From Pseudorhizobium pelagicum (lineage in GTDB: Bacteria; Pseudomonadota; Alphaproteobacteria; Rhizobiales; Rhizobiaceae): a stretch of 64,000 nucleotides of DNA. The stretch spans positions 20,770 through 84,769 of the forward strand of contig JOKI01000006.1 in the NCBI GenBank assembly GCA_000722615.1, given 5' to 3'. A program made the translations under genes and the position numbers. Of the stretch, positions 1 to 64,000 are shown piece by piece (the stretch's first letter is position 1; each line of letters opens with the position of its first letter). Below the pieces are notes generated by a model. That model ran no database searches, was not told the origin of the DNA, and saw nothing but the letters and a program-made list of their open reading frames with translations.

Positions 1-1
1 T

Positions 2-100
2 CCGGCCCCGGGCGTGCTGACCACGCCGAAGGGCCTGGAGCACGTCGGTCCTCGCGCCTTCGGATATGACCTGGACTTCAAATCGGTGTTTGCAGCATGA
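2..100 (+). CDS. DUF917-family protein, C-terminal end (partial)
   Basis: An open frame enters from the left edge and ends at TGA 98-100. The last 33 codons include VGPRAFGYDLDF, which resembles the end of DUF917 proteins; these are commonly encoded next to hydantoinase/oxoprolinase subunits, as here. Its stop overlaps the ATG of the next gene as ATGA, which implies translational coupling. Only the tail is visible, so the family call rests on a short motif plus context. Confidence 0.55.
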   Translation, partial: PAPGVLTTPKGLEHVGPRAFGYDLDFKSVFAA

Positions 101-1659
101 AGCGAATTGGAATTGACGTTGGCGGCACGAATACGGATGCCGTGCTCATCGATGGCGAGACGGTTGTCGCCGCTATCAAGTTTCCCACCACCGCAGATGT
201 GATGCAGGGGGTGGTCAATGCGATTGGCCACGTGGTCAAGGCGCAGCCGCCCGGTGCCAGTCCGGTCGATGCCGTGATGATCGGCACCACGCATTTCACC
301 AATGCGGTGGTCGAGCGCGCGCGCCTCGAACGCGTTGCAGCGATCCGGATTGCCATGCCGGCGGGAGCATCCCTGCCCCCGATGGTCGACTGGCCGGATG
401 ATCTTCGCGAGGCTGTCAATCCGCTGTCCTATATGGTGCACGGTGGCCATGAGTATGATGGCCAGCCCCTCGTCCCGCTGGCGCGCGGCGAGATCCGCGA
501 TGCGGCGATGAAGATCAGGGACGCCGGGATCGACGCCATCGGCATCACCGCGCTGTTTTCTCCGCTGACGGCCGAGGGTGAGCTGGAAGCCGCCGAAATC
601 ATCCGCTCGGTTATTCCGAACGCGCGCATCACCCTGTCTCACACGCTGGGCCGCATCGGCCTGCTGGAGCGCGAGAATGTGACGCTGTTGAACGCTGCAC
701 TTCAAGGCCTCGGACACACGACCGTCGAGGCGTTCAAAAACGCGCTTCGCAAGGCCGGGATCGACGCACCCTTCTACCTCACCCAGAACGACGGCACGGT
801 GGTGCTGGCCGATGTCGCCGCAGCGAACCCGGTCTACAGCTTCGCCTCCGGCCCCACCAACTCAATGCGTGGTGCAGCGTTCTTGACCGGGCTCAAGGAA
901 GCCATGGTTGTCGATGTCGGCGGCACCACCTCCGATGTCGGCTGCCTTGTCGGGGGCTTTCCACGCGAGGCCAACAACGTGGTCGAGATCGGCGGTGTCC
1001 GCACGCTGTTCCGGATGCCGGACCTGCTTCCCATGGCACTTGGCGGCGGCACCATCATTGACCCTCAGACCCGAAAAATCGGCCCGCGCTCGGTCGGCTA
1101 TCGCATCACGCAGGAGGCGCTGGTCTTCGGTGGCAGCACCCTGACCACCACCGACGTTGCTGTTGCTGCCGGTCTTGTCGAGATTGGCGACCGGGATCGT
1201 GTCAAGCATCTCGACCAGGATTTCGTTGCCGATCTTCTGAAGCGGATCGCCGTGATGGTGGAGGATGGGGTCGACCGAATGAAGACTTCGGCGGACGGCG
1301 TGAAGCTCATCGCCGTCGGGGGCGGTGCCTTCCTGATTCCGGAAACTCTGAAAGGTGCCGCTGACGTTCTTCGTGTGGAACACGCGGGGGTCGCCAATGC
1401 CCTTGGTGCAGCAATGGCACAAGTGTCGGGCGAAGTTGACCAGGTCTTCTCGGGCATGTCACGCGACAAGGCGATTGCCGAAGCAGACAGGGTCGCTCGC
1501 GAACGCGCCGTCCAGGCAGGCGCCGATCCGAATTCTCTCGTGACACTTGATACGGAAGATATTCCGATCGCTTACCTGCCCGGCGACGCGCGCCGGGTCC
1601 GCGTTCGCGTCGTGGGCGACATTGCGTTTATGAAAGATCAGCAAAAGCAGGCCTCGTGA
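97..1659 (+). CDS. Hydantoinase/oxoprolinase family protein (ATP-dependent ring-opening subunit)
   Basis: This 520-residue protein has the actin-like ATPase signature of the hydantoinase/oxoprolinase family: DVGGTNTD at residues 7-14 and a second phosphate-binding motif DVGGTTSD at about 273-280. Such proteins hydrolyse cyclic amides (hydantoins, 5-oxoproline) or carboxylate ketones in an ATP-dependent way, usually with a partner subunit. The gene overlaps the preceding DUF917-like gene by 4 bases, so the two are probably co-transcribed. The length fits the short, single-subunit HyuA-like forms rather than the roughly 1,200-residue oxoprolinases. The substrate cannot be read from the sequence. 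Confidence 0.9.
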   Translation: MKRIGIDVGGTNTDAVLIDGETVVAAIKFPTTADVMQGVVNAIGHVVKAQPPGASPVDAVMIGTTHFTNAVVERARLERVAAIRIAMPAGASLPPMVDWPDDLREAVNPLSYMVHGGHEYDGQPLVPLARGEIRDAAMKIRDAGIDAIGITALFSPLTAEGELEAAEIIRSVIPNARITLSHTLGRIGLLERENVTLLNAALQGLGHTTVEAFKNALRKAGIDAPFYLTQNDGTVVLADVAAANPVYSFASGPTNSMRGAAFLTGLKEAMVVDVGGTTSDVGCLVGGFPREANNVVEIGGVRTLFRMPDLLPMALGGGTIIDPQTRKIGPRSVGYRITQEALVFGGSTLTTTDVAVAAGLVEIGDRDRVKHLDQDFVADLLKRIAVMVEDGVDRMKTSADGVKLIAVGGGAFLIPETLKGAADVLRVEHAGVANALGAAMAQVSGEVDQVFSGMSRDKAIAEADRVARERAVQAGADPNSLVTLDTEDIPIAYLPGDARRVRVRVVGDIAFMKDQQKQAS

Positions 1660-1907
1660 GGGTCGGTCTTGCAGCCGATGCGGGCGGTGATGAACCACCC
1701 GCATCGGTCTCCTGGACCTCGGCGGCGCTCAGGTAGCGATCGCGCAGGCTGGATGGCTCGTTACCGACAGCGGCTGCATCGGCGCGCCTTGCTCCTCCCC
1801 GGGCCGCCCGGTGGCGCTGTCACTTTGACGTGCCGACGTGTCGAAAAGCAGATTGTACCTTCTGACGGATCCGATTAGGATGTGGGTGGCCGTAGGCGGA
1901 TTTGAAG

Positions 1908-2618
1908 ATGCAGAAATCGCTTGACGCTCTTGGCGCTTTTTCCGCCTTGCTTTCCAATGCCGACACCACCCGGGAGGTGGCCGAAGCACTGTGCCGGGCC
2001 TTGCTGCCGTTCGGCTTCGAGGCCTGCCTGTTTGCGCAACTGGCGCCGACGACGACGCCCTCACCGGATATCCTCGCCGATCTCTGGCCCAGCGCATGGT
2101 CCAGCCATTATTTCAAAAAGGGCTTGGTCGCCCGTGATCCCTGTGCTGCGCAGTGCCTCAGGACGAGCCAGCTGTTCAGTTGGCGCAGTATTGCGCAAAG
2201 GCGCCTGCAGCGGGACGAACGCTCGGTGATGGAGACCGCTGCAGCATTTGGTCTGCAAGACGGCTTCTGCCTGCCGGTGCATGGCGCCAACGGCCAGATC
2301 GGCGTCATTTCGCTGGCAGGCCAGTCCGTCGAACACTCGCGCAATGCCCGTTTCGTCATCGAGGCCGCCGGCTACTGCAGTTACCAGAAGCTCAGTCGGC
2401 TCCGGCAGCAGTCAGTCCAGCCTGTCCTGACCCGACGCCAGGCAGAAGTCTGTGACTGGGTGGCTGCCGGCAAAACCACCGCCCAGACGGCCGCCATCCT
2501 GGGCATCGCGGAAGCGACCGTCGAGCAGCATCTGAAGGACAGTCGTGTGCGTCTGGGCGCGGCCAATCGGGTGCACACCGTTGTCACCGCAATCAGGCGG
2601 CGAGAGATTCCGATCTAG
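1908..2618 (+). CDS. LuxR-family autoinducer-binding transcriptional regulator
   Basis: A 236-residue protein with an N-terminal acyl-homoserine-lactone-binding domain and a C-terminal GerE/LuxR helix-turn-helix (about residues 174-229, LTRRQAEV to the end). The ligand-pocket residues conserved in TraR/LuxR proteins are present: W64, Y68, D77, P78 and W92. The ATG at 1908 is preferred to the in-frame TTG at 1902 because GGCGGA ends 7 bases before it. It lies 116 bases upstream of a luxI-type gene on the same strand, so it is the probable cognate receptor. A cytoplasmic, AHL-dependent DNA-binding role follows from the family. Confidence 0.93.
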   Translation: MQKSLDALGAFSALLSNADTTREVAEALCRALLPFGFEACLFAQLAPTTTPSPDILADLWPSAWSSHYFKKGLVARDPCAAQCLRTSQLFSWRSIAQRRLQRDERSVMETAAAFGLQDGFCLPVHGANGQIGVISLAGQSVEHSRNARFVIEAAGYCSYQKLSRLRQQSVQPVLTRRQAEVCDWVAAGKTTAQTAAILGIAEATVEQHLKDSRVRLGAANRVHTVVTAIRRREIPI

Positions 2619-2734
2619 TCCCCCGCTGAGACAGCTTAGGCGAATGCCAGCTTGCCGTTTCTACCCATTTTCCGGGATATCGGCGGGGCCGTCTGCGCGC
2701 TATCATTTTCCGATGCAGAGGTCGCGAGGCGGGC

Positions 2735-3409
2735 ATGCAGGTCATTGCATTCGACGGAACGGAATCGGCGCGTACGGAGGGTCTTCTCCGGCAAAGCTTC
2801 AAGCTGCGCGCACAGGTGTTTCAGGACCGCCTGCGCTGGAACGTGCGGGTGTCGGGTGGGCAGGAACGCGACATCTTCGATCGGCTGCAACCCACCTATC
2901 TGGCCGCTGTGACCCCGGACGACATGGTCGTTGGGTGTGTCCGGTTGCTTCCGGCACATGGCCCGACGATGCTGTCGACGGTGTTCTCAACCCTGTTGAG
3001 CGATGGCACGGTCGTTGACCTTTGCCGTTGCGTGGAGGCATCCCGCTTTTGCGTCGACACCGCACGCCATCGCGACGGAAGCGTCCTGCATAACGCCACG
3101 CGCAGTCTGTTTGCAGCCATGGTGGATTGGTCGCTGCGGCAAGGCTTTGCCGCCATTGTGGTGGTGGTCGATCTGAGGATGGAGCGCGTTCTAAGGCGCG
3201 CACGATGGCCGCTGTCGCGGCTCGGTAATCCGAAGCCTATGGGGATGACATCCGGCGTCGCCGGCATGTTAACCGTCTGCGCCCGCCAGTTGCGGACGCT
3301 GCGGCCCGATGACTACGGCATGCTCGACCTCTGCGGCACGGTGCTGAACCCTGCAAGCCAGGAGCCGCCGCCTTGCACGCTCGCCATGGCCGAAGCTTCA
3401 CGGCTGTAA
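2735..3409 (+). CDS. Acyl-homoserine-lactone synthase (LuxI family)
   Basis: The 224-residue product carries the invariant residues of the autoinducer synthase family at the expected spacing: R25, F29, W35, D46, D49, R70, E101 and R104. These enzymes make N-acyl-homoserine lactones from S-adenosylmethionine and acyl-ACP in the cytoplasm. The start follows a GAGG-type ribosome-binding site. With the upstream luxR gene it forms a complete quorum-sensing pair. Residues 190 onward are less typical and the tail is slightly longer than in short LuxI proteins. I could not identify a convincing lux box in the 116-base gap. Acyl-chain specificity cannot be inferred. Confidence 0.93.
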   Translation: MQVIAFDGTESARTEGLLRQSFKLRAQVFQDRLRWNVRVSGGQERDIFDRLQPTYLAAVTPDDMVVGCVRLLPAHGPTMLSTVFSTLLSDGTVVDLCRCVEASRFCVDTARHRDGSVLHNATRSLFAAMVDWSLRQGFAAIVVVVDLRMERVLRRARWPLSRLGNPKPMGMTSGVAGMLTVCARQLRTLRPDDYGMLDLCGTVLNPASQEPPPCTLAMAEASRL

Positions 3410-3442
3410 CGACTGAACCGGGGGAGCCTGGGAGGCATTGCG

Positions 3443-3745
3443 ATGGATGGATCTCTGTGGTGCCTCTTGCAGGAACATGCCGGCCTTGCTGCTGCGGCCC
3501 AAGTCGCCGAGGGCCGCGGCCTGTGGCACAGCGAATGCCTGAGACACGAGAAGTTCGTCCGGACCCAGCTGCTGGAGCACGTGCCCGCATCCAACCCGGA
3601 GGCGCAGGTGAAGCTCCTCTACCTCTGCCTGTTCCTGATCAAGGCCAGGATCAGTCTTGACCGTCAATCCACCGAAACCGTACTGCGGTCGGTCAGCGAC
3701 TTCCTCCAGGCGCCCGCGTCAGCGTCACGCTCTAGGCGCCTGTAA
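3443..3745 (+). CDS. Hypothetical protein downstream of luxI
   Basis: A 100-residue ORF with a good ribosome-binding site (GGGAGG, 8 bases before the ATG) and same-strand placement 33 bases after the luxI homologue. It is mostly helical in character, with a leucine-rich stretch (LLYLCLFLIKARISL) that could be a buried helix, and it has no signal peptide. No family was recognised. Its position suggests co-transcription with the quorum-sensing genes, possibly as a modulator, but that is inference only. Confidence 0.6.
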   Translation: MDGSLWCLLQEHAGLAAAAQVAEGRGLWHSECLRHEKFVRTQLLEHVPASNPEAQVKLLYLCLFLIKARISLDRQSTETVLRSVSDFLQAPASASRSRRL

Positions 3746-3758
3746 CTGCTGGAGCCCG

Positions 3759-4442
3759 CTAGATCTCGTAGCCCGCTGCTTTCGCCTGTATCCTGATCGC
3801 CGCATAGGCTGCCTTCCCGCGTCGGAAAACGTCCTCCCTGTCGGCGGAAAGGGCTTCCTCAGATTGGGACTGGCCGGATTTCAGATTGATGTCGACGGCC
3901 AGAAGCACACCGGTAAGAGCGCCACGCAGCAACGCCGCGCCACCGTAGATGTCACTGACCACCGTCGGCCTGATCCTGTCACCAGTGACCACGACAAGTT
4001 CCAGCGCCTCGACAATCACATGCGCGGCCTGCACCGGCATCTGCGTCGCCACTGTCTCGGCACTGCTGACGGCGTCATCCCGCGAGCGGGCCTGTTCGGC
4101 CGAAACGGCTGCGGCGCGACCACCCTCTGAGGCCTGCGGCCGACGCCGTCTTTTGAGCGCCTCAAGATAGGCCCGGAAAGCGTCCTGGTCGGCATCGGCA
4201 AGATCGGCGAGGGCGGCAGACTGATGGTCCAGTGCTGCAAGCGCCTGCTCGAGCTCGTCGGCGGTGGCCTCGCTGCCGCCTTTGCTGCCCCCGGTGTTTC
4301 CAAGCGAGACGTCCACGGCCATCCTGATCAGCGACAGACCGATCAATGCGGCCAGAATCGATGCCGTACTTCCCCCCAGATCCGGCGAGCGGTGGCCGGT
4401 GACCGCAAGGATTGTGTGCAGCGGCTGGTCAACAAGATCCAC
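3759..4442 (-). CDS. Cyclodeaminase/cyclohydrolase (FTCD_C) family protein
   Basis: The 227-residue protein (GTG start at 4442) matches the pattern of the formiminotransferase-cyclodeaminase C-terminal family. It has an N-terminal small-residue helix (GGSTASILAALIGLSLIRMA), a DADQDAFRAYLEALKRR stretch, and a later VVSDIYGGAALLRGAL segment followed by VDINL. Members are homodimeric helical enzymes that convert formimino- or methenyl-tetrahydrofolate. No folate or histidine pathway gene is adjacent, so this is an orphan copy with unknown substrate. The usual PGGGS loop is altered to DLGGS. It converges with the upstream hypothetical gene with only 13 bases between. Confidence 0.72.
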   Translation of the reverse strand: MDLVDQPLHTILAVTGHRSPDLGGSTASILAALIGLSLIRMAVDVSLGNTGGSKGGSEATADELEQALAALDHQSAALADLADADQDAFRAYLEALKRRRRPQASEGGRAAAVSAEQARSRDDAVSSAETVATQMPVQAAHVIVEALELVVVTGDRIRPTVVSDIYGGAALLRGALTGVLLAVDINLKSGQSQSEEALSADREDVFRRGKAAYAAIRIQAKAAGYEI

Positions 4443-4528
4443 GAGAGGTCGCCTTCCTTGCAGAGGGGTGCAAGACGCAAACTCGGCATGATGGTGAACG
4501 TTCCCGACGGTTTTCCGACCGGCCTCGA

Positions 4529-5047
4529 CTATTTTTTGGGCAACGGCGGACGGGCTGCGACGGAAGGTGGCGCGGCGCCGTCCTCGTTCTTGGCCTGGAG
4601 CACGGCGACGGTTTCCAGCAGGGTCACCACCGAAGCCAGGGTCTCGGCGGGCAAGTCTTCGAGCAATCTGATCATCCGGTAGCGGCTTTCCGCTTCCTGT
4701 TGATCATCACCCCACAGATGCGGAGCCGCCGCAAACAGCATTGTCAGCGGCGAAACGCCCAGCACTTCGCTGAGATGGATGAGCCGGCTGACCGTCATCT
4801 TCGAGGAACTGCGCTCGTAGCGGCCGTAGACCTGCTCGCTGAGGCCCACCAGGGTCGAAAGTTCGGCCCTGCTTAAGCCCTTGTCCTGCCGGCAGGCCCG
4901 CAGGGCATCACCGAGCCGGGCATCGAGTTCGTCGAAGGTGGCAATGCCGGACAAGCCTTCGTGTCGGTAGACCGGCTTCTGGTTGCCCGGATCGATGGTA
5001 CGCACCAGCCCGCGCTCGGCGATGTGACTGTCCAAGCTCTTGTTCAT
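4529..5047 (-). CDS. XRE-family helix-turn-helix regulator
   Basis: A 172-residue protein with a Cro/C1-type HTH at about residues 45-104 (LGDALRACRQDKGLSRAEL, GLSEQVYGRYERSSSKM), followed by a short helical C-terminal part. The ATG at 5047 is chosen; an in-frame ATG at 5080 would add 11 residues but has no better ribosome-binding site. It reads toward the cyclodeaminase-like gene 86 bases downstream and may share its transcript. It could be a phage-type or stress regulator; no partner toxin is adjacent. Confidence 0.8.
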   Translation of the reverse strand: MNKSLDSHIAERGLVRTIDPGNQKPVYRHEGLSGIATFDELDARLGDALRACRQDKGLSRAELSTLVGLSEQVYGRYERSSSKMTVSRLIHLSEVLGVSPLTMLFAAAPHLWGDDQQEAESRYRMIRLLEDLPAETLASVVTLLETVAVLQAKNEDGAAPPSVAARPPLPKK

Positions 5048-5279
5048 GTTCTGCCACCCGCTGCCTGACCGGCCTTTCATACATCATTCTTTGTCGGTTC
5101 TGCTACCCTTTCGCGGGTGCGACCATGGGAGGCTTTGCCGACGATTGCGAAACGCTCGACGAACCGCCAAGGAATACCTGGGGCAGCGCTACCGGAGGGG
5201 CTGCATCTTGCCCTGCAAGAGAGCGGCGGGCAATCGACGTGGCAGCGGCGTTCGTGTCGCTGTCATGGACCTGCAGAAA

Positions 5280-5313
5280 CAAAAAAGGCCGGGGCGAAAT
5301 CGCACCGACCTTC
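5280..5313 (-). terminator. Rho-independent terminator, minus strand
   Basis: Read on the minus strand, AAGGTCGGTGCG pairs with CGCCCCGGCCTT across a short loop. All positions pair if two G-U wobbles are allowed, and the stem runs into a T6 tract. No annotated minus-strand gene ends here, so it implies a short transcript arising between about 5320 and 5640. Confidence 0.7.
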
Positions 5314-5377
5314 CTCATCATCGCATGTCACCGGCACCAGTACATCCGTGGTCAGGGTTCAAGCGATGCGGGCACTG

Positions 5378-5428
5378 CGAGCGGCGATCGACTCGGCGCC
5401 CATCGTCATGCCACCGCATGGTAATATC
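5378..5428 (-). CDS. Possible 16-codon peptide upstream of a terminator
   Basis: On the minus strand, ATG-ACG-ATG-GGC begins a frame encoding MTMGAESIAARSARIA and stops about 60 bases before the terminator at 5285-5313. The frame is short and its ribosome-binding site is weak. It is listed only because it lies in an otherwise gene-free stretch and would explain the orphan terminator; the transcript could equally be a small non-coding RNA. Confidence 0.2.
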
Positions 5429-5637
5429 CAACGAACATGTCGGGACAATGACGGTTCGAAGCAGGCAGCGCCACCGATGGGACGCTGGCGAAACAACCAG
5501 TGGCGCGTTGCAGGCGATAGGCGAGGACTTCCAGCAGAGGCCGAAGCACCATCCGCCCCTGAAGACACCCGGCCATGGGCTGAGCGTTTTGGCCGAAACC
5601 TGGGCCTGCCCTTCTGGACTCCGTCCACCGGCACGCT

Positions 5638-7131
5638 ATGTGCTCCTGCATCATGAACCAGACAACCCACATGCAGCTCACGAACCCGGATTGCGGCAGG
5701 CTCTTTCGCAATCATGACTGGTCCGCCACTCCCCTTGGCGCAGTCGAGACCTGGCCGGTGGAGCTGCGCACCCTTACCAGTGTGATGATGGGATCTCTCC
5801 AGCCGATGCTGCTCGTCTGGGGACCATCACAGACGACGATCTACAACGACGGCTACGCTGCAATGTGCGGCAGCCGACACCCGGCAGCCTTTGCGGGAAC
5901 CTTCCGCTCTCTCTGGCATGACATCTGGGACCAGGTCGAACCGATCATCGACGCTGCCTTTGAGGGCCGTGGCACCGCGATGGACGACATCGAGTTCATC
6001 ATGCACCGCAATGGCTATCCCGAAGAAGCCCATTTTGCCTTCTCCTACACACCGGTACGCGACCCATGGGGCGCGGTGCTTGGAATGTTCTGCGCCTGCA
6101 ACGAGATCACCAGCCAAGTGGCCGCGCGCCGTGCGGAACGGACCCAAAGGGAAAGGTTCAGGCAGGTCTTTGAACTCAGTCCGGGCGGGATCGCCATGCT
6201 CATGGGTTCCAACCACGTCTTCGACTATGCCAATGAAGAGTACCACTCGATCATCGGCCGCGGTCGCGAGATCATCGGCAAGCCGGTCGCAGACGCCCTT
6301 TCCGAGGTGGTGAGGCAGGGCATCATCAATCTTCTGGACGACGTCTATCGCAGCGGCGAACCCCTCGTTGCAAAGGACAGGCGCATCGACTTGAACCGTG
6401 GGCCTGACGGCGAGAAGCAGAGCCGCCGCATCGACTTCGTCTATCAGCCGATGAAGGACGATGCCGGCAACGTGGCCGGCATCCTGGTTCAGGCCAGGGA
6501 CGTGACGGAGCTGCGCGCTGACGAGGAGCGGCGCGACCTCCTGTCCCATGAGCTTGGTCACCGGCTCAAGAACCAGCTTGCCATGGTCCAGGCAATTGCA
6601 TCGCAGACGCTTCGAAGTGCTCCCGACCTGGTTACCGCCAGGCGCCGGCTTTCAGAGCGCATCGGCGTCCTGAGCGACGCTCATGACGTGATCCTCGAAG
6701 GTGGACGCGGCGCATCGACTGTCCTGCAGCTGGTCCAGCAGATGACAGCCGTCCACGATGATCCCTCCAATCCTCGGATCAGGATCGCGGGCCCCAACCT
6801 CAAGATCGGGTCCCGCCCGTCGCTCTCGCTGTCACTGATCCTGCATGAGCTCGCCACCAATGCGATGAAGTACGGCGCCCTGTCATCCGCAGAAGGAACA
6901 GTCAAGCTGCAATGGCGCGTCGGCGGAGAGACGGGCGACCGCTTCGAACTCACCTGGGCTGAAGCAGGAGGCCCTCGCGTTGATCCTTCGGCGTCCCCAG
7001 GGTCTGGAACGCGGCTGATCACTGCAGGCTTGAACGGCACGTTGGACGGCCGGGTCGAGCTTGTCTATCACGAATCGGGGCTCCTTTGCCGCGTCACCTG
7101 CGATCTCGAGACGTTTCAGAAGGAGCACTGA
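5638..7131 (+). CDS. PAS-domain HWE/HisKA_2-type sensor histidine kinase
   Basis: A soluble 497-residue kinase. An N-terminal PAS-like region (about 30-170) and a second PAS domain (about 175-290) precede the kinase core. The phospho-acceptor is H304 in HELGHRLKNQLAMVQAIASQ. The N-box ELATNAMKYGALS and the W-x-E motif in FELTWAEAGGP mark the HWE subclass, which is common in alphaproteobacteria and often responds to light or general stress. No membrane segment is visible. The start is uncertain because ATG 5638 lacks a clear ribosome-binding site and in-frame ATGs follow at 5653 and 5671. It overlaps the response regulator gene (ATGA) and surely works with it. Confidence 0.9.
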   Translation: MCSCIMNQTTHMQLTNPDCGRLFRNHDWSATPLGAVETWPVELRTLTSVMMGSLQPMLLVWGPSQTTIYNDGYAAMCGSRHPAAFAGTFRSLWHDIWDQVEPIIDAAFEGRGTAMDDIEFIMHRNGYPEEAHFAFSYTPVRDPWGAVLGMFCACNEITSQVAARRAERTQRERFRQVFELSPGGIAMLMGSNHVFDYANEEYHSIIGRGREIIGKPVADALSEVVRQGIINLLDDVYRSGEPLVAKDRRIDLNRGPDGEKQSRRIDFVYQPMKDDAGNVAGILVQARDVTELRADEERRDLLSHELGHRLKNQLAMVQAIASQTLRSAPDLVTARRRLSERIGVLSDAHDVILEGGRGASTVLQLVQQMTAVHDDPSNPRIRIAGPNLKIGSRPSLSLSLILHELATNAMKYGALSSAEGTVKLQWRVGGETGDRFELTWAEAGGPRVDPSASPGSGTRLITAGLNGTLDGRVELVYHESGLLCRVTCDLETFQKEH

Positions 7132-7493
7132 TGCCGACAAGGGTTCTGGTGGTTGAAGACGACGGACTGATCCGTCTCGATCTGGCCGACACCCTGTCGG
7201 AGGCCGGCTATGACGTGGTTGAAGCGGCAAATGCGGATCAGGCCCTGGCGATCCTTCAACAGCGTAGCGATATCAATATGCTCCTGACGGACATCGACAT
7301 GCCCGGATCGATGAACGGCATCCAGCTTGCGGCCCTAACCGCCGAGCGGTGGCCCGACTGCGCCATAGTGGTGATTTCGGGACGCTATACGCCGGTGAAA
7401 GGGGTACTTCCGAGTGGCGCCCGGTTCATCGCCAAGCCGGTCTCCGAAAAGCTGCTGCACTCGGTGCTCTCCCAGATTCCGGAGCTGTCGTAG
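7131..7493 (+). CDS. Single-domain response regulator (CheY-like receiver)
   Basis: This 120-residue receiver has the acidic pocket E9-D10-D11, phospho-acceptor D54 in LLTDIDMPG and the conserved K102 in AKPVS. There is no output domain. It begins at the ATG overlapping the kinase stop codon, with GGAG about 9 bases upstream, so synthesis is coupled. Proteins of this kind usually relay phosphate from HWE/HisKA_2 kinases to another protein, for example a PhyR-type anti-anti-sigma factor. No PhyR/NepR gene lies in the window. Confidence 0.93.
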   Translation: MPTRVLVVEDDGLIRLDLADTLSEAGYDVVEAANADQALAILQQRSDINMLLTDIDMPGSMNGIQLAALTAERWPDCAIVVISGRYTPVKGVLPSGARFIAKPVSEKLLHSVLSQIPELS

Positions 7494-7610
7494 TTCCCGC
7501 CCTAGCGCCGTCCACTCCTCGTGCAGGCTGCAGCAGATCAGTTGCGGACGAGCAGCAAGGCTGATCAGTGCCTGCGCGTTCAGGCCCTTTCGGTTTCACG
7601 CCACGCCAAC

Positions 7611-7721
7611 ATGAAAGAGATCAGCGTGAGGTCCCAATCAGCTCCTCAACTGACGTACCCTATCGAGCGGCCTTCTCCTCGGGAGCAAAGGTTACTATGG
7701 GAACGCCGCCTTCCGGAGTGA
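7611..7721 (+). CDS. Possible 36-residue small protein with RE-WERRLP tail
   Basis: ATG 7611 opens a 36-codon frame ending in PREQRLLWERRLPE. The ribosome-binding site is weak. Support comes from a second short frame at 9282-9374 that starts with the same MKE and ends RERAIWERRRLPTD. Two independent short frames with this shared end are unlikely by chance, so both may be genuine members of a small-protein family. Function unknown. Confidence 0.4.
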   Translation: MKEISVRSQSAPQLTYPIERPSPREQRLLWERRLPE

Positions 7722-7749
7722 GAGACGCGATCTGGCTTGCAGAGTAGTC

Positions 7750-8439
7750 TCATGGCGCATGGATCAGGCGATCATACTCAGCTTCGGGTACGCCATAGGA
7801 GCCGCCCGCCAAGGCCTCCAACGTCTTTCTGTTGCGCACCGTCACGAGGCCGCGTTCAGCGCGAATACAGCGTGTCGATTCCAAAGCATGAATTGCATCT
7901 GTGACGCTGGGGCGGCGAACGCCGAGCATCAGGGCAAAGAATTCGTGGGTGAGTGGCAGCTCATCACCGAGCCTGTCTTGAGCCATCAGCACCCAACGCG
8001 CCAGCCGCTGTTCCACGGTGGACCGTCCGTCCGCCAAAGCCGTTGCGGCGATCTGGACCTGAAAAACATGCACGTAACGCAGGACGGTGTGGCGAAACGC
8101 GACGTTTTCCTCAAGCTTTGCCTGAAAGACAGAGGCTGGAATACGAAGAGCCTCTCCTCCAGCCTGCATGAATGACCGATGCGGCGTACGGTCTACACCA
8201 AGAGCTAGAGCGGCCCCCGAAAAACCTTCTCGACCGACGCAACCTATCTCGATGCTTTTTCCGTCGGAGGTCGCGACTTCGGACGACAGCCCACTTTCGA
8301 AAAAGTAAGCATGCCCGATAGGAGCCAGGGATTCAAACAGAACATCTCCCCGCTTCAGTTCGACGCGTTCGAAGTGGGGAGCAACTCGTTCAAGCTCTGC
8401 TGGCTGCAGCGATTGAAGAAGGGTATTGAATGTCTGCAT
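7750..8439 (-). CDS. Crp/Fnr-family transcriptional regulator
   Basis: The 229-residue protein has an N-terminal cyclic-nucleotide-binding-like beta-roll (about 15-125; RGDVLFE, IGCVGREGFSG), a long dimerisation helix, and a C-terminal Crp-type winged HTH (HEFFALMLGVRRPSVTDAI). It lacks the cysteine cluster of oxygen-sensing Fnr proteins. Many rhizobial proteins of this type regulate stress, denitrification or uncharacterised targets. It is the only Crp/Fnr protein in the window, but nothing shows that it acts on the FNR-type box at 63358. Confidence 0.9.
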   Translation of the reverse strand: MQTFNTLLQSLQPAELERVAPHFERVELKRGDVLFESLAPIGHAYFFESGLSSEVATSDGKSIEIGCVGREGFSGAALALGVDRTPHRSFMQAGGEALRIPASVFQAKLEENVAFRHTVLRYVHVFQVQIAATALADGRSTVEQRLARWVLMAQDRLGDELPLTHEFFALMLGVRRPSVTDAIHALESTRCIRAERGLVTVRNRKTLEALAGGSYGVPEAEYDRLIHAP

Positions 8440-8504
8440 GACGCGAAGCCTTGTAAGCTGGGGCGGCCTTTGGGAGGTAACTGGTCGGCGCGATGGTTTG
8501 CCGA

Positions 8505-8753
8505 TCAGGTTCTTGCGAAGCTGGCTTTCAGCACTGACTCGAAGGAGACCTCTTCAAGGACCGCGCCGTCAGCATCTGCAATTTGGAACACGTCAGCGTC
8601 CAGCGGCTCCCCTTTCACAAGCCGTTCAGCCATAATTTCCCGCGCTGCCATCATAGCCTCTTGCCGGGCGAGCGCAATGGAGGGGAACTCCGCGCCCTCC
8701 AGATCATGATCGACGCGTTCATCTCTGCGCAGGTGGAAATAGAAGTACGGCAT
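8505..8753 (-). CDS. DUF6894-like small protein
   Basis: The 82-residue product starts MPYFYFHLRRDERVDHDLEG and continues with an AR-x-E-AMMAAREIM helix, the pattern of the small DUF6894 family (an FHL strand, D-x-EG, then an alanine-rich helix). ATG 8753 is chosen over upstream in-frame codons because AAAGGAA lies 9 bases before it. These proteins are abundant in Rhizobiales, often near stress regulators, and have no assigned function. Confidence 0.75.
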   Translation of the reverse strand: MPYFYFHLRRDERVDHDLEGAEFPSIALARQEAMMAAREIMAERLVKGEPLDADVFQIADADGAVLEEVSFESVLKASFART

Positions 8754-9281
8754 CGGCAGGTTCCTTTCTGCGCAGCACAACTGACAAAGACGCCTACGGT
8801 TTCGGCGAAATTGCAATTTCGTTGGCAGACGCCATCGACGATGGCGGCAACTGTGCCGTCGCCTGCGGATTGACCACACTCAATTCGCTGATCTCGATCC
8901 ACCGCCAGCGGAGACTTCAGCACGACCCAAGCAAGGTGATGGAGGAGCCGGGTCCCCATGCCGGCGACCAGCAGGACCGAGTGTCCCTGCTGCCCGACAG
9001 GTCTAGCCTTCGGATCAGGGCCGGGCAGGCGCGCAAACTGGGCTCTCGAACTGGGCATGGATCAGCGTCATAAGATCATTCTTGATGTACCCGGCCAGAT
9101 GAAGCTGTACTCCCCCGCCCCTTGTCGGCCAGCCCGAGCAATCCCGGTGGGTCAGCTTCAGCCGGTCTGGCTTCCGCGACCGGAACGCAAGACCGCTCCG
9201 GTGAACGGGATCCCCGTCCAGACATTGGCGGCGCGCCTTCATCGGCTCTACCGCTTCGTGAGAACCTCCGACGATGTCTCC
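8754..9281. other. Region with no confident gene
   Basis: Several reading frames of 70-130 codons overlap here on both strands. None has a convincing ribosome-binding site plus a recognisable family pattern. It may hold decayed genes or small untranslated RNA; nothing specific could be supported. Confidence 0.4.
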
Positions 9282-9374
9282 ATGAAGGAATTCCTTGCCA
9301 CTCGTCCGGGAGCGTCGATCACAGATCGACGAGAGCGGGCAATTTGGGAGCGACGCCGGTTGCCAACTGACTGA
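9282..9374 (+). CDS. Possible 30-residue small protein with RE-WERRRLP tail
   Basis: ATG 9282 encodes 30 residues beginning MKEFL and ending RERAIWERRRLPTD, a C-terminus shared with the short frame at 7611-7721. The frame is open for a long way upstream, so an earlier start is possible. No strong ribosome-binding site is seen. The resemblance to 7611-7721 is the main support; function unknown. Confidence 0.4.
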   Translation: MKEFLATRPGASITDRRERAIWERRRLPTD

Positions 9375-9431
9375 GAGGCGTCGGATGGAACCCGGATTGA
9401 CAGGGTCTCCTAAGCGAGCGCTTGACCTTCA

Positions 9432-9725
9432 CTATAGAAAGCGTCTGCGCTTGCCATCGGAAACGGCGACATGGACAAGAACCGTCGTAGTCAACAGGAT
9501 GCTCGACACCAGCGCTGCGATGGACAACAGGCCGCCGTTGCTGATCTCGGCCTTCGCCTTGAAGCCGGCGCGCTTGTTCACCATCAGCGACACTTCGGCT
9601 CGCTGACGCTGCGCCAGCAGAGACTGGCGACCATTGCCGGCTATCCGTTCCTCCGGCTGATCGTCGAAGTCGCCCTCAAGGCCAATACCGGGATCTTGAG
9701 AGACGGAAACGAGGTGCCTGCTCAC
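9432..9725 (-). CDS. Small protein with one predicted membrane segment
   Basis: Read from GTG 9725 this is 97 residues, and the GTG overlaps the stop of the upstream DUF3606 gene as GTGA, with GGAG 10 bases before. The distinctive part is the C-terminal half: a basic K-R-A-G-F-K stretch followed by a hydrophobic helix (GGLLSIAALVSSILLTTTVL) and a basic tail. An internal ATG at 9584 would give only this half (50 residues). I favour the coupled GTG, but the start is unresolved. Function unknown. Confidence 0.55.
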   Translation of the reverse strand: MSRHLVSVSQDPGIGLEGDFDDQPEERIAGNGRQSLLAQRQRAEVSLMVNKRAGFKAKAEISNGGLLSIAALVSSILLTTTVLVHVAVSDGKRRRFL

Positions 9726-9901
9726 GTCTTCTTCTCCAGGTCCGCCTCGACCTTCTCGCGACTGTTGCCGACGCTTCTGATCGACTCCTTCACCGCATCC
9801 TGGGACACACCCTCCTTGCGCGCTTCGTAACGCACTTCGTATTCCTGTCCTCCTGCAACCCGCGCCCGATCCTGTGCACGTCCTCTCGAAGTCGTCGACA
9901 T
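9722..9901 (-). CDS. DUF3606 family small protein
   Basis: A 59-residue protein with a perfect AAGGAGG ribosome-binding site 4 bases before ATG 9901. The core VAGGQEYEVRYEARKEGVS and VKESIRSVGNSREKVEADL match the DUF3606 pattern (G-Q-x-YEV-x-YE, then VGNSR-x-x-VE). Members are short, helical and common in rhizobial genomes, sometimes in stress regulons. Its stop overlaps the next small gene on the same strand. Confidence 0.85.
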   Translation of the reverse strand: MSTTSRGRAQDRARVAGGQEYEVRYEARKEGVSQDAVKESIRSVGNSREKVEADLEKKT

Positions 9902-10207
9902 GTGATCCTCCTTATTGGTTATCCTGCATTAAACGCTGGTGGATTCATCATGTTCCCGGACGGAGAAGCAGAAAATGAACTGCTACCCCTCTCCTGTTCG
10001 CCGCGGGCGGCGTCCCGCTCCATCTCGCGTCAAGCCATCCCTGGCAGCAACAGCCCTGCAGAATCACGGCGCCCCGCGTTGGCTCTTGCGTCCCGATCCG
10101 CCGCAAAGGTCGAAAACCGATCGATCTCCTGATGAAGATGAAGAGGAACCAAGTCGGTCAGTGCAGCGTTTTGCGGCACGGCCGAACTCGGCGCGGGAGG
10201 AGAGAGC
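9902..10207. other. Intergenic region, nothing convincing
   Basis: This stretch separates the minus-strand DUF3606 gene from the plus-strand DUF982 gene and presumably carries both promoters. Reading frames present have biased composition and no clear start signals. I found no hairpin with a T-tract. Confidence 0.4.
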
Positions 10208-10510
10208 ATGACCAGCCCCAGAGACCGGTGGAGCGCCCCGGTCGAGATTGACCTGATCACCACCGGGAAACAGGAGATCAACGGCCCGTTCGAAGCACTG
10301 ATCTGGCTGACGGATCGCTGGCCCTACCAGCGAGGCATCCACTTTGTCAGGGCCCGAAGCGCCTGTCGCGGTGCTCTGGCCGGACACACCAGTCTGGAGA
10401 CCGCAAGGGAGGCGTTCCGCAGCGCTGTCGACGAGGCCGATTGCCACAAGGATGACTGGCGTCCTCTCCTGCAGCAGGCGACGCCGCATTCCTGGCAGCC
10501 AAAGCTGTAG
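10208..10510 (+). CDS. DUF982 family protein
   Basis: The 100-residue protein follows the DUF982 pattern: W-x-APVEI near the N-terminus, GPFEALIWLTDRWP, a central GIHFVRARSACRGAL segment and a final AREAFRSAVDEA helix. It has a strong ribosome-binding site (GGAGGAGAG). DUF982 proteins are nearly confined to Rhizobiales and have no known activity. It lies 90 bases before the sigma-factor gene on the same strand. Confidence 0.88.
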   Translation: MTSPRDRWSAPVEIDLITTGKQEINGPFEALIWLTDRWPYQRGIHFVRARSACRGALAGHTSLETAREAFRSAVDEADCHKDDWRPLLQQATPHSWQPKL

Positions 10511-10600
10511 ACCACTGAGCGCAGCGCGATCCGCGCCTGCCCGCGCTGCAAACCCGCCCATCCTCACCCAAAAATACGCCCACGCTCAGGGAGACATTGC

Positions 10601-11101
10601 ATGCCAAAGGTAAACGACCTTCCGACCTTCAGCGCAGAGGTGGTTGCGCTTCTGCCGGCTCTCAGAGCGTTTGCCAGACGGTTCTGCCGGGAACAGAGCG
10701 ACCAGGAGGACCTGGTGCAGGAGACCGTGCTGAAGGCATTCGCCAATGCCGACAGGTTCCAGGCGGGCACGAACTTGAAGTCATGGCTCTTCACCATTGA
10801 GTACAACGCCTTTTGCAACATCTACGGTCGATCCAGACGCCAGGTCATCGGCAGCAACGAGCCCGCAGCTCTTCAGGTTGCCGTCAAGCCGGAGCAGGAG
10901 TGGGCAGTCTGTGCGGCGGATTTCGCACACGCGCTGTCAGCACTTCCGCATCATTACCGTTTGGCCGTCCAATGGGTTCTCATTGAGGGCGTCAGCTATG
11001 AAGATGCAGCAAGGCGATCAGGCTGCGCGCTGGGCACCGTCAAAAGCCGCGTCAACCGCGGCAGAAGCCAGCTGGCCGAGCAGATCATGTGGTGGGACTG
11101 A
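10601..11101 (+). CDS. ECF-type RNA polymerase sigma factor
   Basis: A 166-residue sigma factor with region 2 (FARRFCREQSDQEDLVQE, then KAFANADRFQ and LKSWLFTI) and region 4 (LSALPHHYRLAVQW through CALGTVKSRVNRGR). GGGAG precedes the ATG. No anti-sigma gene is adjacent on either side. Size and the LVQETVLKAF motif suit the small ECF sigma factors that serve stress responses in rhizobia. Because a kinase/receiver pair lies about 3.5 kb upstream, a general-stress role is possible but unproved. Confidence 0.9.
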   Translation: MPKVNDLPTFSAEVVALLPALRAFARRFCREQSDQEDLVQETVLKAFANADRFQAGTNLKSWLFTIEYNAFCNIYGRSRRQVIGSNEPAALQVAVKPEQEWAVCAADFAHALSALPHHYRLAVQWVLIEGVSYEDAARRSGCALGTVKSRVNRGRSQLAEQIMWWD

Positions 11102-11247
11102 GAGCTGTCTGCAACGCCGAGCTCATCGGCTCCAAGCCTCCTTGGCGTCGTCCGCGGGCAAGCGGCAACCAGCGACTCCAACGCGGCTTGTGGCTCCAAC
11201 AGATCATCGCCTTGTCTGTGGTTGATAATGCCTGGCCCGCTTACGAT

Positions 11248-11982
11248 CTAGCGATCGCGCCGTCGCGGCTGGCGATGGGCGTCCCGGAAGGCCGGGGAGA
11301 TTTCCCGCTCGCGCGTGGAGAGAAGATTCCAGTCGGCGACGGGCCGGCGGCCAAGCGTGCGATCGACCGCTTTCTTTCGCCATTCGTCCATATCGAGGAC
11401 ATAGGTCCCCCAGATCCCATGGCGCCCGCCGATGGCCTGGGATTGCGCGGCGCGATCGTCGGGCCGGCTTGCCCCGCCGGTTGCAAGTCTCGCCCAGCCG
11501 ACGCGGAGCATCTCGCGGCCGAGATCAAGGGAGCCCACCCGGCAGACACCGACGTGGACCGTGCCGGTGGCACCGGGGTCCAGAAGGCAGGTCACCCTCC
11601 GGTCGCCGACGAGACGCTTGAGCCACGCCATGGCGAGCGCACCGCAGGCCACCGGCGCCGGCGACGGTCCCGCCGTGGCCGCATGCGGATCAAACGACCA
11701 TTGCGGCAGATCGCAGGTATCGATGTCCGAAAGCCGTACCAGCATCCGCGGACCTGGCAGCCAAAGCGTGCGCCCATCCACGACCGCCGCACGACCCACA
11801 ACCCGTGCCGATCGGACGATTTCTTTCGTGGCAGCTTCTTTCGTGGCAGCCGGCAGACCGCTCGCATCGGCAGCAGACAGGCTTCCAGGAAACAGCAGAA
11901 CCACCACCAAAAGAATGTCACCGGCTCTGCCGTGAAATTCCCGGACCCGGCGACTGACCGCCTTGCAAGATCTCAGAATCAT
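11248..11982 (-). CDS. Secreted thermonuclease (SNase)-like protein
   Basis: The 244-residue product has an N-terminal hydrophobic export segment (about 22-38, ILLVVVLLFPGSLSA). An SNase-like barrel follows: VVDGRTLWL, RLSDIDTCDLPQ, and GREMLRVGWARL near the end. The catalytic DGDTL box is altered to DGRTL, so nuclease activity is doubtful. A 15-base tandem duplication at 11821-11850 encodes a repeated AATKE. It overlaps the upstream homologous gene (ATGA) and is divergent from the virB operon, which suggests a role with the secretion channel. Confidence 0.72.
   Translation of the reverse strand: MILRSCKAVSRRVREFHGRAGDILLVVVLLFPGSLSAADASGLPAATKEAATKEIVRSARVVGRAAVVDGRTLWLPGPRMLVRLSDIDTCDLPQWSFDPHAATAGPSPAPVACGALAMAWLKRLVGDRRVTCLLDPGATGTVHVGVCRVGSLDLGREMLRVGWARLATGGASRPDDRAAQSQAIGGRHGIWGTYVLDMDEWRKKAVDRTLGRRPVADWNLLSTREREISPAFRDAHRQPRRRDR
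11821..11850. repeat. Exact 15-base tandem duplication
   Basis: TTCTTTCGTGGCAGC occurs twice head-to-tail. It keeps the reading frame of the minus-strand nuclease-like gene and duplicates five residues just after its export signal. This looks like a recent slippage event. Confidence 0.9.
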
Positions 11983-12608
11983 TGCGCCTCAACCCTCGGA
12001 TCTGCCCACATTCCGTAGCCGGCACGGCCAATGCGCTCGGCCTCTTCCAGGTCCGGCCGCAGGGACGCGCCGACCTGGTTCTTCGACAGGCGAAGCGCGC
12101 CCACGGACAGGAGCTGCTCTTCAACATTGGTCACGGCATCAAGAGCGCCGGGATAATGGGTATGGATGAAGCAGGTGACATCCTGGACCGGCGCATCGCG
12201 TTCGGTCAAAAATGCCCGGCAGAAGATCACCTTGGCGGGCTTCAACAGGATGTCGAGCTGGTTGCGGGCGTAGGCATCGCAGCTGCCGGCAAAGCCCTCC
12301 CGGGGATTGACCATCTCACCCCGGCACGGCTCCAGGCCAAAGAGATGGAGTGTCACGGCAGAACCGACGGCGATGTCGACCGGGGAACGGGACTGAAACC
12401 CGTCGGCCGCAGCAAAACCTGCTCGCGCCACCGGCTTGCGGGCAGCATCATAGTATTCGATCACCAGCACGGTTTTTCCAGGCGCCGCCAGAGAGCGGAC
12501 ATAGGCGGGATCGACCGCACCACCTGCCCATGCCGGAGCGGCAGCCACACTCGTCATCAGCACAACGGCGGCAACCATCGCCGAGCGCATTACCGAATAT
12601 GTTCGCAT
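11979..12608 (-). CDS. Secreted SNase-like protein, second copy
   Basis: From ATG 12608 this gives 209 residues with a clear signal peptide (MVAAVVLMTSVAAAPAWA). The rest resembles a degenerate SNase barrel: VTLHLFGLEPCRGEMV, a C-x-x-x-ARNQLDILL stretch, VGALRLSKNQ, then an AERIGRAGYGMWADP end that matches the family's final helix. The usual catalytic Arg/Glu pattern is not clear. It is the first gene of a two-gene minus-strand operon divergent from the virB genes, 155 bases away. Binding to peptidoglycan or DNA at the channel is speculative. Confidence 0.6.
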   Translation of the reverse strand: MRTYSVMRSAMVAAVVLMTSVAAAPAWAGGAVDPAYVRSLAAPGKTVLVIEYYDAARKPVARAGFAAADGFQSRSPVDIAVGSAVTLHLFGLEPCRGEMVNPREGFAGSCDAYARNQLDILLKPAKVIFCRAFLTERDAPVQDVTCFIHTHYPGALDAVTNVEEQLLSVGALRLSKNQVGASLRPDLEEAERIGRAGYGMWADPRVEAQ

Positions 12609-12763
12609 GAAACTGACCCCGGTATTATTTTTTGGCTTTCCTAGCGATCTTTCTTGTCGTAGAATAGAACACATTCGGTAACATTGCCAGGGCATTTTCT
12701 GGTCGTGACGCGAGGGGCCATCTGCTCCTCACCGCTGCCAACTCGCCTGGGCGGAGGGATCGC

Positions 12764-13660
12764 ATGATGCACAAGCAGTTGATTGTCGCATTGCCACTTC
12801 TCTTCACGTCGACCGCAGGCGTGGCCGACGGATCCGGCCTTTCGCATCAGCTTTCAACCCTTGACGCAGCCGGCGACGTCACGGCAGCAGCCGCCCCGCC
12901 GGTGCCTCACCAATCACCATCTGCACCACAGGTAACGGCTTTACGCAGCCCTCTTGCCCTGGCCTCGCCTGCCCGCATACCAAACACACCATGTTCAGTT
13001 TTCTGCCAAGACCGAGGCGAGGCCTTGGCGGCTGCGCCTCTCCCTGGTCGAAGCAACTCGGGTCAGAACCGTGTAGACGAAGGCTCAGAAATTCGCACGG
13101 TGGCCTTTGCCCGCCCCTGTGGTCCCTCCCCGCTTTCGGCAACTGAAATCGAGACGCTGGTGGAGCGCATCGCCACGGCGCAGGGGGTCGACCCGCAGCT
13201 GGCAAAGGCGGTTGCCTGGGCCGAAAGTCGTTTCGACCGGGTCCGCAACAGTCCCAGGGGCGCGCGCGGCCCCATGCAGTTGATGCCAGCCACGGCCGTG
13301 CAGCTGGGCGTCACCGACATTTGCGACCCGCACGCCAATATCGACGGCGGCGTGCGTCACCTCAAGCAGCTCCTGATGCAGTTCGGCAATCCGCTTTTGG
13401 CGGTCGCCGCCTACAATGCCGGAAGCCGCGCCGTCATCGACAACAACGGCATCCCGCCTTTTGCGGAGACCCTTGGCTTTGTGGCACGCGTCGTCAGCCG
13501 GCAGATTGGCCCCTTACCCGTTCCGCGCCATGCGGCGCTGGACCCTGGAACCGGGCCGTCCCCGCCGCCGATGGACGAACAAGGCGATGTGCTTGGCGCC
13601 GTGTCTCACCGGTTCATCGACGGCGTCATGCACCTGCCAAGCCAAGGAGGAGTTCGATGA
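12764..13660 (+). CDS. virB1: VirB1-like lytic transglycosylase
   Basis: The 298-residue protein has a signal peptide and a proline- and alanine-rich linker. A C-terminal SLT domain (about 125-245) contains the catalytic E154 in AWAESRFD, then GPMQLMPATA and AVAAYNAGS. It cuts peptidoglycan glycan strands so that a type IV secretion channel can be assembled. A GGAGGG ribosome-binding site precedes the ATG. It opens the virB operon and its stop overlaps the next start. The long low-complexity linker is unusual for VirB1. Confidence 0.9.
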   Translation: MMHKQLIVALPLLFTSTAGVADGSGLSHQLSTLDAAGDVTAAAAPPVPHQSPSAPQVTALRSPLALASPARIPNTPCSVFCQDRGEALAAAPLPGRSNSGQNRVDEGSEIRTVAFARPCGPSPLSATEIETLVERIATAQGVDPQLAKAVAWAESRFDRVRNSPRGARGPMQLMPATAVQLGVTDICDPHANIDGGVRHLKQLLMQFGNPLLAVAAYNAGSRAVIDNNGIPPFAETLGFVARVVSRQIGPLPVPRHAALDPGTGPSPPPMDEQGDVLGAVSHRFIDGVMHLPSQGGVR

Positions 13661-13995
13661 CCAGACCGTCTGCCGTCGGACCACGGCGTCACGCCAGGAT
13701 CAAGGCAATCGCTGCGCTTTGCGCCATCGTCGTCGTCGCCGCAGCCGAGCCGGCAGCCGCGCAGGCCACCAACCAGGCCTTTGCGCCGCTCCAGACGGTG
13801 GTTCAGGCGGTCGTCGACTTCATCACCGGGCCCTTTGGCAGGCTGGTCGCCATTATCGCCGTCATCGGCCTTGGCTTCCTCGCCTTTGCCGGCCGGCTCA
13901 GCTGGTTTACGGCCGGCGCCGTGGTTCTGGGCATCGGACTGGTGTTTGGCGCCCCCGCCATCGTCGACCAGCTGATGGCCAGCGTGGGGAATTGA
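13657..13995 (+). CDS. virB2: VirB2/TrbC-like pilin subunit
   Basis: A 112-residue protein with an N-terminal signal sequence ending near AEPAAAQA, then two hydrophobic helices separated by a short loop (AVVDFITGPFGRLVAIIAVI and AGAVVLGIGLVFGAPAIVDQ). This is the layout of VirB2-type major pilins. The start ATG overlaps the virB1 stop (ATGA), and virB3 begins 4 bases after its end. The identification combines topology, size and position. Confidence 0.9.
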   Translation: MTRPSAVGPRRHARIKAIAALCAIVVVAAAEPAAAQATNQAFAPLQTVVQAVVDFITGPFGRLVAIIAVIGLGFLAFAGRLSWFTAGAVVLGIGLVFGAPAIVDQLMASVGN

Positions 13996-13998
13996 GCC

Positions 13999-14298
13999 AT
14001 GCGCGAGCTTGCCGACGACAAGCCCGCCATGACGCCTCTGGTGGTCGGCCTGACGCGCGCGCCAACGCTGTGGGGCGTTCCCTATATGGCCGTGGTGGTG
14101 GTTGCCGGCCTGACGATCATTGCATGGCTGGCGACGGCCAGTCTGTGGGCGCTGATCGCCACCCCCGTTGCCTATGTCACCCTGTTTACCCTGTGCTCCT
14201 GGGACCCTCGCATCCTCGATGTCCTGCAGGTGTGGGCGCGTATGACGCCGCCGACACCAAACCGGTGGTTCTGGGGCGCCACCTCCTACGGGCCATGA
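13999..14298 (+). CDS. virB3: VirB3-like inner-membrane protein
   Basis: A 99-residue protein with LTRAPTLWGVPY near the N-terminus, a hallmark of VirB3, followed by one long hydrophobic stretch (about 28-60) and a soluble tail with a C-S-W-DPR motif. VirB3 is a small membrane component that works with VirB4 in pilus biogenesis. It sits between virB2 and virB4 as usual. The stop is 5 bases before the virB4 ATG. Confidence 0.92.
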   Translation: MRELADDKPAMTPLVVGLTRAPTLWGVPYMAVVVVAGLTIIAWLATASLWALIATPVAYVTLFTLCSWDPRILDVLQVWARMTPPTPNRWFWGATSYGP

Positions 14299-14302
14299 CG
14301 CG

Positions 14303-16720
14303 ATGCTGACACACATCAGAGACGGTCTGGGATTTGGACGCGCGGCAGGCCGGGACCGGCCGCTCTCAACGCATATCCCCTACACACGCCATGTCGCCGA
14401 TGGCGTCATCCAGCTGGAAAGCGGCACGCTGCTGTGCGTCATCAAGCTCGATGGCCTGTTCTTCCAGACAGATGATCAGGCCGAGCTCAACATGCGCGCC
14501 ACGGTGCAGAACACGATGATCCGCGCGTTGGGCTCAAGCCGCTTTTCGCTGTGGTCGACCGTCGTGCGCCGACAGGTCAACAGCGCTCTGGAGGGGACGT
14601 TCGACGACCGGTTCTGCGACCTGCTCAACCGGAAATACATGGCGCAACTCGGCCACAAGCGCATGTTCACCAATGAACTCTATCTCACCCTGCTGCGCTC
14701 GGGCGTGCAGGGGGCGCTGGCGGCAGGAGACAGGGCTCGACGTCTTGCCGTGCGGTTCGGTGCGTCCGCTGCGGCAGAGGAGCATCAGCGCCAGGCCATC
14801 GACGAAATCGAAGAACTGGCCACCAATATCTGCCGCGACCTGCGCAAATACGGGGCCCGGCCGCTGACGATCAAATGGCGCGATGGGGCTCTCGTGTCGG
14901 AACCCTGCGCATTCTTCAACAGCCTGCTGAGCGGCGGGGTCCACCGCGACATGGCGCTGCCGCGCATGCGCATCGCCGGCGCCTTGGGCAGCGCCCGGCT
15001 GCATTTTTCCAGGCGCACGATGCAGGTGCAGGGCGCGGTTCCCACCGACGACCGTTTCGGCGCCATGTTGTCGATCAAGGAGTATCCGCCGTTTACCGGA
15101 CCTGGACTGCTCGACGGCCTGCTTCAGATCGACCACGAGTTCATCCTCACTCAGTCCTTCACCCTTGCCGACAAGCCGATCGCCCAGGAGCGGATGTCTC
15201 GGCTCAAGCGGCAGATCGCAGCCTCCGACGAGGCCGGAAGCGACGTCGAGGACGACATCGACTTTGCCCTCAACAGCCTGCTGAACCAGGAGGCGGTGTT
15301 CGGGCTTCACCATCTGACGCTGCTGTGCCTGACCCGTGACCTTGGCAGTCTCAACGCCTGCGTCGCCGATCTCGGGGCCTGCCTGACCGACGTCAACATC
15401 AACTGGATCCGCGAGGATCTCAACCTGGAAGCCGCCTTCTGGGCCCAGCTCCCCGGCAATCACGCCTATATCGCCCGCAAATGCCTGCTCTCCAGCGCGA
15501 ATTTCTCCGGCCTGTCATCGATGCACAATTTTGCAGCCGGGCAAAGAGAGGGGCTGCACTGGAAGACGCCGATCACCCTTTTGGAGACCACCAGCCAGAC
15601 CCCCTACTGCTTCAACTTCCACCAGCGCGATATCGGCCACTTCCTGGTCACCGGTCCGACCGGGTCGGGCAAGACGGTGGCGCTCGGCTTTCTCCTGGCG
15701 CAGGCGATGCGGGTGCGGCCGGCCCCGCGCGCCGTCTTCTTCGACAAGGACCGTGGCGCCGAGATCTTCCTGCGCGCCATGGGCGGCGTCTACGAGGTCC
15801 TGACACCTGGCATTGCCAGCGGCTTCAACCCGCTTCAGCTCGACGACACGGGCAGCAACCGGGAGTTCCTGCTGCGCCTGCTCAAGGCAATGGTGCGTCC
15901 CAGCGGAGCCGCACAGATTACCGACCCGGAGGACGAAGATATCCTCGCGCAGGCTCTTCTCCGGCTGATGCGCGAGCCGGCCCAACACCGCACCCTCGCC
16001 AACCTCGCCGGCCTGCTTTCGGGACGCGCCCGCGCCGGACCACAGGATCTCAACGCGCGGCTGCGACCCTGGATCGAGGGCGAGAAGGCATGGCTGTTCA
16101 ATGCCGAACGCGATGTCCTCAGCTTCGACGCGCATCGGATCTACGGCTTCGACATGACCAGCCTGCTCGACAGCGAGGAGCTGAGAACACCGGCGCTGAT
16201 GTACCTCTTTCATCGCCTCGATGAACTTCTCGACGGTCATCCGCTGATGATTTTCATGGATGAAGGCTGGCGCCTCCTGCGCGATCCTGCCTTCAGCGAC
16301 TTCATCGTCGACAAGATGAAGACCATCCGCAAGTTGAACGGCATCGTCGGTTTTGGCACGCAATCGGCAGCCGATATCGCCCGGGCCCCGGTCTCCCACA
16401 CCCTGATCGAACAATCGGCAACTCACATCCACTTTCCCAATCCTCGCGCCGATGAGGAAAGCTACGTCCGCCGCTTCGGCCTGACGGTGAAGGAGTATCA
16501 TTTCCTTCGCACGACGCCGGCGGAAAAGCGCACCTTCCTGATCAAGCACGGCAACGACAGCGTCATCGCCCGGCTCGACCTCCAGGCCATGCCCGACCTG
16601 GTCAAGGTCCTGTCGGGTCGCCGCGAGACGGTCGAGGAATGCGCCCGGCTGCGCGAGGCTTTTGGCGATGATCCGGCCGCCTGGCTGCCGCGGTTCTGCG
16701 GCTGGGAGGACTGGCCATGA
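14303..16720 (+). CDS. virB4: VirB4 secretion ATPase
   Basis: The 805-residue ATPase has a CagE/TrbE/VirB N-terminal region and a RecA-like motor domain. Its Walker A is GPTGSGKT at 451-458, and Walker B is MIFMDEGW with D653 and E654. VirB4 is the hexameric inner-membrane ATPase that powers pilus assembly and substrate transfer in type IV secretion. Length is normal. The last codons overlap the start of the next gene (ATGA). No frame disruption was seen. Confidence 0.96.
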   Translation: MLTHIRDGLGFGRAAGRDRPLSTHIPYTRHVADGVIQLESGTLLCVIKLDGLFFQTDDQAELNMRATVQNTMIRALGSSRFSLWSTVVRRQVNSALEGTFDDRFCDLLNRKYMAQLGHKRMFTNELYLTLLRSGVQGALAAGDRARRLAVRFGASAAAEEHQRQAIDEIEELATNICRDLRKYGARPLTIKWRDGALVSEPCAFFNSLLSGGVHRDMALPRMRIAGALGSARLHFSRRTMQVQGAVPTDDRFGAMLSIKEYPPFTGPGLLDGLLQIDHEFILTQSFTLADKPIAQERMSRLKRQIAASDEAGSDVEDDIDFALNSLLNQEAVFGLHHLTLLCLTRDLGSLNACVADLGACLTDVNINWIREDLNLEAAFWAQLPGNHAYIARKCLLSSANFSGLSSMHNFAAGQREGLHWKTPITLLETTSQTPYCFNFHQRDIGHFLVTGPTGSGKTVALGFLLAQAMRVRPAPRAVFFDKDRGAEIFLRAMGGVYEVLTPGIASGFNPLQLDDTGSNREFLLRLLKAMVRPSGAAQITDPEDEDILAQALLRLMREPAQHRTLANLAGLLSGRARAGPQDLNARLRPWIEGEKAWLFNAERDVLSFDAHRIYGFDMTSLLDSEELRTPALMYLFHRLDELLDGHPLMIFMDEGWRLLRDPAFSDFIVDKMKTIRKLNGIVGFGTQSAADIARAPVSHTLIEQSATHIHFPNPRADEESYVRRFGLTVKEYHFLRTTPAEKRTFLIKHGNDSVIARLDLQAMPDLVKVLSGRRETVEECARLREAFGDDPAAWLPRFCGWEDWP

Positions 16721-17799
16721 GGTCGGTTGCGCCGGCGCTGGCGCTGCTTGTGACGCTGTCCTTACCAGCGACGGGACGCGCGCAGGTTCCCGTGCTCGAC
16801 AGGGGCATCCTTGCCGTCGACACCGACCGCAGCGCGCTCACCGGGCAGATCAGCAGGACCGACACCAACCGCAACGGCACCCGTGCTGCGGTGACTTGCG
16901 CGCTGTACCGGCCGGCGCGGCGCCAGGACCCCGTCGCCGCTGCCCGCTCCAACCCGCAGATCACCGCTCTCGTGCGCCGGATCGCGCGCGAAGAAGGGGT
17001 TGATGAGAACGAATTTCTGGCGCTCGTTTATCAGGAAAGCCGCTTCAACCCTTGCGCCCGGTCGAGTGCCGGTGCAGTCGGGCTGGCGCAACTGATGCCG
17101 GCCACGGCAGCATCGCTGGGCGTCGAGATCTACGACATCGAAGACAACCTGCGCGGTGGCGCGCGCTACTACCGCCGGCAGATCGACCGGCACGGTGGCA
17201 ATATTGCGCTGGCGCTTGCCGCCTATAACGCCGGTCCCGGCAACGTCAGCAAGCACGGCGGCATTCCGCCGTTCAGAGAAACTCAAAGCTACGTCCGCAG
17301 CATTACCCAGCGGTGGTTGCCGGCCCTTGGCGGCTCCGACACCGCAGCACTGCCGCAAAGCTTTGGAGACGGTGGCGCCGGGTTCGTGGCGATGCGCGAC
17401 AAAACCCTGACGGCCATGGGCGTCAGCGCCGCAACCGGTGCAAGCCTGGCCGGCGCCCGCACATGGTACGAGACGCAAGGCCGGCAGGAGAGTGCCACGG
17501 TGCTCGACAGCTGGGATCTCAACCTGACGGCACGCAGCGGCAATCTTGCGATGATGAACCAGATCATCGCGCTTGCGGCGAGCATGGCGGATCTGATCGG
17601 CGCCGAAACGGCCATCACCGCCTCCAGCCTGTCAGGATCGGCGCGCTCGTCGTCGCGTCCGGCAGCCGACGACCGGCTCGCCGAAGGGACAAGCCCTTGC
17701 GAGGGCGCACAGGGACTCGTGTGGGATGAGCAGAAACAGGCCTGTGTCGCGGCACGGGAGAACGAGGCCGACCTGCGGCTCATGTTGCAGGCACAATAG
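16717..17799 (+). CDS. Lytic transglycosylase with VirB5-like flanks (hybrid)
   Basis: A 360-residue exported protein. After a signal peptide it begins AQVPVLDR and has DTNRN, like the start of the following VirB5 (AQVPVIDR, DTNKN). An SLT domain follows (about 85-205) with catalytic E107 in YQESRFNPCA, then GLAQLMPATA and AAYNAGPGN. The C-terminal part (about 265-300; LTARSGNLAMMNQIIALAAS) resembles the QVQSGLTLNEMIGVMNGA segment of VirB5. It therefore looks like an SLT domain embedded in a VirB5-like framework. It is a second transglycosylase besides virB1 and lies between virB4 and virB5. Confidence 0.85.
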   Translation: MRSVAPALALLVTLSLPATGRAQVPVLDRGILAVDTDRSALTGQISRTDTNRNGTRAAVTCALYRPARRQDPVAAARSNPQITALVRRIAREEGVDENEFLALVYQESRFNPCARSSAGAVGLAQLMPATAASLGVEIYDIEDNLRGGARYYRRQIDRHGGNIALALAAYNAGPGNVSKHGGIPPFRETQSYVRSITQRWLPALGGSDTAALPQSFGDGGAGFVAMRDKTLTAMGVSAATGASLAGARTWYETQGRQESATVLDSWDLNLTARSGNLAMMNQIIALAASMADLIGAETAITASSLSGSARSSSRPAADDRLAEGTSPCEGAQGLVWDEQKQACVAARENEADLRLMLQAQ

Positions 17800-17810
17800 G
17801 AGGAATGCAC

Positions 17811-18524
17811 ATGCAGCGCCTTGTATTCTATTTCACCTTGCCATGGGTGCTGATCGCGGTGGCGGTCGGCTCTGCGGCAGCACAGGTGCCGGTCATTGAC
17901 CGGGCCAACCACACGATTGCCAAGCAGACGGCCGAGACCACCGAGCGCATTCTGGATACCAACAAGAACATCCTTGCCGCGGTCGAAGACACCCTGAAGG
18001 CGGTTTCGGGCGATCGCGCTGATGTCGCCGGCCCGTTGCAGGATCTGGCGATCGGTCAAGGCTTCAGCGTCTCGGCAATGCCGCCGCTCGACGGTGTCCT
18101 CACGGGGGGCACGCTCGACCTTGGCGCCGGCAATGGCGAGGTGGCGCGCGCGGCAACACGCTTCATCAACAGCCTGCAACTGGTGCGGTCGTTGTCGGGC
18201 CAGACCGGCAGCGACCTGCCGGGCGACCGCTCCTACGAGGAATTGATCAGGAGCGTCGCGAGCGTTTCCGCCCTGACCCATGGCGCCCAGGCCGCCACGG
18301 TGTTGCGGCGCAGCGCCTTCGAAAGCGCCGGACGCACGGTTGGTGAGGCTGCCGACATCAAGGGCTCGATCGACCAGAACACGCAGTTGCAGGTGCAGTC
18401 AGGGCTGACGCTGAATGAAATGATCGGGGTGATGAACGGTGCCGTCACTTCGCTGCAGGCGCAGAACCAGCGCCGCCTGACCGACATCTCCAACAGCCGG
18501 AAGGCGCTGTCCTATGGCGACTGA
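17811..18524 (+). CDS. virB5: VirB5-like minor pilin
   Basis: A 237-residue exported protein with a signal peptide ending AVGSAAAQ, then a long helical region rich in Q, T and N (HTIAKQTAETTERILDTNKN), typical of VirB5/TrbJ. ATG 17811 is preferred to ATG 17805 because AGGAGG ends 7 bases before it and only 1 base before the other. VirB5 decorates the pilus tip and helps cell contact. Its last 11 bases overlap the next gene. Confidence 0.88.
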   Translation: MQRLVFYFTLPWVLIAVAVGSAAAQVPVIDRANHTIAKQTAETTERILDTNKNILAAVEDTLKAVSGDRADVAGPLQDLAIGQGFSVSAMPPLDGVLTGGTLDLGAGNGEVARAATRFINSLQLVRSLSGQTGSDLPGDRSYEELIRSVASVSALTHGAQAATVLRRSAFESAGRTVGEAADIKGSIDQNTQLQVQSGLTLNEMIGVMNGAVTSLQAQNQRRLTDISNSRKALSYGD

Positions 18525-18723
18525 GCGCTTTGTCGTCGCACTTTGCGCCAGCCTTGTTGCCGTGGGCGGCCTGAGCGGCTGCGCCACGGTGAAAGAGAAA
18601 ACGGCGCCGTGCAAGCGCCCGGCGACATTGACGGCGTTCGCAAACGATCCACGGCAGGAGTGCGGCGCCATGCGCCTGGTGCTTGCGCCGGACACCCGCT
18701 TCGCAAGGTTGATGGGGGACTAG
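18514..18723 (+). CDS. Small lipoprotein in the virB7 position
   Basis: A 69-residue protein with a lipobox (LSGC, modified Cys at residue 23) after a hydrophobic signal. The mature part is about 47 residues with two further cysteines. It lies between virB5 and virB6, where small VirB7-like or entry-exclusion (Eex) lipoproteins are encoded. It overlaps virB5 by 11 bases. It could anchor VirB9 at the outer membrane or exclude like plasmids; sequence alone does not decide. Confidence 0.75.
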   Translation: MATERFVVALCASLVAVGGLSGCATVKEKTAPCKRPATLTAFANDPRQECGAMRLVLAPDTRFARLMGD

Positions 18724-18727
18724 GCGG

Positions 18728-19750
18728 ATGGAAGACTTTCTCGGCACGCTGGTGCAGCGGATTGAAAATTCCGGCAGCAGCTTTTCCCAGCAAGGCTATA
18801 GGGTAGTCAGTGAGCAGGTCATGCCCGTCCTGCAGGTCATGCTGGTTGCCTATGTCGCTCTCTATGGCCTGCAGCTGGTCACCGGCACGGCAAGGCTCTC
18901 GGTTGGCGAGGTCGTCGCGCGGCTGGCCCGGATGATGGTGATCCTGGCTCTGGTCAGCACCTGGCCCGGCTTCGACGCGCTGATCTACCAGTGGATCAAC
19001 GAGACGCCGGAGGATGTCGGCCGCGCCATCCTCGCCGCCTCCGGGACCGGGATTACCGAACCCACCAATGGTCTGTCGCAGATCTGGCAGACCGCCAACG
19101 GCGCCGCCTCGGCCTTTGCCGAACAGTCGGGTTATTTCTCGATTCTGCCGAGCATGATCGGCGTGCTGGTCATGGCCGGCGCCGGCGTCTTCATCGCCGT
19201 GGCGCTTGCCATCCTGATCCTGGCCAAGGTCATGCTGTGGGTGCTGATCGCCACCGCCCCGATCTTCATCGCCTGCATGCTGTTTGAACGTACGCGCGGC
19301 TATGGCGTCGGCTGGTTCAATCAGGTTCTGACCTACGCCCTCATTCCGCTGTTCGTCTATGTGGTGGCCTCTTTCCTGATCGCCGCCATGGACCCGGAAC
19401 TGTCGAAGATCGACGCCGCCAGCGGCGCCCGGACACTGACATTGGCCGATACCGCCGGTTTCCTGCTTCTGTGTGCCGCCGGTGGTTTCGTGATGCTCTA
19501 CATCCAGTCGATCAGCCAGGGCATTGCCGGTGGTCTCACCGGCGCAGTTGGAGCCGTCGGAGCCGGCCTGACACGGTCGGCCGCCTTCGGGCCTGCGCGG
19601 GCCGTGGCCGGGCTTGCCGGGCGGGCCGGGCGCACCAGCGCCCGGTTTCGCCGCCTGCGGCGCGATCCCGGCGATCGCGGCGCAAGCGATGCCAGCGAGC
19701 AGCGATCAGTGATGCAGGACAAGATTATCCGGCAAAGCACACCGGCCTGA
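18728..19750 (+). CDS. virB6: VirB6/TrbL-like polytopic membrane protein
   Basis: The 340-residue protein has a periplasmic N-terminus, several hydrophobic segments (about 33-50, 65-80, 145-185, 195-225, 240-275) and the VirB6 core with KVMLWVLIATAPIFIACMLF and WFNQVLTYALIPLF. VirB6 forms part of the inner-membrane channel. A glycine- and arginine-rich cytoplasmic tail follows. It starts 4 bases after the lipoprotein gene, with GGGGG upstream. Confidence 0.93.
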   Translation: MEDFLGTLVQRIENSGSSFSQQGYRVVSEQVMPVLQVMLVAYVALYGLQLVTGTARLSVGEVVARLARMMVILALVSTWPGFDALIYQWINETPEDVGRAILAASGTGITEPTNGLSQIWQTANGAASAFAEQSGYFSILPSMIGVLVMAGAGVFIAVALAILILAKVMLWVLIATAPIFIACMLFERTRGYGVGWFNQVLTYALIPLFVYVVASFLIAAMDPELSKIDAASGARTLTLADTAGFLLLCAAGGFVMLYIQSISQGIAGGLTGAVGAVGAGLTRSAAFGPARAVAGLAGRAGRTSARFRRLRRDPGDRGASDASEQRSVMQDKIIRQSTPA

Positions 19751-19810
19751 ACCACCGGAGTTCGACCATAGGGTTTGAGAACAGGGAGGCGCAGCGCAGG
19801 GGGCATGGCA

Positions 19811-20503
19811 ATGAAGGAAGCTGACGACGAACGCCTGGTGACCTACTACCAGAGCGGACATATCTGGGAGCAGGAGGTCGTCAACAAGGCCCGGCGATCG
19901 CAGGCCTTCGCCTGGCTGGTCACCGCCCTGTTTGGTGCCATTGCGCTGGTCAGCCTGGTGACGCTTGCCCTGCTCGTGCCGCTGAAGGCGTTCGAGCCCT
20001 ATCTGGTGGTGGTCGACAGGAATACCGGCTACGTCGAGGTGAAATCCGGTCTGACACGACCGACCAATCTCACCGAACAGCAGGCCGTCACCCAGGCCAA
20101 TATCGTGCGCTACATCCGGGCCCGCGAAGGCTACGACCCGTTTGCCATCGAAGACAACTTCGCGCTCGCAGCGCTGTTGTCGACCGGCCGCGCCGCCCGG
20201 GCGCTCCAAGAGCTCTACAGCGCCACCAATCCCAACAACCCGGCGCGCCTGTACGGCACAAACACCCGCGTCACCACCCAAATCGCCTCGGTGACCTTTC
20301 CCAATGCCAGCACCGGGATCGTTCGGTTCAGCACGGTGGAGGAATCCGACAGCCAGGTGGTTCCGCGGCACTGGATCGCGGTGGTGCGCTTTCGCTATAC
20401 CGACACACCCGCCACCAACGCCTGGCGTTTTGAAAACCCGCTCGGCTTCCAGGTCTATGATTATCGCCGCGACCAGGAGACGGTCACGGAGGGCGCGCCA
20501 TGA
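19811..20503 (+). CDS. virB8: VirB8 inner-membrane assembly factor
   Basis: A 230-residue protein: a short cytoplasmic N-terminus with YYQSGHIWEQ, one transmembrane helix (about 32-57), then a periplasmic NTF2-like domain (VPLKAFEPYLVVVDRNTGYV, IVRYIRAREGYD, YGTNTRVT, HWIAVVRFRYTD). ATG 19811 has AGGGGG at a 7-base spacing; an in-frame ATG at 19805 is too close to it. The stop overlaps virB9 (ATGA). Confidence 0.94.
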   Translation: MKEADDERLVTYYQSGHIWEQEVVNKARRSQAFAWLVTALFGAIALVSLVTLALLVPLKAFEPYLVVVDRNTGYVEVKSGLTRPTNLTEQQAVTQANIVRYIRAREGYDPFAIEDNFALAALLSTGRAARALQELYSATNPNNPARLYGTNTRVTTQIASVTFPNASTGIVRFSTVEESDSQVVPRHWIAVVRFRYTDTPATNAWRFENPLGFQVYDYRRDQETVTEGAP

Positions 20504-21312
20504 GGGCACGACGACCAGGGCTGACGGCTATCCTCCTGGCCCAGTTGAGCGTCAGCGCGCTGGCGGCGCAAACTCCTGCGGTCGGACAGCGCGACCCGCG
20601 GGTCACCACCGTGGTCTACCGGGACAACGATGTGGTGCGGGTGTTTGCCACCTATGGGTTCTCCACCATGATCGTCTTTGATCCCGACGAGGCCTTCGAG
20701 ACCATCGCGCTGGGCGACAGCGACAGCTGGGACGTGGTTCCCACCGAGCGCGGCAACATTCTGTTCGTCAAGCCGAAAGCCCGCAACGTCAAGACCAACA
20801 TGAACGTCGTGACGACGAAACGCCTCTATCTCCTGGAACTCAACGACCAAGGGCCCGACGCCGCCGGCCACGTCTTTTCGATCCGCTTCGTCTACCCCGA
20901 TCGACAGCGCGATGCCGCCTTGCGCCTGGAGGCCCAGGCGCGAACCGCCTATCCCAACATCGCCGGCATCGACAAGGCCAATGTCAACCTCGCCTACTCC
21001 TTCTCGGGCAACGACCGACTGAAGCCGTCCGTGGTCTTCGACGACGGCAAGAAGACCTTCTTCCGGTTTCCCGCAACCGTGCCCGCGATCTTCGCGGTAA
21101 AGGCCGATTTCAGCGAAACCCTGACAAACGCGCGCCGGGAAGGCGACTATCTCGTCGTCGATGGCACGGCGACCCAATATACCTTGCGCGACGGCAGCGA
21201 CTGGATCTGCATCTTCAATCTGAGGAAGCCGGATTTTGGCGCAGCCGATGCCGACATCATGGCACCCGACCGAGACGTCGAGGCTCGCCACCGTCGCGGG
21301 AGTGGCAACTGA
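20500..21312 (+). CDS. virB9: VirB9 outer-membrane core protein
   Basis: The 270-residue protein has a signal peptide ending ALAAQ and the VirB9/CagX pattern: RDPRVTTVVYRDNDVVRV near the N-terminus, GNILFVKPKA, NMNVVTTKRLYLLEL, and the C-terminal AVFAVKADFSET-like strand region. With VirB7 and VirB10 it forms the outer-membrane core complex. The ATGA overlap on both sides keeps it tightly coupled to virB8 and virB10. Confidence 0.95.
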   Translation: MRARRPGLTAILLAQLSVSALAAQTPAVGQRDPRVTTVVYRDNDVVRVFATYGFSTMIVFDPDEAFETIALGDSDSWDVVPTERGNILFVKPKARNVKTNMNVVTTKRLYLLELNDQGPDAAGHVFSIRFVYPDRQRDAALRLEAQARTAYPNIAGIDKANVNLAYSFSGNDRLKPSVVFDDGKKTFFRFPATVPAIFAVKADFSETLTNARREGDYLVVDGTATQYTLRDGSDWICIFNLRKPDFGAADADIMAPDRDVEARHRRGSGN

Positions 21313-22550
21313 TGCAGCGCTCACCCGAACTGCAGGCGATGCTGGCCGGCGACGCAGCCGCGATCGAAGACAAGCGCGCCCGACGCCGACGCCGGCTGAC
21401 GGCCGCCGGCCTGCTGAGCCTGGGTGCGGCCCTCGCCTACGGCCTGTTGCTGGTGCCCCGGACCCCAACCGTGGAAAGCCTGCAGAGCGACGAGGAGTTC
21501 ACGACCACGCAGTTCCGGCCGCCGTCGTTCCTGCGCGAGGCCGAGCCCGAGCGGCAAGCCGAACCGGACATCCTGCGCCTGCCTGAGCCGCCGGTCGAAG
21601 ACCCGGTCGAACCAGTCCCGGAACCGAGCCGGTTCGAGGTCCCCCCGCCTCCCGACGAACCGCTGCCGGCGCCTGACGCCGCCGTTGCGCCGCTTCAGCA
21701 GGAGGATTTCCCCAGCCGCTATCTGTCAAAGCAGATCGTCCTCGACACCGCTGCCGGCGCCGTCGATGACCCCAGCAGGCTTGACGGCGACGACGCTGCG
21801 ACCGTCGCCGGCGACGATCGCCACAGCCGGTTTCTGGCCTCTGCACAGGCTCTCGGGGATCGAACCGCCGTGGCGCGCCGCCTGGAGCGGCTCGATGCCC
21901 TGGTTGCGGAGGGCACGCTGATCCCGGGGATCCTGGAAACGGCCATCAACAGCGACCTGCCGGGACAGATCCGCGCCATCGTCTCCCAGGATGTCTATTC
22001 CTTCGACGGTCGGCGCGTGCTGATCCCGGCCGGGACGCGGCTGATCGGCGAGTACCAGGCCGATACCACCCGCGGCCAAAGGCGCATCTTCGTGGTCTGG
22101 GCACGGCTGCTGCGCGACGACGGCGTTTCCGTGCGGCTTGCCAGCATCGGCGCCGACGGTCTGGGTCGCTCCGGACTGACGGGGCAGGTTGACAACAAGT
22201 GGCGCGAACGGTTCGGATCGGCGATCCTGCTGTCGGTGATCGGCGCCGGCTCGAGCTATCTCACCGGCTACGGTGCCAGCCAGTATGACCGCGGCGAAGA
22301 CCTCGATGACGCCGCCCGCGGCGCCGAACTCGCACGGCAGACCATTGCCGAAACCTTTTCCGACATGGCCAATCAGGTCCTCTCCGAAAATCTGCAGATC
22401 CCGCCAACGATCCATGTTCACCAGGGCGAGCGGATCTTCGTCTATGTCCGCCAGGACCTCGACTTCTCCAGCCTCTACCCCGATCCGCTCGACGAAGCCC
22501 TCAGGGAGATCCAGCATGAGCGCAAAAGGGCACAAGCCCGCAGGCGTTGA
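21312..22550 (+). CDS. virB10: VirB10 energy-sensing core protein
   Basis: The 412-residue protein has a short cytoplasmic part, one transmembrane helix (about 35-52), a long proline- and glutamate-rich periplasmic region (about 70-130), and the C-terminal beta-barrel with the TrbI/VirB10 signature (GTLIPGILETAINSDLPG, DVYSFDGRRVLIPAGTRLIG). VirB10 spans both membranes and links the ATPases to the outer pore. The stop lies beyond the virB11 ATG, so the genes overlap by 35 bases. Confidence 0.95.
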   Translation: MQRSPELQAMLAGDAAAIEDKRARRRRRLTAAGLLSLGAALAYGLLLVPRTPTVESLQSDEEFTTTQFRPPSFLREAEPERQAEPDILRLPEPPVEDPVEPVPEPSRFEVPPPPDEPLPAPDAAVAPLQQEDFPSRYLSKQIVLDTAAGAVDDPSRLDGDDAATVAGDDRHSRFLASAQALGDRTAVARRLERLDALVAEGTLIPGILETAINSDLPGQIRAIVSQDVYSFDGRRVLIPAGTRLIGEYQADTTRGQRRIFVVWARLLRDDGVSVRLASIGADGLGRSGLTGQVDNKWRERFGSAILLSVIGAGSSYLTGYGASQYDRGEDLDDAARGAELARQTIAETFSDMANQVLSENLQIPPTIHVHQGERIFVYVRQDLDFSSLYPDPLDEALREIQHERKRAQARRR

Positions 22551-23544
22551 CACCAGCGCCTTCTATTTCCTGCAGCGGGCGCTCGAGCCGCTGCAGCCGC
22601 TGCTCGACGATCCCGCCGTTGTCGAGATCTCGGTCAATCGGCCCGGCCACGCCTTTGTCGAGCGCCGCGGCATGGCCGTGATGGAGCATCATCCGATCCC
22701 GGCGCTGACGGCCCTGGAGATCCAGAACCTCGCCGAACGCCTTGCCTGCGCCAGCCATCAGTTCGTCAGTCGCGCCCATCCGCTGCTCAGCACCGCCTTG
22801 CCGACGGGCGAACGGGTGCAGGTCATCCTGCCGCCGGCGGCCGTCGACGGCGGCGCACTGTCGATCCGCAAGCAGGTGATCAGCGCGCTGACGCTGGAAC
22901 AGTTCCGCGATGGCGGCGCTCTGGACAAGGTCTCGGTCTGTGTCGGCGGCCTGAGTGAGACCGACCGCCTGCTCATCGACCTGCTGCGCACCGGGCAGAT
23001 CTACGAGTTCATCTGCACGGCGGTGCGCAAGCGGGTGTCGATGCTGATCAGCGGCGGCACCTCGACGGGCAAGACGACGCTGCTGAATGCCTGCCTGAAG
23101 ATCGTCGATGCGCGCGAGCGCATCATCACCCTGGAGGACACCCGCGAGCTGTTCCCGCCGCAGGCCAACGCGGTGCATCTCGTGGCCTCGCGCGGCGACC
23201 AGGGCACCGCGGCGGTGACGGTTCAGTCCCTGCTGGAGGCGGCCTTGCGTATGCGGCCCGACCGATTGTTCGTCGGCGAGGTCAGGGGGCCGGAAGCCTT
23301 TGCCCTGCTGCGGGCGATCAACACCGGTCATCCCGGCAGCATGTCGACGGTTCACGCCGACACGCCGCTCGGCGCCTACGAGCAGCTGGCGATGATGACG
23401 CAGCAGGCGGGGCTCGGATCGGCTTATTCGAAGCAGGATCTGATGTCCTACATCCAGATGGTGATCCCGGTGGTCATCCAGCTGCATCGCGAGGGCGGGC
23501 GCCGTGGCGTGTCGGAAATCTATTTTGCGAGGCAGGCGCCGTGA
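22516..23544 (+). CDS. virB11: VirB11 traffic ATPase
   Basis: The 342-residue hexameric ATPase has Walker A GGTSTGKT at 180-187, an Asp box ITLEDTREL, a Walker B-like FVGEVRGPEA and the His box TGHPGSMSTVHAD. The start at ATG 22516 (MSAKGHK) overlaps the end of virB10, while the open frame extends further upstream without a suitable start. VirB11 switches the channel between pilus assembly and transport. The stop overlaps the virD4 GTG start. Confidence 0.95.
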   Translation: MSAKGHKPAGVDTSAFYFLQRALEPLQPLLDDPAVVEISVNRPGHAFVERRGMAVMEHHPIPALTALEIQNLAERLACASHQFVSRAHPLLSTALPTGERVQVILPPAAVDGGALSIRKQVISALTLEQFRDGGALDKVSVCVGGLSETDRLLIDLLRTGQIYEFICTAVRKRVSMLISGGTSTGKTTLLNACLKIVDARERIITLEDTRELFPPQANAVHLVASRGDQGTAAVTVQSLLEAALRMRPDRLFVGEVRGPEAFALLRAINTGHPGSMSTVHADTPLGAYEQLAMMTQQAGLGSAYSKQDLMSYIQMVIPVVIQLHREGGRRGVSEIYFARQAP

Positions 23545-25529
23545 GCGGCCCCTATCGTTTCGCCTACCTCCTGCTCTGCTGCAGCATCGGCTGCAGCGTC
23601 TGGGCGATCAGCTACGGCATCGTCCTGCAGGTGATCTACCAGGACGCGCGCATTCTCCAGCTGACACTGGCTGCCAATCCGCTGGTACCGTTTCAGCAGC
23701 TCATGCGCTTTTGGGGTAGCCGGTCGCTGCAGGTCACCGCCGTGCTGGCGCTGGTGCCGGCCGTGGCTGTCAGCGCCACGGCGATCGCCGTCGGTCTGCG
23801 GCGCCCGTCAAACCCGCTCGGCGACGCGGCCTTCCAGGATCTGGCTGACCTGCGGCGCGCGCACTGGTTTCGCCGGCGCGGCATCATTGTCGGCTGCATG
23901 GGGCGGCGCATTCTGCGCCGCGACGATGACCGCCACCACCTGGTGATCGGGCCGACGCGCTCGGGCAAGAGCGTCGGTTACGTCATCCCCAACGCCCTGA
24001 CCTTTCCAGGCTCGATGATCATCACCGACCTGAAGGGCGAGATCTTCCAGCACACGGCCGGTTACCGCAAGGCCATGGGCCACTCCGTCTTCCTGTTTGC
24101 GCCGGGAGACGCGCGCAGCCACCGGTGGAACCCGCTCGATTTCGTACGCAGCGACCGCGGCAGTCGCAGCATCGATCTGCAAAACATGGCCAGCATTCTC
24201 GTGCCCGAAACCGCCGGTTCCGAAAATGCCGTCTGGCAGGCCACAGCGCAGCAGGTGATCGCCGGGGTGATCAGCTATGTCCTGGAAAGCCCGTATTATC
24301 GCGACCGGCGCAATCTCGGCGAGGTCAACGCAATCTTCAATTGCGGCGTCGATCTGCAGGAGCTGATGCGCCGGATCAAGGAGACGGAACCGGACCTGTC
24401 ACGCTTTACCGTCGACAGCTTCAACGCCTATATCGCGCTCAACGAACGGGCCGCCCGCTCCGCGCTGCTCGACATCCAGAAGGCCATGCTGCCATTTCGC
24501 AACGAGCGGGTTCTGGCCGCCACCAGCGTCACCGACATCGATCTGGCGGCGATGCGTCGCCGGCCGGTGTCGATCTATCTGGCGCCGCGCATCAACGACA
24601 TGACCATCCTTCGCCCGCTGCTGACGCTGTTCGTGCAGCAGAGCATGGAGCTGCTCACGCTTGACCATGATCCACAGGCGGTGCCCGCCTTCTTCCTCCT
24701 GGATGAGTTCCGGCAGTTGAAGAAGATGGACGAGCTCATGAACAAGCTGCCCTATGTCGCTGGCTACAACATCAAGATCGCCTTCATCATCCAGGACCTG
24801 AAGAACATCGACGGGCTCTATGGCGAGACTGCCCGCCATTCGCTCCTGGGCAATTGCGGGCTGCAATTGATCCTCGGCGCCAATGACCAGGCAACGGCTG
24901 ACTACGCATCGCGGGCGCTGGGCAAGCGCACGCTGCGATACAGTTCCGAAACCCGCAGCCTCGGCCTTCTTGCCGCTCCCCGCCGCACCCGGGTGGAGCA
25001 GGTGCGTGAACGCGATCTGATGATGCCGCAGGAGGTCCGGCAGATGCCGTCTGACAAAATGGTGGTGCTGGTCGAGGGGCAAAAACCGATCCTCGCCTCC
25101 AAGCTTCGCAGCTACGCGCACACATCGTTCAGGACCCAGGTTGCCTACGCTGTGGCACACCAGCCCGATGTCCCCGCCACCGAGTTTGCACCGCGCCTGC
25201 CGGTGCCGGCGGCCGATCAGGGATACGGGCGTGCCGTCGCCACAGCGGATGCGAACTTTACGCGCCCGCCGCCGGTGACCGTTCACAACGACCGGGGTTC
25301 TGGTCCCGAGGCGTGGCCGCAAGAGCGTTGTGCCGCCCCGGATGTCGAGGAGCTGGACCTGTCGGAGCGGCAAAGGGTGCTGGAGATGCAGCTGGAGCGA
25401 TCTGAAAAGCGGCTGCGGGCCCTGGTCGAGGAAGCCCCGGCAGGTCTGGGCCCGGCGGTGCGACGCAGCGTCGCCGAGATCCTGGCCGAAACGGTGCCCG
25501 ATCCCGCCGCACCGGAGACGCCGGACTGA
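23541..25529 (+). CDS. virD4: VirD4 type IV coupling protein
   Basis: The 662-residue protein starts at GTG 23541 (GTGA overlap with virB11). Two N-terminal transmembrane helices (about 5-30 and 65-90) precede the TraG/VirD4 motor with Walker A GPTRSGKS at 137-144 and FFLLDEFRQLKKM as Walker B. It recruits substrates to the channel. The C-terminal 100 residues are charged and extend beyond the conserved core. It is the last gene of the operon; no relaxase follows. Confidence 0.95.
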   Translation: MSGPYRFAYLLLCCSIGCSVWAISYGIVLQVIYQDARILQLTLAANPLVPFQQLMRFWGSRSLQVTAVLALVPAVAVSATAIAVGLRRPSNPLGDAAFQDLADLRRAHWFRRRGIIVGCMGRRILRRDDDRHHLVIGPTRSGKSVGYVIPNALTFPGSMIITDLKGEIFQHTAGYRKAMGHSVFLFAPGDARSHRWNPLDFVRSDRGSRSIDLQNMASILVPETAGSENAVWQATAQQVIAGVISYVLESPYYRDRRNLGEVNAIFNCGVDLQELMRRIKETEPDLSRFTVDSFNAYIALNERAARSALLDIQKAMLPFRNERVLAATSVTDIDLAAMRRRPVSIYLAPRINDMTILRPLLTLFVQQSMELLTLDHDPQAVPAFFLLDEFRQLKKMDELMNKLPYVAGYNIKIAFIIQDLKNIDGLYGETARHSLLGNCGLQLILGANDQATADYASRALGKRTLRYSSETRSLGLLAAPRRTRVEQVRERDLMMPQEVRQMPSDKMVVLVEGQKPILASKLRSYAHTSFRTQVAYAVAHQPDVPATEFAPRLPVPAADQGYGRAVATADANFTRPPPVTVHNDRGSGPEAWPQERCAAPDVEELDLSERQRVLEMQLERSEKRLRALVEEAPAGLGPAVRRSVAEILAETVPDPAAPETPD

Positions 25530-25721
25530 AGGCGGCGACCCCGGTGGCAATTGCTTTTCGTTGCGAACGGGGTGCGGTGTGTTCCAGTGACGTCCGCAGC
25601 GGTTTGCCATGGTGCCAAAGGGAAAAACCCGGCGCAGGTCTGATGACAATTATTCAGCCCCTTTTGATGGGTTGAATACGCTGACAAAATGCATTATTTG
25701 AACCATTGAAAGGGGCATTTG
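25530..25721. other. Intergenic region between virD4 and hipA
   Basis: About 190 bases, AT-richer toward the hipA start. It holds the inverted repeat described separately and presumably the hipA promoter. Confidence 0.6.
25657..25716. promoter_or_regulatory. Inverted repeat upstream of hipA, candidate operator
   Basis: GCCCCTTTTGATGG at 25657-25670 and CCATTGAAAGGGGC at 25703-25716 are imperfect inverted copies (11 of 14 positions match when one is reversed). Between them are AT-rich sequence and an AATGCATT palindrome. The second arm overlaps the hipA ribosome-binding site. HipB-type repressors bind such sites, so autoregulation is likely. Confidence 0.5.
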
Positions 25722-27044
25722 ATGCGTCTAACGCTCCAAACTCATTTTGATGGTGAGTGGCATGACGCCGCGACACTGGAACTCAAGGACGACGCGGCCG
25801 GCTTCCAGGGCGCGTCGATCGTCGATTACGATCTCGACTATTTCGTCACCGTGGCATCGGCGGAATTCGCGGCCGGAAAAACGGTCCGCGACCATCGCGC
25901 CTTGTCAGTCCGGTACCCCGTCGATCTCGAAAATCGATCTGGCCGCAGCTGGCCGCCCTTCCTGTTGGATCTTATGCCCCAGGGGCATGCACGGCGAAAG
26001 CTTGCCGAGCATCTCAGCCTTGCTGAAGGCTCGCGGGCGTCCGATCTGCCATTGCTTCTCCGATCGGCGACTGGCGGCATCGGCAATATCCGCATCAAAG
26101 AAGCGGCGGACGCCGAAGCGGAACGCCTGCGCGCTGTTGAGCGCCAAGGGGTGACAGAGGCGGAAATCCTTGAGCGGTCCGATCGTTTCATGGAAGTCGC
26201 CGACCGCTTTGGAATGCTGGCCTCTGGCTCAAGCGGCCTACAAGGCGAATGGCCAAAGGTTTCGATGACCCAGGCGAATGACGGGCTCTATTATCCCGAC
26301 AGCTTCGTGACCGACGATGAGGCCGTGCGCCACGTTATCGTCAAACTGGTCCGCAGCAACGAGCCTGTAGACCGTCTGATTCTCGAAGGCGAAGCCCTTT
26401 ATTCGCGGATCGCTCAAGAGATCGGTCTTGATGTCAACGAACCTTCGACCCATGCCGAAGGCGTCCTGATCATTCCCCGTTTCGACCGGAAGAAGACTCA
26501 AAGCGGCGGAACCGTCCGACTGGGGCAGGAAAGCCTCGTGTCCGCCATCGGCGTTGCCGATTTCGGTCATATCGGCACGCACGAGGCCTATATAGACGTT
26601 CTGCGCCAGTATTCGGCTGATCCCTTCGCAGACATTGTTGAATACCTGAAGCGCGACATCGCCAACTTGGCGCTCGGCAATCCCGATAATCACGGCCGAA
26701 ATTCCGCATTGAGCAAACACCAGGACGGCACGATCCGCCTGTCTCCGCTCTTTGATTTCGCGCCAATGCGGCTTGCCAAGGAGGGGATTGTTCGCTCCAC
26801 CCGATGGGCGATGATGCGTGACGGAGGTCGCGACCATCTTCCCGATTGGAAGCACATTTGCGGCGAACTGATGCCTGATCCTGCTGAGCACAGTGGGTCC
26901 GCAGCTACGCTTGCCATGTTTGCCGAACACCTGCACCGGGCTCCGGCCATGGCGAAAGAGATGGGAGCGTCTACGGATATTCTGGAGCGTGCGATGGGAC
27001 GCTGCAGTGAAATTGCAGATAGCGTGCTGGCGGTCTGCCGCTGA
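25722..27044 (+). CDS. hipA: HipA-like serine/threonine kinase toxin
   Basis: The 440-residue protein has the HipA N-terminal and C-terminal kinase domains. The catalytic loop is LGNPDNHGRN with D322 as the predicted base and N327. LFDFAPM follows, with metal-binding D345. HipA toxins phosphorylate aminoacyl-tRNA synthetases and induce dormancy. ATG 25722 follows GAAAGGGG; an adjacent TTG is not needed. Gene order is toxin first, antitoxin second, the reverse of the E. coli hipBA operon. It lies directly behind the virB operon, which fits plasmid or island maintenance. Confidence 0.9.
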   Translation: MRLTLQTHFDGEWHDAATLELKDDAAGFQGASIVDYDLDYFVTVASAEFAAGKTVRDHRALSVRYPVDLENRSGRSWPPFLLDLMPQGHARRKLAEHLSLAEGSRASDLPLLLRSATGGIGNIRIKEAADAEAERLRAVERQGVTEAEILERSDRFMEVADRFGMLASGSSGLQGEWPKVSMTQANDGLYYPDSFVTDDEAVRHVIVKLVRSNEPVDRLILEGEALYSRIAQEIGLDVNEPSTHAEGVLIIPRFDRKKTQSGGTVRLGQESLVSAIGVADFGHIGTHEAYIDVLRQYSADPFADIVEYLKRDIANLALGNPDNHGRNSALSKHQDGTIRLSPLFDFAPMRLAKEGIVRSTRWAMMRDGGRDHLPDWKHICGELMPDPAEHSGSAATLAMFAEHLHRAPAMAKEMGASTDILERAMGRCSEIADSVLAVCR

Positions 27045-27061
27045 TGGCGAAGGGCAGCTAA

Positions 27062-27340
27062 ATGGCTCGCTGGAAGAAGCCCACGAAAGACGAAATCTTG
27101 GAGAACCGGCAGACGCTGGCAGAGCGTGCTCGAACAGGTGATTTAAGGCTGCCGGGCGCTGTATCAGAGATCCGTAAGGGGTTTGGCATGACGCAGGAGG
27201 AGTTTGCCAAGACGCTTGCACTTACGAGGCGTCAAGTAGCAGAAATCGAGGCGGGGGTGGCGAATCCAACCTTGGAAACGCTGGAGAGGATTGGTCGACT
27301 CTTCGGCTTCAGCGTGGGCTATATACCGAAAGGACGTTAA
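27062..27340 (+). CDS. hipB: HipB-like XRE antitoxin
   Basis: A 92-residue protein with a Cro/C1 HTH at about residues 30-88 (IRKGFGMTQEEFAKTLAL, RRQVAEIEAGVANPTLETL). It starts 17 bases after hipA with GAAGG upstream, so it is the likely antitoxin and autorepressor. The 30-residue N-terminal extension (MARWKKPTKDEILENRQTLA) is absent from E. coli HipB and could contact the toxin. Confidence 0.88.
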   Translation: MARWKKPTKDEILENRQTLAERARTGDLRLPGAVSEIRKGFGMTQEEFAKTLALTRRQVAEIEAGVANPTLETLERIGRLFGFSVGYIPKGR

Positions 27341-27863
27341 GCTGGATAGATCGTGCTGCCGGCAAGGAGGGCCGGAAATGGCCGGAAAAAGCGGGACGAC
27401 GGCTCGACGGCGAACAGGCCAGAGCTGCATCGAACGCTGCCATTCGGTCAGAATGGGCGCTTTAAGAGCACTTGCCAAAATACCAGAGTGGCACTGGGTT
27501 GCCTGGGCCCGTCGACCTGCCGCCGGACGGATCTGACCACCCAGTCGCTCCACTTGCACGCACGAGCGTGATGCCGGCGGCGATGACAAAGGCGGGCAAT
27601 CGACCGTTGCCGCACCTTGCACATCCGCAGCGATGAAATGCTCGCACGCGAAGCTCCCGCGACATTCGCCGAACAAGATCCTACGGTCTTCGTAGGCGGG
27701 AGTTGGCAAAGACCGCGGCTGTGCTGGTGGCCCATGGCCTGGCGACCGGCCTCTGATACCGGCGCCCGAGGGAGGCGGTCGCAATGCGGCCGCGCCGGGA
27801 TGACGGACGGCCATGCGGTCGGCATCGAAAGATGCCTGCCGCTGGCCGCCCGCAAGGCACAGG
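27341..27863. other. Gene-free stretch, possible mobile-element or gene remnant
   Basis: About 520 bases with overlapping frames on both strands and no recognised family. The minus-strand frame ending at 27448 is arginine-, histidine- and cysteine-rich, which is typical of shadow frames or decayed sequence. I saw no inverted terminal repeats or target duplications. Confidence 0.4.
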
Positions 27864-28319
27864 CTAGATCTGGCGCCCGAGCACTCCATCGACCGAATAG
27901 CGATTGGACCCACGCACGGCATAGAACAGGAAGATCGCCGTCCACAGGATGGATTTCTCTGCGCCGGCGAGGCCTTCGCCCTGGACGACGCCGTGGAAAT
28001 AGACCGTGACCAGCAGCACGATCATTGCCGCAAAGCTTGCCGGACGCGTCAGGAAACCAACTGCGACGAAGATCCCGCCAAAGAACTCGGTGCACGCCAG
28101 CAGGAGGGACCACAGGTTGCCGGGGTAGAACCCTAGGCTTTCCACCATTCCGGCAGCGCCGAATGGATTGATGATCTTTCCATAGCCGTGGGTGACCAGC
28201 AGGGCGCCAGCGGCAAAGCGCAGTACGGTTTCGCCCACCGGCTCGAGCGGACGGTAAAGCCCGGCAAGCGAGGGCGCTATCAGGCGCGGTCTTGCCGTCG
28301 GGTGATCAAAGTCGGTCAT
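27864..28319 (-). CDS. DoxX family membrane protein
   Basis: A 151-residue protein with four predicted helices and the DoxX pattern: LRFAAGALLVTHGYGKI, then ACTEFFGGIFVAVGFLTRPAS, then a VTVYFHG segment. GGAAG precedes ATG 28319. DoxX proteins are small membrane subunits linked to redox or oxidative-stress functions. It lies downstream of the aldehyde dehydrogenase gene on the same strand, with a 176-base gap, so it may have its own promoter. Confidence 0.88.
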   Translation of the reverse strand: MTDFDHPTARPRLIAPSLAGLYRPLEPVGETVLRFAAGALLVTHGYGKIINPFGAAGMVESLGFYPGNLWSLLLACTEFFGGIFVAVGFLTRPASFAAMIVLLVTVYFHGVVQGEGLAGAEKSILWTAIFLFYAVRGSNRYSVDGVLGRQI

Positions 28320-28495
28320 CGCAATCTTCCTTATGCAAATGCTGCCGTTGTCAGCCATCCGAGTGACACTGTCGAGTGGCTGTTTCAGGCAGGCTTCTGA
28401 CGTTCTCGTGATCGCCGCCCGGGCGTCGTCGCGGCGGCACGATCCGGCAAAGCCTTGATGTCGCGGCGCTCTATGGGCGTGACCGCCCACGCCCG

Positions 28496-29950
28496 TCAGG
28501 CGATACCGCCGAGGCAGACGTATTTCAGCTCGAGAAACTCCTCCAGTCCATAGCGCGACCCTTCACGCCCGAGCCCGGACTGTTTGGTGCCCCCGAAGGG
28601 AGCCGCCGCCGTCGAGATCAGACCCGTGTTGACGCCGACCATGCCATATTCCAGCGCCTCGGCGACCCTGAACACCCGCGACAGGTCGCGCGCGTAAATG
28701 TAGGACGCCAGGCCGAATTCCGTATCGTTGGCCTGCGCAATGACGTCCGCCTCGTCGCGGAAGCGAAACAGCGCCGCCACCGGACCAAAGGTCTCTTCGC
28801 GCGCAACCGCCATGCCCGCGGTGACGTCGGCCAGAACGGTGGCCTCGTAGAAGGTGCCTCCGAGGCTGTGGCGCCGGGCCCCCACCAGCACCCGTGCACC
28901 CCCGCACACCGCGTCAAAGACATGCGCCTCCACCTTCTCCAGGGCCGCCGCGTCGATCAGCGGCCCCAGCACCACGCCGTCGTCGCAGCCATTGCCGGTG
29001 ACGAGCCGCCCAACGGCAGCCGCGAGCCTGTCGGCGAAGGCGTCATAGACGGCCTCCTGGACGTAGATGCGGTTGGCGCAGACGCAGGTCTGTCCATTGT
29101 TGCGGAACTTGGCGACGATGGCACCCTCGACCGCCGCTTCTATGTCGGCGTCGTCGAAGACGATGAAGGGAGCATTGCCCCCGAGTTCGAGAGCGAGTTT
29201 CTTGATGGTCGCCGCCGACTGCCTGTAGAGCTTGGCACCGACTTCGGTCGAGCCGGTGAAGGTAAGCTTGCGCACCCGCGCATTGGCCGTCATCTCGCCA
29301 CCGATCTCGCGCGCCGACCCGGTCAACACGCTAAACAGCCCCTTCGGCAGTCCGGCCTCTTCGGCCAGCACCGCCAGCGCAATGGCCGAGAACGGCGTCT
29401 GCTCGGCCGGTTTCAGCACCATGGCACAGCCTGCGGCAAGCGCCGGGGCAGCCTTGCGGGTGATCATCGCCATGGGGAAATTCCATGGGGTGATGGCGGC
29501 GACCACGCCGACCGGCTGCTTCAACACCAGGATGCGCTTGTCCCGTTGGTGGCCGGGGATCAGGTCGCCGTAAACCCGCTTGCCCTCTTCCGCAAACCAC
29601 TCGATGAAGCTTGCACCGTATTCGATTTCGCCTGCGGCTTCCAGGAGCGGCTTGCCCTGCTCACAGGTCAGGATCGTGGCAAGGTCGCTCTTGTTGTCGA
29701 GGATCAGATCAAACCACCGCCGCAGCACCGCGCTACGGTCTGCAGCGGTGCGTGCCGCCCACGCCTTCTGCGCGATCTCTGCGGCTTCGATGGCGGCTCG
29801 CGTTTCTGCCGCCCCGAGATCGGGAACCTGACCGATCACCTTTCCGGTTGCGGGATTGGTCACGGCAATCGTGTGGGGCGCTGTTGCGTCGTGCCAATTG
29901 GTGCCGACGCAGGCGGCCTGTCGGAACAGGGCGGGGTTTTGCAGGTGCAT
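28496..29950 (-). CDS. gabD: NAD(P)-dependent succinate-semialdehyde dehydrogenase-like aldehyde dehydrogenase
   Basis: The 484-residue enzyme has the aldehyde dehydrogenase catalytic pair: nucleophile C289 in NNGQTCVCANR and general base E255 in LELGGNAP. The cofactor motif FTGSTEVG is present. The N-terminal and middle parts (TPWNFPMAMITRK, KPAEQTPFSA) are closest to GabD-type succinate-semialdehyde dehydrogenases. It would oxidise a semialdehyde to the acid, as at the end of GABA or putrescine catabolism. It lies beside a polyamine-type ABC importer and aminotransferase cluster, although its true substrate may differ. Confidence 0.88.
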   Translation of the reverse strand: MHLQNPALFRQAACVGTNWHDATAPHTIAVTNPATGKVIGQVPDLGAAETRAAIEAAEIAQKAWAARTAADRSAVLRRWFDLILDNKSDLATILTCEQGKPLLEAAGEIEYGASFIEWFAEEGKRVYGDLIPGHQRDKRILVLKQPVGVVAAITPWNFPMAMITRKAAPALAAGCAMVLKPAEQTPFSAIALAVLAEEAGLPKGLFSVLTGSAREIGGEMTANARVRKLTFTGSTEVGAKLYRQSAATIKKLALELGGNAPFIVFDDADIEAAVEGAIVAKFRNNGQTCVCANRIYVQEAVYDAFADRLAAAVGRLVTGNGCDDGVVLGPLIDAAALEKVEAHVFDAVCGGARVLVGARRHSLGGTFYEATVLADVTAGMAVAREETFGPVAALFRFRDEADVIAQANDTEFGLASYIYARDLSRVFRVAEALEYGMVGVNTGLISTAAAPFGGTKQSGLGREGSRYGLEEFLELKYVCLGGIA

Positions 29951-30251
29951 GGGAAAATCCTTTCAATGCATGGATGCAGCCAGAGTGATGATCGTGCGGT
30001 GTCTTGAGGGAGCCGGCAGGACGTGGATACGAGATCGGCGGCCGCTCGCTGCGCGACCCCAGGGCCATCTGCCGCCTTGCGTTGCGCAGACAGGGTGTTG
30101 ACGCCTTGCAGCCTGCCGTAAATCCCCCTAGACTGGCGGCATCGTGACCCTGCCAGGGACGGCACGATCTTTGCTCTTGCAAAGATCCGCGTGCGCCAAC
30201 GTCCGGCAGCCAATTCAAGTCATCTCCTGCGCCGGACGCAGGGAGAATGTC
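29951..30251. other. Intergenic region between divergent gabD-like gene and small ORF
   Basis: About 300 bases carrying the presumed promoters of the minus-strand dehydrogenase and the plus-strand small gene. No GntR-type palindrome like those at 35032 and 35802 was seen here, which argues against direct control by the same regulator. Confidence 0.4.
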
Positions 30252-30485
30252 GTGTCGCGTTTTACAGCCAAAACCAAGACCCTGGACGCCGCCGACCCGG
30301 GGCGCGCAGATCAGGACGATGCCGTCAGCTGCCAACAGGAGGGCGAGATCGCCGCAGAAGCGAGAGCCCTGTTTGCCGATCAGGCAACGACCGCCGTGGC
30401 CTTCTGCGGCCTGGATGCCTGGTTCGACGGCAACACGGCCGAAACCCGGCGGTGGGCCAATATCCTTCGACGGCTCCAGAACTAG
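30252..30485 (+). CDS. Hypothetical 77-residue protein
   Basis: GTG 30252 is preceded by AGGGAGA at a 5-base spacing, which is better than any upstream codon in the same frame. The product is acidic and helical, with EAR-x-LFADQATTAVAFCGLDAW and a final R-R-W-ANILRRL. It ends convergently with, and overlapping by 4 bases, the OmpR-like regulator gene. No family recognised. Confidence 0.55.
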   Translation: MSRFTAKTKTLDAADPGRADQDDAVSCQQEGEIAAEARALFADQATTAVAFCGLDAWFDGNTAETRRWANILRRLQN

Positions 30486-31168
30486 CACGAGCCGGTCTCC
30501 GGTGTGCTCGGGGAATCGAGCGCATAGCCGGCGCCTCGCACGGTGCGGATCAGGTCTGGTCCGAACCTGAGCAGCTTTCGTCGGATGTGACCGATGTGGA
30601 TGTCGACAGTCCTCGGTTCCACCTCCGCGCCGGCCGGCCAGCAGCGCGCGACCAGCGCCTCGCGGTCGCACACCCCGGTCGGCCGCTCCAGCAGGCAGCG
30701 CAACAGGCGAAACTGCAGCGCCGTCAGCGGCACGGGCTGCCCGGCGCGCTGGACCTTCATGCCGGCGACATCCATACGCAGGTCATCCCATCGAAGCGTC
30801 CTGTTGCATTCGACGAGATCGCTCCTGTTGCGCTGGCGAAGCCGTGACAGAAAACCGATCAAGGCCGCAGGATCAAACGGCCGCGTTAGCAGCAGATCCG
30901 ATGCCGTAAGCCCGTCTGCCCCGGCCTCGGCATTCCTCGCAAACAGGATCAGCGGCACGCCTGGCAGGGCGCGCCTGAACGGGTCCAGGAACCCTGCCGC
31001 CTGCGGTTGCCAATCCAAAACCATGGTAGCGACACCACGCTGGCTGGCCTGCGCCGACATCTCCTCGACATCGCTGCACAGCGTCGCATCGAAACCCTCG
31101 CTGGCCAGGATATGGCGCAGGAACAGGAAAAGCTGAATGTCGCCGGTGCCGACCAGGACCGTTTGCAT
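30482..31168 (-). CDS. OmpR/PhoB-like winged-helix regulator with atypical receiver (copy 1)
   Basis: A 228-residue protein with an N-terminal receiver-like domain (1-110) and a C-terminal winged helix (about 135-215; LTALQFRLLRCLLERP, EPRTVDIHIGHIRRKL). The Asp pocket near residues 8-10 is reduced (VGTGD), but an Asp remains in MVLDWQ at the phospho-acceptor position. No kinase gene is adjacent. It begins 15 bases after the SDR stop, so it is the last gene of the aminotransferase operon. It is clearly paralogous to the regulator at 40052-40774. Confidence 0.88.
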   Translation of the reverse strand: MQTVLVGTGDIQLFLFLRHILASEGFDATLCSDVEEMSAQASQRGVATMVLDWQPQAAGFLDPFRRALPGVPLILFARNAEAGADGLTASDLLLTRPFDPAALIGFLSRLRQRNRSDLVECNRTLRWDDLRMDVAGMKVQRAGQPVPLTALQFRLLRCLLERPTGVCDREALVARCWPAGAEVEPRTVDIHIGHIRRKLLRFGPDLIRTVRGAGYALDSPSTPETGSC

Positions 31169-31183
31169 CGAAGGCTCCGTCGT

Positions 31184-31966
31184 TCAAACGGGCGCGAACT
31201 CGCCACCGTTGACGTCGAGGATGGCGCCGTTGACGAAGCCCGCGCCCTCCGATGCCAGAAAGGCAGCCGCCGCGGCGACATCGGCGGGACGCCCCAGTCT
31301 GCCGACCGGTATGCGCTGCAGCGCCGCCCGGTTTTGCGCAGTTTGAGCCGACCCGGTCATCGGCGTCAGGATCCGACCCGGAGCAATGACATTCACCGTC
31401 ACGCCGGTCCCCGCGCAGGCCATCAGGATGGAACGTGCAAGGCCCGAGAGTGCGGCCTTGGAGGCGACATAGGCCGGGCCGGCAATCTTTGGCGTCGTGC
31501 GGGCAGCAATCGACCCGATCAGGATGATGCGTCCGAACCCTGCCGCCTTCATTCCCGGCATCACCGACTGGCAGCACAGCAGCGATCCGGTCAGGTTGAC
31601 GGCGAGCACGTCATTCCAGTCCGATAGCGGGAGGGTCTCCAGGCTCGCCGCTCCCGCAACGCCCTTGGGCGAAATGCCGGCATTGCAGACCAGAGTATCG
31701 GGCTGCCGCCAGATGTCTGCGACGGCGTTGAAGAAGTCTGCCACGGCAGCGGCGGTGCGAACGTCGAGGCAGCGGCCGAGCACGCGGCCGTTGCCGAACT
31801 CCTGCTGCAGTTTGCCGCTGATCTCCTCCACGTGGTCGGCATGCGAGGCGAAGAAGGCTACCCGGTAACCCTCGTCGAGGAATTGTCTCACCGTCGCAAG
31901 CCCGATCCCGCTGCTACCCCCGCTGACCACGGCCACCCGTCTGGGGTCGGGCTGCCGGCCTGTCAT
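31184..31966 (-). CDS. Short-chain dehydrogenase/reductase
   Basis: The 260-residue SDR has the cofactor motif VSGGSSGIGLA (TGxxxGxG class), NAGIS, and the catalytic set S (SIAARTT), Y and K (YVASKAAL). The C-terminus INxxGGEF-like end (DVNGGEFAPV) is typical of the FabG-like classical SDR group. Its ATG overlaps the stop of the ThDP enzyme gene (ATGA), so they are coupled. It probably interconverts a keto and a hydroxy intermediate of the pathway encoded by this operon. Confidence 0.92.
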   Translation of the reverse strand: MTGRQPDPRRVAVVSGGSSGIGLATVRQFLDEGYRVAFFASHADHVEEISGKLQQEFGNGRVLGRCLDVRTAAAVADFFNAVADIWRQPDTLVCNAGISPKGVAGAASLETLPLSDWNDVLAVNLTGSLLCCQSVMPGMKAAGFGRIILIGSIAARTTPKIAGPAYVASKAALSGLARSILMACAGTGVTVNVIAPGRILTPMTGSAQTAQNRAALQRIPVGRLGRPADVAAAAAFLASEGAGFVNGAILDVNGGEFAPV

Positions 31967-33678
31967 CGCTGTTCGTCCATCGCCGCAAACAGAGACAGCG
32001 GTGGATGCGCCTCCGGATCGGTCATCACTTCGATCACCCAGGGGACCTCCGACGTGATGGCGCTGTCGATCTGAGCGCCCAGATCGTTCGGATCGGCGAC
32101 GCGGACCGCCTGGCAGCCGCAAGCCCTGGCGATCTGCGTGTGATCCACCGGCGAAAAGTGGCAGGCGGAGGTACAGCTGCCGAACTTGACGGTTTCCGCA
32201 TCGCGCTGATAGCCGAGGATGCCATTGTTCAGCACGATCGTGACCACCGGGATGTCGAGCCGGACCATGGTCTCCAGTTCCGCCCAGCTGTGGGCAAAGC
32301 CGCCATCGCCCACCAGGGCCACCACCGGCCTGTGCGGATCGGCAAGTCTGGCGCCGATCGCCAGCGGCAATCCCCAGCCAAGCCCGGCGAGCCCTCTGGG
32401 GGTGATGAACCGCCCCCTCTCTGGCCCGGCCCGCAGTTGTCCCGCCACCCACATCGACGAATAGCTCGCATCCGCCACCACCGTCAGACCGTGGCTGAGC
32501 CAGGGCTGCAGCTCGCGCATGATCCTCTCCGGCCGCAGCGGCGATGTTGCAGCGTTCCAGACATCCGCGCGCGCCGCTTCAAATCGCTGCCAGCATTCGG
32601 CAATGCGGAGCTCGAGACGGCGCCGCTCGCTGCGCCTGTGCGTCAGGTCGATGGTCTCAAGGACGCGGCAAAGGGCTGCGAGCGTCTCGGCCGCATCGCC
32701 GGCCAGGCGCAGCGCCTCGTAGGTGCGGCCGATTTCTGCCGGATCGATGTCGATGTGGATCACCCGGGCGGTCGGCGGGATCTGTCGCCAGCTGTCTGTG
32801 CCGTTCTGGTTGGTGCGCGTGCCGACAAGAACGACAAGGTCGGCGTTCTCGATGAAGGCCTTGGTCTGGTGACCGAGGGCGCGCGGACCGGTCAATGCCC
32901 CCAGCACCCCGAGCGACAGCGCATGATGCTCGTCGACGGCCCCCTTGCCCATGTTCGTCGTGGCGACCGGGACGCAGGCCGTCTCCTGCAGCTGCGCCAG
33001 CATCGCAGCGGCGCCGGAGGCATGCACGCCGCCACCGGCCAGCACCACGGGCGCCTGCGCGCCGGCAATCCATTGCGCCGCCTGCTCGATCACGCCATCG
33101 GCCGGGCGCATGCGGTCGAGCGGCCAGCGGCCGAGGTTGGCCCGGCGTCCCGAAGGAATGCCGTCCATCGTCTCGCGCAGGAGATCGGCCGGCAGCAGCA
33201 GTGCCACCGGCCCCGGCCGGCCGGAGGCCGCTGCCGTAAAGGCGGCATCGAGATAGTCGTCGATGCGCTCGGGCAGGTTCACCCGCCGGACCCATTTGGT
33301 GCAGGATTGAAACAGCGCGATCTGATCGAGGTCCTGAAATGCGTTCTTGTCGGTCTGATGGCGCTCGACGTCCTGCACCAGCGCAACGATGGGAATGCTC
33401 GCTTTCAGCGCTTCTGCCAGCGGCGCCACCAGCAGAGTGGCAGCCGGCCCGTTCTGGGCCGCGACAACGCCTACCTTGTGAGACATTCGCGCATAACCGT
33501 CCGCCATTGCGCCACCCATGTTCTCCTGCCGGTAGGCGATCTGGCGAATGCCCAGCGCTTCGGCAGCCAGGATCACCGCCGACGGCAGGCTCTGGGCGAA
33601 GATGAGGTCGACGCCATGACGTTGCAGGCCCGCTGCCACGCGCTCGGCGACGGTTTCGGATCGTGAATTGAGGGTCAT
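31963..33678 (-). CDS. Thiamine-diphosphate-dependent enzyme (acetolactate-synthase-like)
   Basis: A 571-residue member of the POX/ALS family. The catalytic Glu is E52 in YRQENMGGAMADGYAR. The ThDP/Mg motif is VGDGGFAHS followed about 25 residues later by LNNG. The family includes acetolactate synthase, glyoxylate carboligase and benzoylformate-type decarboxylases. There is no ilvN-like small subunit nearby, so a catabolic carboligase or decarboxylase is more likely than branched-chain biosynthesis. AGGAGG precedes the ATG, which overlaps the aminotransferase stop. Confidence 0.9.
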   Translation of the reverse strand: MTLNSRSETVAERVAAGLQRHGVDLIFAQSLPSAVILAAEALGIRQIAYRQENMGGAMADGYARMSHKVGVVAAQNGPAATLLVAPLAEALKASIPIVALVQDVERHQTDKNAFQDLDQIALFQSCTKWVRRVNLPERIDDYLDAAFTAAASGRPGPVALLLPADLLRETMDGIPSGRRANLGRWPLDRMRPADGVIEQAAQWIAGAQAPVVLAGGGVHASGAAAMLAQLQETACVPVATTNMGKGAVDEHHALSLGVLGALTGPRALGHQTKAFIENADLVVLVGTRTNQNGTDSWRQIPPTARVIHIDIDPAEIGRTYEALRLAGDAAETLAALCRVLETIDLTHRRSERRRLELRIAECWQRFEAARADVWNAATSPLRPERIMRELQPWLSHGLTVVADASYSSMWVAGQLRAGPERGRFITPRGLAGLGWGLPLAIGARLADPHRPVVALVGDGGFAHSWAELETMVRLDIPVVTIVLNNGILGYQRDAETVKFGSCTSACHFSPVDHTQIARACGCQAVRVADPNDLGAQIDSAITSEVPWVIEVMTDPEAHPPLSLFAAMDEQR

Positions 33679-34982
33679 TGCTGCGCCTCCTGTGTGTCAC
33701 TGCCGGCCTCGGCCACAAAGGCCGCAAAGGTGTTTGCAACGTGATTCAGGTCGTCGTTCGTCATTGCCGTTGAAAGACTGGCTGCAGCCCCCAGCGGCAA
33801 GAGGATGTCCTGGGCGCGGAAGAACCGCGTCAGCGCCACGAGGCGTTTTTGCTCCTCCGCGGAGGCAAGCGTTTCGGCGTAGGTCCGCGGCGCCTGGCGT
33901 TTGCCGTGGATGCGAAACAGCGAGGCCGCGCCGGTGACCGAAAACGGCGCCTGCGCCTGCGCCGCAATGCTGGTCAGCCGGGCCCGCAGTGCGTCGCCCT
34001 TTCTCTCCAGGTCTGCAAAGCAGGGCTCGTCGGCCGCCTCCATGGCCACCAGGCCGGCGCACATGGAGACCGGATTGGCCGAAAACGTGCCGCCCTGGGA
34101 CACGGTCGCGGCGTTTGCTCCGGCGCCGAAGACGGCCATCACGTCGCCACGACCACCGACGGCACCGACCGGGAAGCCGCCGCCGATGATCTTGCCGGCA
34201 GTCAGCAGATCCGGTTGCAGTCCGTAGCGATGCGAGGCGCCGCAAAAGCCCTGCCGCAGATTGAGAACCTCATCGGCAATGATCAAAATGCCGAGCTGCC
34301 TGGCCACGGTCATCAATCCGGTGATGAACTCACGGGTCGGGGCAATCAGCCCTGCCCGGCTCGGCATCGGGTCGATCAACACGGCCGCAAGCCGATCGGC
34401 ATGGGCGGTGAGTGCAGCTTGCGTGCCCGCCACATCGTTGAACCGGAGATGAAGCACGTCGCTCTCGTGGTTGCCGTCCCGTGGCGCCGGGCGATATTGC
34501 TCCCCTTCCGCCCAGTCGTAGGCGCCGTGATAGGCGCCTTCAAACCGCGCCACCGCCGGCCGGCCGGTAAAGGCCCGCGCCGCCTTGACCGCAAACATCA
34601 CCGCTTCGGTCCCGGTGTTGACGAAGCGGATCTTTTCCAGCGCCGGAATGCGCGCGACCAGGAGCTCGGCCAGGGCAATTTCGTGGGTTGTGGGATTGGC
34701 AAAGCAGGAGCCCGAGCGCAGCAATTGCGCCACCGCCTTTACGACGGGCTCGAAGGCATGCCCGTGCAGCAAGGTCGTGAAATTGTTGTTGAGGTCGAGA
34801 AGCCGGTGACCGTCGACGTCAACGACAAACGCGCCCTCTCCCCTGGTGACATAGATGGGATGAGGATCCCGCTCAATGGTGACGCGCGTGACGCCGTCCG
34901 GAAATACGGCCTGGCCGCGGCGATAGAGTTCCGTTGAGCGCGGACGGGATGTGTCCGCCACCCCTGCCATTGCTATGGACAT
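33675..34982 (-). CDS. Class III PLP aminotransferase (glutamate-1-semialdehyde aminomutase-like)
   Basis: The 435-residue enzyme has the class III fold. FVNTGTEAVMFAVKAARAFTG and IIADEVLNLRQG bind PLP, and K264 in AGKIIGGGFPVGAVGG is the Schiff-base lysine. It resembles the GSAM-like group (HemL relatives) used for catabolism or secondary metabolism. The first gene of the operon, it has AGGGG 8 bases before ATG 34982; a longer in-frame start at 35045 lies within the palindrome region and is rejected. A GntR-type palindrome lies 50 bases upstream. Substrate unknown. Confidence 0.9.
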   Translation of the reverse strand: MSIAMAGVADTSRPRSTELYRRGQAVFPDGVTRVTIERDPHPIYVTRGEGAFVVDVDGHRLLDLNNNFTTLLHGHAFEPVVKAVAQLLRSGSCFANPTTHEIALAELLVARIPALEKIRFVNTGTEAVMFAVKAARAFTGRPAVARFEGAYHGAYDWAEGEQYRPAPRDGNHESDVLHLRFNDVAGTQAALTAHADRLAAVLIDPMPSRAGLIAPTREFITGLMTVARQLGILIIADEVLNLRQGFCGASHRYGLQPDLLTAGKIIGGGFPVGAVGGRGDVMAVFGAGANAATVSQGGTFSANPVSMCAGLVAMEAADEPCFADLERKGDALRARLTSIAAQAQAPFSVTGAASLFRIHGKRQAPRTYAETLASAEEQKRLVALTRFFRAQDILLPLGAAASLSTAMTNDDLNHVANTFAAFVAEAGSDTQEAQQ

Positions 34983-35031
34983 GTCGATGACCCCTGTTGC
35001 TGGCGATACCAAGCTTTGCGTTGGCTTTGTA

Positions 35032-35047
35032 TTTTGTTGCAACAAAA
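35032..35047. promoter_or_regulatory. Perfect 16-base palindrome, probable GntR operator upstream of the aminotransferase operon
   Basis: TTTTGTTGCAACAAAA reads the same on both strands and lies 50 bases before the aminotransferase ATG. The same motif with one mismatch occurs at 35802-35817, just upstream of the gntR gene between the two operons. FCD-type GntR proteins bind TTGT-N-ACAA-like dyads. This strongly suggests a shared operator. Confidence 0.75.
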
Positions 35048-35084
35048 ATGGCGCAGGTCAAGACGTCATAACAAAATTGTCGGA

Positions 35085-35771
35085 TCAGCCGCCGCTGTCT
35101 TGGCGCAACGAAGCGCGCAGGCGCCGGTAGCCGTCGCGAATGTCGTTCTCGAACGCGGCACGCAGCGCCTTGGCGTCCCGGTCCTGCAGGGCCTCGATCG
35201 CCATCTGGTGGTTGCGCACCCCGTGACGGGCTTCTGCAAATTCCGGATAAAGGCCGTAGAACGATGGCCCGACGCGCAGCCATTGCGCCTCGATCAGCGC
35301 GATCAGATGCGGCATGCCCGACAGTCTGTAGACCAGGAAGTGGAATTCCTTGTTGTGCCACAGAGCTTCGCTATAGGCCTTTGTCTCCAGGCTTTTGTTG
35401 ATATCGATCTGGATTTCAAGCAGCTTTTCGATGTGATGATCCTGGCAGTGGGCTGCCGCCTGCTCCGCCGCCAGCCCTTCCAGCGCCAGGCGGATCAGCG
35501 TTACCTCGCGCAGGTCATCCTCGCCCAGGAACGGCACGATCACAGTCTTGGGCCCGGCATAGACCAGGGCGCCCTCCGCCGTGAGCCGGTTGATGGCATC
35601 GCGTGCCGGCGTTGAGCTGACGCCCAGCGCATCGGCCAGCGAGCGCACCGTCATCTTGTCGCCGGGTCGGTAGCCACCACGCGTCAAACGGTCCCGCAAT
35701 TCGCCGTACGCCGCTTCTCCGAGCCGTATGGTCTGCCCGGTTTTCCAGTTTGCCGCTGTCATCGACGCCAT
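35085..35771 (-). CDS. GntR/FadR-family regulator with FCD domain
   Basis: A 228-residue protein with an N-terminal winged HTH (about 25-85; LRDRLTRGGYRPGDKMTVRS, GVSSTPARDAINRL) and a C-terminal FCD ligand-binding domain (H-x-x-FH-x-LY, then NHQMAIEAL). ATG 35771 is chosen because AGAAGGAGG lies 4 bases before it. FCD regulators bind small carboxylic acids and repress catabolic or transport operons. Palindromes at 35032 and 35802 place it as the probable controller of both flanking operons. Confidence 0.93.
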   Translation of the reverse strand: MASMTAANWKTGQTIRLGEAAYGELRDRLTRGGYRPGDKMTVRSLADALGVSSTPARDAINRLTAEGALVYAGPKTVIVPFLGEDDLREVTLIRLALEGLAAEQAAAHCQDHHIEKLLEIQIDINKSLETKAYSEALWHNKEFHFLVYRLSGMPHLIALIEAQWLRVGPSFYGLYPEFAEARHGVRNHQMAIEALQDRDAKALRAAFENDIRDGYRRLRASLRQDSGG

Positions 35772-35801
35772 TTTGCCTCCTTCTGCGTTGACACGCACCT
35801 A

Positions 35802-35817
35802 TTTTGATGCAACAAAA
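35802..35817. promoter_or_regulatory. Near-perfect copy of the palindrome in the gntR/ABC intergenic region
   Basis: TTTTGATGCAACAAAA differs from the 35032 site by one base. It lies 30 bases upstream of the gntR ATG and about 150 bases upstream of the ABC transporter GTG, between divergent genes. It could serve autoregulation and control of the importer operon at once. Confidence 0.72.
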
Positions 35818-35966
35818 AATCAAATACGAAGATTCTGCAAAGTTTGTCGCGCCATTTCTCTACCTGATCGGGCCCCGCTAGTCATCACAGCGGCTGGTGC
35901 CGGCAGGGACGGAACCAGGATGCACCTGCGACGCGGCAGTCAACTCAAAACAAGCGGGGGAACAGT

Positions 35967-37079
35967 GTGATCGGTGAACGACTGACACTTCAGGACATCC
36001 AGAAGCAATACGGCCTCGCCTGGGCCGTGCGGGACGCCAGCGTGGAGGTGGCGGCAGGCGAGTTCATCTCGATCGTCGGTCCGTCGGGCTCCGGCAAGAC
36101 GACCCTTCTGACGATGATCGCCGGCTTCGAGATGCCCACCAGAGGCACGATCCGGGTGGGCGGCAAGGACATTACCTTCCTGGCACCCAATCGGCGCGAC
36201 ATCGGCATGGTCTTCCAGAAGTACGCCCTCTTCCCGCACTTGTCGGTGCGGCAGAACATCGAGTTTCCGCTGCGCATGCGCAACCGCTCGCAGTCTGGCT
36301 CCGCCAGGGCCCGGGTCGACGAGATGCTGGATCTGGTCCAGCTGCGGCCCTTCGCCGACCGCTTTCCGCATGAACTTTCAGGCGGGCAGCAGCAAAGGGT
36401 TGCCGTGGCGCGTGCACTGATCTTCGGCCCCCCGGTGATCCTGATGGACGAACCGCTGGGCGCTCTCGACAAGAAACTGCGAGAATCGATGCAGTTTGAG
36501 ATCAAGCGGCTGCAGGAAAGCCTCGGGACCACGGTCGTCTATGTGACGCATGACCAGGACGAGGCCTTGACGATGTCGGACCGGGTGGCGGTGATGCGCG
36601 ATGGCCGCATCGAGCAGATCGGCCGCCCGAGCGAACTCTATTCCGATCCGAAGACCGCCTTCGTCGCCGATTTCCTCGGCTCCATCAACTTTATCCCGGC
36701 CCGCCTCATGTCCCGGGCTGGCGATGTCGTGACCGCGCAGATCGGCTCGGGCCAGATCGTCACCGCGCGCCTGTCGCGCGAGGATGGTGCCGGCCTCGAG
36801 GCCGGTGACGCCCTGCAGCTGGCCGTGCGCCCGGAACACATCGGCTTCAACGCAGCCGCGGCCGAAAACGCGGTGCCGCTTGAGGGGCGGCTGGAAAACG
36901 TGGTCTTCGCCGGCGCCACCGTGATGGTCTTCGTGCGCCTTTGCGCCACCGGCCAGACGGTGCGGGTTCAGGTTCCCTCTCTCGATCTGTCCCTGCCCGA
37001 CAAGGGCAGCGCCGTGGCACTCACCCTGTCGGCCAAGACCGTCAAGGCCTTTGGCGGCGACAAGGGGGGTGAAGCATGA
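35967..37079 (+). CDS. Polyamine/spermidine-type ABC transporter ATP-binding protein (PotA-like)
   Basis: The 370-residue ATPase starts at GTG 35967. Walker A is GPSGSGKT at 38-45, the signature LSGGQQQR at 137-144, Walker B ILMDEP and the H-loop VTHDQDEAL. A C-terminal TOBE-like domain (about 260-365) puts it in the PotA/FutC group. It energises import by the two permeases and the binding protein encoded downstream. The stop overlaps the next ATG. Confidence 0.94.
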   Translation: MIGERLTLQDIQKQYGLAWAVRDASVEVAAGEFISIVGPSGSGKTTLLTMIAGFEMPTRGTIRVGGKDITFLAPNRRDIGMVFQKYALFPHLSVRQNIEFPLRMRNRSQSGSARARVDEMLDLVQLRPFADRFPHELSGGQQQRVAVARALIFGPPVILMDEPLGALDKKLRESMQFEIKRLQESLGTTVVYVTHDQDEALTMSDRVAVMRDGRIEQIGRPSELYSDPKTAFVADFLGSINFIPARLMSRAGDVVTAQIGSGQIVTARLSREDGAGLEAGDALQLAVRPEHIGFNAAAAENAVPLEGRLENVVFAGATVMVFVRLCATGQTVRVQVPSLDLSLPDKGSAVALTLSAKTVKAFGGDKGGEA

Positions 37080-37969
37080 GCACGGTCGCATCAATTCCTC
37101 GCACGTCCCGGGTCTCCATCTTCGTTCGCGGTCGTTCCGCCAGACGCTATGCACCGCTGACCTCGCTGTTGCTCGTCCTGCCGCTGTTTGTAACCTTTGC
37201 GATCGGGTTCCTCTATCCGGTGGCCATGCTGGTCGATCTCAGTTTCTCCACCGGGCTTGCACCCTATCAGCGGCTCGTCGAGGAGAGCCTCTACCTTGAT
37301 GTCCTGAGGACAACGGTGTTGACGGCCGGTGCCGTCGCCCTGCTGTGCCTGCTGCTCGGCTATCCGGTCGCCTATGCCATGGCGCGCCGCGGTGGCAAGG
37401 CAGCCCTGATCACAGCCGCATGCGTGCTGATTCCGCTGTGGACCTCGGTGCTGATCCGCTCCTATGCCTGGATCGTGCTGCTCCAGCGCAACGGCATCGT
37501 CAACACGCTCCTGCAAGCCTCCGGCCTGAGCGATGGCCCCCTCACCCTTCTCTACACCCAGGGTGCGGTGATTTTGGCGATGACCCATGTGCTGCTGCCC
37601 TTCGCCATCCTGCCGATCCACTCGACCCTGCGGATGCTGCCGGCAGATCTGACGCGCGCCGCCGCCAACCTGGGAGCGGGACCGGTGCGGGCCTTCCTCT
37701 CGGTGACATTGCCGTTGAGCCTTCCCGGCGTATTTGCCGGCGCCGTCCTCTGCTTCGTACTGGCCTTGGGATTCTACATCACCCCGGCGCTGGTGGGCGG
37801 TCCCGGCTCCATGCTGATGGCAACCTTGATCGGTCAGCAGACGACGGTCGTTCTCGACTGGCCCTTCGCTGCGGCCCTGTCCACCGTCCTGCTCGCCATC
37901 ACGCTGCTGATCGTCCTGGCGTCCCAGCGCGTCGTCGCACTCAGCAAGGGGTTTTCCAATGGTCACTGA
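37076..37969 (+). CDS. ABC transporter permease (PotB-like)
   Basis: A 297-residue protein with six predicted helices and the permease EAA-type loop AAANLGAGPVRAFLSVTLPL. It begins with a cytoplasmic stretch and a first helix at about 27-50. ATGA overlap with the ATPase gene and an 11-base overlap with the next permease show one operon. Confidence 0.93.
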   Translation: MSTVASIPRTSRVSIFVRGRSARRYAPLTSLLLVLPLFVTFAIGFLYPVAMLVDLSFSTGLAPYQRLVEESLYLDVLRTTVLTAGAVALLCLLLGYPVAYAMARRGGKAALITAACVLIPLWTSVLIRSYAWIVLLQRNGIVNTLLQASGLSDGPLTLLYTQGAVILAMTHVLLPFAILPIHSTLRMLPADLTRAAANLGAGPVRAFLSVTLPLSLPGVFAGAVLCFVLALGFYITPALVGGPGSMLMATLIGQQTTVVLDWPFAAALSTVLLAITLLIVLASQRVVALSKGFSNGH

Positions 37970-38849
37970 ACGGACATCCAGCCTTCCGATTGCCGCTGCC
38001 GGCGAAGCGATCGCATCGGCCCGGTCACCAAGGCACGGGGGCGGCCTGACCGCCGCCAAGGCCGTCGCGGCCACCGTGGTTGCTGCCATCCTCGTGTTCC
38101 TCGTGTTGCCGACGCTGATCATTGTGCCGATGTCGCTGAGCGAGACCGCCTACCTGCAGTTTCCGCCGCAAGGACTGACGCTGGACTGGTATGGCGCGTA
38201 TTTTTCCGATGCCGACTGGATGGCATCGACCTGGTTCAGCCTCCAGATCGCCCTGGCGACCTCTCTGGCGGCAACCGTCGTGGGAACCCTGACGGCGCTG
38301 GCGATCGGCAAGGGAGACCTGCCGTTCAAGGGCCTGGTGCAGGCGATGGCCCTGGGACCGATGATCGTTCCGCACGTCGTGCTCGGTGTCGCCCTTTACC
38401 TCGTCTTTTCGCCGCTGCACCTGACGGGGACCTTCGTCGGGTTCCTGGTGGCCCATACGGTGCTTGCCGTCCCCTTCGTCGTCATTACCGTCACCGCGGC
38501 CCTGCAGCGCCTCGACCCGGCCCTAGAACTGGCCGCGCTCAATTGCGGTGCCTCCAGGGCCCAGGCCTTCACCCTGATCACCATGCCGAACATTGCGCCC
38601 GGCATCGCCGCCGGCGCCGTGTTTGCCTTCATTGCCTCCTTTGACGAAGCGACCGTCGCCTTCTTTCTCTCCGACGAGGGCGGAAAACCGATCGGCCGCA
38701 AGATGTTTGAAGACATCGACTTCAACCTCACGCCGGTGATCGCAGCCGCCTCGACGGTGATCGTCTCGGCCTCGCTCTGCCTCATCGGCATTGCCCACCT
38801 CATCTCCAGTGCCCGCCGTATCAACAGCAAGGAAGGACGACCGGAATGA
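37959..38849 (+). CDS. ABC transporter permease (PotC-like)
   Basis: A 296-residue permease with six helices and an EAA loop (LNCGASRAQAFTLITMPN). It pairs with the upstream PotB-like permease as a heterodimeric channel. The N-terminal 30 residues are longer and more basic than in typical PotC. The stop overlaps the binding-protein start (ATGA). Confidence 0.93.
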   Translation: MVTERTSSLPIAAAGEAIASARSPRHGGGLTAAKAVAATVVAAILVFLVLPTLIIVPMSLSETAYLQFPPQGLTLDWYGAYFSDADWMASTWFSLQIALATSLAATVVGTLTALAIGKGDLPFKGLVQAMALGPMIVPHVVLGVALYLVFSPLHLTGTFVGFLVAHTVLAVPFVVITVTAALQRLDPALELAALNCGASRAQAFTLITMPNIAPGIAAGAVFAFIASFDEATVAFFLSDEGGKPIGRKMFEDIDFNLTPVIAAASTVIVSASLCLIGIAHLISSARRINSKEGRPE

Positions 38850-39910
38850 CCACCAGATCAATCAAACATGCCTTTGCAAGCCTGACCCTCGCCGTCACGC
38901 TCGCCACCGGCCACACCAGTGCCACCGCGCAAGAGCAGGTGATCATCGCCTCCACCGGCGGTGCCTATGACCGCGCGCTCAAGGAAGCCTGGTTCGATCC
39001 CTTCACGCAAGCGACGGGGATCGCGGTACAGGTAGTGTCTGCCACCAATGCCGAAATGCGGGCCAAGGCGTCAGCCATGGTCCGGGCCGGAAACGTCACC
39101 TGGGATCTCTACCTGGAAGGCGAGATCCAGGCAGCTTCCGATGCCCACCGGCAGGTGACGGAAGACCTGTCGCCGTTCTGCGCCGGTTATGCCTCCAAGG
39201 CGGGACTGGTCGGCAATGCCTGTGCGCCCGGCGGCGCGCTCCTGCAATCGACGGCAACCCTTCTGGCCTATCGTACGGACGGCAATCGGCCGGCGCAGCC
39301 GGAGACCTGGGCCGACATGTGGGACACGCAGACGTTTCCCGGCGGCCGTGCCTTTCCCAATTTCGACGACCCCTGGCGGGTGCTTGCCGCCGCCCTGCTT
39401 GCCGACGGCGTCGACAAGGACAAGCTGTTTCCGCTCGACGTCGACCGCGCCTTTGCAAAACTCGACACCATCCGCGACCACGTCACGCTGTGGTGGAAAA
39501 CTGGCGACCAGAGCGTTCAGGGCTTTCGCAACGGCGACTACGATCTGGGCCAGATTTGGCTGACGCGGGCCAGGTCGATGAGGGACGAGGGCCTGCCCAT
39601 CGCCTGGTCCTACAAGGCTGCCTTCCTGGTCGGCGATCGCATTGCCCTCATCAAGGGCGCGCCGAACCGCGACAATGCCCTGAAGCTGATCGCCTATTGG
39701 CTCGACAACCCGTCGGTCCAGGCGCAGGCCTGCAGCACATTGTCGTGCACGCCGCCCAGCGCCGACGCCATTGCCTTGATGTCTGAGGAGGCGCGCCAGT
39801 CGATGCCGACCACCGATGAGATCAGCCAGCATGTGATCGTCCCGGATGCCGAATGGATCAATGCGAATGCAGCCATGCTGCTGCAGCGCTGGAACAACTG
39901 GGTTCGCTGA
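38846..39910 (+). CDS. Periplasmic solute-binding protein (PotD-like)
   Basis: The 354-residue protein has a signal peptide (about 1-29, ending SATAQ) and a class that matches PotD/extracellular family 1 binding proteins: VIIASTGGAYDRALKEAW at the mature N-terminus and AIAWSYKAAFLVGDRIAL in the second lobe. In PotD-like families this fold binds amines such as putrescine or GABA. The ligand here is not known. It is the fourth gene of the importer operon. Confidence 0.92.
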   Translation: MTTRSIKHAFASLTLAVTLATGHTSATAQEQVIIASTGGAYDRALKEAWFDPFTQATGIAVQVVSATNAEMRAKASAMVRAGNVTWDLYLEGEIQAASDAHRQVTEDLSPFCAGYASKAGLVGNACAPGGALLQSTATLLAYRTDGNRPAQPETWADMWDTQTFPGGRAFPNFDDPWRVLAAALLADGVDKDKLFPLDVDRAFAKLDTIRDHVTLWWKTGDQSVQGFRNGDYDLGQIWLTRARSMRDEGLPIAWSYKAAFLVGDRIALIKGAPNRDNALKLIAYWLDNPSVQAQACSTLSCTPPSADAIALMSEEARQSMPTTDEISQHVIVPDAEWINANAAMLLQRWNNWVR

Positions 39911-40051
39911 CAAAGCCTTGCGCACGAGGACCGGCAGGTCTTGCACGCTTGCCGCTCCCGTCCAAGCGCAGCAGGGGCGCGATTTACTGCAACGGCATCG
40001 GCAGCAGAGCCGGCACCTCGGGAGATGCGACGTTCTGTTGAAGAGGGTACC

Positions 40052-40774
40052 ATGGAAGATAAGGTCCTCATTGCCTCCAATGACGCGGATTTCTGCGTCT
40101 TCGTCGGCCATGTCCTGGCGCAGAGCGGCTTTCGATCCAGTGTCATCGACCCCGCTGACGGGATCGACGACGACGCCCTGCGCACGGTCCGGGCCATCAT
40201 CGTCGCCAGCAATGACGACATGGATGCCATCCTGGCCTTCTGCCGGCGGGTTCGGGCGGTGCCCTCGCCACAGCCGATGCCGCTGCTGGCGTTGATTTCG
40301 GCGCGCCATGAGCAACACTACCTGTCACTGGTCAAATGCGGCGTCGACCAATGCATCTTGCGCCCCGTCGCGCCGGACCTGATCATCTCCTGCCTGATCA
40401 GCGTGATCCAGAGATCAGGTCGGCCGCTGGCCAGGAAGGATCCTGAAGGTCAACAGCCCGACGCCCTCACCACCAGGGATGACACACGGCAGTTGATCGG
40501 CCACGGTGGCAGCATCCACCTCACCCCAACCGAGTACAGGCTCCTGAAGCGGCTGCTTGCAAACCCCGGGCAGGTGGTCTCCCGTCATCAACTGATCGAA
40601 GCGGCCTGGCCCGCGGCACGCCATGTCGAGCCGCGCACCGTCGACGTCCATATCGGCAAGCTCCGGCAAGCGCTGGTGATGACGACCGGCCGGCGAGTGA
40701 TCAGGACGATCCGCTCCAGCGGCTTTGTCGCCGAGCTGCCGGGCGTCGCGGACTGCAAAGACGAGCCCTGCTGA
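40052..40774 (+). CDS. OmpR/PhoB-like winged-helix regulator with degenerate receiver (copy 2)
   Basis: A 240-residue protein with a receiver-like N-terminus (1-120) and a winged helix (about 155-230; LTPTEYRLLKRLLANP, EPRTVDVHIGKLRQAL). The expected phospho-acceptor is missing: the strand reads AIIVASNDD instead of an LxxxD motif. It is therefore probably controlled by ligand or protein contact rather than phosphorylation. GAAGAGG precedes the ATG. It shares the winged-helix sequence with copy 1 (30482-31168) but lies in the other operon. Confidence 0.88.
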   Translation: MEDKVLIASNDADFCVFVGHVLAQSGFRSSVIDPADGIDDDALRTVRAIIVASNDDMDAILAFCRRVRAVPSPQPMPLLALISARHEQHYLSLVKCGVDQCILRPVAPDLIISCLISVIQRSGRPLARKDPEGQQPDALTTRDDTRQLIGHGGSIHLTPTEYRLLKRLLANPGQVVSRHQLIEAAWPAARHVEPRTVDVHIGKLRQALVMTTGRRVIRTIRSSGFVAELPGVADCKDEPC

Positions 40775-40864
40775 AGTCTTGTCGAATTCTTACAGGTGTC
40801 TTCGTGGTCAATGCCGGCTTGCCATGACCAACTCCCCGCTTGCAGAGCCATTGGGAGGCAAGCC

Positions 40865-42106
40865 ATGCGAAAAGAGCAGATGAGCGGGCAACATCGGACC
40901 GGTCGCAACACAGCGGCGATGATCGACGCGGCCGCCAGTTCCTTTGAGGCCGCGCACTATCAGGGTATCATGGCGCTCTACGCCATCCCGAAGACAGGGC
41001 GCAGCGTGCAGCTACCGGTCACCGGCAAAACCGTCGTCGACTTCGTCCGCTGCTCCTACCTTGGCCTCGACAACCATCCAGCCATCATCGAAGGCGCCAC
41101 CAAGACCGTGCGAGACAGTGGCGCCCTGCACTGGTCCTGCGCCCGCACGAGGCTGAACTTCAGCGTCCTGGGGGATCTGGAGGCGGAGCTCTCAAGCCTG
41201 TTCGACGCCCAGGTGGTCACCTTTACCACCGTGCTGGCCGCCAATATGAGCGCGCTGCCGCTTCTGGCGTCCGGCCACATGACGAGCGGCCGCAAGCCGG
41301 TGATGGTATTTGACCGGCTGGCTCATGCGACGCTGGCGCACCACAAGGCCGTTGTCGCCGAGGAAACCACTGTCGAGACCATTGCCCACAACGATCTCGA
41401 TGCGCTGGAAGCCCTGTGCAAGAGCCATCACCAGGTCGCCTATATCTGTGATGGCGTCTATTCGATGGGCGGTCATGCGCCCCTGGAGGCGCTGCGATCC
41501 CTGCAGGATAAATATGGGCTGTTCCTCTACGTCGACGACGCCCATGGGATCTCGATCGAAGGCCGGCACGGGGCCGGCTTTGCCCGCAGCGCCCTGGGGC
41601 CGCTTGGCGAGCGGACGATCGTTGCCGCCTCTCTGGGCAAGGGATTTGGTGCCTCGGGAGGAATGCTCATGCTCGGCACCGCCCGCCAGGAGTTGCTGTT
41701 TCGGCGCTTTGCCATCGCCTATGCCTTTTCCGCGTCACTCAACACGGCTGCGATCGGGGCAGCGCTGGCGTCTGCGGCCATCCATCGGACGGCGGAACTT
41801 GCGCAGCGACAACAGTCGCTGCGCAACAATCTTGTCCTGCTGGATGCTTTGCTGCCGACCGACCAGGCATCGTCCATCCTGCCCATTCGCACCGTGCCGA
41901 TCGGCGATGAGCTGCTTGCGGTTGCCGCGGCGCGACAACTGCTGGCGCAGGGCTTTTACACCTCGGCCATCTTCTTTCCCACCGTCGCCCGTGGCGAGGC
42001 GGGGATACGCATCTGCCTGACGAGCGACCATTCACAGCAGCAGATCAGGGATCTCGTGGCCGCGGTCAACGGGATCATCGATGAAATCCGAACGCCGATC
42101 CTGTAG
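40865..42106 (+). CDS. Alpha-oxoamine synthase-like PLP enzyme
   Basis: The 413-residue enzyme matches the fold-type I alpha-oxoamine synthases (BioF, KBL, serine palmitoyltransferase, CqsA). VYSMGGHAPLEAL, YVDDAHGIS and the Schiff-base K259 in ASLGKGFGASGG are present. These enzymes condense an amino acid with an acyl-CoA to give an alpha-aminoketone. GGGAGG 6 bases before ATG 40865 fixes the start. No biotin or threonine genes are nearby, so biosynthesis of an aminoketone signal or metabolite is possible but unproved. Confidence 0.85.
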   Translation: MRKEQMSGQHRTGRNTAAMIDAAASSFEAAHYQGIMALYAIPKTGRSVQLPVTGKTVVDFVRCSYLGLDNHPAIIEGATKTVRDSGALHWSCARTRLNFSVLGDLEAELSSLFDAQVVTFTTVLAANMSALPLLASGHMTSGRKPVMVFDRLAHATLAHHKAVVAEETTVETIAHNDLDALEALCKSHHQVAYICDGVYSMGGHAPLEALRSLQDKYGLFLYVDDAHGISIEGRHGAGFARSALGPLGERTIVAASLGKGFGASGGMLMLGTARQELLFRRFAIAYAFSASLNTAAIGAALASAAIHRTAELAQRQQSLRNNLVLLDALLPTDQASSILPIRTVPIGDELLAVAAARQLLAQGFYTSAIFFPTVARGEAGIRICLTSDHSQQQIRDLVAAVNGIIDEIRTPIL

Positions 42107-42265
42107 GCTTGGCCGGCAAAATTCCAGGCCTGCCCCGTCAAGGCGGTCCTCTTGCAGACGGCAGGTCTCACGCCTCTGCTCAAGCGCGAGAGCGGCTGCG
42201 CAAAGTTCTCGGAACCGCGTCTTCCGGCGCCACAGTGTCTATGCGGCGGCGTCATCATCGGCAAC

Positions 42266-42290
42266 AAAAAGGCCCGCGTAATGGCGGGCC
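42266..42290 (-). terminator. Rho-independent terminator after csbD
   Basis: On the minus strand GGCCCGC-CATTAC-GCGGGCC forms a 7-base-pair GC stem and is followed by T5. It lies 25 bases after the csbD-like stop codon. Confidence 0.85.
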
Positions 42291-42314
42291 TCGATATCAA
42301 AAACGACGGGTGAT

Positions 42315-42461
42315 TCATGACTTGTCGACGACGTTCTTGGCTTGCTGCGCGGCACCTTTGCGTTCCATGCTGTGGTTGTCTGTGGCGTCGCCTACAGCCT
42401 GCTTGGCCTGGCCTGTCAGCTCATTGGCTTTGCCGGAAATCTTGTCGGATGTCGAGCCCAT
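42315..42461 (-). CDS. CsbD family stress protein
   Basis: A 48-residue protein with the CsbD signature: SDKISGKANELTGQAKQAVG, then a short hydrophilic helix. ATG 42461 has AAGGAG 7 bases upstream; the in-frame ATG at 42467 is only 1 base from it. CsbD proteins are small, abundant and induced by general stress, with no known activity. It is monocistronic, with its own terminator. Confidence 0.92.
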   Translation of the reverse strand: MGSTSDKISGKANELTGQAKQAVGDATDNHSMERKGAAQQAKNVVDKS

Positions 42462-42500
42462 GGTCATTCTCCTTGTCTCCCACACCAGGGTGCTCAACAA

Positions 42501-42852
42501 GGTCGGTCAGTATCCAAACTGGCTTGGCATTGGTTGCTCGCTAAAATAAATGATCCATTGTCCGTTTATTTGCACTTATGTCCTGATAAAGGCATCTCGG
42601 CCACCTACCAGCGTTCACGAGCCGCTGCGCAAGGTGCAAGTTGTTAAATCGCTCTGACGAAACGTGGCACCTGGCGAAAAGAGACATGGCGGCTCCATAC
42701 GGGGTCCGATCAAGCCAGCGGAGTGCGGATTTTTCCAACGGAACAAGATAAAGATCCAAAGCTGGGCCCCTCCCCCTGCAAAAGACGCCCGGCCCAGCCT
42801 GGCATCAGCCCCGTGCCGATCCGTCCGCACACCCTGCTTTGGACTAGCTCGG
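42501..42852. other. Intergenic region, no gene recognised
   Basis: About 350 bases upstream of csbD and downstream of the lyase-like gene. Frames are open on both strands, but none has a recognisable protein pattern or start. It should contain the csbD promoter. Confidence 0.4.
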
Positions 42853-43605
42853 CTACTGAGCTTCTACGGATACGCGTGTTGGGCCACGCTTGACATCACG
42901 AAACCATGCCACGAGCGTCGGGTAATCGCGTCCGCCATAGCGACTGACAAAGCTCCGGTAGATGCCATATTTGAAATAGACCGGCTGGTTTCTGTCGACA
43001 TTGGGGCCCGCAAGATCAACCTTCTTTTGACCATCGACCCAAACGTTTATGAAGCCATCCTGTTGCCGGGACCATTTTGCGTGCACAAGAACCTCCGTCC
43101 AAGCACCGCGCATTGCAGCAGCAGGCTTTAGAGAGACGTTTCGCAACGGTCGCACTGGATTCATTGGATCCTTCTGGACCTGCGATGGATTCGACAGCTC
43201 AAATTCATAGCCGTACTCGTCGAACTGGAAAAGAACCGGGGGCTTTCCCTCGCCCTTCTGATGGAACTGACCTAGTTTTGTAGTCAGAGGCGCTGTTCTG
43301 GGCCAGTCTTCCGGAACATAGACAGAGAAACTGTACCAGTACTCAGACCCAACCTTCGACGCTGGAAGTTGCTCCGACTTCTCGATCCGCTCTCTGTCGG
43401 CACCGCAGTCTCCCGTCGATCTTGGGCAATCTCCCGGCCGAAGCTCGAAGCGCTCCGCGTTGGATCCATCGGGCGCCCGTGATCGACTGTAGGCATAGGA
43501 TTTGCCGGCACTCTGCAAGTCAAAGCTGCTAAACCCACCCGACGAAGTGCATCCTGCCGTCACCGCAACAGTCAAAGCCAACAGCGACCCAAGCAACCGA
43601 CTCAT
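42853..43605 (-). CDS. Heparin-lyase-I-like polysaccharide lyase, lipoprotein
   Basis: The 250-residue protein has a lipobox (VTAGC, Cys19). A jelly-roll domain follows with YWYSFSVYVPEDWP, LGQFHQKGEGKPPVLFQFDEY, WTEVLVHAKWSRQQDGFINVW and a YFKYGIYRS motif, the pattern of the PF14099 polysaccharide-lyase family. Such proteins act on acidic polysaccharides, often the cell's own exopolysaccharide. Attachment to the membrane by the lipid anchor is expected. No polysaccharide cluster is nearby. Confidence 0.82.
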   Translation of the reverse strand: MSRLLGSLLALTVAVTAGCTSSGGFSSFDLQSAGKSYAYSRSRAPDGSNAERFELRPGDCPRSTGDCGADRERIEKSEQLPASKVGSEYWYSFSVYVPEDWPRTAPLTTKLGQFHQKGEGKPPVLFQFDEYGYEFELSNPSQVQKDPMNPVRPLRNVSLKPAAAMRGAWTEVLVHAKWSRQQDGFINVWVDGQKKVDLAGPNVDRNQPVYFKYGIYRSFVSRYGGRDYPTLVAWFRDVKRGPTRVSVEAQ

Positions 43606-43696
43606 GTTCCCTATCCCTCGACGCCCGCTGAACGACCAGATTAATCGGGAGCGGACCCTCGCAACACTCCCAGATGGGAGGCATGCCGAACGGGAC

Positions 43697-44809
43697 TCAC
43701 GCTATTAGGCGCAGTAAGGACTTTAGATCCGCTTGGCTGGAGACACCGACCTTCCTGAAGATCGACTTCAATTTTTGGCGAGCGTTCTCATAGCTTATCT
43801 GAACCAGAACAGCGGCATCCGGAAGCATTGCCCCTGCTGCCAAAGCTCTGCAAAGCCGCACCTCCGAGGGCGTCAGTCCATAGGCGCTGACCAACAGGCC
43901 ATCATCAAGATCTTCGCTTTCTATCGCCAGCTTGTGGATCTGGATGAGGAACTGTCTTCGGCCTCTGATCAGGCCGCTTCCATCTGTCCTCGGCAGCTGG
44001 TTCACCGACACGACCCATTGTTCGTCTCCAAGCCTCATTAGCAGCTTTCCAGCAAGGTCAGCCGGCGATGTCCGGAGCAAATGCAGAACTCTCGTCGTGA
44101 AGGAGGACTGAGCGAAACGAACCGTTCCTTGGCGGCAACTCACGGGCCGCCCCGACCGGAAGGCGTCCACCGCCGCCTGATTTGCCTCCAACGGCCGTAG
44201 ATCCTGGTCGGTGACGAAAGCCGTCGCACGCACGACTGCGGTCAACGCAGACTTTGCTGCGCCAGTGTCTGCTGTGTCACGTACATACGAGGCTATCTGA
44301 AGAGAGTTGATCAAGGATCGACGCGTCTCCAGCATGACGAGTTCCAAGGTCCTTTCGTAGACGGGAGAAAGCTTGTCGGAGAAATGGACAGGGAGGTAGA
44401 TTATCTGATCGTCCTCAACCTGAAGACGAAGACCAACAGCAGCATCGAAATCTCCAACCGCTTGCATCCACTCGTCATAAAATTCACTGCCACGGTATTG
44501 CCTGGCCGGATCGTCCCGTTCTGGAACCAGGATCGCCCCATTCTGAGCGTGCTGCCAGAAGCGACGCCACGGATTAATGTGGCAGTAATGGCCGATAAAG
44601 GATGCGATATGCTGTTCGTCTAGGCCATGAGAGACTGCAAAACTGACCTCGGGCAGAACAAAGTTCTGATTAAGAAGAGCAGCATAGGAACCTGGAAATG
44701 CTTCTGTGAAAGTTCGGCACAGATCAGACCAGCAACGAAGGCCGAGTGTCGCCTCGCGGACAACCGTGGAGATTTCATCGGTTATGGCAAGAACGTTCTG
44801 CGAAGTCAC
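43697..44809 (-). CDS. LuxR-type HTH regulator, large N-terminal domain
   Basis: A 370-residue protein whose C-terminus (about 310-365; YGLTPSEVRLCRALAAG, NARQKLKSIFRKVGVSSQAD) is a LuxR/GerE HTH. The N-terminal 300 residues do not look like an AHL-binding domain; they resemble the PAS/GAF-like sensor domains of rhizobial LuxR solos (INPWRRFWQ, DEWMQAVGDF). Possible ligand unknown. It is divergent from the DUF995 gene at 44947 and 92 bases upstream of the lyase-like gene. Confidence 0.85.
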   Translation of the reverse strand: MTSQNVLAITDEISTVVREATLGLRCWSDLCRTFTEAFPGSYAALLNQNFVLPEVSFAVSHGLDEQHIASFIGHYCHINPWRRFWQHAQNGAILVPERDDPARQYRGSEFYDEWMQAVGDFDAAVGLRLQVEDDQIIYLPVHFSDKLSPVYERTLELVMLETRRSLINSLQIASYVRDTADTGAAKSALTAVVRATAFVTDQDLRPLEANQAAVDAFRSGRPVSCRQGTVRFAQSSFTTRVLHLLRTSPADLAGKLLMRLGDEQWVVSVNQLPRTDGSGLIRGRRQFLIQIHKLAIESEDLDDGLLVSAYGLTPSEVRLCRALAAGAMLPDAAVLVQISYENARQKLKSIFRKVGVSSQADLKSLLRLIA

Positions 44810-44946
44810 TCCCCCGCCCCCTTGCTACTGGAGCAGGTATCTAAGACGTAGTCCGCAGCGGTTTACAAGAGCTGACCTCCCGTTTGGGAGTGTGATGCGG
44901 CGGCGTCCAGCTGCTACCTTCGGCTTAGTCTAACGGAGGGAAGACC

Positions 44947-45405
44947 ATGACCGGACGTACAGCAATCTTGACCATGGCGGTGTTGTGCAGCTTCGCAGGG
45001 GGAGCATTGGGGGAAAGGCTTCCCAAGGATGCCACCAAGCTCTCGGCAGAAGAGGTTCGCAAGATCTATTCTGGCAAGACCTCGAACTGGAGCCGAAGCA
45101 ACGCCTATTTCTCGCCCGACGGATCCTACTTCTTGGTGGGCAAGAACGGAAACTTCGTCGGAAAGGGAGACTGGACCGTAAGCGACAACGCAGTCTGCGC
45201 CAGCTTCCAGGTAAGAGGGGTCAAGGACGGCGGAACAAAGAACGTAAAGGACTGCTGGACCTGGTTCAAACAGGGAAAGAAGTACTGGACCTTCTGGAGC
45301 GGTGAAAAGGACAAGAAAAATGGCTACTACGACGGCGAAATGAAAAAACTATCAAAGGGCGACAAGGTCACGAAGAAGTTCCAACAGCTCACCGCATCAA
45401 ACTAG
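44947..45405 (+). CDS. DUF995-like secreted protein
   Basis: A 152-residue exported protein (signal peptide ending GGALG). The mature part has LSAEEVRKIYSGKTSNW, then YFSPDGSYFLVGKNG, GDWTVSDNAVCASF, a W-x-W-FKQGKKYWTFW segment and a lysine-rich tail, the DUF995 pattern. These are rhizobial envelope proteins of unknown role. A GGAGGG ribosome-binding site precedes the ATG. It is divergent from the LuxR-type gene, 137 bases apart, which is a common arrangement for regulator and target. Confidence 0.85.
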   Translation: MTGRTAILTMAVLCSFAGGALGERLPKDATKLSAEEVRKIYSGKTSNWSRSNAYFSPDGSYFLVGKNGNFVGKGDWTVSDNAVCASFQVRGVKDGGTKNVKDCWTWFKQGKKYWTFWSGEKDKKNGYYDGEMKKLSKGDKVTKKFQQLTASN

Positions 45406-45499
45406 TCGGAAGACGGACAAGCCCCCAGCCGAACCGCAAGCGGCATTGCCTGCGAGGATACGGGCTTCACAAGTGCCGTAGCAGAAGACCCGCGACAGG

Positions 45500-45855
45500 T
45501 GCTTTTCCCGCCGCTATGCCGCTGCCGGAGGAGCACTCCACGATAACCTCAAAATACTCCGGGATGCTGGCAATTGCCCGTTGATTCACCCGACGCTAGA
45601 GATGCTCTGCGAGACGGCGGCAAGCAAAGCGACGGTGAAATTGGAAGTGGCACCATCCGGGTCGCGCTACCACCGTCTGAACGGAGTCGCCATTTCGCGG
45701 GGATGGACATTTCCCCGCCAGGGTGGCGGAGCTCAGGAAGAAAGATATCCGCAGCTGCGCTGGAGCTGACGGCGAAGCTTGTTGGACTGCAACTCCAGCA
45801 CCGGTGGACTGGTTGGGAGAGATCGCGCTTCGACGCGGCACGAGTGCGGCAATAG
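45500..45855 (+). pseudogene. Broken SAM-dependent methyltransferase gene
   Basis: Two frames together resemble the intact methyltransferase at 60725. The first part, IHPTLEMLCETAASKATVKLE (in one frame), matches IHQTVEVLYQLAEGKAVLEF of the intact copy. A frameshift near 45640 leads into GSGTIRVALPPSERS and GMDIS, matching the SAM-binding motif GTGRIALPLCERG and GVELS. It then jumps directly to AKLVGLQLQHRWTGW, matching AKLAGLELEHRWSDW, so about 110 codons are deleted. It is a decayed relative rather than a gene. Confidence 0.8.
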
Positions 45856-45944
45856 CGGACAGGAACACTCCACACTTCGATCGTGACCGAAGCTTTGCTC
45901 CCGGCGAGCTGTCATAAGGGCGTATCGCCATCGGAGCCCGAGTC

Positions 45945-47225
45945 ATGACATCTTGCCCATCATCCCGAACGGCCGCCTTCTTCGGCTGGCGTGTGGTCGC
46001 TGCGACCTTTGTGCTGGCGGTGTTTGGCTGGGGCGTCGGTTTCTACGGGCCGCCGATCTACCTGCAAATGGTGGTCCAGCGGACGGGGTGGTCGGTTGCG
46101 CTCGTCTCGGCTGCCGTGACGCTGCATTTTCTTGTCGGTGCGGCGGTCGTTGCCAACCTTCCTCGACTGTATCGGTTTGCGGGGATTTCCTCTGTCACCG
46201 TTACTGGTGCGGCTCTTCTCGCCATCGGTGTCGTCGGATGGTCTCTTGCAGATCAGCCCTGGCAGCTGTTTGCCGCCGCTCTCCTGAGTGGAACGGGCTG
46301 GGTCGCGATGGGCGCTGCGGCGGTAAATGCCCTGATCGCCCCCTGGTTTGTCCGGAGCCGTCCGGCAGCACTGTCCATGGCCTACAATGGGGCGAGTGTG
46401 GGTGGCGTGGTCTTCTCGCCCCTATGGGTCATGCTCATTGCCACAAGCGGGTTTTCACAGGCAGCCACCCTCATCGGTATCACGATGGTCACCACCGTGA
46501 TCGCTCTGTCTGTCCTGGCATTTTCCAAATCTCCCGAGCGCTTGGGACAATCTCCGGACGGAGCACAGCCAGACTCAGCGGCGCCACTGACGCCTCCCGC
46601 ACTCGCGGCGCCCGCACGACGCGGTTCGCTATGGCACGACCGCCGCTTCCTCACGCTCGCGGCAGGCATGGCGGCCGGTTTGTTTGCGCAGATCGGACTG
46701 CTGGCTCATCTGTTTTCGATCATGGTTCCGGTCTTCGGACCGCAGACGACGGGCCTGCTGATGGGTGGTGCTACCCTCTCGGCAATCGTCGGGCGCACCG
46801 GCATCGGCTGGATGATGCCGATCTCGGCAGACCGCCGCCTGATTGCGTCTGCAAGCTACGGCGTTCAGATCATCGGCGCCCTGATGCTGCTGGTAGCGGG
46901 TGGAGACAACGCCGCTGCCATGATCGGCGGGGTGCTGCTTTTCGGGCTCGGCATTGGCAACGCCACGTCGCTTCCGCCTCTCATCGCCCAGGTGGAATTC
47001 GACAAAGCCGATGTCTCCCGCGTGGTGCCGCTGATCGTGGCCCTCAGTCAGGCGACATATGCCCTTGCACCGGCAATTTTCGGGCTTGTCCGAACGGTCT
47101 CTGATCCCGCCGTCTTCCTAGTCGCGGCAGCGATCCAGTTTCTGGCGGTGATCGCATTCCTATACGGACGGCAGAAAGCTGAAGTTGCGTCGACAGCTGC
47201 CTCCGCTGGACAGCGCCAGCCGTGA
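45945..47225 (+). CDS. MFS transporter
   Basis: A 426-residue membrane protein with 12 predicted helices and an inter-half loop at about 200-225. The start FFGWRVVAATFVLAVFGWG and the middle loop WFVRSRPAALSMAYNGAS are characteristic of the major facilitator superfamily (monocarboxylate/oxalate-formate-like group). The substrate is unknown. It lies just downstream of the methyltransferase remnant, with 90 bases between. Confidence 0.92.
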   Translation: MTSCPSSRTAAFFGWRVVAATFVLAVFGWGVGFYGPPIYLQMVVQRTGWSVALVSAAVTLHFLVGAAVVANLPRLYRFAGISSVTVTGAALLAIGVVGWSLADQPWQLFAAALLSGTGWVAMGAAAVNALIAPWFVRSRPAALSMAYNGASVGGVVFSPLWVMLIATSGFSQAATLIGITMVTTVIALSVLAFSKSPERLGQSPDGAQPDSAAPLTPPALAAPARRGSLWHDRRFLTLAAGMAAGLFAQIGLLAHLFSIMVPVFGPQTTGLLMGGATLSAIVGRTGIGWMMPISADRRLIASASYGVQIIGALMLLVAGGDNAAAMIGGVLLFGLGIGNATSLPPLIAQVEFDKADVSRVVPLIVALSQATYALAPAIFGLVRTVSDPAVFLVAAAIQFLAVIAFLYGRQKAEVASTAASAGQRQP

Positions 47226-47809
47226 TACTGCAAACAGCGCCTTGTGATCACCCTCATGCCATCAGATGCTCATGCAGCTCGCACTGCTATCAAACCAATC
47301 TGATGGGAGGCCTGTCATCAGAAGTGGCGGCACGGATCGTTTGAAATTCGCGGAGTGGCTGGGTCCGCGACCTGCACCCTGATGATCGCCGACCCCTCCT
47401 TTGATCCTTTGTCGGCAAGACACATCCTGTTGGCGCAGTTCGTCTCGATAACGTCGAAAACTGGCGTCCCGTGGTCCGCATGGTTGCGATTGTCCCAAAG
47501 CGACAGCAGCAGGGGCTGGAGCGAACTATCACGGACGCTGTCGAGTGGCCTGCCCGGACGCGCCACAAAAAGACATCAGGAGTTTACGCCGCCTGCGAGG
47601 CGGTGCGCTTCTACGGGCAAGCCGGTTGGAAAAATGACCGAAGCCAACCGTCCCAGCCCCCTCATGGCCACGAGCCGATAACCCGGGCGCCGGCCGCGAG
47701 CGGTTGTGCCAAGAGCAGAAAAACCTCGGGGTTAGGAGCAACTCGCCATGACGTTTCTCCCACAAGCCATCGCTTTCGTCACGCCCGAACGGATGCTATA
47801 CGGTCGACC
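47226..47809. other. Gene-poor region, possible decayed sequence
   Basis: About 580 bases between the MFS gene and pdxY. Several open frames exist, including the long in-frame extension upstream of pdxY, but none has a recognised pattern. The minus frame ending at 47318 (VFDVIETNCANRMCLADKG) has protein-like composition but no homology I can name. Confidence 0.4.
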
Positions 47810-48658
47810 ATGAACCTTTTGTCGATCCAGTCGCATGTTGCCTACGGGCATGTGGGCAATTCGTCCGCCGTCTTCCCGCTGCAGCGGCTCGGGGTGGAGG
47901 TTTGGCCAATCCATACGGTGCAATTCTCCAACCATACCGGCTATGGGGCATGGCGCGGCCAGGTGTTCGAGGCCTCATTGATCGGAGAACTGGTCGAAGG
48001 AATTGAGGATCGCGGGCGTCTCGTCGCCTGCGACGGAGTGCTGTCGGGCTATATGGGCTCGGCGGAAACCGGCGCCGCAATCCTCAACGCAGTGGGGCGG
48101 GTGCGGGTGGCGAATCCGCGTGCGGATTATTGCTGCGATCCGGTGATCGGGGATGTGGGTCGCGGCGTCTTCGTACGTCCCGGCATACCCGAATTTATGC
48201 GTGATGCAGCGGTCCCGGCGGCCGACATCGTGACACCCAACCAGTTCGAGCTGGAATTCCTCACGGGACATACCGTCGTCTCGCAAACGGATGTTCTGGC
48301 GGCCTGCGAGCGCCTGCACGCCATGGGGCCGAAGGTGATTCTCGTCACCTCTGTTCTCACGGACGAGACGCCTGTAACCTCTATCGATCTTGTCGCCTCC
48401 GGACCGGACGGCCGCTTCCTGCTACGCACACCGCGTCTAGATGTATCGCTGAATGGAGCCGGGGATGCTATCGCCGCCCTGTTCTTCCTGCACTTGAAGC
48501 GGACGGGCTCGGCGGCGGCAGCGCTCCAGGCCGCGGGATCCTCCGTCTACGGACTGCTCCGGCGCACCTTCGAGGCTTCTTCGAAAGAATTGTTGATGGT
48601 GGAGGCCCAGGACGAATTGGTACAGCCATCCACTGTGTTTGAGCCACTCAAACTTTGA
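47810..48658 (+). CDS. pdxY: Pyridoxal kinase PdxY
   Basis: The 282-residue kinase has MNLLSIQSHVAYGHVGNS at the N-terminus, LSGYMGS, DPVIGD, and the catalytic NGAGDAIAALF motif of the PdxK/PdxY group. It phosphorylates pyridoxal at the 5-prime position to salvage vitamin B6. ATG 47810 is chosen; longer in-frame starts upstream have no conserved sequence. The window encodes several PLP enzymes, but pdxY is not in their operons. Confidence 0.94.
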   Translation: MNLLSIQSHVAYGHVGNSSAVFPLQRLGVEVWPIHTVQFSNHTGYGAWRGQVFEASLIGELVEGIEDRGRLVACDGVLSGYMGSAETGAAILNAVGRVRVANPRADYCCDPVIGDVGRGVFVRPGIPEFMRDAAVPAADIVTPNQFELEFLTGHTVVSQTDVLAACERLHAMGPKVILVTSVLTDETPVTSIDLVASGPDGRFLLRTPRLDVSLNGAGDAIAALFFLHLKRTGSAAAALQAAGSSVYGLLRRTFEASSKELLMVEAQDELVQPSTVFEPLKL

Positions 48659-49188
48659 ACCGCCGTTGGGCCGCTTCCCGTCATGGGTCACAAGCGCCAT
48701 GTGTGGACGGCTCCGGTTTGGCAAGAGGTTTCGACTTTCTGCAGGGTGCTGGTCGGAGCTGCCATGTGTCCGGGCTCTGGATACGGCGCAGAAACACGCC
48801 ACTGGCCAAGATGCTCTCCGCGGATCAGGTCCCGGTCAATAGCCCGCGCTCGAAGCGCCTGGCGCTCAGTGGTTGTCCCTCTCCTTGGGCCGACTGGCGT
48901 AAGCGCGTTACAAGTCTCCTGCTCTTACCAATGAGGTTCACGCAACTGCCAACTCGATCGAGGTGGTCGCCCGTGGCGCGGCGCCGCTCTTCGACACTGC
49001 ATCCAGCGTCCGCAGGGCGTTCATTGCCGTTTGCCGCTCCCTGCTCTTTCTCGTCTCCGTCCATGTTGACCTGCCTTTCCCGGATGGAAAGACCACAAGA
49101 ACCGGAGACAAGACGAGGAAAAGCAGGAAATTATCGACTGTCGCAGGCTGTCGCCAAGCGTCGAAGGGACGGCGGAAATCTTCGCCTG
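48659..49188. other. Gene-free stretch between pdxY and the MazF-like gene
   Basis: About 530 bases with overlapping frames on both strands and no recognised family. The minus frame ending at 48825 (IGKSRRLVTRLRQSAQGEG) is plausible in composition only. Confidence 0.4.
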
Positions 49189-49536
49189 CTACGTGTTCGC
49201 TTTTGGTGAACCTGCCAGACCGAGAAACACGAGAACCGCCTGATTGAGCCGTACGATATCCTCATCGTCCAGCCGGCCGACCCTTATTCCCACCTTGGAT
49301 TTGGGAACCGTCGTAATCTTGTCCACAATCAACCGGCACGGCGAATGCAAGCCATTGCGCTCGTTCGGCTCCACGGGCAGACGGAACAGGGGCGCGTCAG
49401 TCTCGTCCGTGGTGAGGGCGCAGACAGTGATGGAATCCGTGGCGTCAAATGCCTCGTCCTGCACAACGACAACAGGGCGAGGTTCGCCCGCGTAATCCTT
49501 GCCACCAGAGACAGTCCAAATGTCGCCGCGCCTCAT
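49189..49536 (-). CDS. MazF/PemK-like mRNA interferase toxin
   Basis: The 115-residue protein has the MazF fold signature: MRRGDIWTVSGGKDYAG at the start, RPVVVVQDEAFD, CALTTDETDAP and CRLIVDKITTVPKSKVG. MazF-family toxins are ribosome-independent endoribonucleases. The ATG overlaps the antitoxin stop (ATGA), as usual for the family. Together with the upstream antitoxin and palindrome it is a complete type II toxin-antitoxin module. Confidence 0.92.
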   Translation of the reverse strand: MRRGDIWTVSGGKDYAGEPRPVVVVQDEAFDATDSITVCALTTDETDAPLFRLPVEPNERNGLHSPCRLIVDKITTVPKSKVGIRVGRLDDEDIVRLNQAVLVFLGLAGSPKANT

Positions 49537-49772
49537 GCATCGTCGCCATGTTCGAAATCGATGTCGGACACAGCATCAATAAACGCCTGATCACTCGATG
49601 CATCATCACTTGTCGCCACGGCGAGCGACTGCCGATGTGCTTCCGTCTTGAATGACGGTGCACGGACGTCTGGCACCCAAATTTGAATTGGGCGCAGGCC
49701 TTGCGCACGCAGACGCGCTCGATACTCGCTCACCTTCACGCGGGACGGCTTGGGATTGGAAACAGAGGGCAT
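49533..49772 (-). CDS. MazE-like antitoxin
   Basis: A 79-residue protein starting at ATG 49772, with GGAG 6 bases upstream. It has the short pattern SRVKVSEYRARLRAQGLRPI followed by WVPDVRAP, typical of alphaproteobacterial antitoxin MazE family proteins, and an acidic C-terminal tail (IDAVSDIDFEHGDD) that would neutralise the toxin. An alternative start at 49787 adds five residues. Confidence 0.85.
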   Translation of the reverse strand: MPSVSNPKPSRVKVSEYRARLRAQGLRPIQIWVPDVRAPSFKTEAHRQSLAVATSDDASSDQAFIDAVSDIDFEHGDDA

Positions 49773-49790
49773 GGCAGGCTCCATCATAGC

Positions 49791-49806
49791 AGGTTACATG
49801 TAACCT
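49791..49806. promoter_or_regulatory. Perfect 16-base palindrome upstream of mazEF, candidate operator
   Basis: AGGTTACATGTAACCT is a perfect dyad 19 bases before the antitoxin start. Type II antitoxins autoregulate through such sites. A TATGAT hexamer follows on the minus strand, so the site probably overlaps the core promoter. Confidence 0.75.
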
Positions 49807-50048
49807 ATCACAATCCGACTCTGTTCGCGACGCTTCTGTTAAGAGGATCCAGGACTACGGTCTGAACTGGGGGGTGGATGCCCCCGGTCGACATCGGAGT
49901 ATGATGCCTGTCCAGCGCCATGGTGGCGCTCACGGAGGAAAGGCAGATGACACAGGTGCATATCCTTGCGATCGACCTCGCGAAGCGGAGCTTAATGGTC
50001 TTGGCGTCTGCGACCAAGTCTGCGCTTGTTTGCCCGAGGTGCCTTTGA
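49807..50048 (+). mobile_element. IS110-family transposase remnant (left end and N-terminus)
   Basis: ATG 49947 opens MTQVHILAIDLAKRS, the start of IS110-family transposases (DEDD RuvC-like; the first catalytic Asp is in AIDLAK). The frame breaks after about 16 residues, with the VCATD-like continuation in another frame, and all later parts are missing. The roughly 140 bases upstream would be the element's non-coding left end; a perfect AGCGCCA-TGG-TGGCGCT hairpin lies just before the ribosome-binding site GGAGG. It abuts the truncated saccharopine-dehydrogenase-like sequence. Confidence 0.65.
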
Positions 50049-50231
50049 GACATTGGAACCGTCGAGGGCCAGAGGCTCAACCCGCGCCGCACCTCCATAA
50101 AGGGCGCAGAACTCCCGTGCGGGCTCCAGGCTGCGGCCGCAGACGACAAGCACGAGTTCATCTATGTCACTTGGAAGTTCGATCAGCCGCCCACCGAACA
50201 CATCGTACCCACCCAGGATCATGACCCTCAT
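50040..50231 (-). pseudogene. Truncated saccharopine-dehydrogenase-like gene
   Basis: Minus-strand ATG 50231 starts MRVMILGGYDVFGGRL, a Rossmann nucleotide-binding motif, with VLVVCGRSLEPAREFCALY after it, as in the saccharopine dehydrogenase NADP-binding family. Only about 60 residues remain. The reading is cut off at the IS110 remnant, which suggests insertion or deletion destroyed the gene. Confidence 0.75.
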
Positions 50232-50701
50232 CCGGCGACGCTTCTGTCCTACGTCGGCATCGGCTTGATGAGCCGTTCCGGTCAAAGGATGCGGTCTGTA
50301 TTGCCCTGGGGCTATCCAGCAACTGTTGCGTCGACCGAACAAACGATACCGCTTTATCGCCACCAAGCGGTAGATGGGATCACGTAGCGAGGGGGGCACA
50401 CTGCGGAATATCCAGACGAGCGACCAAGGAAACCCAAGCCGCTCATAGATGCTGATAACAGCATCGCTGTCGCGACGCATTCGATTGCCCTCCACAACCA
50501 GCATGCTTGTCGGTTCGTTCGGGTCCATCCCGTGCTTGCGATAAGAGCTGCCCGATGTCGCCCTGCATAGATGCCAGTCGGGAAATCGCGGAATGATCCC
50601 GCTCCAGAACGAAACGAACGTTGGCCGAGCGCAACACGCATTCGGCGTCGAACAGAATGATGGGCCCGGCAGACGTGGTTGCTGTGTTGATCGTTGCCAT
50701 C
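50232..50701 (-). pseudogene. Frameshifted DUF393/DCC thiol-disulfide oxidoreductase-like gene
   Basis: Starting at ATG 50701, GPIILFDAECVLRSANVRF matches the DCC-family start, but the second Cys of the C-x-x-C active site is Arg. The frame then shifts near 50560: the continuation HGMDPNEPTSMLVVEG, RRDSDAVISIYERLGFPW and YRLFGRRNSCW is found in another frame and runs on without a stop into the next remnant. The loss of the catalytic Cys and the frameshift make this a decayed gene. Confidence 0.82.
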
Positions 50702-50914
50702 GTACGATGTTGTAGCGGGTTTCGACGCGCCGACAAACATTCATCCGCAAGGTCGGCAACAAACGTAAGGGAGCTGGCGGCCGGAACTGCCACATCCTGG
50801 CGGCGTCCTCGCCAGGCTGATGCCGAACCGCCGACTCCGCGACATTCTCCGCTTGCGGTGCGGAGGTGGCTTTGGTCTATACAGCGGATGCGGTAACAGA
50901 GTTGAAGCTTGTCG

Positions 50915-52204
50915 ATGAAAATTCTCCTTTTGGGCGCGAACGGCTTCATCGGCTCCTCGATCCTCACGCGCCTGATGTCGGCTGGACATGAGGTTACCGG
51001 GCTTGCGAGAAATCCAGATCGCGCAGCGCTCAGATGGCCCGCCGCGAGGTGGCTCAAGCGCGATCTCGCCACCTTGACGGGCATCGCGGACTGGCAAGAA
51101 CTGGTTGAGGACCACGACGTCATCGTCAACTGCGCCGGCGCTCTCCAGGACGGACCTGCAGATGATCTTGCGGCCACGCAGGAGAGGTCCATGCGTGCGC
51201 TGTACGAGAGTGCCTTATTGGCGGGCGGCAAACGGATCGTGCAAATCTCGGCCCCCGCCATTCCCAAGCTCGAGTACCTGCCATTCTTGGCGACCAAACG
51301 CCGCGCTGATGATGCTTTGAAGTCCAGCGGGGTTGAATATGTCATCCTGAGGCCAGCACTTGTCCTTGGAAGGAACGCCCATGGGGGCAGCGCCCTTATC
51401 CGCGCTTTGGCCAGCGCGCCTTTCGTCCTTCCGCTTATCCATGCCGACAGCCTTGTACAAACGGTCGCTGTTGACGACGTCGCTCAACAAGTCCTCGAAG
51501 CGGTTGAGGGCAATACAAGCGGAGCCGACGTCGATTTGGCGGCATCGGAGCGCCTGACACTGGCGCAACTGGTGCAATTACACCGCCAATGGCTTGGGCT
51601 CCCGTCTGCCACCGTCTTCCGCGTCCCACCAAGCATAGGCCGCTTTTGCACGCTGCTGGCCGAGCTCGCAGGTTGGCTGGGTTGGCGATCCCCGCTACGC
51701 TCAACGGCAATGGTGGTTATGGAGCAGGGGGTAATCAGCCAACCAAGAACTGGCGACGCCACCGCAGGGCCGACGCTTCAGACGGCTCAGCAGGCGCTTT
51801 ATGCACACCCAGCTGGTGTCCAAGACCTGTGGTTTGCTCGTCTGTACCTATTGAAGCCGGTTATAATCGCCAGTCTTTCGGCGTTTTGGCTGCTCTCAGG
51901 GTTGATCCCGCTGCTAGACGCTTCCCGTGCCGCAGCGCACTTCCTGCCTTTCATGACGCCGTCTACGTCCATAGCGCTGACACTCGCCACATGCGCGGTG
52001 GACATCGCGCTGGGACTGCTCGTTCTTGTCCGGCCCTTCACCAGAAACGCGCTGATCGGGATGCTTGCGGTGGCGTTGTCGTACCTGCTTGGAGGCACGC
52101 TGTTGCAACCCGACCTCTGGCTCGATCCCTTAGGTCCTCTCGTGAAAGTCCTGCCATTCCTACCCCTGTGCCTCGTTGCACTTGCCACACTGGACGAACG
52201 GTGA
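50915..52204 (+). CDS. SDR-family NAD(P)-binding protein with DoxX-like C-terminal membrane domain
   Basis: The 429-residue fusion has an atypical SDR domain (about 1-290; LLLGANGFIGSSILTRL, VNCAGALQ, YVILRPALVLG). A C-terminal four-helix DoxX-like domain follows (about 310-425; KPVIIASLSAFWLLSGLIPL, LGLLVLVRP). Such fusions are usually encoded with DUF2269 and DUF393 proteins, as here. ATG 50915 is preferred over an upstream TTG. Its stop overlaps the DUF2269 start. Its partners on the minus strand are decayed. Confidence 0.9.
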   Translation: MKILLLGANGFIGSSILTRLMSAGHEVTGLARNPDRAALRWPAARWLKRDLATLTGIADWQELVEDHDVIVNCAGALQDGPADDLAATQERSMRALYESALLAGGKRIVQISAPAIPKLEYLPFLATKRRADDALKSSGVEYVILRPALVLGRNAHGGSALIRALASAPFVLPLIHADSLVQTVAVDDVAQQVLEAVEGNTSGADVDLAASERLTLAQLVQLHRQWLGLPSATVFRVPPSIGRFCTLLAELAGWLGWRSPLRSTAMVVMEQGVISQPRTGDATAGPTLQTAQQALYAHPAGVQDLWFARLYLLKPVIIASLSAFWLLSGLIPLLDASRAAAHFLPFMTPSTSIALTLATCAVDIALGLLVLVRPFTRNALIGMLAVALSYLLGGTLLQPDLWLDPLGPLVKVLPFLPLCLVALATLDER

Positions 52205-52680
52205 TGGCGTTTGAAGAATGGCTGCGCCTAATTCACGTTCTGGGAGCGACAGTGCTACTCGGCACCGGGGCCGGCATTGCCTTTTTCATGGTCATGGCAC
52301 GCCGAACCAATAACGCGTCCCTGATCGCTCATGTCTCTGGCACCGTTGTTGTCGCTGACACGGTGTTTACAGCGACGACTGTTATCGTTCAGCCAATCAC
52401 CGGTTATCTTCTGGCCCAGGCGGTCGGCTGGCCGCTGACGGAAGGGTGGATCGTGCTGTCGCTCATCCTTTATATCGTTACCGGTTTTTTCTGGTTGCCA
52501 GTCGTCTGGATACAAATCCGATTGCGGGACATGGCTCGCGTGGCTGCCGCCCGTGGCGAGCGTCTGCCGGAGCACTGGTACCATCTTTATCGAATTTGGT
52601 TTGCGTGCGGCTTTCCGGCGTTCTTGGCAGTGACCGGGATATTATGGCTGATGCTGATGAAGCCTGATATCCGCTTCTAA
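52204..52680 (+). CDS. DUF2269 family membrane protein
   Basis: A 158-residue protein with four predicted helices and the DUF2269 pattern: EEWLRLIHVLGATVLLGTGAG, then ADTVFTATTVIVQPITGYLL, LPVVWIQIRLRDMA and WFACGFPAFLAVTGILWLML. Overlap with the SDR-DoxX gene (ATGA) shows coupling. Function unknown; the group may form a membrane redox complex. Confidence 0.9.
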   Translation: MAFEEWLRLIHVLGATVLLGTGAGIAFFMVMARRTNNASLIAHVSGTVVVADTVFTATTVIVQPITGYLLAQAVGWPLTEGWIVLSLILYIVTGFFWLPVVWIQIRLRDMARVAAARGERLPEHWYHLYRIWFACGFPAFLAVTGILWLMLMKPDIRF

Positions 52681-52740
52681 CAGACAACTGTCGGCGACAA
52701 ACGGCAGTGGCGCAGATAGCCTCGTTTCGGACCACCGGCA

Positions 52741-53079
52741 TTAAAGGGTCAAGTAACTGACGGTTACGCCCAATAGCTGCTTACCGTCCGGTGACCATGT
52801 CGAATTGATGCTCATGCTGTAAGAAATTGATCGAAACATTCGCCGGACGGCGCCTCGAGCCGGAAACTTTGGACCATTCTTGCGGATAGAGTATTGGGCT
52901 GCCACCCTCTTCTTGCCATCTCTCTCGACACTGGGATTGGCGCTGCTAAACCGCTCATGGACGTCAAACCCTTGGGCTTCGAACCATGCTGTTGCATGGG
53001 ATAAATCCTGGTCTGAGCCCAGCAGGCGGAACATGCAGCCTGCTGCTTCGGCGTCGTTCTGTATTCGCTCCCAGTTCAT
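52741..53079 (-). CDS. Hypothetical protein
   Basis: A 112-residue soluble protein with no export signal. N-terminal half is acidic and helical (DAEAAGCMFRLLGSDQDLSHATAWF); the C-terminal half is beta-like (STWSPDGKQLLGVTVSYLTL). No clear ribosome-binding site precedes ATG 53079; a VEXDGKKRVAAQYS-like strand region is conserved-looking. No family recognised. Confidence 0.5.
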   Translation of the reverse strand: MNWERIQNDAEAAGCMFRLLGSDQDLSHATAWFEAQGFDVHERFSSANPSVERDGKKRVAAQYSIRKNGPKFPARGAVRRMFRSISYSMSINSTWSPDGKQLLGVTVSYLTL

Positions 53080-53359
53080 CCATAGGAGGCGCTCGTCTGA
53101 CGAGAGATCGGCTGGAACGGCTTTCAGGACTCAGCGTCGGGAAACTCCCACGCCGCAACCTGTTTTACCGCCGTCATTTCTCGCTCGTGCACGACCCGAA
53201 TAGGCGGCATTCCTGGGTCGGGTTGTGACACAACGGTCACCCATGCGAGCTCGCTTCCATCGTAAGCATAACCGAAGAATTGGTAGGCAAGAAAGCAAGA
53301 TTAACGAAAATGCTGACCCCAATGTGGCGATAAAGCACGGGGGGATGGCTGCCTCTCGA

Positions 53360-53953
53360 TCAGGGTTTCCAGGAGCTGCCAATCGCTGCGGGTTCATCGA
53401 CTCCGTCAGGAAGATCGGTGAACCTTCGCGCATCCTCAAGCCTTCTGCCGGGTTTGGTGGGATGAAGCATTTCATCGATCACCTCGTCAGCTGATGCGAT
53501 GACGCCCAGATTTTCCAATCCACGGAGCAGCCCCACGGTTGAGATCAGGTGGAGATTCGGCGGTCTGTTGAACACCCTCAGGCCAGCGTCCTCGAATAGG
53601 ATCGCGACAGGTTCATTGGCCTTGAGATAGCGTTCGAGGCCTCCTTCGTCGGAGACGAAGTCGACCATCGCGAGTTCTCCTGCGTTTTTCTTGAGCTTTT
53701 GGCCAAGCCGCCGCTTTTGCCGTTCGTCCTCACCTATGTCCGTCCGCTCGATCAGGAAAGGTGGAGAGTTGCCATCGATGAAATCTTTCACTTCGGCGTC
53801 TTTGAGGTAGGAAAGATCGCTGGTGAGTTCGTCGTAGACTGCATCAACGATAACAATCTGCATGTCCAGCTCGAGTAGGAGATCAAGTCGACCAGCCACC
53901 CACAGGCTATTGATCGGACCGGCATCGGGTAGGATGATCGTGCATCTCCTCAT
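53360..53953 (-). CDS. PIN-like toxin (VapC-type)
   Basis: The 197-residue protein begins with ATG 53953, overlapping the antitoxin stop (ATGA). Its start CTIILPDAGPINSLWVAGRL has the first PIN-domain Asp, and VDAVYDELTSDL gives the second acidic residue. PIN toxins are Mg-dependent ribonucleases. The protein is longer than a typical VapC (130 residues), so it may be one of the large PIN-like proteins linked to RHH antitoxins. A TTG start at 53965 is rejected. Confidence 0.75.
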   Translation of the reverse strand: MRRCTIILPDAGPINSLWVAGRLDLLLELDMQIVIVDAVYDELTSDLSYLKDAEVKDFIDGNSPPFLIERTDIGEDERQKRRLGQKLKKNAGELAMVDFVSDEGGLERYLKANEPVAILFEDAGLRVFNRPPNLHLISTVGLLRGLENLGVIASADEVIDEMLHPTKPGRRLEDARRFTDLPDGVDEPAAIGSSWKP

Positions 53954-54282
53954 CCAGCCCTCCAAAGCTTCGCGAAGGTGGCAGCCTGGTTCTCGATTTC
54001 GTGTGCCGGAGGGAGCGGCATGGGAAGGTCAGCATCACCCAGCGCGACGAGCAGGTCGGCGTAGTCCCTCAGACCGAGGCGGCGAACAGCCTCTCGTCTG
54101 GAGAGCAGCCCTTTTGAGTAAGCCAGGAGTGGGTCCTCGTCGGAGATTTCCCTCTCTGGTTCAGTGATTGCTTCAAAATGCTCGCGCACGATCGCCGTCA
54201 TAGTCGTTCGATTTTGCGCAGCGTAAGCTCGAACCTTGGCAACCAATTCATCTGGTAGGTTCATTGTCGTGTTCTTCAACAT
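53950..54282 (-). CDS. Ribbon-helix-helix antitoxin (VapB-like)
   Basis: A 110-residue protein starting at ATG 54282 with GAGGGG upstream. The N-terminus KNTTMNLPDELVAKVRAYAA is a CopG/MetJ-like ribbon-helix-helix; the C-terminal RREAVRRLGLRDYADLLVAL would bind the toxin. It is coupled to the PIN-like gene. It probably represses its own promoter. Confidence 0.8.
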   Translation of the reverse strand: MLKNTTMNLPDELVAKVRAYAAQNRTTMTAIVREHFEAITEPEREISDEDPLLAYSKGLLSRREAVRRLGLRDYADLLVALGDADLPMPLPPAHEIENQAATFAKLWRAG

Positions 54283-54618
54283 CGAGCAACCCCTCGTTGG
54301 CTTCACATATATATGCGGCCTTCACCGCGCTGGCAAGGCTCATGCCGACATGGGCCCTCGCGAACTCTTCGAGACCGCACGCGTCGGACCTTCTTCTGTC
54401 TCAAAGGCAGGGTCTGGGAAGATCGGTCTGTATTCTACATTTGAGTGAGTGGCTGGCGTCGGAGGGGGACAAGCATATCGGGCTTCAGCTTCCGGCCTGC
54501 TCTTCGCCATCTCCAACATGCAGATCAATAATGTAACCACGGCTTGGGGGCAAAAGCGGGCTAAGGCAGCGTTGCGCCAGCACTGCAATTGCCTTCGGCA
54601 AGCGGCAAGAATAATATA

Positions 54619-55356
54619 TCAATCCTGTGCGGTCGGGCGCACGACGATGCTGCCGATTTCGACGCCGTTGGGTTGTTCGATTGCGAAGGCTATCGCCCGT
54701 GCAATCGCATCAGGTGAAATGGCAAGCTCTTCCTTGCGCTTTAGGATCGCTGCCCTGATGTCCGGATCGGCTATGGCGGCATCCGCGAAAGTCGTGTCGA
54801 TGAAACCTGGCGATATTTCCGTCACGCGCAGGTTTTGGCCCGATTCCTGCCGCAGTGCTTCGGTGGCTGTCCGCAATGCATTCTTGGTCGCAGCGTAGAC
54901 GCCCATCGTCGGCACGATTTTGATGCCAGCCGTTGATATGACGTTGATAACGTGCCCGCTATCCTGGCGACGAAACACGGGCAAGGCCGCAGCAATGCCG
55001 TAGAGCGCACCCTTCAGGTTTACGTCGATCATGGCTTCCCAGTCATCGACCTTCAGAGCGTCGAAACGCGAGAGCGGGCCGATCCCCGCATTGTTTATGA
55101 TGACATCAAGCCGCCCGAACCGCTCGCAGGCACGCTTGACCAGCCTGTCCAGATCAGCGTGTCTGGTGACGTCGGTTGCCAGATAGTTGGCTTCGCCGCC
55201 CGCCGCTTCGATCTCTCCTGCCACAGCGGCGATCTCCACTTCGCTTCGCGCGCCAAGCACAAGCCGGGCACCGCGCGCCGCCAGATGAAGAGCGGTTGCC
55301 CGCCCGATGCCCCGCCCGGCGCCGGTGATGGCGACGATCTTGTTCTCTATGGTCAT
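54619..55356 (-). CDS. Short-chain dehydrogenase/reductase
   Basis: The 245-residue classical SDR has TGAGRGIGRATA, NNAG, and the catalytic S (VISTAG), Y and K (YAATKNAL). GGAG lies just upstream of ATG 55356. It is divergent from the AraC-type gene 73 bases away, which suggests that the regulator controls it. Substrate unknown. Confidence 0.92.
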   Translation of the reverse strand: MTIENKIVAITGAGRGIGRATALHLAARGARLVLGARSEVEIAAVAGEIEAAGGEANYLATDVTRHADLDRLVKRACERFGRLDVIINNAGIGPLSRFDALKVDDWEAMIDVNLKGALYGIAAALPVFRRQDSGHVINVISTAGIKIVPTMGVYAATKNALRTATEALRQESGQNLRVTEISPGFIDTTFADAAIADPDIRAAILKRKEELAISPDAIARAIAFAIEQPNGVEIGSIVVRPTAQD

Positions 55357-55429
55357 GATATGGCTCCATTTTCTCAATGAAAAGCCAGACCTATGCGACG
55401 CCGGCCGGATGATCTATGCTCGGATAGCC

Positions 55430-56350
55430 ATGTCTTTATCGCAATCCGCCGAAATCACTCCCGACCCCTTCTCCGAGGTTCTTGCGGCGCTCGGCGCGCG
55501 AAGCGTTCGCGGGACCGGCCTCGAAGCGGCGGGAGACTGGGCACTTTCCTTCGACGGGCGAACGCGATTGAAGTTTGTCGCCGTCACGAAAGGCCGATGC
55601 TGGCTTCTGCTTCCGGATCATTCCCCGACTACGCTTGTGGAAGGCGACGTCGTTCTCATCAGCAACACGCGCTACACCGTGGCGAGTGACCCGGCGGTCG
55701 AACCGATCGATGGCATGCCGCTCTACGCTTCGCCAGGCCACGACATGGTGCGCCTCGGCGCTGGAGACGAGACGGCTTTGATGGGCGGCGGCAGCGGCTT
55801 TGCGGATGGCAGCGCCGCCATCGTTCTGGATGCGCTCCCGAGCTTTCTGCGCGTCGACCGGACCTCTTCGACCGCCGAGGCTGTCGCAAGGACGCTGGGA
55901 TTCCTGAGGACGGAGGTCGGCAGCGCGGAACTCGGTGGTTCGCTCATCGCCGACCGATTGGCCGAAATCCTGGTGGTCGCGGCCGTCCGGGCTTTCGTGG
56001 CCACCACTCCGACGGCCACTGTGGGCTGGATCACCGCACTGGCGGACCCGCGGATCGGCAAGGCCCTCAGACTGCTGCATGGCGATGTTGCGCGTCGTTG
56101 GACGGTGCCGATCATGGCATCGGAGGTCGGCATGTCACGCTCGGCGTTCACGCAGCGCTTCACGGAGCGTGTCGGCCGCCCACCTCTCGACTACCTGACC
56201 CGCTGGCGCATGGTTCTGGCGCAGCGAAAGCTGAATGCGGGTCAGTCCGTCGCGGCAGTTGCCACGGCAGTCGGCTACAACTCGCAAAGCGCCTTTTCGC
56301 ATGCCTTCAAACGAACCTTAGGGCGCACGCCACGGTCGGATGACTACTGA
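55430..56350 (+). CDS. AraC-family transcriptional regulator
   Basis: A 306-residue protein with an N-terminal cupin-like sensor domain (about 1-175; KFVAVTKGRCWLLLPDHSPT, LVEGDVVLISN) and two C-terminal AraC HTH motifs (about 205-300; ASEVGMSRSAFTQRFTE, AVATAVGYNSQSAFSHAFKR). It fits the AraC/cupin_6 group, which responds to small aromatic or carbonyl compounds and often activates a divergent SDR. Confidence 0.92.
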   Translation: MSLSQSAEITPDPFSEVLAALGARSVRGTGLEAAGDWALSFDGRTRLKFVAVTKGRCWLLLPDHSPTTLVEGDVVLISNTRYTVASDPAVEPIDGMPLYASPGHDMVRLGAGDETALMGGGSGFADGSAAIVLDALPSFLRVDRTSSTAEAVARTLGFLRTEVGSAELGGSLIADRLAEILVVAAVRAFVATTPTATVGWITALADPRIGKALRLLHGDVARRWTVPIMASEVGMSRSAFTQRFTERVGRPPLDYLTRWRMVLAQRKLNAGQSVAAVATAVGYNSQSAFSHAFKRTLGRTPRSDDY

Positions 56351-56756
56351 CAGGCTTTGCGATGGTTGTCGGAGCCATGACTCCTGTCCACCGTCGCCGG
56401 TCGTGGATTGGGAATTCCCTGCCGCACTTGCCGGCGACAGCCATCGCCGTCGTTGCCCGCCAGCGGCGGACTTTTTTCCACCTCATCTCCGTCATGGTAG
56501 CGTACTCGTTCAATGACTGAGAGGGTGAGCATTCTGTCGGCGCATTGTGCCGAGTGGGATAAGGTCCTTCCACGAAATTCTTGATCGCGGCATCCAACCT
56601 CCGCTTACAATGCTGCAGCCAAACCTTGGCGAACAGAAGTGGAGAAATGGTGGCAAGTCGGAAAGGGCCGAGGAGCGCCCCTTGCTGGAGGCGCCACAGG
56701 CTCATCGAGAGAGGCGTGCTATCATACATCGACAGTGGTCGAGTGAGGACTTGCAG
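56351..56756. other. Intergenic region, no gene recognised
   Basis: About 400 bases between the AraC-type and WYL-type genes, read in the same direction. No family, terminator or repeat was identified. Confidence 0.4.
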
Positions 56757-57476
56757 ATGTCGAGAACGAGTCGACTGTTTGAAATGCTGAGCGTGCTTCG
56801 CGCACGACGCGTCCCGGTCACCGCCACCGACCTGGCGTCTGAACTTGGGATATCTCCGAGAAGCGTCTACCGAGATATCGAGACCTTGCGGCTCCTTGGA
56901 GCGCCTCTCGACGGACAGGCGGGCGTTGGCTATCGTCTGAAGGAAGGATTTTTCCTTCCTCATTTTGCCTTTTCGGCAGACGAACTGGATGCCCTCATCC
57001 TCGGTTTGGAATGGGTGCAGCAGCGAGCCGATCCTGCTTTGGCTCAAAGCGGCAACAGCGCTTTGGCCAAGATACTTTCGGCAAGGGCGGGCGGCGCCAT
57101 GTCTGGTGCCGCATCATCGCCTCTGTTGATCGCCGCCACGGCGTCCGAGCGGACGGATCCAGGGCATGTCATGCCAATGAGAGACGCTATCCGTCGGCAA
57201 CGGAAGGCTATCATCGACTACGAGGACGCGTCTGGCTCCCTGTCGAACCGAACCATCTGGCCGTTTGCTGTCGTCTATTTTGATGATGTGCGTATTCTCG
57301 CGGCCTGGTGCGAACATAGGTCGGCCTTCCGACACTTCCGGGTGGATCGTGTCCGGGCTATCAACCTACTGGAGGAGCGCTATCCAGAACGCCGCCATTC
57401 TCTCATGAAGCGCTGGCAAGAGCAGGATCGTGACTGGCGTTCGCTGCTGACAGTTTCTGACGCAAGGAGACGGTAG
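56757..57476 (+). CDS. YafY/WYL-domain transcriptional regulator
   Basis: The 239-residue protein has an N-terminal DeoR-like HTH (about 1-60; LFEMLSVLRARRVPVTATDL, ISPRSVYRDIETLR) and a C-terminal WYL-type sensor domain (about 140-225; AIIDYEDASGS, RTIWPFAVVYFDDVRILAAW). The WYL motif itself is modified. GAGG precedes ATG 56757. It is followed by a DUF1330-like gene, a common pair in rhizobia. Confidence 0.9.
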   Translation: MSRTSRLFEMLSVLRARRVPVTATDLASELGISPRSVYRDIETLRLLGAPLDGQAGVGYRLKEGFFLPHFAFSADELDALILGLEWVQQRADPALAQSGNSALAKILSARAGGAMSGAASSPLLIAATASERTDPGHVMPMRDAIRRQRKAIIDYEDASGSLSNRTIWPFAVVYFDDVRILAAWCEHRSAFRHFRVDRVRAINLLEERYPERRHSLMKRWQEQDRDWRSLLTVSDARRR

Positions 57477-57522
57477 CTTTGATGAAGCCCTCACTTTCGG
57501 TGCCCTATCAGAGGATGATTCA

Positions 57523-57894
57523 ATGGTTGCCTTCTCACCTGCCGCGTTCGCCGATTTCCTCACCACCAACGATGACACCGCCATCGTGATGCTGAACCTG
57601 TTGAGGTTCGATCCCGATGGCGGCCGTGAACGCCATCTCGAGTATCTGAAAATGGCTGAACCCATTTTGGATCGCTTCGGTGCAAAAATCCTCTTCCGTG
57701 GCGACGGTCTTCCTGTCCTGACGGTGGGTGATACACAGGGATGGGATGCCGTTCTGCTAGTGCAATACCCGAACCGAACAGCCTTCAAGGCGATGGTCGA
57801 CGATCCGGAGTATCAAGCCGCCTTCCAGGTCGGAAAATCTGCGCTGAGAGACATCATACTGCAACCCTTGAAGCAATCCGCGAATCTCATGTGA
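57523..57894 (+). CDS. DUF1330/dimeric alpha-beta barrel family protein
   Basis: A 123-residue protein with the EthD/DUF1330 barrel pattern: AIVMLNLLRFDPDGGRERHLEY, then GWDAVLLVQYPNRTAFKAM and DDPEYQAAFQVGKSALRD. Such proteins are small cytoplasmic dimers of unknown activity. It lies 46 bases after the WYL regulator gene and is probably its target. Confidence 0.85.
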   Translation: MVAFSPAAFADFLTTNDDTAIVMLNLLRFDPDGGRERHLEYLKMAEPILDRFGAKILFRGDGLPVLTVGDTQGWDAVLLVQYPNRTAFKAMVDDPEYQAAFQVGKSALRDIILQPLKQSANLM

Positions 57895-58463
57895 GACAGG
57901 CATCGTTCGGCCGGTTGATCACGGTTCGACCATGACTACCGTTGAACGCGCGTAATCGCATGTTGCTTCATGGTCAACCGCGGCACTCTCGCGCCAACCT
58001 GCTCACCCGCGCAAGGCCGGTATGGGCCGATGGCTCGGATCGTCCCACTGCCGACAACAGCTTAAATGAACCCGAAAATGACTGCTGCGCCTTGAACGCG
58101 CAGCGGCTTCAAACGCGATGGGTCAACAGTCTACAAAGCGACGCGTGATCCGCGGCGACGATCAGGCCGACGACCATCCAAATGAGCTTGTCACCTATGT
58201 CCGACTGGAGAAGCGACATGGCCCCGGGCGGCACGACCATCCAGCCTGATAGCCAGTCACCCGACCGCACGCGCAGGCCAGCTTCACGGATGATGACGCG
58301 AACGTCATTTCAGCGCCATCGGGTGGACAAGGCATCCCGTAATTCTGGCACTGGCATCACCGACTATGACCTCTTTAACTATGCAACTCGTTTCACCACG
58401 ACAGGCCGCGCCGCCTTGTGTACCCGTTCGGATCCGTATGCCATCCCGAGATAGGAAACGACG
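57895..58463. other. Gene-free stretch, no gene recognised
   Basis: About 570 bases. Short frames exist (57942-58148, 58182-58454), but none has a start signal or a recognised pattern. It may contain decayed sequence and the promoter of the secreted-protein gene. Confidence 0.4.
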
Positions 58464-60044
58464 ATGACGCATATCCGGCCTGTTTTGTCCGGGCTTCTTG
58501 CTTTGGCTCTGTCCGCCACATCCTTCAGCAACGCCTCTGCGCAAGCCGTCCGAACCTACGTGGAAACCTTCGACGGGCCGGATCCGTCAGTCATGCTGAA
58601 CGGTGTGGTCGACTACGGTGCCGACGGTGGCTGGGCCGTTCGCATCGACGACGGGGCACTGGAACTCTTGAACACGACGGAGGGAGACGCTGTTCGCTAC
58701 TACACCACGCCCACAGTCTCCTACCCGGGCAGCATGCGCATTTCACGAACTGATGGAGCAACAATCCAGGTCGACGTTCGCGTCGATGCCGATTTCCGTG
58801 CAGGCGCTGGGCTGATCGGCGGGTTCGATCATCAAAAGAAGGATTATCTCCTCTTTGCGGTAGGTCCCGCTCAGCAGGCATATGTTCTGGCCCGCACCAA
58901 CGGCAAAGCCAGAATTCTCGTGGCAACCCACCACGACGCAGTGAAAACAGCCCAGACCAACCGGCTGAAGGTTTCGCGAGAAGGAGGCGGACTGCGGTTT
59001 GACGTCAACGACAGTCACGTTCTGACGATTGATCGGGAAGACGTGCCAGGCGCCGGGATCGGTCTGGGCGCTTTCGGTCGTGGTTCATTCTCCTTCGACA
59101 ACGTCAACATCAGTGATCCCATCCCCGCTTCTAAGGGGCTGCGGGCAGTCGACCTGACGGGGTTGGCTTCCCACACCATGGAGGCGGCCAAATGCGACCT
59201 TCCGGTCCCGACCGCCAAAGCCAAAATCGTTGTGTTCGGAACCTACGAAGGCGAAGCGCTGTCCTCGGTGGCATTGGCCGGTGTGGACAAGGAAACCACA
59301 GCAACGGAATTCCTGATCGAGGAAGGCGCCGATCCACTGTACGTTGTCGTCCACTCAAGGAGTTCAATGCTGTCGCTATTTACCGGAGCCACCGACCGCG
59401 TGGAGCGACTGGTCCTTCTCTCCTCTGGCAACGGAAGAAAAGGCGCAACGGGTACTGGCGTGGCCGGGATCGAACGGGAGCGCACAGTCTTTGGTGGAAG
59501 GTGTGCTTCCGGCTTTCATGATCTGAACACCGTCGCAGCAATCACTGCTCGCTCCTCTATCGCCAAGGCGCTCGGGCGAGCGCCCGACGCGGTCTTCGGG
59601 TCATATGAAGCAAAGCGGGTCAGCCTTCCTTCTGGAGAAATCGAGAAAAGCCGAGCAGGTTCATTGCCCGCGCCTGCGGGATTCGATGCCGAAGTCTGGC
59701 ACGATGGCAGTCGTTTCTATCCCGCCGGTCTGCTGCGGGTCAATCTCGACGGGATCGTCAGCCAAGCAGAACCGCGTCCTTACGACATCCTGCCCAGCAA
59801 GCTCGGTATCGCTCAGTTGATCGGCCTGGGAGCTATCGAGAAGATGACCGACGGAGCCTTCAAGATCGTTAAGCCGATCACTCATTATCCGGCCGCGCTG
59901 ACCGGCGCTCACGCCGTCACCTTTGTACTGGCGGCCGGCGTTGCCAAGCCCGGCGGCGATCCGGGCCATTCATGCGTTTTCTCCGAGGAGAGTGGAGAAA
60001 TGGTCTCCGCCAGCGCTCTGTGCCGCGCCCGGACAGCGCAGTGA
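58464..60044 (+). CDS. Secreted protein with concanavalin-like N-terminal domain
   Basis: The 526-residue exported protein has a signal peptide (about 1-27, ending SNASAQ). Residues 30-215 look like a laminin-G or DUF1080-type jelly roll (YVETFDG, GAGLIGGFDHQKKDYLLFA, SFDNVNISDP). The C-terminal 300 residues match nothing I recognise; they contain a DLNTVAAITARSSIAKAL segment and an EVWHDGSRFYPAGLL segment. It could be a polysaccharide- or surface-binding protein. A lipoprotein gene follows. Confidence 0.65.
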   Translation: MTHIRPVLSGLLALALSATSFSNASAQAVRTYVETFDGPDPSVMLNGVVDYGADGGWAVRIDDGALELLNTTEGDAVRYYTTPTVSYPGSMRISRTDGATIQVDVRVDADFRAGAGLIGGFDHQKKDYLLFAVGPAQQAYVLARTNGKARILVATHHDAVKTAQTNRLKVSREGGGLRFDVNDSHVLTIDREDVPGAGIGLGAFGRGSFSFDNVNISDPIPASKGLRAVDLTGLASHTMEAAKCDLPVPTAKAKIVVFGTYEGEALSSVALAGVDKETTATEFLIEEGADPLYVVVHSRSSMLSLFTGATDRVERLVLLSSGNGRKGATGTGVAGIERERTVFGGRCASGFHDLNTVAAITARSSIAKALGRAPDAVFGSYEAKRVSLPSGEIEKSRAGSLPAPAGFDAEVWHDGSRFYPAGLLRVNLDGIVSQAEPRPYDILPSKLGIAQLIGLGAIEKMTDGAFKIVKPITHYPAALTGAHAVTFVLAAGVAKPGGDPGHSCVFSEESGEMVSASALCRARTAQ

Positions 60045-60171
60045 ACACCTTCGGCGCTTTGTTCGGTCGCATCGCGTCAGGAACGGTCGTTCTATCCTGC
60101 GCCTGCACGTTGCAAACTGCAGTGCTGTGCGACACTGTGCGTTTGATTAGGGACGCGATTGAGGACGCTTG

Positions 60172-60534
60172 ATGCGGCACATGACGTTGATCGTTTCGGC
60201 AATGGTCCTCGTCGGCTGCTCGGAAAATGACACCGATGGATGCCCGGCCAGGCCGCTGGCAGAGCTGACGACTGTCAGTGAGGCAGCCTTCTCTCGCTTC
60301 AACAACGACAAGATGTTCACTTCTCCCGTCGACCAACTCACTCCCCGTGCATCCGGATTTTCCTATCAGGCAAACATTCCTGGCTGGTTCGGCGTTCTTG
60401 AGGTCACTGACCAGGCAGGTACAATAGTCGCATCACTCTTCGCCATGGTGCCTTGCAACGGCGGGGTCGAGTTTGCTGTCGAATGGAAGAGACAAGCAGA
60501 CGGCACTGTGAAATCTGGCCTCAGCAAGGAGTGA
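60172..60534 (+). CDS. Hypothetical lipoprotein
   Basis: A 120-residue protein with a lipobox (LVGC, Cys15) after a short hydrophobic signal. The mature part has two further Cys (CPARPLAEL and MVPCNGGVEF) and a beta-rich middle. ATG 60172 is chosen; a TTG at 60169 would add one residue. It lies 127 bases after the secreted-protein gene on the same strand and could be co-transcribed. No family recognised. Confidence 0.65.
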   Translation: MRHMTLIVSAMVLVGCSENDTDGCPARPLAELTTVSEAAFSRFNNDKMFTSPVDQLTPRASGFSYQANIPGWFGVLEVTDQAGTIVASLFAMVPCNGGVEFAVEWKRQADGTVKSGLSKE

Positions 60535-60724
60535 TCTGGACCGGGTCTGGGATTGCGGTTGCCGCGTCCAGGCCGTCAGCCAAGCGGTCTGTGAATGGCT
60601 GACGGAGGGCAAGCCCATGGCGATGTAGCCGTTTCTCACCTTCTGTCGATGGCGAGGCGAACCTCGACGAAATCAACAGGATACCGTAGCCTCTTGCGAG
60701 GACGTCTCGAAGATTGGCGGGAAG

Positions 60725-61453
60725 ATGAGCGACGACGGGTATTTTTCTGAAGCTGTTGCGAAGACCTACGACGAGGTTCATGGCCGCCTTGATCCAGCTT
60801 TGATACACCAGACAGTTGAGGTGTTATACCAACTCGCGGAAGGCAAAGCGGTCTTGGAGTTCGCGATAGGCACCGGCAGGATTGCTCTACCCCTGTGCGA
60901 ACGGGGTTGCCCGGTCACCGGCGTCGAACTCTCGCGATCCATGGTGGCAGAGCTTACGAAGAAGAAAGCTGCGAGTGGTATCGACGTGCACATTGGCGAC
61001 ATGACCACGACGCGAGTGGAGGGAAAATTCTCGCTCGTTTTCCTCGTCTTCAACACCATTGACAATCTGACGACACAAGAGGCGCAGATTGCCTGCTTCC
61101 GCAATGCTGCTGAGCATCTGCAACCGGGCGGACGCTTCCTTATCGAAACGCAGGTACCTCCGATCCAGACGTTGCCGTTCGGCGAGAGCCTGTCTGCCTT
61201 CGCCTGTTCCCCTCGACACATGGGTGTCGACGACATCGATATCGCCACCCAATGCTACACCTCCAACCATGTCTGGATCGATGGTGACAGGATGACCTCA
61301 CTCACGATCCCCTTCCGCTACGTTTGGCCCTCTGAACTTGACCTCATGGCCAAGCTTGCCGGACTGGAGCTAGAACACCGGTGGAGTGATTGGGGGAAAT
61401 CGCCTTTCGATCGGCTGAGCAAAAGCCACATATCCGTCTGGCGAAAAACCTGA
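60725..61453 (+). CDS. SAM-dependent methyltransferase (class I)
   Basis: The 242-residue protein has a class I methyltransferase core: motif I VLEFAIGTGRIALPLCERG (about 41-59), motif II GVELS, DMTTTRVEGKFSLVFLVFNT and a C-terminal LAGLELEHRWSDW that matches UbiE/methyltransferase-25-like proteins. Substrate unknown. A decayed relative lies at 45500-45855. GGGAAG precedes ATG 60725. Confidence 0.9.
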   Translation: MSDDGYFSEAVAKTYDEVHGRLDPALIHQTVEVLYQLAEGKAVLEFAIGTGRIALPLCERGCPVTGVELSRSMVAELTKKKAASGIDVHIGDMTTTRVEGKFSLVFLVFNTIDNLTTQEAQIACFRNAAEHLQPGGRFLIETQVPPIQTLPFGESLSAFACSPRHMGVDDIDIATQCYTSNHVWIDGDRMTSLTIPFRYVWPSELDLMAKLAGLELEHRWSDWGKSPFDRLSKSHISVWRKT

Positions 61454-61617
61454 AGCCGCCTCGATACGACTGACTGCCGTCACAGCAACTAGCACGAACC
61501 GAAGATGTCCCTTCACGGGGTGATGAAGGTCGGTTTCGCGTCGATGACGGATTTTTTTCAGCTCAGGTCGACTGAGAAAACCAAAGGGTGCCCGGATCCG
61601 TCTTGGGATGGGTTGTG

Positions 61618-62052
61618 TCAATCTCTCGAACGTCCATCGCGGTAATCCGCGGGACCTTTGATCTCGATCTTATTGCCGAAAGGGTAGTGGATATAGAACG
61701 AGTGCCCCATACCCCGAGCACCACCATGATAGGCTTCCTGGATTATCGTGATGCCGTGGTCTTCCAGATGCGTACGCAGTGCTTCGTGGTCGAAAGGAGT
61801 GGTCGCTATGCAAATATGGTCGACATTGCGACCGCCCACCACCGAAGGAGCTGCTTTTCGCCCGCCGGGATCGGTTACATCCCACAATACGATCAGTGAT
61901 GAGCCGCACCAGACCTGCTCCATCCCCAGCGCAGGATAAGAATACCCGGGCCGGCACCCCAAAATCTCGATGTAGAACGTGAGGGCGCGGCTCATATCGT
62001 CGATCAGAAGAACGACGTGATCGATGCCCACGGGAGCGAATGGGATTGCCAT
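61618..62052 (-). CDS. VOC-family (glyoxalase/bleomycin-resistance-like) protein
   Basis: A 144-residue protein with two beta-alpha-beta-beta-beta modules: GIDHVVLLIDDMSRALTFYI at the start, then VDHICIATTPFDHEAL and MGHSFYIHYPFGNKIEIK. The conserved metal-ligand pattern (H in GIDHVV, H in VDHICI, E in KIEIK) is present. VOC enzymes bind a divalent metal and act on small carbonyl or aromatic compounds. ATG 62052 is chosen. Confidence 0.85.
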   Translation of the reverse strand: MAIPFAPVGIDHVVLLIDDMSRALTFYIEILGCRPGYSYPALGMEQVWCGSSLIVLWDVTDPGGRKAAPSVVGGRNVDHICIATTPFDHEALRTHLEDHGITIIQEAYHGGARGMGHSFYIHYPFGNKIEIKGPADYRDGRSRD

Positions 62053-62501
62053 GGCGAGTGCCCGATAAGATGAACTTGACTGCAATCAGACAGCAATTCG
62101 CCGGAGCTGTCGCCAAAATCCTGAAATTCAGCGACAAGTCGTAGCCTCCAAAAGCAGCGCCTGTAACTCCATGGCGGCCCTCTATCCCAAGATGGGCCAT
62201 ATCAACCGCAAGCTCAATGATCCCATCGGCTGGCAGATCCGCGTCCTTCGGTCGAGAACATGAAATTGAGGTGGTTTGCCTTCGACCATTCGAGCCGCTA
62301 TGCCAAGGCCGGCGATCAAAGCTGCCGACACCCGGGCAAGGCTTGGGGGTGCGGTTGTGGCCAAAGACAGGTCTCAGGCATGCGAGAGCTGACACCTCCT
62401 CCAGTTCACACAACGAGCTGTCATACCGTTTTCGCTCACCTCATAATCCATTATAGGCGAGCCTGCTGTGCTTGAGCGCTGGATTCGAAAGGAGGTCGTC
62501 C
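62053..62501. other. Intergenic region between two VOC genes, no gene recognised
   Basis: About 450 bases between divergent VOC genes. The minus frames here have plausible composition (for example ending at 62182) but no recognised family or start. It must contain promoters for both genes. Confidence 0.4.
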
Positions 62502-62909
62502 GTGGGCTATGTGATTGAGAGTGAAATTGGCGGTGTTTTTGTTCCAGTCCGCGATATCGAAGCTGCACGGGACTGGTACTGCCGTCTCTTGAGCCGGTCG
62601 CCCGCAGGAGATGTCCTCTTTGGGCATCTATACGTGCTCTCCATGAAAGGCAGCACGGGGTTGCTGCTGGATAGCAAAGACTTCAAAGGACCCCATGCCG
62701 GCAAACCTATCTTCCATTTCAACACCAGTGATCTCGGCGGAGCTCGCAGCCATGCCCTGAGCATAGGGGCTGCTAACGTCTCCCCGATAGTCGATGGGGC
62801 GTTCTTCACGTTCAACGATCCGGATGGGAACCTGTTGATGGCCGCCAATGTCGATCCTGCACCGCGTTTCGATCCGGGCGAATCTCGTCCAGATGAATTC
62901 TCGGCGTGA
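62502..62909 (+). CDS. VOC-family protein
   Basis: A 135-residue protein starting at GTG 62502, with AAAGGAGGT 5 bases before it. The VOC pattern is ESEIGGVFVPVRDIEAARDW, FGHLYVLSM, IFHFNTSDLGGA and TFNDPDGNLLMAAN. It is divergent from the other VOC gene. One metal-ligand His of the usual set appears to be missing (the first strand has G-G-V-F-V), so activity may differ. Confidence 0.85.
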   Translation: MGYVIESEIGGVFVPVRDIEAARDWYCRLLSRSPAGDVLFGHLYVLSMKGSTGLLLDSKDFKGPHAGKPIFHFNTSDLGGARSHALSIGAANVSPIVDGAFFTFNDPDGNLLMAANVDPAPRFDPGESRPDEFSA

Positions 62910-62919
62910 TCACCCGCCT

Positions 62920-62943
62920 CTGCCCGGAAGCGGGCAGGCCTTT
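62920..62943 (+). terminator. Possible terminator after the VOC gene
   Basis: CTGCCCG-GAAG-CGGGCAG forms a perfect 7-base-pair GC stem, but only three Ts follow a GCC. It lies 11 bases after the stop codon. The short T-run keeps the confidence moderate. Confidence 0.45.
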
Positions 62944-63046
62944 CGACTTGCGGCCTTTCCCATGAAATCAGCAAAGCCCACGCCGAGGTTCAAGCCGCAG
63001 GCGCTGAAGATGCGACGGGGCGCAGCCGGTTCACGGCCGGTCGCGA

Positions 63047-63337
63047 TCAATCGAATATCTTGGCGATGACCGCCTGTTCTGCGTCTTCCCATCGGCTCAC
63101 CACATCGCCCACTTCCTGGATCTCTTCCTCACTGAGGTGGTGGGCCCCTTCCGAGTCGATCCGACACAAGCTGAACGGCTTGCCGACGCTGGCGGAGGTG
63201 AGGTCAAGCGCGTGCAGGACGCGCAGCACCGCGGCGGCACCGCCGCGGATTTTCGCAATGCCACATCGCGCGCTGGAGCAGGCGCGCCCCCAACCTCGCC
63301 AAACCAGCGCCCTTCGTGTCTCTTTGTCATTTCGCAA
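63047..63337 (-). CDS. Possible small protein
   Basis: A minus-strand frame of 96 codons. Its C-terminal part SLCRIDSEGAHHLSEEEIQ and VVSRWEDAEQAVIAKIFD has natural-looking helical composition, but the N-terminal part is Arg/Cys-rich and the start is uncertain. Convergent frames cross the same DNA. No family recognised. Confidence 0.35.
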   Translation of the reverse strand: MRNDKETRRALVWRGWGRACSSARCGIAKIRGGAAAVLRVLHALDLTSASVGKPFSLCRIDSEGAHHLSEEEIQEVGDVVSRWEDAEQAVIAKIFD

Positions 63338-63357
63338 GCAGAAATCGCTCGCATTGG

Positions 63358-63371
63358 TTGTTGCGGATCAA
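63358..63371 (+). promoter_or_regulatory. FNR/NnrR-type box upstream of nirK
   Basis: TTGTTGCGGATCAA matches the FNR-family consensus TTGAT-N4-ATCAA at 9 of 10 positions and is centred about 87 bases before the nirK ATG. Denitrification genes in rhizobia are switched on by FixK/NnrR regulators at such sites. Confidence 0.7.
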
Positions 63372-63451
63372 AGAGGCTTCTCCGCAACCCTGTAGGTTGA
63401 CCACCAGAGAGAGACGGAGAAGGCTCCGTCGCTCAGTCTAGGAGAAAGACG

Positions 63452-64000
63452 ATGAGCCAGTTCAATTTGACCAGACGCTCGATGTTGGCCGGCGCCGCCA
63501 TTGCCGGCGCACTTGGTCCGCTCGTGACTGCCACCTTCGCGAACGCGAGTGAAGAAGTGGCCCCGGTGACCACGCCCACGGATCTGTCTGCACTCCAGCG
63601 GGTGAAGGTTGATCTCGTCAAGCCACCGTTCGTCCATGCCCACACGCAAAAGGCCGACGGCGCGCCCAAGATCGTGGAGTTTACCTTGACCATCAAGGAG
63701 CAGAAGATGGTCATCGATGATCAAGGGACCCAGGTCCATGCGATGACCTTCAACGGCTCTGTCCCAGGTCCCCTGATGGTCGTCCACCAGAACGATTATG
63801 TCGAACTCACCCTGGTCAACCCGGACACCAATGAGCTTCAGCACAACATCGATTTCCATTCGGCCACCGGTGCCCTCGGTGGTGGAGCGCTCACCATCGT
63901 CAACCCCGGCGAAAAGGCCGTGCTTCGCTTCAAGGCCACAAAAGCAGGGGTCTTCGTCTACCACTGCGCGCCTCCCGGGATGGTCCCCTGGCACGTCACC
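63452..64000 (+). CDS. nirK: Copper-containing nitrite reductase NirK (N-terminal part)
   Basis: The first 183 residues are visible. A twin-arginine signal ([14 protein letters not shown]) targets the periplasm. The cupredoxin domain shows type 1 copper ligands H131, C172 and H181, type 2 ligands H136 and H171, and the catalytic D134 ([29 protein letters not shown]). It reduces nitrite to nitric oxide. GGAGAAAG precedes the ATG and an FNR-type box lies upstream. The frame is open to the window edge. Confidence 0.97.

Follow-up and report, generated by a model that had tools for sequence, protein, structure and literature searches.

A candidate GntR-type regulon joining an att-like importer to an alpha-oxoamine synthase in Pseudorhizobium pelagicum

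Two divergent operons in the genome of Pseudorhizobium pelagicum, found in a window of 64,000 nucleotides (the whole stretch of DNA analyzed), raise a question: do their importer, enzymes and regulators form a single unit, and what would such a unit do? The importer is orthologous to attA1A2BC of the Agrobacterium plasmid pAtC58, with 55–68% identity, the same gene order and the same divergence from a GntR gene. Debate over the att genes goes back decades: they are known genetically, but their role in attachment is disputed (PMC4018554, PMC4046570). The open-access literature yielded no established biochemical function. The original prediction described the island as undescribed, which needs qualifying because its importer is that of Agrobacterium; what stands is that no biochemistry of the set, in the form of enzyme, transport or DNA-binding assays, was found in the open-access literature.

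The homologous region of pAtC58 (ATU_RS24515-24550) holds the importer, the GntR gene, the aminotransferase, the ThDP enzyme, the SDR, both regulators, the oxoamine synthase (AOS) and the operator sites. It differs from the island in two respects: the RR2–AOS pair is located beyond the SDR/RR1 end and does not follow attC, and downstream of the importer lie other att and blc genes. The set comprises about eleven genes and occurs on many plasmids of root bacteria. The same divergent arrangement is found on many rhizobial plasmids, including pSymA of S. meliloti, and the answer therefore bears on root colonization and symbiosis. Placing the importer, four enzymes and two degenerate regulators in one GntR-type regulon makes the att question directly testable. 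New here are the co-occurrence of the AOS and ThDP genes, the unique palindrome in both promoters, and the separate palindrome copy that usually accompanies regulator–synthase operons standing apart.

Gene families, receivers and the neighboring dehydrogenase

ORF and family checks, including a check of likely gene starts, placed all of the predicted gene families in the island with their catalytic residues intact (Table 1). The ORF of the AOS starts with GTG and has ATG candidates at 40811 and 40865. The PotA/B/C/D-type importer genes span 35967–39910 on the + strand, and the GntR/FCD gene shares its strand with the aminotransferase operon. The overlapping starts and stops noted originally are confirmed at five junctions: ThDP/SDR (31963–31966), aminotransferase/ThDP (33675–33678), attA1/attA2 (37076–37079), attA2/attB (37959–37969) and attB/attC (38846–38849).

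Table 1. Genes and predicted operators of the island, in positions of the 64-kb window
Feature	Position	Strand	Basis
Succinate-semialdehyde-type dehydrogenase (SSADH) gene	28496–29950	-	TIGR01780, 694 bits vs cut-off 646
RR1, orphan OmpR-type regulator with degenerate receiver	30482–31168	-	only Trans_reg_C in Pfam
SDR, FabG-like reductase/dehydrogenase	31184–31966	-	PRK12826.1-2 subfamily above cut-off; start checked
ThDP-dependent carboligase-type enzyme	31963–33678	-	PRK06112, 918.4 bits vs cut-off 673
Class-III aminotransferase, beta-transaminase/ForI branch, GSAM-like	33675–34982	-	Aminotran_3; start inferred, ATG 34982
Operator 2 (TATTTTGTTGCAACAAAAAT), predicted, before aminotransferase operon	35030–35049	no strand	held-out motif match
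GntR/FCD regulator, probable repressor	35085–35771	-	GntR and FCD domains; start inferred, ATG 35771
Operator 1 (TATTTTGATGCAACAAAAAA), predicted, before importer operon	35800–35819	no strand	palindrome/motif search
attA1-like ABC ATPase	35967–37079	+	ABC_tran, TOBE_2; 56% to C58
attA2-like permease	37076–37969	+	55% to C58
attB-like permease	37959–38849	+	68% to C58
attC-like solute-binding protein	38846–39910	+	63% to C58 AttC; best solved structure 5l9s
RR2, orphan OmpR-type regulator, degenerate receiver	40052–40774	+	start inferred, ATG 40052
Alpha-oxoamine synthase (AOS), PRK07505/Alb29 branch	40796–42106	+	PRK07505, 527 bits vs cut-off 342

The active sites are strongly conserved among aligned relatives. 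The Ser/Tyr/Lys residues of the SDR are invariant in 43 of 43, Glu52, F114, Q115 and K128 of the ThDP enzyme in 36 of 36, and the PLP lysine of the aminotransferase (Lys285) in 55 of 55; in the AOS, His177, Asp248 and His250 are present in all 71 relatives and Lys282 in 70. The aminotransferase, with 6k8h and ForI as its best solved relatives, is below the HemL models (TIGR00713, 281.7 vs 527.3; PRK00062, 296.3 vs 398). The ThDP enzyme can be aligned with plant acetolactate synthase and with glyoxylate carboligase, aligns best with carboligases, and falls under the cut-off for biosynthetic acetolactate synthase (TIGR00118, 334.4 vs 538.35). The AOS is below BioF (172 vs 426), KBL (122 vs 493) and ALAS (131 vs 339).

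Taurine-type Tpa-Xsc pathways also combine a class-III aminotransferase and a subsequent ThDP enzyme with an ABC importer. A taurine/sulfoacetaldehyde pathway was rejected here, as the ThDP enzyme, at 227.5 bits, falls far short of the Xsc model's cut-off of 676.4. A pathway of the D-phenylglycine type, in which the aminotransferase precedes a benzoylformate-decarboxylase-like ThDP enzyme, was rejected on the alignment with carboligases; it is further disfavored by D-phenylglycine aminotransferase being only the 14th-listed solved relative of the aminotransferase (178 bits).

Both genes predicted as OmpR-like regulators are present, but the receivers of both are degenerate. At the positions tested (PhoB D10, D53, T83 and K105), Asp at position 10 occurs in 0 of 14 RR1 rows and 1 of 41 RR2 rows, and Lys at position 105 in none of either. 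D53 is kept more often, in 9/14 and 36/41 rows respectively; RR1 of the window retains it, and the phosphoacceptor column of RR2 is Ala. RR1 and RR2 thus depart from the conserved receiver of phosphorylated OmpR/PhoB response regulators.

The SSADH gene, 531 bp from RR1, had been counted as part of the unit, a claim that is not borne out. No SSADH is among the matches listed for ±10 kb around 57 AOS loci (60 less the distant or partial L154–L156), many of these stretches ending before its expected place, and few genomes have it near the ThDP gene. The window's SSADH is 64% identical to BlcA of C58 and 57% to the copy of pEmeLPU88b; its relatives in C58 and A. pseudoryzae adjoin genes of IclR-type regulators. 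With no regular linkage and such regulators beside its relatives, membership in the regulon was rejected: the SSADH gene is probably a neighbor. Occasional linkage may exist: in L032, L038 and L048, as in pEmeLPU88b, an SSADH gene lies close to that of the ThDP enzyme.

A palindrome in both promoters and the joint inheritance of the operons

The palindrome TATTTTGWTGCAACAAAAAW is present in both divergent promoters. TTGACA is located 14 bp before the core of operator 1 on the + strand; on the - strand, a TTGAC box precedes the core of operator 2 by the same distance. The operator motif was trained solely on the gap between the GntR gene and attA1, with the match at operator 2 held out. Allowing two mismatches, the core occurs at 2 places in the 5.1-Mb genome, against 0 for a reversed-pattern control. 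With one mismatch allowed, 45 places are found in 23 genomes (this one and 22 chosen for carrying the genes): 40 within 3 kb of the ThDP gene, 5 within 1.3 kb of the AOS gene, and none away from both.

The motif recurs at homologous loci. Leaving out ten loci (nine duplicates of other stretches and L076; one of the duplicates, L079, is outside this set anyway), 34 of 43 aminotransferase genes have it upstream at 20 bits or more, vs 12 of 661 control ORFs. Ten of these 12 are in or directly beside the island; the other two, L032:15244 and L102:9442, are outside it and were inspected as sequence only. RR–AOS operons separate from attC have their own motif of at least 17 bits in 26 of 32 cases, compared with 2 of 9 operons that follow attC (nine duplicate loci and L030, the same plasmid as L192, left out). 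The six separate operons below this value are L113 and L123, at 15–16 bits, and L121, L122, L135 and L138, at less than 3 bits. Before start adjustment and operon sorting, the raw count was 13/38 RR2 genes at 20 bits and 18/38 at 17. Of 78 sites (nine duplicate loci left out), 42 have TTGAC in the 20 bp preceding the core, nearly always 14 or 15 bp away; the other 36, including the listed sites before separate RR2–AOS operons, lack it.

The two sides of the set are inherited together in most cases. In a Rhizobiaceae sample of 394 genomes, the AOS is present in 19 and the ThDP enzyme in 20; all 19 AOS genomes have the ThDP enzyme, and G608 has the ThDP enzyme with the AOS absent. Among the 120 nearest relatives the ThDP enzyme is found in 9 of 13 AOS genomes, the remaining four (G003, G015, G051, G052) giving no ThDP match at 1e-120. 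The pooled samples give 25 of 29. Both genes are on one contig in 20 of 21 genomes with the pair, at most 19.7 kb apart, and on two contigs in one. AOS and ThDP distances over 27 loci, with the nine duplicates and L030 left out, are correlated (Mantel r 0.875, 0/999 permutations), a value that includes shared host ancestry. In some lineages the sides separate: six Bradyrhizobium loci have aminotransferase–AOS–SDR without the ThDP enzyme or importer nearby, and pEmeLPU88b lacks an importer within the stretch read, as well as any operator scoring at least 17 bits.

The prediction that the two operons form one unit is upheld by this co-occurrence and by the palindrome common to both. Its proposed search for the same neighborhood in other genomes, where operons not conserved together were to count against it, did not give that outcome, because AOS and ThDP co-occur and have one operator in common. 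The common palindrome and the co-occurrence therefore argue for one regulon, most likely with the GntR protein as its repressor, both binding and repression being putative.

Proposed import, conversion and product of the synthase

We give about an even chance to the reading that the island is one inducible import-and-convert regulon for an amino compound, with synthesis of a glutamate-type aminoketone. The GntR/FCD repressor would bind the 20-bp palindrome overlapping the two divergent promoters and release both in the presence of a ligand, either the imported compound or its product; elsewhere a third promoter, of the separate RR2–AOS operon, would be controlled through the same site. The att-type importer would bring in a carboxylated amino compound, to be converted by the aminotransferase, the ThDP carboligase and the SDR. 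The AOS would condense an acyl-CoA with an amino acid, for which glutamate is the likeliest candidate, and the resulting alpha-aminoketone would feed the same enzymes or be exported. We infer the identity of the substrate, the direction of the synthase and the order of the steps.

A carboxylated substrate is suggested by the binding protein, whose Arg241 is invariant in 35 of 35 aligned relatives and aligns with the Arg of GABA-sensor relatives; we take this residue to have a role in carboxylate binding. The protein is nearest to AttC and GABA-type binders, and at 42.9 bits is far below the PotD model (cut-off 582). This argues against a locus for the uptake of polyamines (putrescine or spermidine) with loosely associated enzymes, as does the fact that the enzymes are co-inherited with the importer under a common operator and so are not loosely associated. 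Such a locus is highly unlikely, even though the PotABCD architecture speaks for it and the ATPase, at 352.3, comes just under the PotA model's cut-off of 355.6. The importer is also probably, by map position only, SMa0951-3 of S. meliloti, which one paper names potABCD3, a putrescine system, and lists among the transport genes that TnSeq shows to be essential for symbiosis (PMC7268258). The putrescine naming of the Sinorhizobium importer and the near-miss to the PotA model count against the import-and-convert reading.

Two other substrates were considered and rejected. For a phosphonate importer the scores are below the cut-offs (PhnT2, 364.5 vs 457.7; PhnS, 28.1 vs 395.3). Mannopine import comes from the name attached to PDB 5l9s, the binding protein's best solved structure; a 2016 JBC paper reportedly found that AttC does not bind mannopine.

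The closest solved relative of the AOS is Alb29 of albogrisin biosynthesis (PDB 8xha), which aligns with it over AOS residues 61–418 and shares all four catalytic residues (His, Asp, His, Lys). Unlike the AOS, it is a Streptomyces biosynthetic gene, and we know of no importer regulon for it. Alb29 uses L-Glu and acyl-CoAs (PMC11906848, PMC10230504), and glutamate is favored as the amino-acid substrate for this reason. The relationship is distant, however (270 bits, vs 952 for the AOS against itself), and Alb29 therefore hints at glutamate weakly. The compact pEmeLPU88b cluster also counts for glutamate, as it additionally contains DgcN and a glutamate-dehydrogenase-like gene.

The same synthase might instead run backwards, like the threonine-degrading KBL, in a purely catabolic locus for plant amines or opine-like compounds: the SDR would oxidize a hydroxy-amino acid and the synthase would split the resulting beta-keto-amino acid with CoA. 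We hold this possible but tentative. Catabolic loci typically have an importer and GntR/FCD control, an M81 peptidase directly follows attC in some lineages, and a Mesorhizobium plasmid has amidohydrolases next to its SDR; a review considers that the pAt plasmid may widen nutrition (PMC4018554). The nearest characterized synthase, however, is biosynthetic, and gene neighbors also count against this reading: in a Mesorhizobium plasmid the synthase is followed by an EamA exporter and a GNAT gene, membrane proteins similar by eye occur with the GNAT family in L121, L135 and L138, and the pEmeLPU88b cluster holds an L-amino-acid ligase and an MFS carrier.

LuxR-type neighbors and a possible link to plasmid transfer

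An exported aminoketone could also be a signal, given that CqsA-type synthases make signals. In such a loop the Alb29-type synthase would produce a glutamate-derived aminoketone of a new class, which the att importer would take up again after export, and the GntR protein, or in some species a neighboring LuxR-type protein, would sense it, perhaps controlling plasmid transfer as opines do via TraR on Ti plasmids. We consider this unlikely. CqsA and LqsA have the same oxoamine-synthase fold, but the AOS scores just 75 bits against the signal-synthase model PRK07179 (cut-off 428).

The LuxR evidence is divided. A gene with an autoinducer-binding domain starts at most 62 bp from the AOS end in L024, L084, L116 and L117 (4 of 73 AOS loci, some overlapping) and likewise follows the AOS in Peteryoungia; 16 of the 73 hold one somewhere in the stretch read. 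Allorhizobium pseudoryzae is one species in which a LuxR gene follows the AOS. These proteins are diverse, however, and by eye mostly keep the usual AHL-pocket residues. No such gene was found beside the AOS in the window or at most loci. A LuxR gene or remnant after the window's AOS was rejected, since no autoinducer-type match lies there: strong matches in the window are confined to about 1890–2615, and the best one elsewhere is weak (E 8e-4) and inside P0018, which has no match to Pfam or to the LuxR profile.

Conjugation genes adjoin the set in the window and in 8 of 15 annotated plasmid records with AOS and ThDP, records chosen by us and including several close relatives; rhizobial plasmids are, however, rich in LuxR and tra/trb genes anyway. 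If true, the signal loop would be a bacterial counterpart of the opine–TraR circuit of Ti plasmids, and would account for the purpose of the att genes. Ti-plasmid operons for opine uptake and catabolism are likewise plasmid-borne, combine an importer and conversion enzymes with a ligand-responsive regulator, and sometimes adjoin LuxR and tra/trb genes; the island differs in having other enzymes, another regulator family and no T-DNA opine synthase.

An att-type gene set

All the genes described in the original prediction were located between 28.5 and 42.1 kb, as a divergent set in which most gene junctions are overlaps or short gaps. A known counterpart exists on pAtC58, the plasmid of Agrobacterium strain C58, which like the window carries the importer, a GntR regulator, aminotransferase, ThDP enzyme, SDR, two OmpR-like regulators (RR1 and RR2) and an alpha-oxoamine-synthase-like enzyme (AOS). 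The window binding protein is 63% identical to Agrobacterium AttC (PDB 5l9s), and the locus should best be named att-type. Searches of open-access literature, which omits most subscription papers, by gene name, locus tag, PDB code and oxoamine synthase in rhizobia found no account of this gene set as a pathway.

Features of the island and of other parts of the window (island genes are placed by the 28.5-42.1 kb region that holds them all)
Feature	Position	Strand	Likely start
LuxR-type autoinducer-binding-like match, far from the island; in-frame stop codon in 1890-2609	about 1890-2615	+	
Type IV secretion/conjugation genes (VirB4/TrbE, TrbL, TrbI, T2SSE-type ATPase, coupling protein)	14303-25529	+	
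HipA-like protein	25719-27044	+	
Succinate-semialdehyde-type dehydrogenase (SSADH)	28.5-42.1 kb	-	
RR1	28.5-42.1 kb	-	
SDR	28.5-42.1 kb	-	31966
ThDP enzyme	28.5-42.1 kb	-	
Class-III aminotransferase	28.5-42.1 kb	-	34982
Operator match before aminotransferase	35030-35049		
GntR/FCD regulator	28.5-42.1 kb	-	35771
ABC ATPase	28.5-42.1 kb	+	
Two permeases	28.5-42.1 kb	+	
Binding protein	28.5-42.1 kb	+	
RR2	28.5-42.1 kb	+	40052
AOS	28.5-42.1 kb	+	
Polysaccharide lyase domain protein, downstream of the island	42853-43605	-	
370-aa protein, LuxR-like C-terminal helix-turn-helix by eye; no Pfam match	43697-44809	-	

The genes attA1, attA2, attB and attC are described as making up an ABC importer (PMC4051167), and the small RNA VrsA is reported to activate atu5126-atu5130, named the att operon (PMC7486931). 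Two reviews (PMC4046570, PMC4018554) state that strains lacking pAt remain virulent, and their passages on the att genes leave a role in attachment undecided. In S. meliloti, SMa0951-3 is given as potABCD3 among the symbiosis-essential transport genes (PMC7268258); its map position on pSymA suggests that it is probably the same importer as that of the window. The window ATPase falls narrowly short of the PotA model (352.3 bits, cut-off 355.6).

Family models place the ThDP enzyme in PRK06112 (918 bits against a cut-off of 673), and it is no biosynthetic acetolactate synthase. They place AOS in PRK07505 (527 bits against 342), and it is no BioF, KBL, ALAS or CqsA-like signal synthase. The aminotransferase scores under the cut-offs for GSAM; among solved structures it is closest to the class-III aminotransferase 6k8h and to ForI, and next to GSAM and beta-transaminases. 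Catalytic positions are almost invariant: the His, Asp and His of AOS are each kept in 71 of 71 aligned relatives and its Lys in 70, the aminotransferase Lys in 55/55, and the Glu, Phe, Gln and Lys of the ThDP enzyme, which we take to be carboligase-type residues, in 36/36. Alignment to PhoB identifies both regulators as degenerate receivers. The Asp10 column holds Asp in 0/14 RR1 and 1/41 RR2 rows, and no row of either has Lys in the Lys105 column; the phosphoacceptor Asp, present in 36 of the 41 RR2 rows, is missing from the window RR2.

Conservation of the set

Among 394 sampled Rhizobiaceae genomes, 19 have AOS (E 1e-100) and 20 have the ThDP enzyme (E 1e-200), and these 20 include every one of the 19 (hypergeometric 3.6e-30, with the own genome left out and the relatedness of genomes ignored). 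The 120 nearest relatives yield AOS (E 1e-70) in 13 genomes and the ThDP enzyme (E 1e-120) in 19, with both in only 9 of the 13. Genomes G003, G015, G051 and G052 have AOS with no ThDP match at E 1e-120; in the last three a second aminotransferase, 37-44% identical (51% in one short piece), comes directly after AOS in the gene order. Pooling both samples, 25 of 29 AOS genomes carry the ThDP gene. Pairwise distances of AOS and the ThDP enzyme at 27 loci correlate at r 0.875, a value reached in 0 of 999 permutations, and common descent of the hosts would give the same. Plasmid records matched at the limits used numbered 132 for AOS, 159 for the ThDP enzyme and 121 for the binding protein.

The RR2-AOS pair changes position: it follows attC in the window, Shinella and A. 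pseudoryzae, is convergent to attC in the R. etli type, and lies past the SDR/RR1 end in C58 and S. meliloti. We surveyed up to 10 kb on each side of AOS at 57 named loci (60 returned, 3 dropped), and found the SDR at 35, the aminotransferase at 34, an RR2-type regulator at 30, GntR at 29, and the ThDP enzyme and attA1 at 26 each. SSADH, given a pathway step in the original prediction, is absent from the printed rows for these stretches and should be left out of it. A HEPN and nucleotidyltransferase protein recurs near RR2-AOS in 19 loci, for example at L074:17467-18390 (Pfam run on one member). An AOS-like enzyme also occurs on 23 Klebsiella plasmid records (hits H192-H200), with 31-33% identity among those listed; in several records the match overlaps an MFS transporter annotation too.

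A palindrome common to the operons

The prediction that the two operons form one unit holds: the island is real and conserved, by AOS-ThDP co-occurrence, and appears co-regulated, judged by operator sites common to both operons. Of 24 stretches, including one empty and some truncated ones, 16 have the palindrome TTTG-N6-CAAA in the GntR-attA1 gap; no mononucleotide shuffle has it. A matrix trained solely on this gap matches before the window aminotransferase at 34.0 bits, and reaches at least 20 bits upstream of 34 of 43 aminotransferase genes. The same score occurs at 12 of 661 control ORFs, 10 of them within or directly adjoining the island and the others at L032:15244 and L102:9442. The sharpest test of the shared operator is the comparison of RR2-AOS operons. 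The raw count of RR2 genes with a site is 13/38 at 20 bits and 18/38 at 17 bits; with starts adjusted and operons sorted, a site of at least 17 bits precedes 26 of 32 operons separate from attC and 2 of 9 placed after attC, which are therefore able to use the importer promoter. Stretches drawn at random from these loci, with true sites left in, gave 86/3280; the loci are related and the counts are not independent events. Among the separate operons scanned, L121, L122, L135 and L138 lack the site.

Allowing up to 2 mismatches, the core pattern occurs at two places in the own 5.1-Mb genome, both within this locus. With 22 further genomes, selected for carrying the ThDP or AOS gene, there are 45 core places: 40 lie within 3 kb of the ThDP gene and the other 5 no more than 1.3 kb from AOS, leaving none elsewhere (reversed-pattern control 0). 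At 42 of 78 sites TTGAC lies in the 20 bp ahead of the core, with a spacing that is nearly always 14 or 15 bp, and thus the site follows a -35-like box at both window promoters; TTGAC was found at none of the listed sites of separate RR2-AOS operons. An operator behind the box is what would be expected of a repressor, and the position of its gene makes GntR the predicted operator-binding protein.

Possible chemistry and neighbouring genes

The nearest solved relative of the window AOS is Alb29, identified as an oxoamine synthase (PMC11906848), which is reported to join L-glutamate to several acyl-CoAs (PMC11906848, PMC10230504). Its 4-amino-5-oxo acid product has the glutamate-1-semialdehyde skeleton, so that AOS followed by the GSAM-like aminotransferase and the SDR would be a chemically sensible sequence. 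This triad stands with no ThDP enzyme or importer nearby at six Bradyrhizobium loci (L127, L128, L129, L131, where the aminotransferase match is weak, L139 and L151), with a family III CoA-transferase in 6/6 and an enoyl-CoA hydratase in 5/6. Most of these clusters also have a class-III aminotransferase and a protein of ~258 aa with no Pfam or NCBIfam match. The 36-kb S. meliloti plasmid pEmeLPU88b looks like it holds a small biosynthetic cluster: a compact set (L194 11764-28715) of AOS, GntR, aminotransferase, ThDP enzyme, SDR, SSADH, a glutamate-dehydrogenase-like gene, DgcN, an L-amino-acid ligase and an MFS carrier, with importer and operator absent from the 28.7 kb read. On a Mesorhizobium plasmid the genes that come after AOS encode a second aminotransferase, an EamA exporter, a GNAT and an amidohydrolase, and L121, L135 and L138 have similar genes there (carrier judged by eye).

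The importer, the type of regulator and the neighbouring M81 and amidohydrolase genes look catabolic and would fit a purely catabolic locus, a reading that we consider rather unlikely; the settings of AOS in Bradyrhizobium, pEmeLPU88b, Mesorhizobium, L121, L135 and L138 look biosynthetic. Because both kinds of feature are present, we propose, at about an even chance, that a carboxylated amino compound may be imported and its uptake coupled to aminoketone formation. The near miss to PotA, the four relatives with AOS but no ThDP match and the raw operator counts do not alter these odds.

The set can also be likened to opine control of Ti-plasmid transfer, which its LuxR-type and conjugation neighbours resemble. 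In 4 of 73 AOS loci an autoinducer-binding-domain gene begins no more than 62 bp from the end of AOS, overlapping it in Allorhizobium pseudoryzae, and the same arrangement is seen in Peteryoungia; 16/73 loci (some overlapping) contain such a gene within the stretch read. Conjugation genes adjoin the set in the window, and conjugation or type IV secretion genes appear in the stretch shown of 8 of 15 annotated AOS+ThDP plasmid records, hand-picked and several closely related: C58, R. etli IE4771, A. pseudoryzae, Shinella, R. leguminosarum pSK04, R. acidisoli, Rhizobium N6212 and Mesorhizobium B2-1-8. They are absent from the stretch shown of SL42, S. meliloti RCAM1750, N. galegae, Peteryoungia, Phyllobacterium and A. 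tumefaciens cl001, and pEmeLPU88b there has mobilisation genes only. Such a signal role is nevertheless improbable: no autoinducer-type LuxR gene was found adjoining AOS in the window, the LuxR proteins for the most part retain, by eye, what we take to be AHL-type pocket residues, and LuxR and conjugation genes are abundant on rhizobial plasmids. The genome has a single repC match, which lies on a different contig from the window. The HipA-like gene adjoins the conjugation genes, and C58 and Phyllobacterium have HipA close to the set as well.
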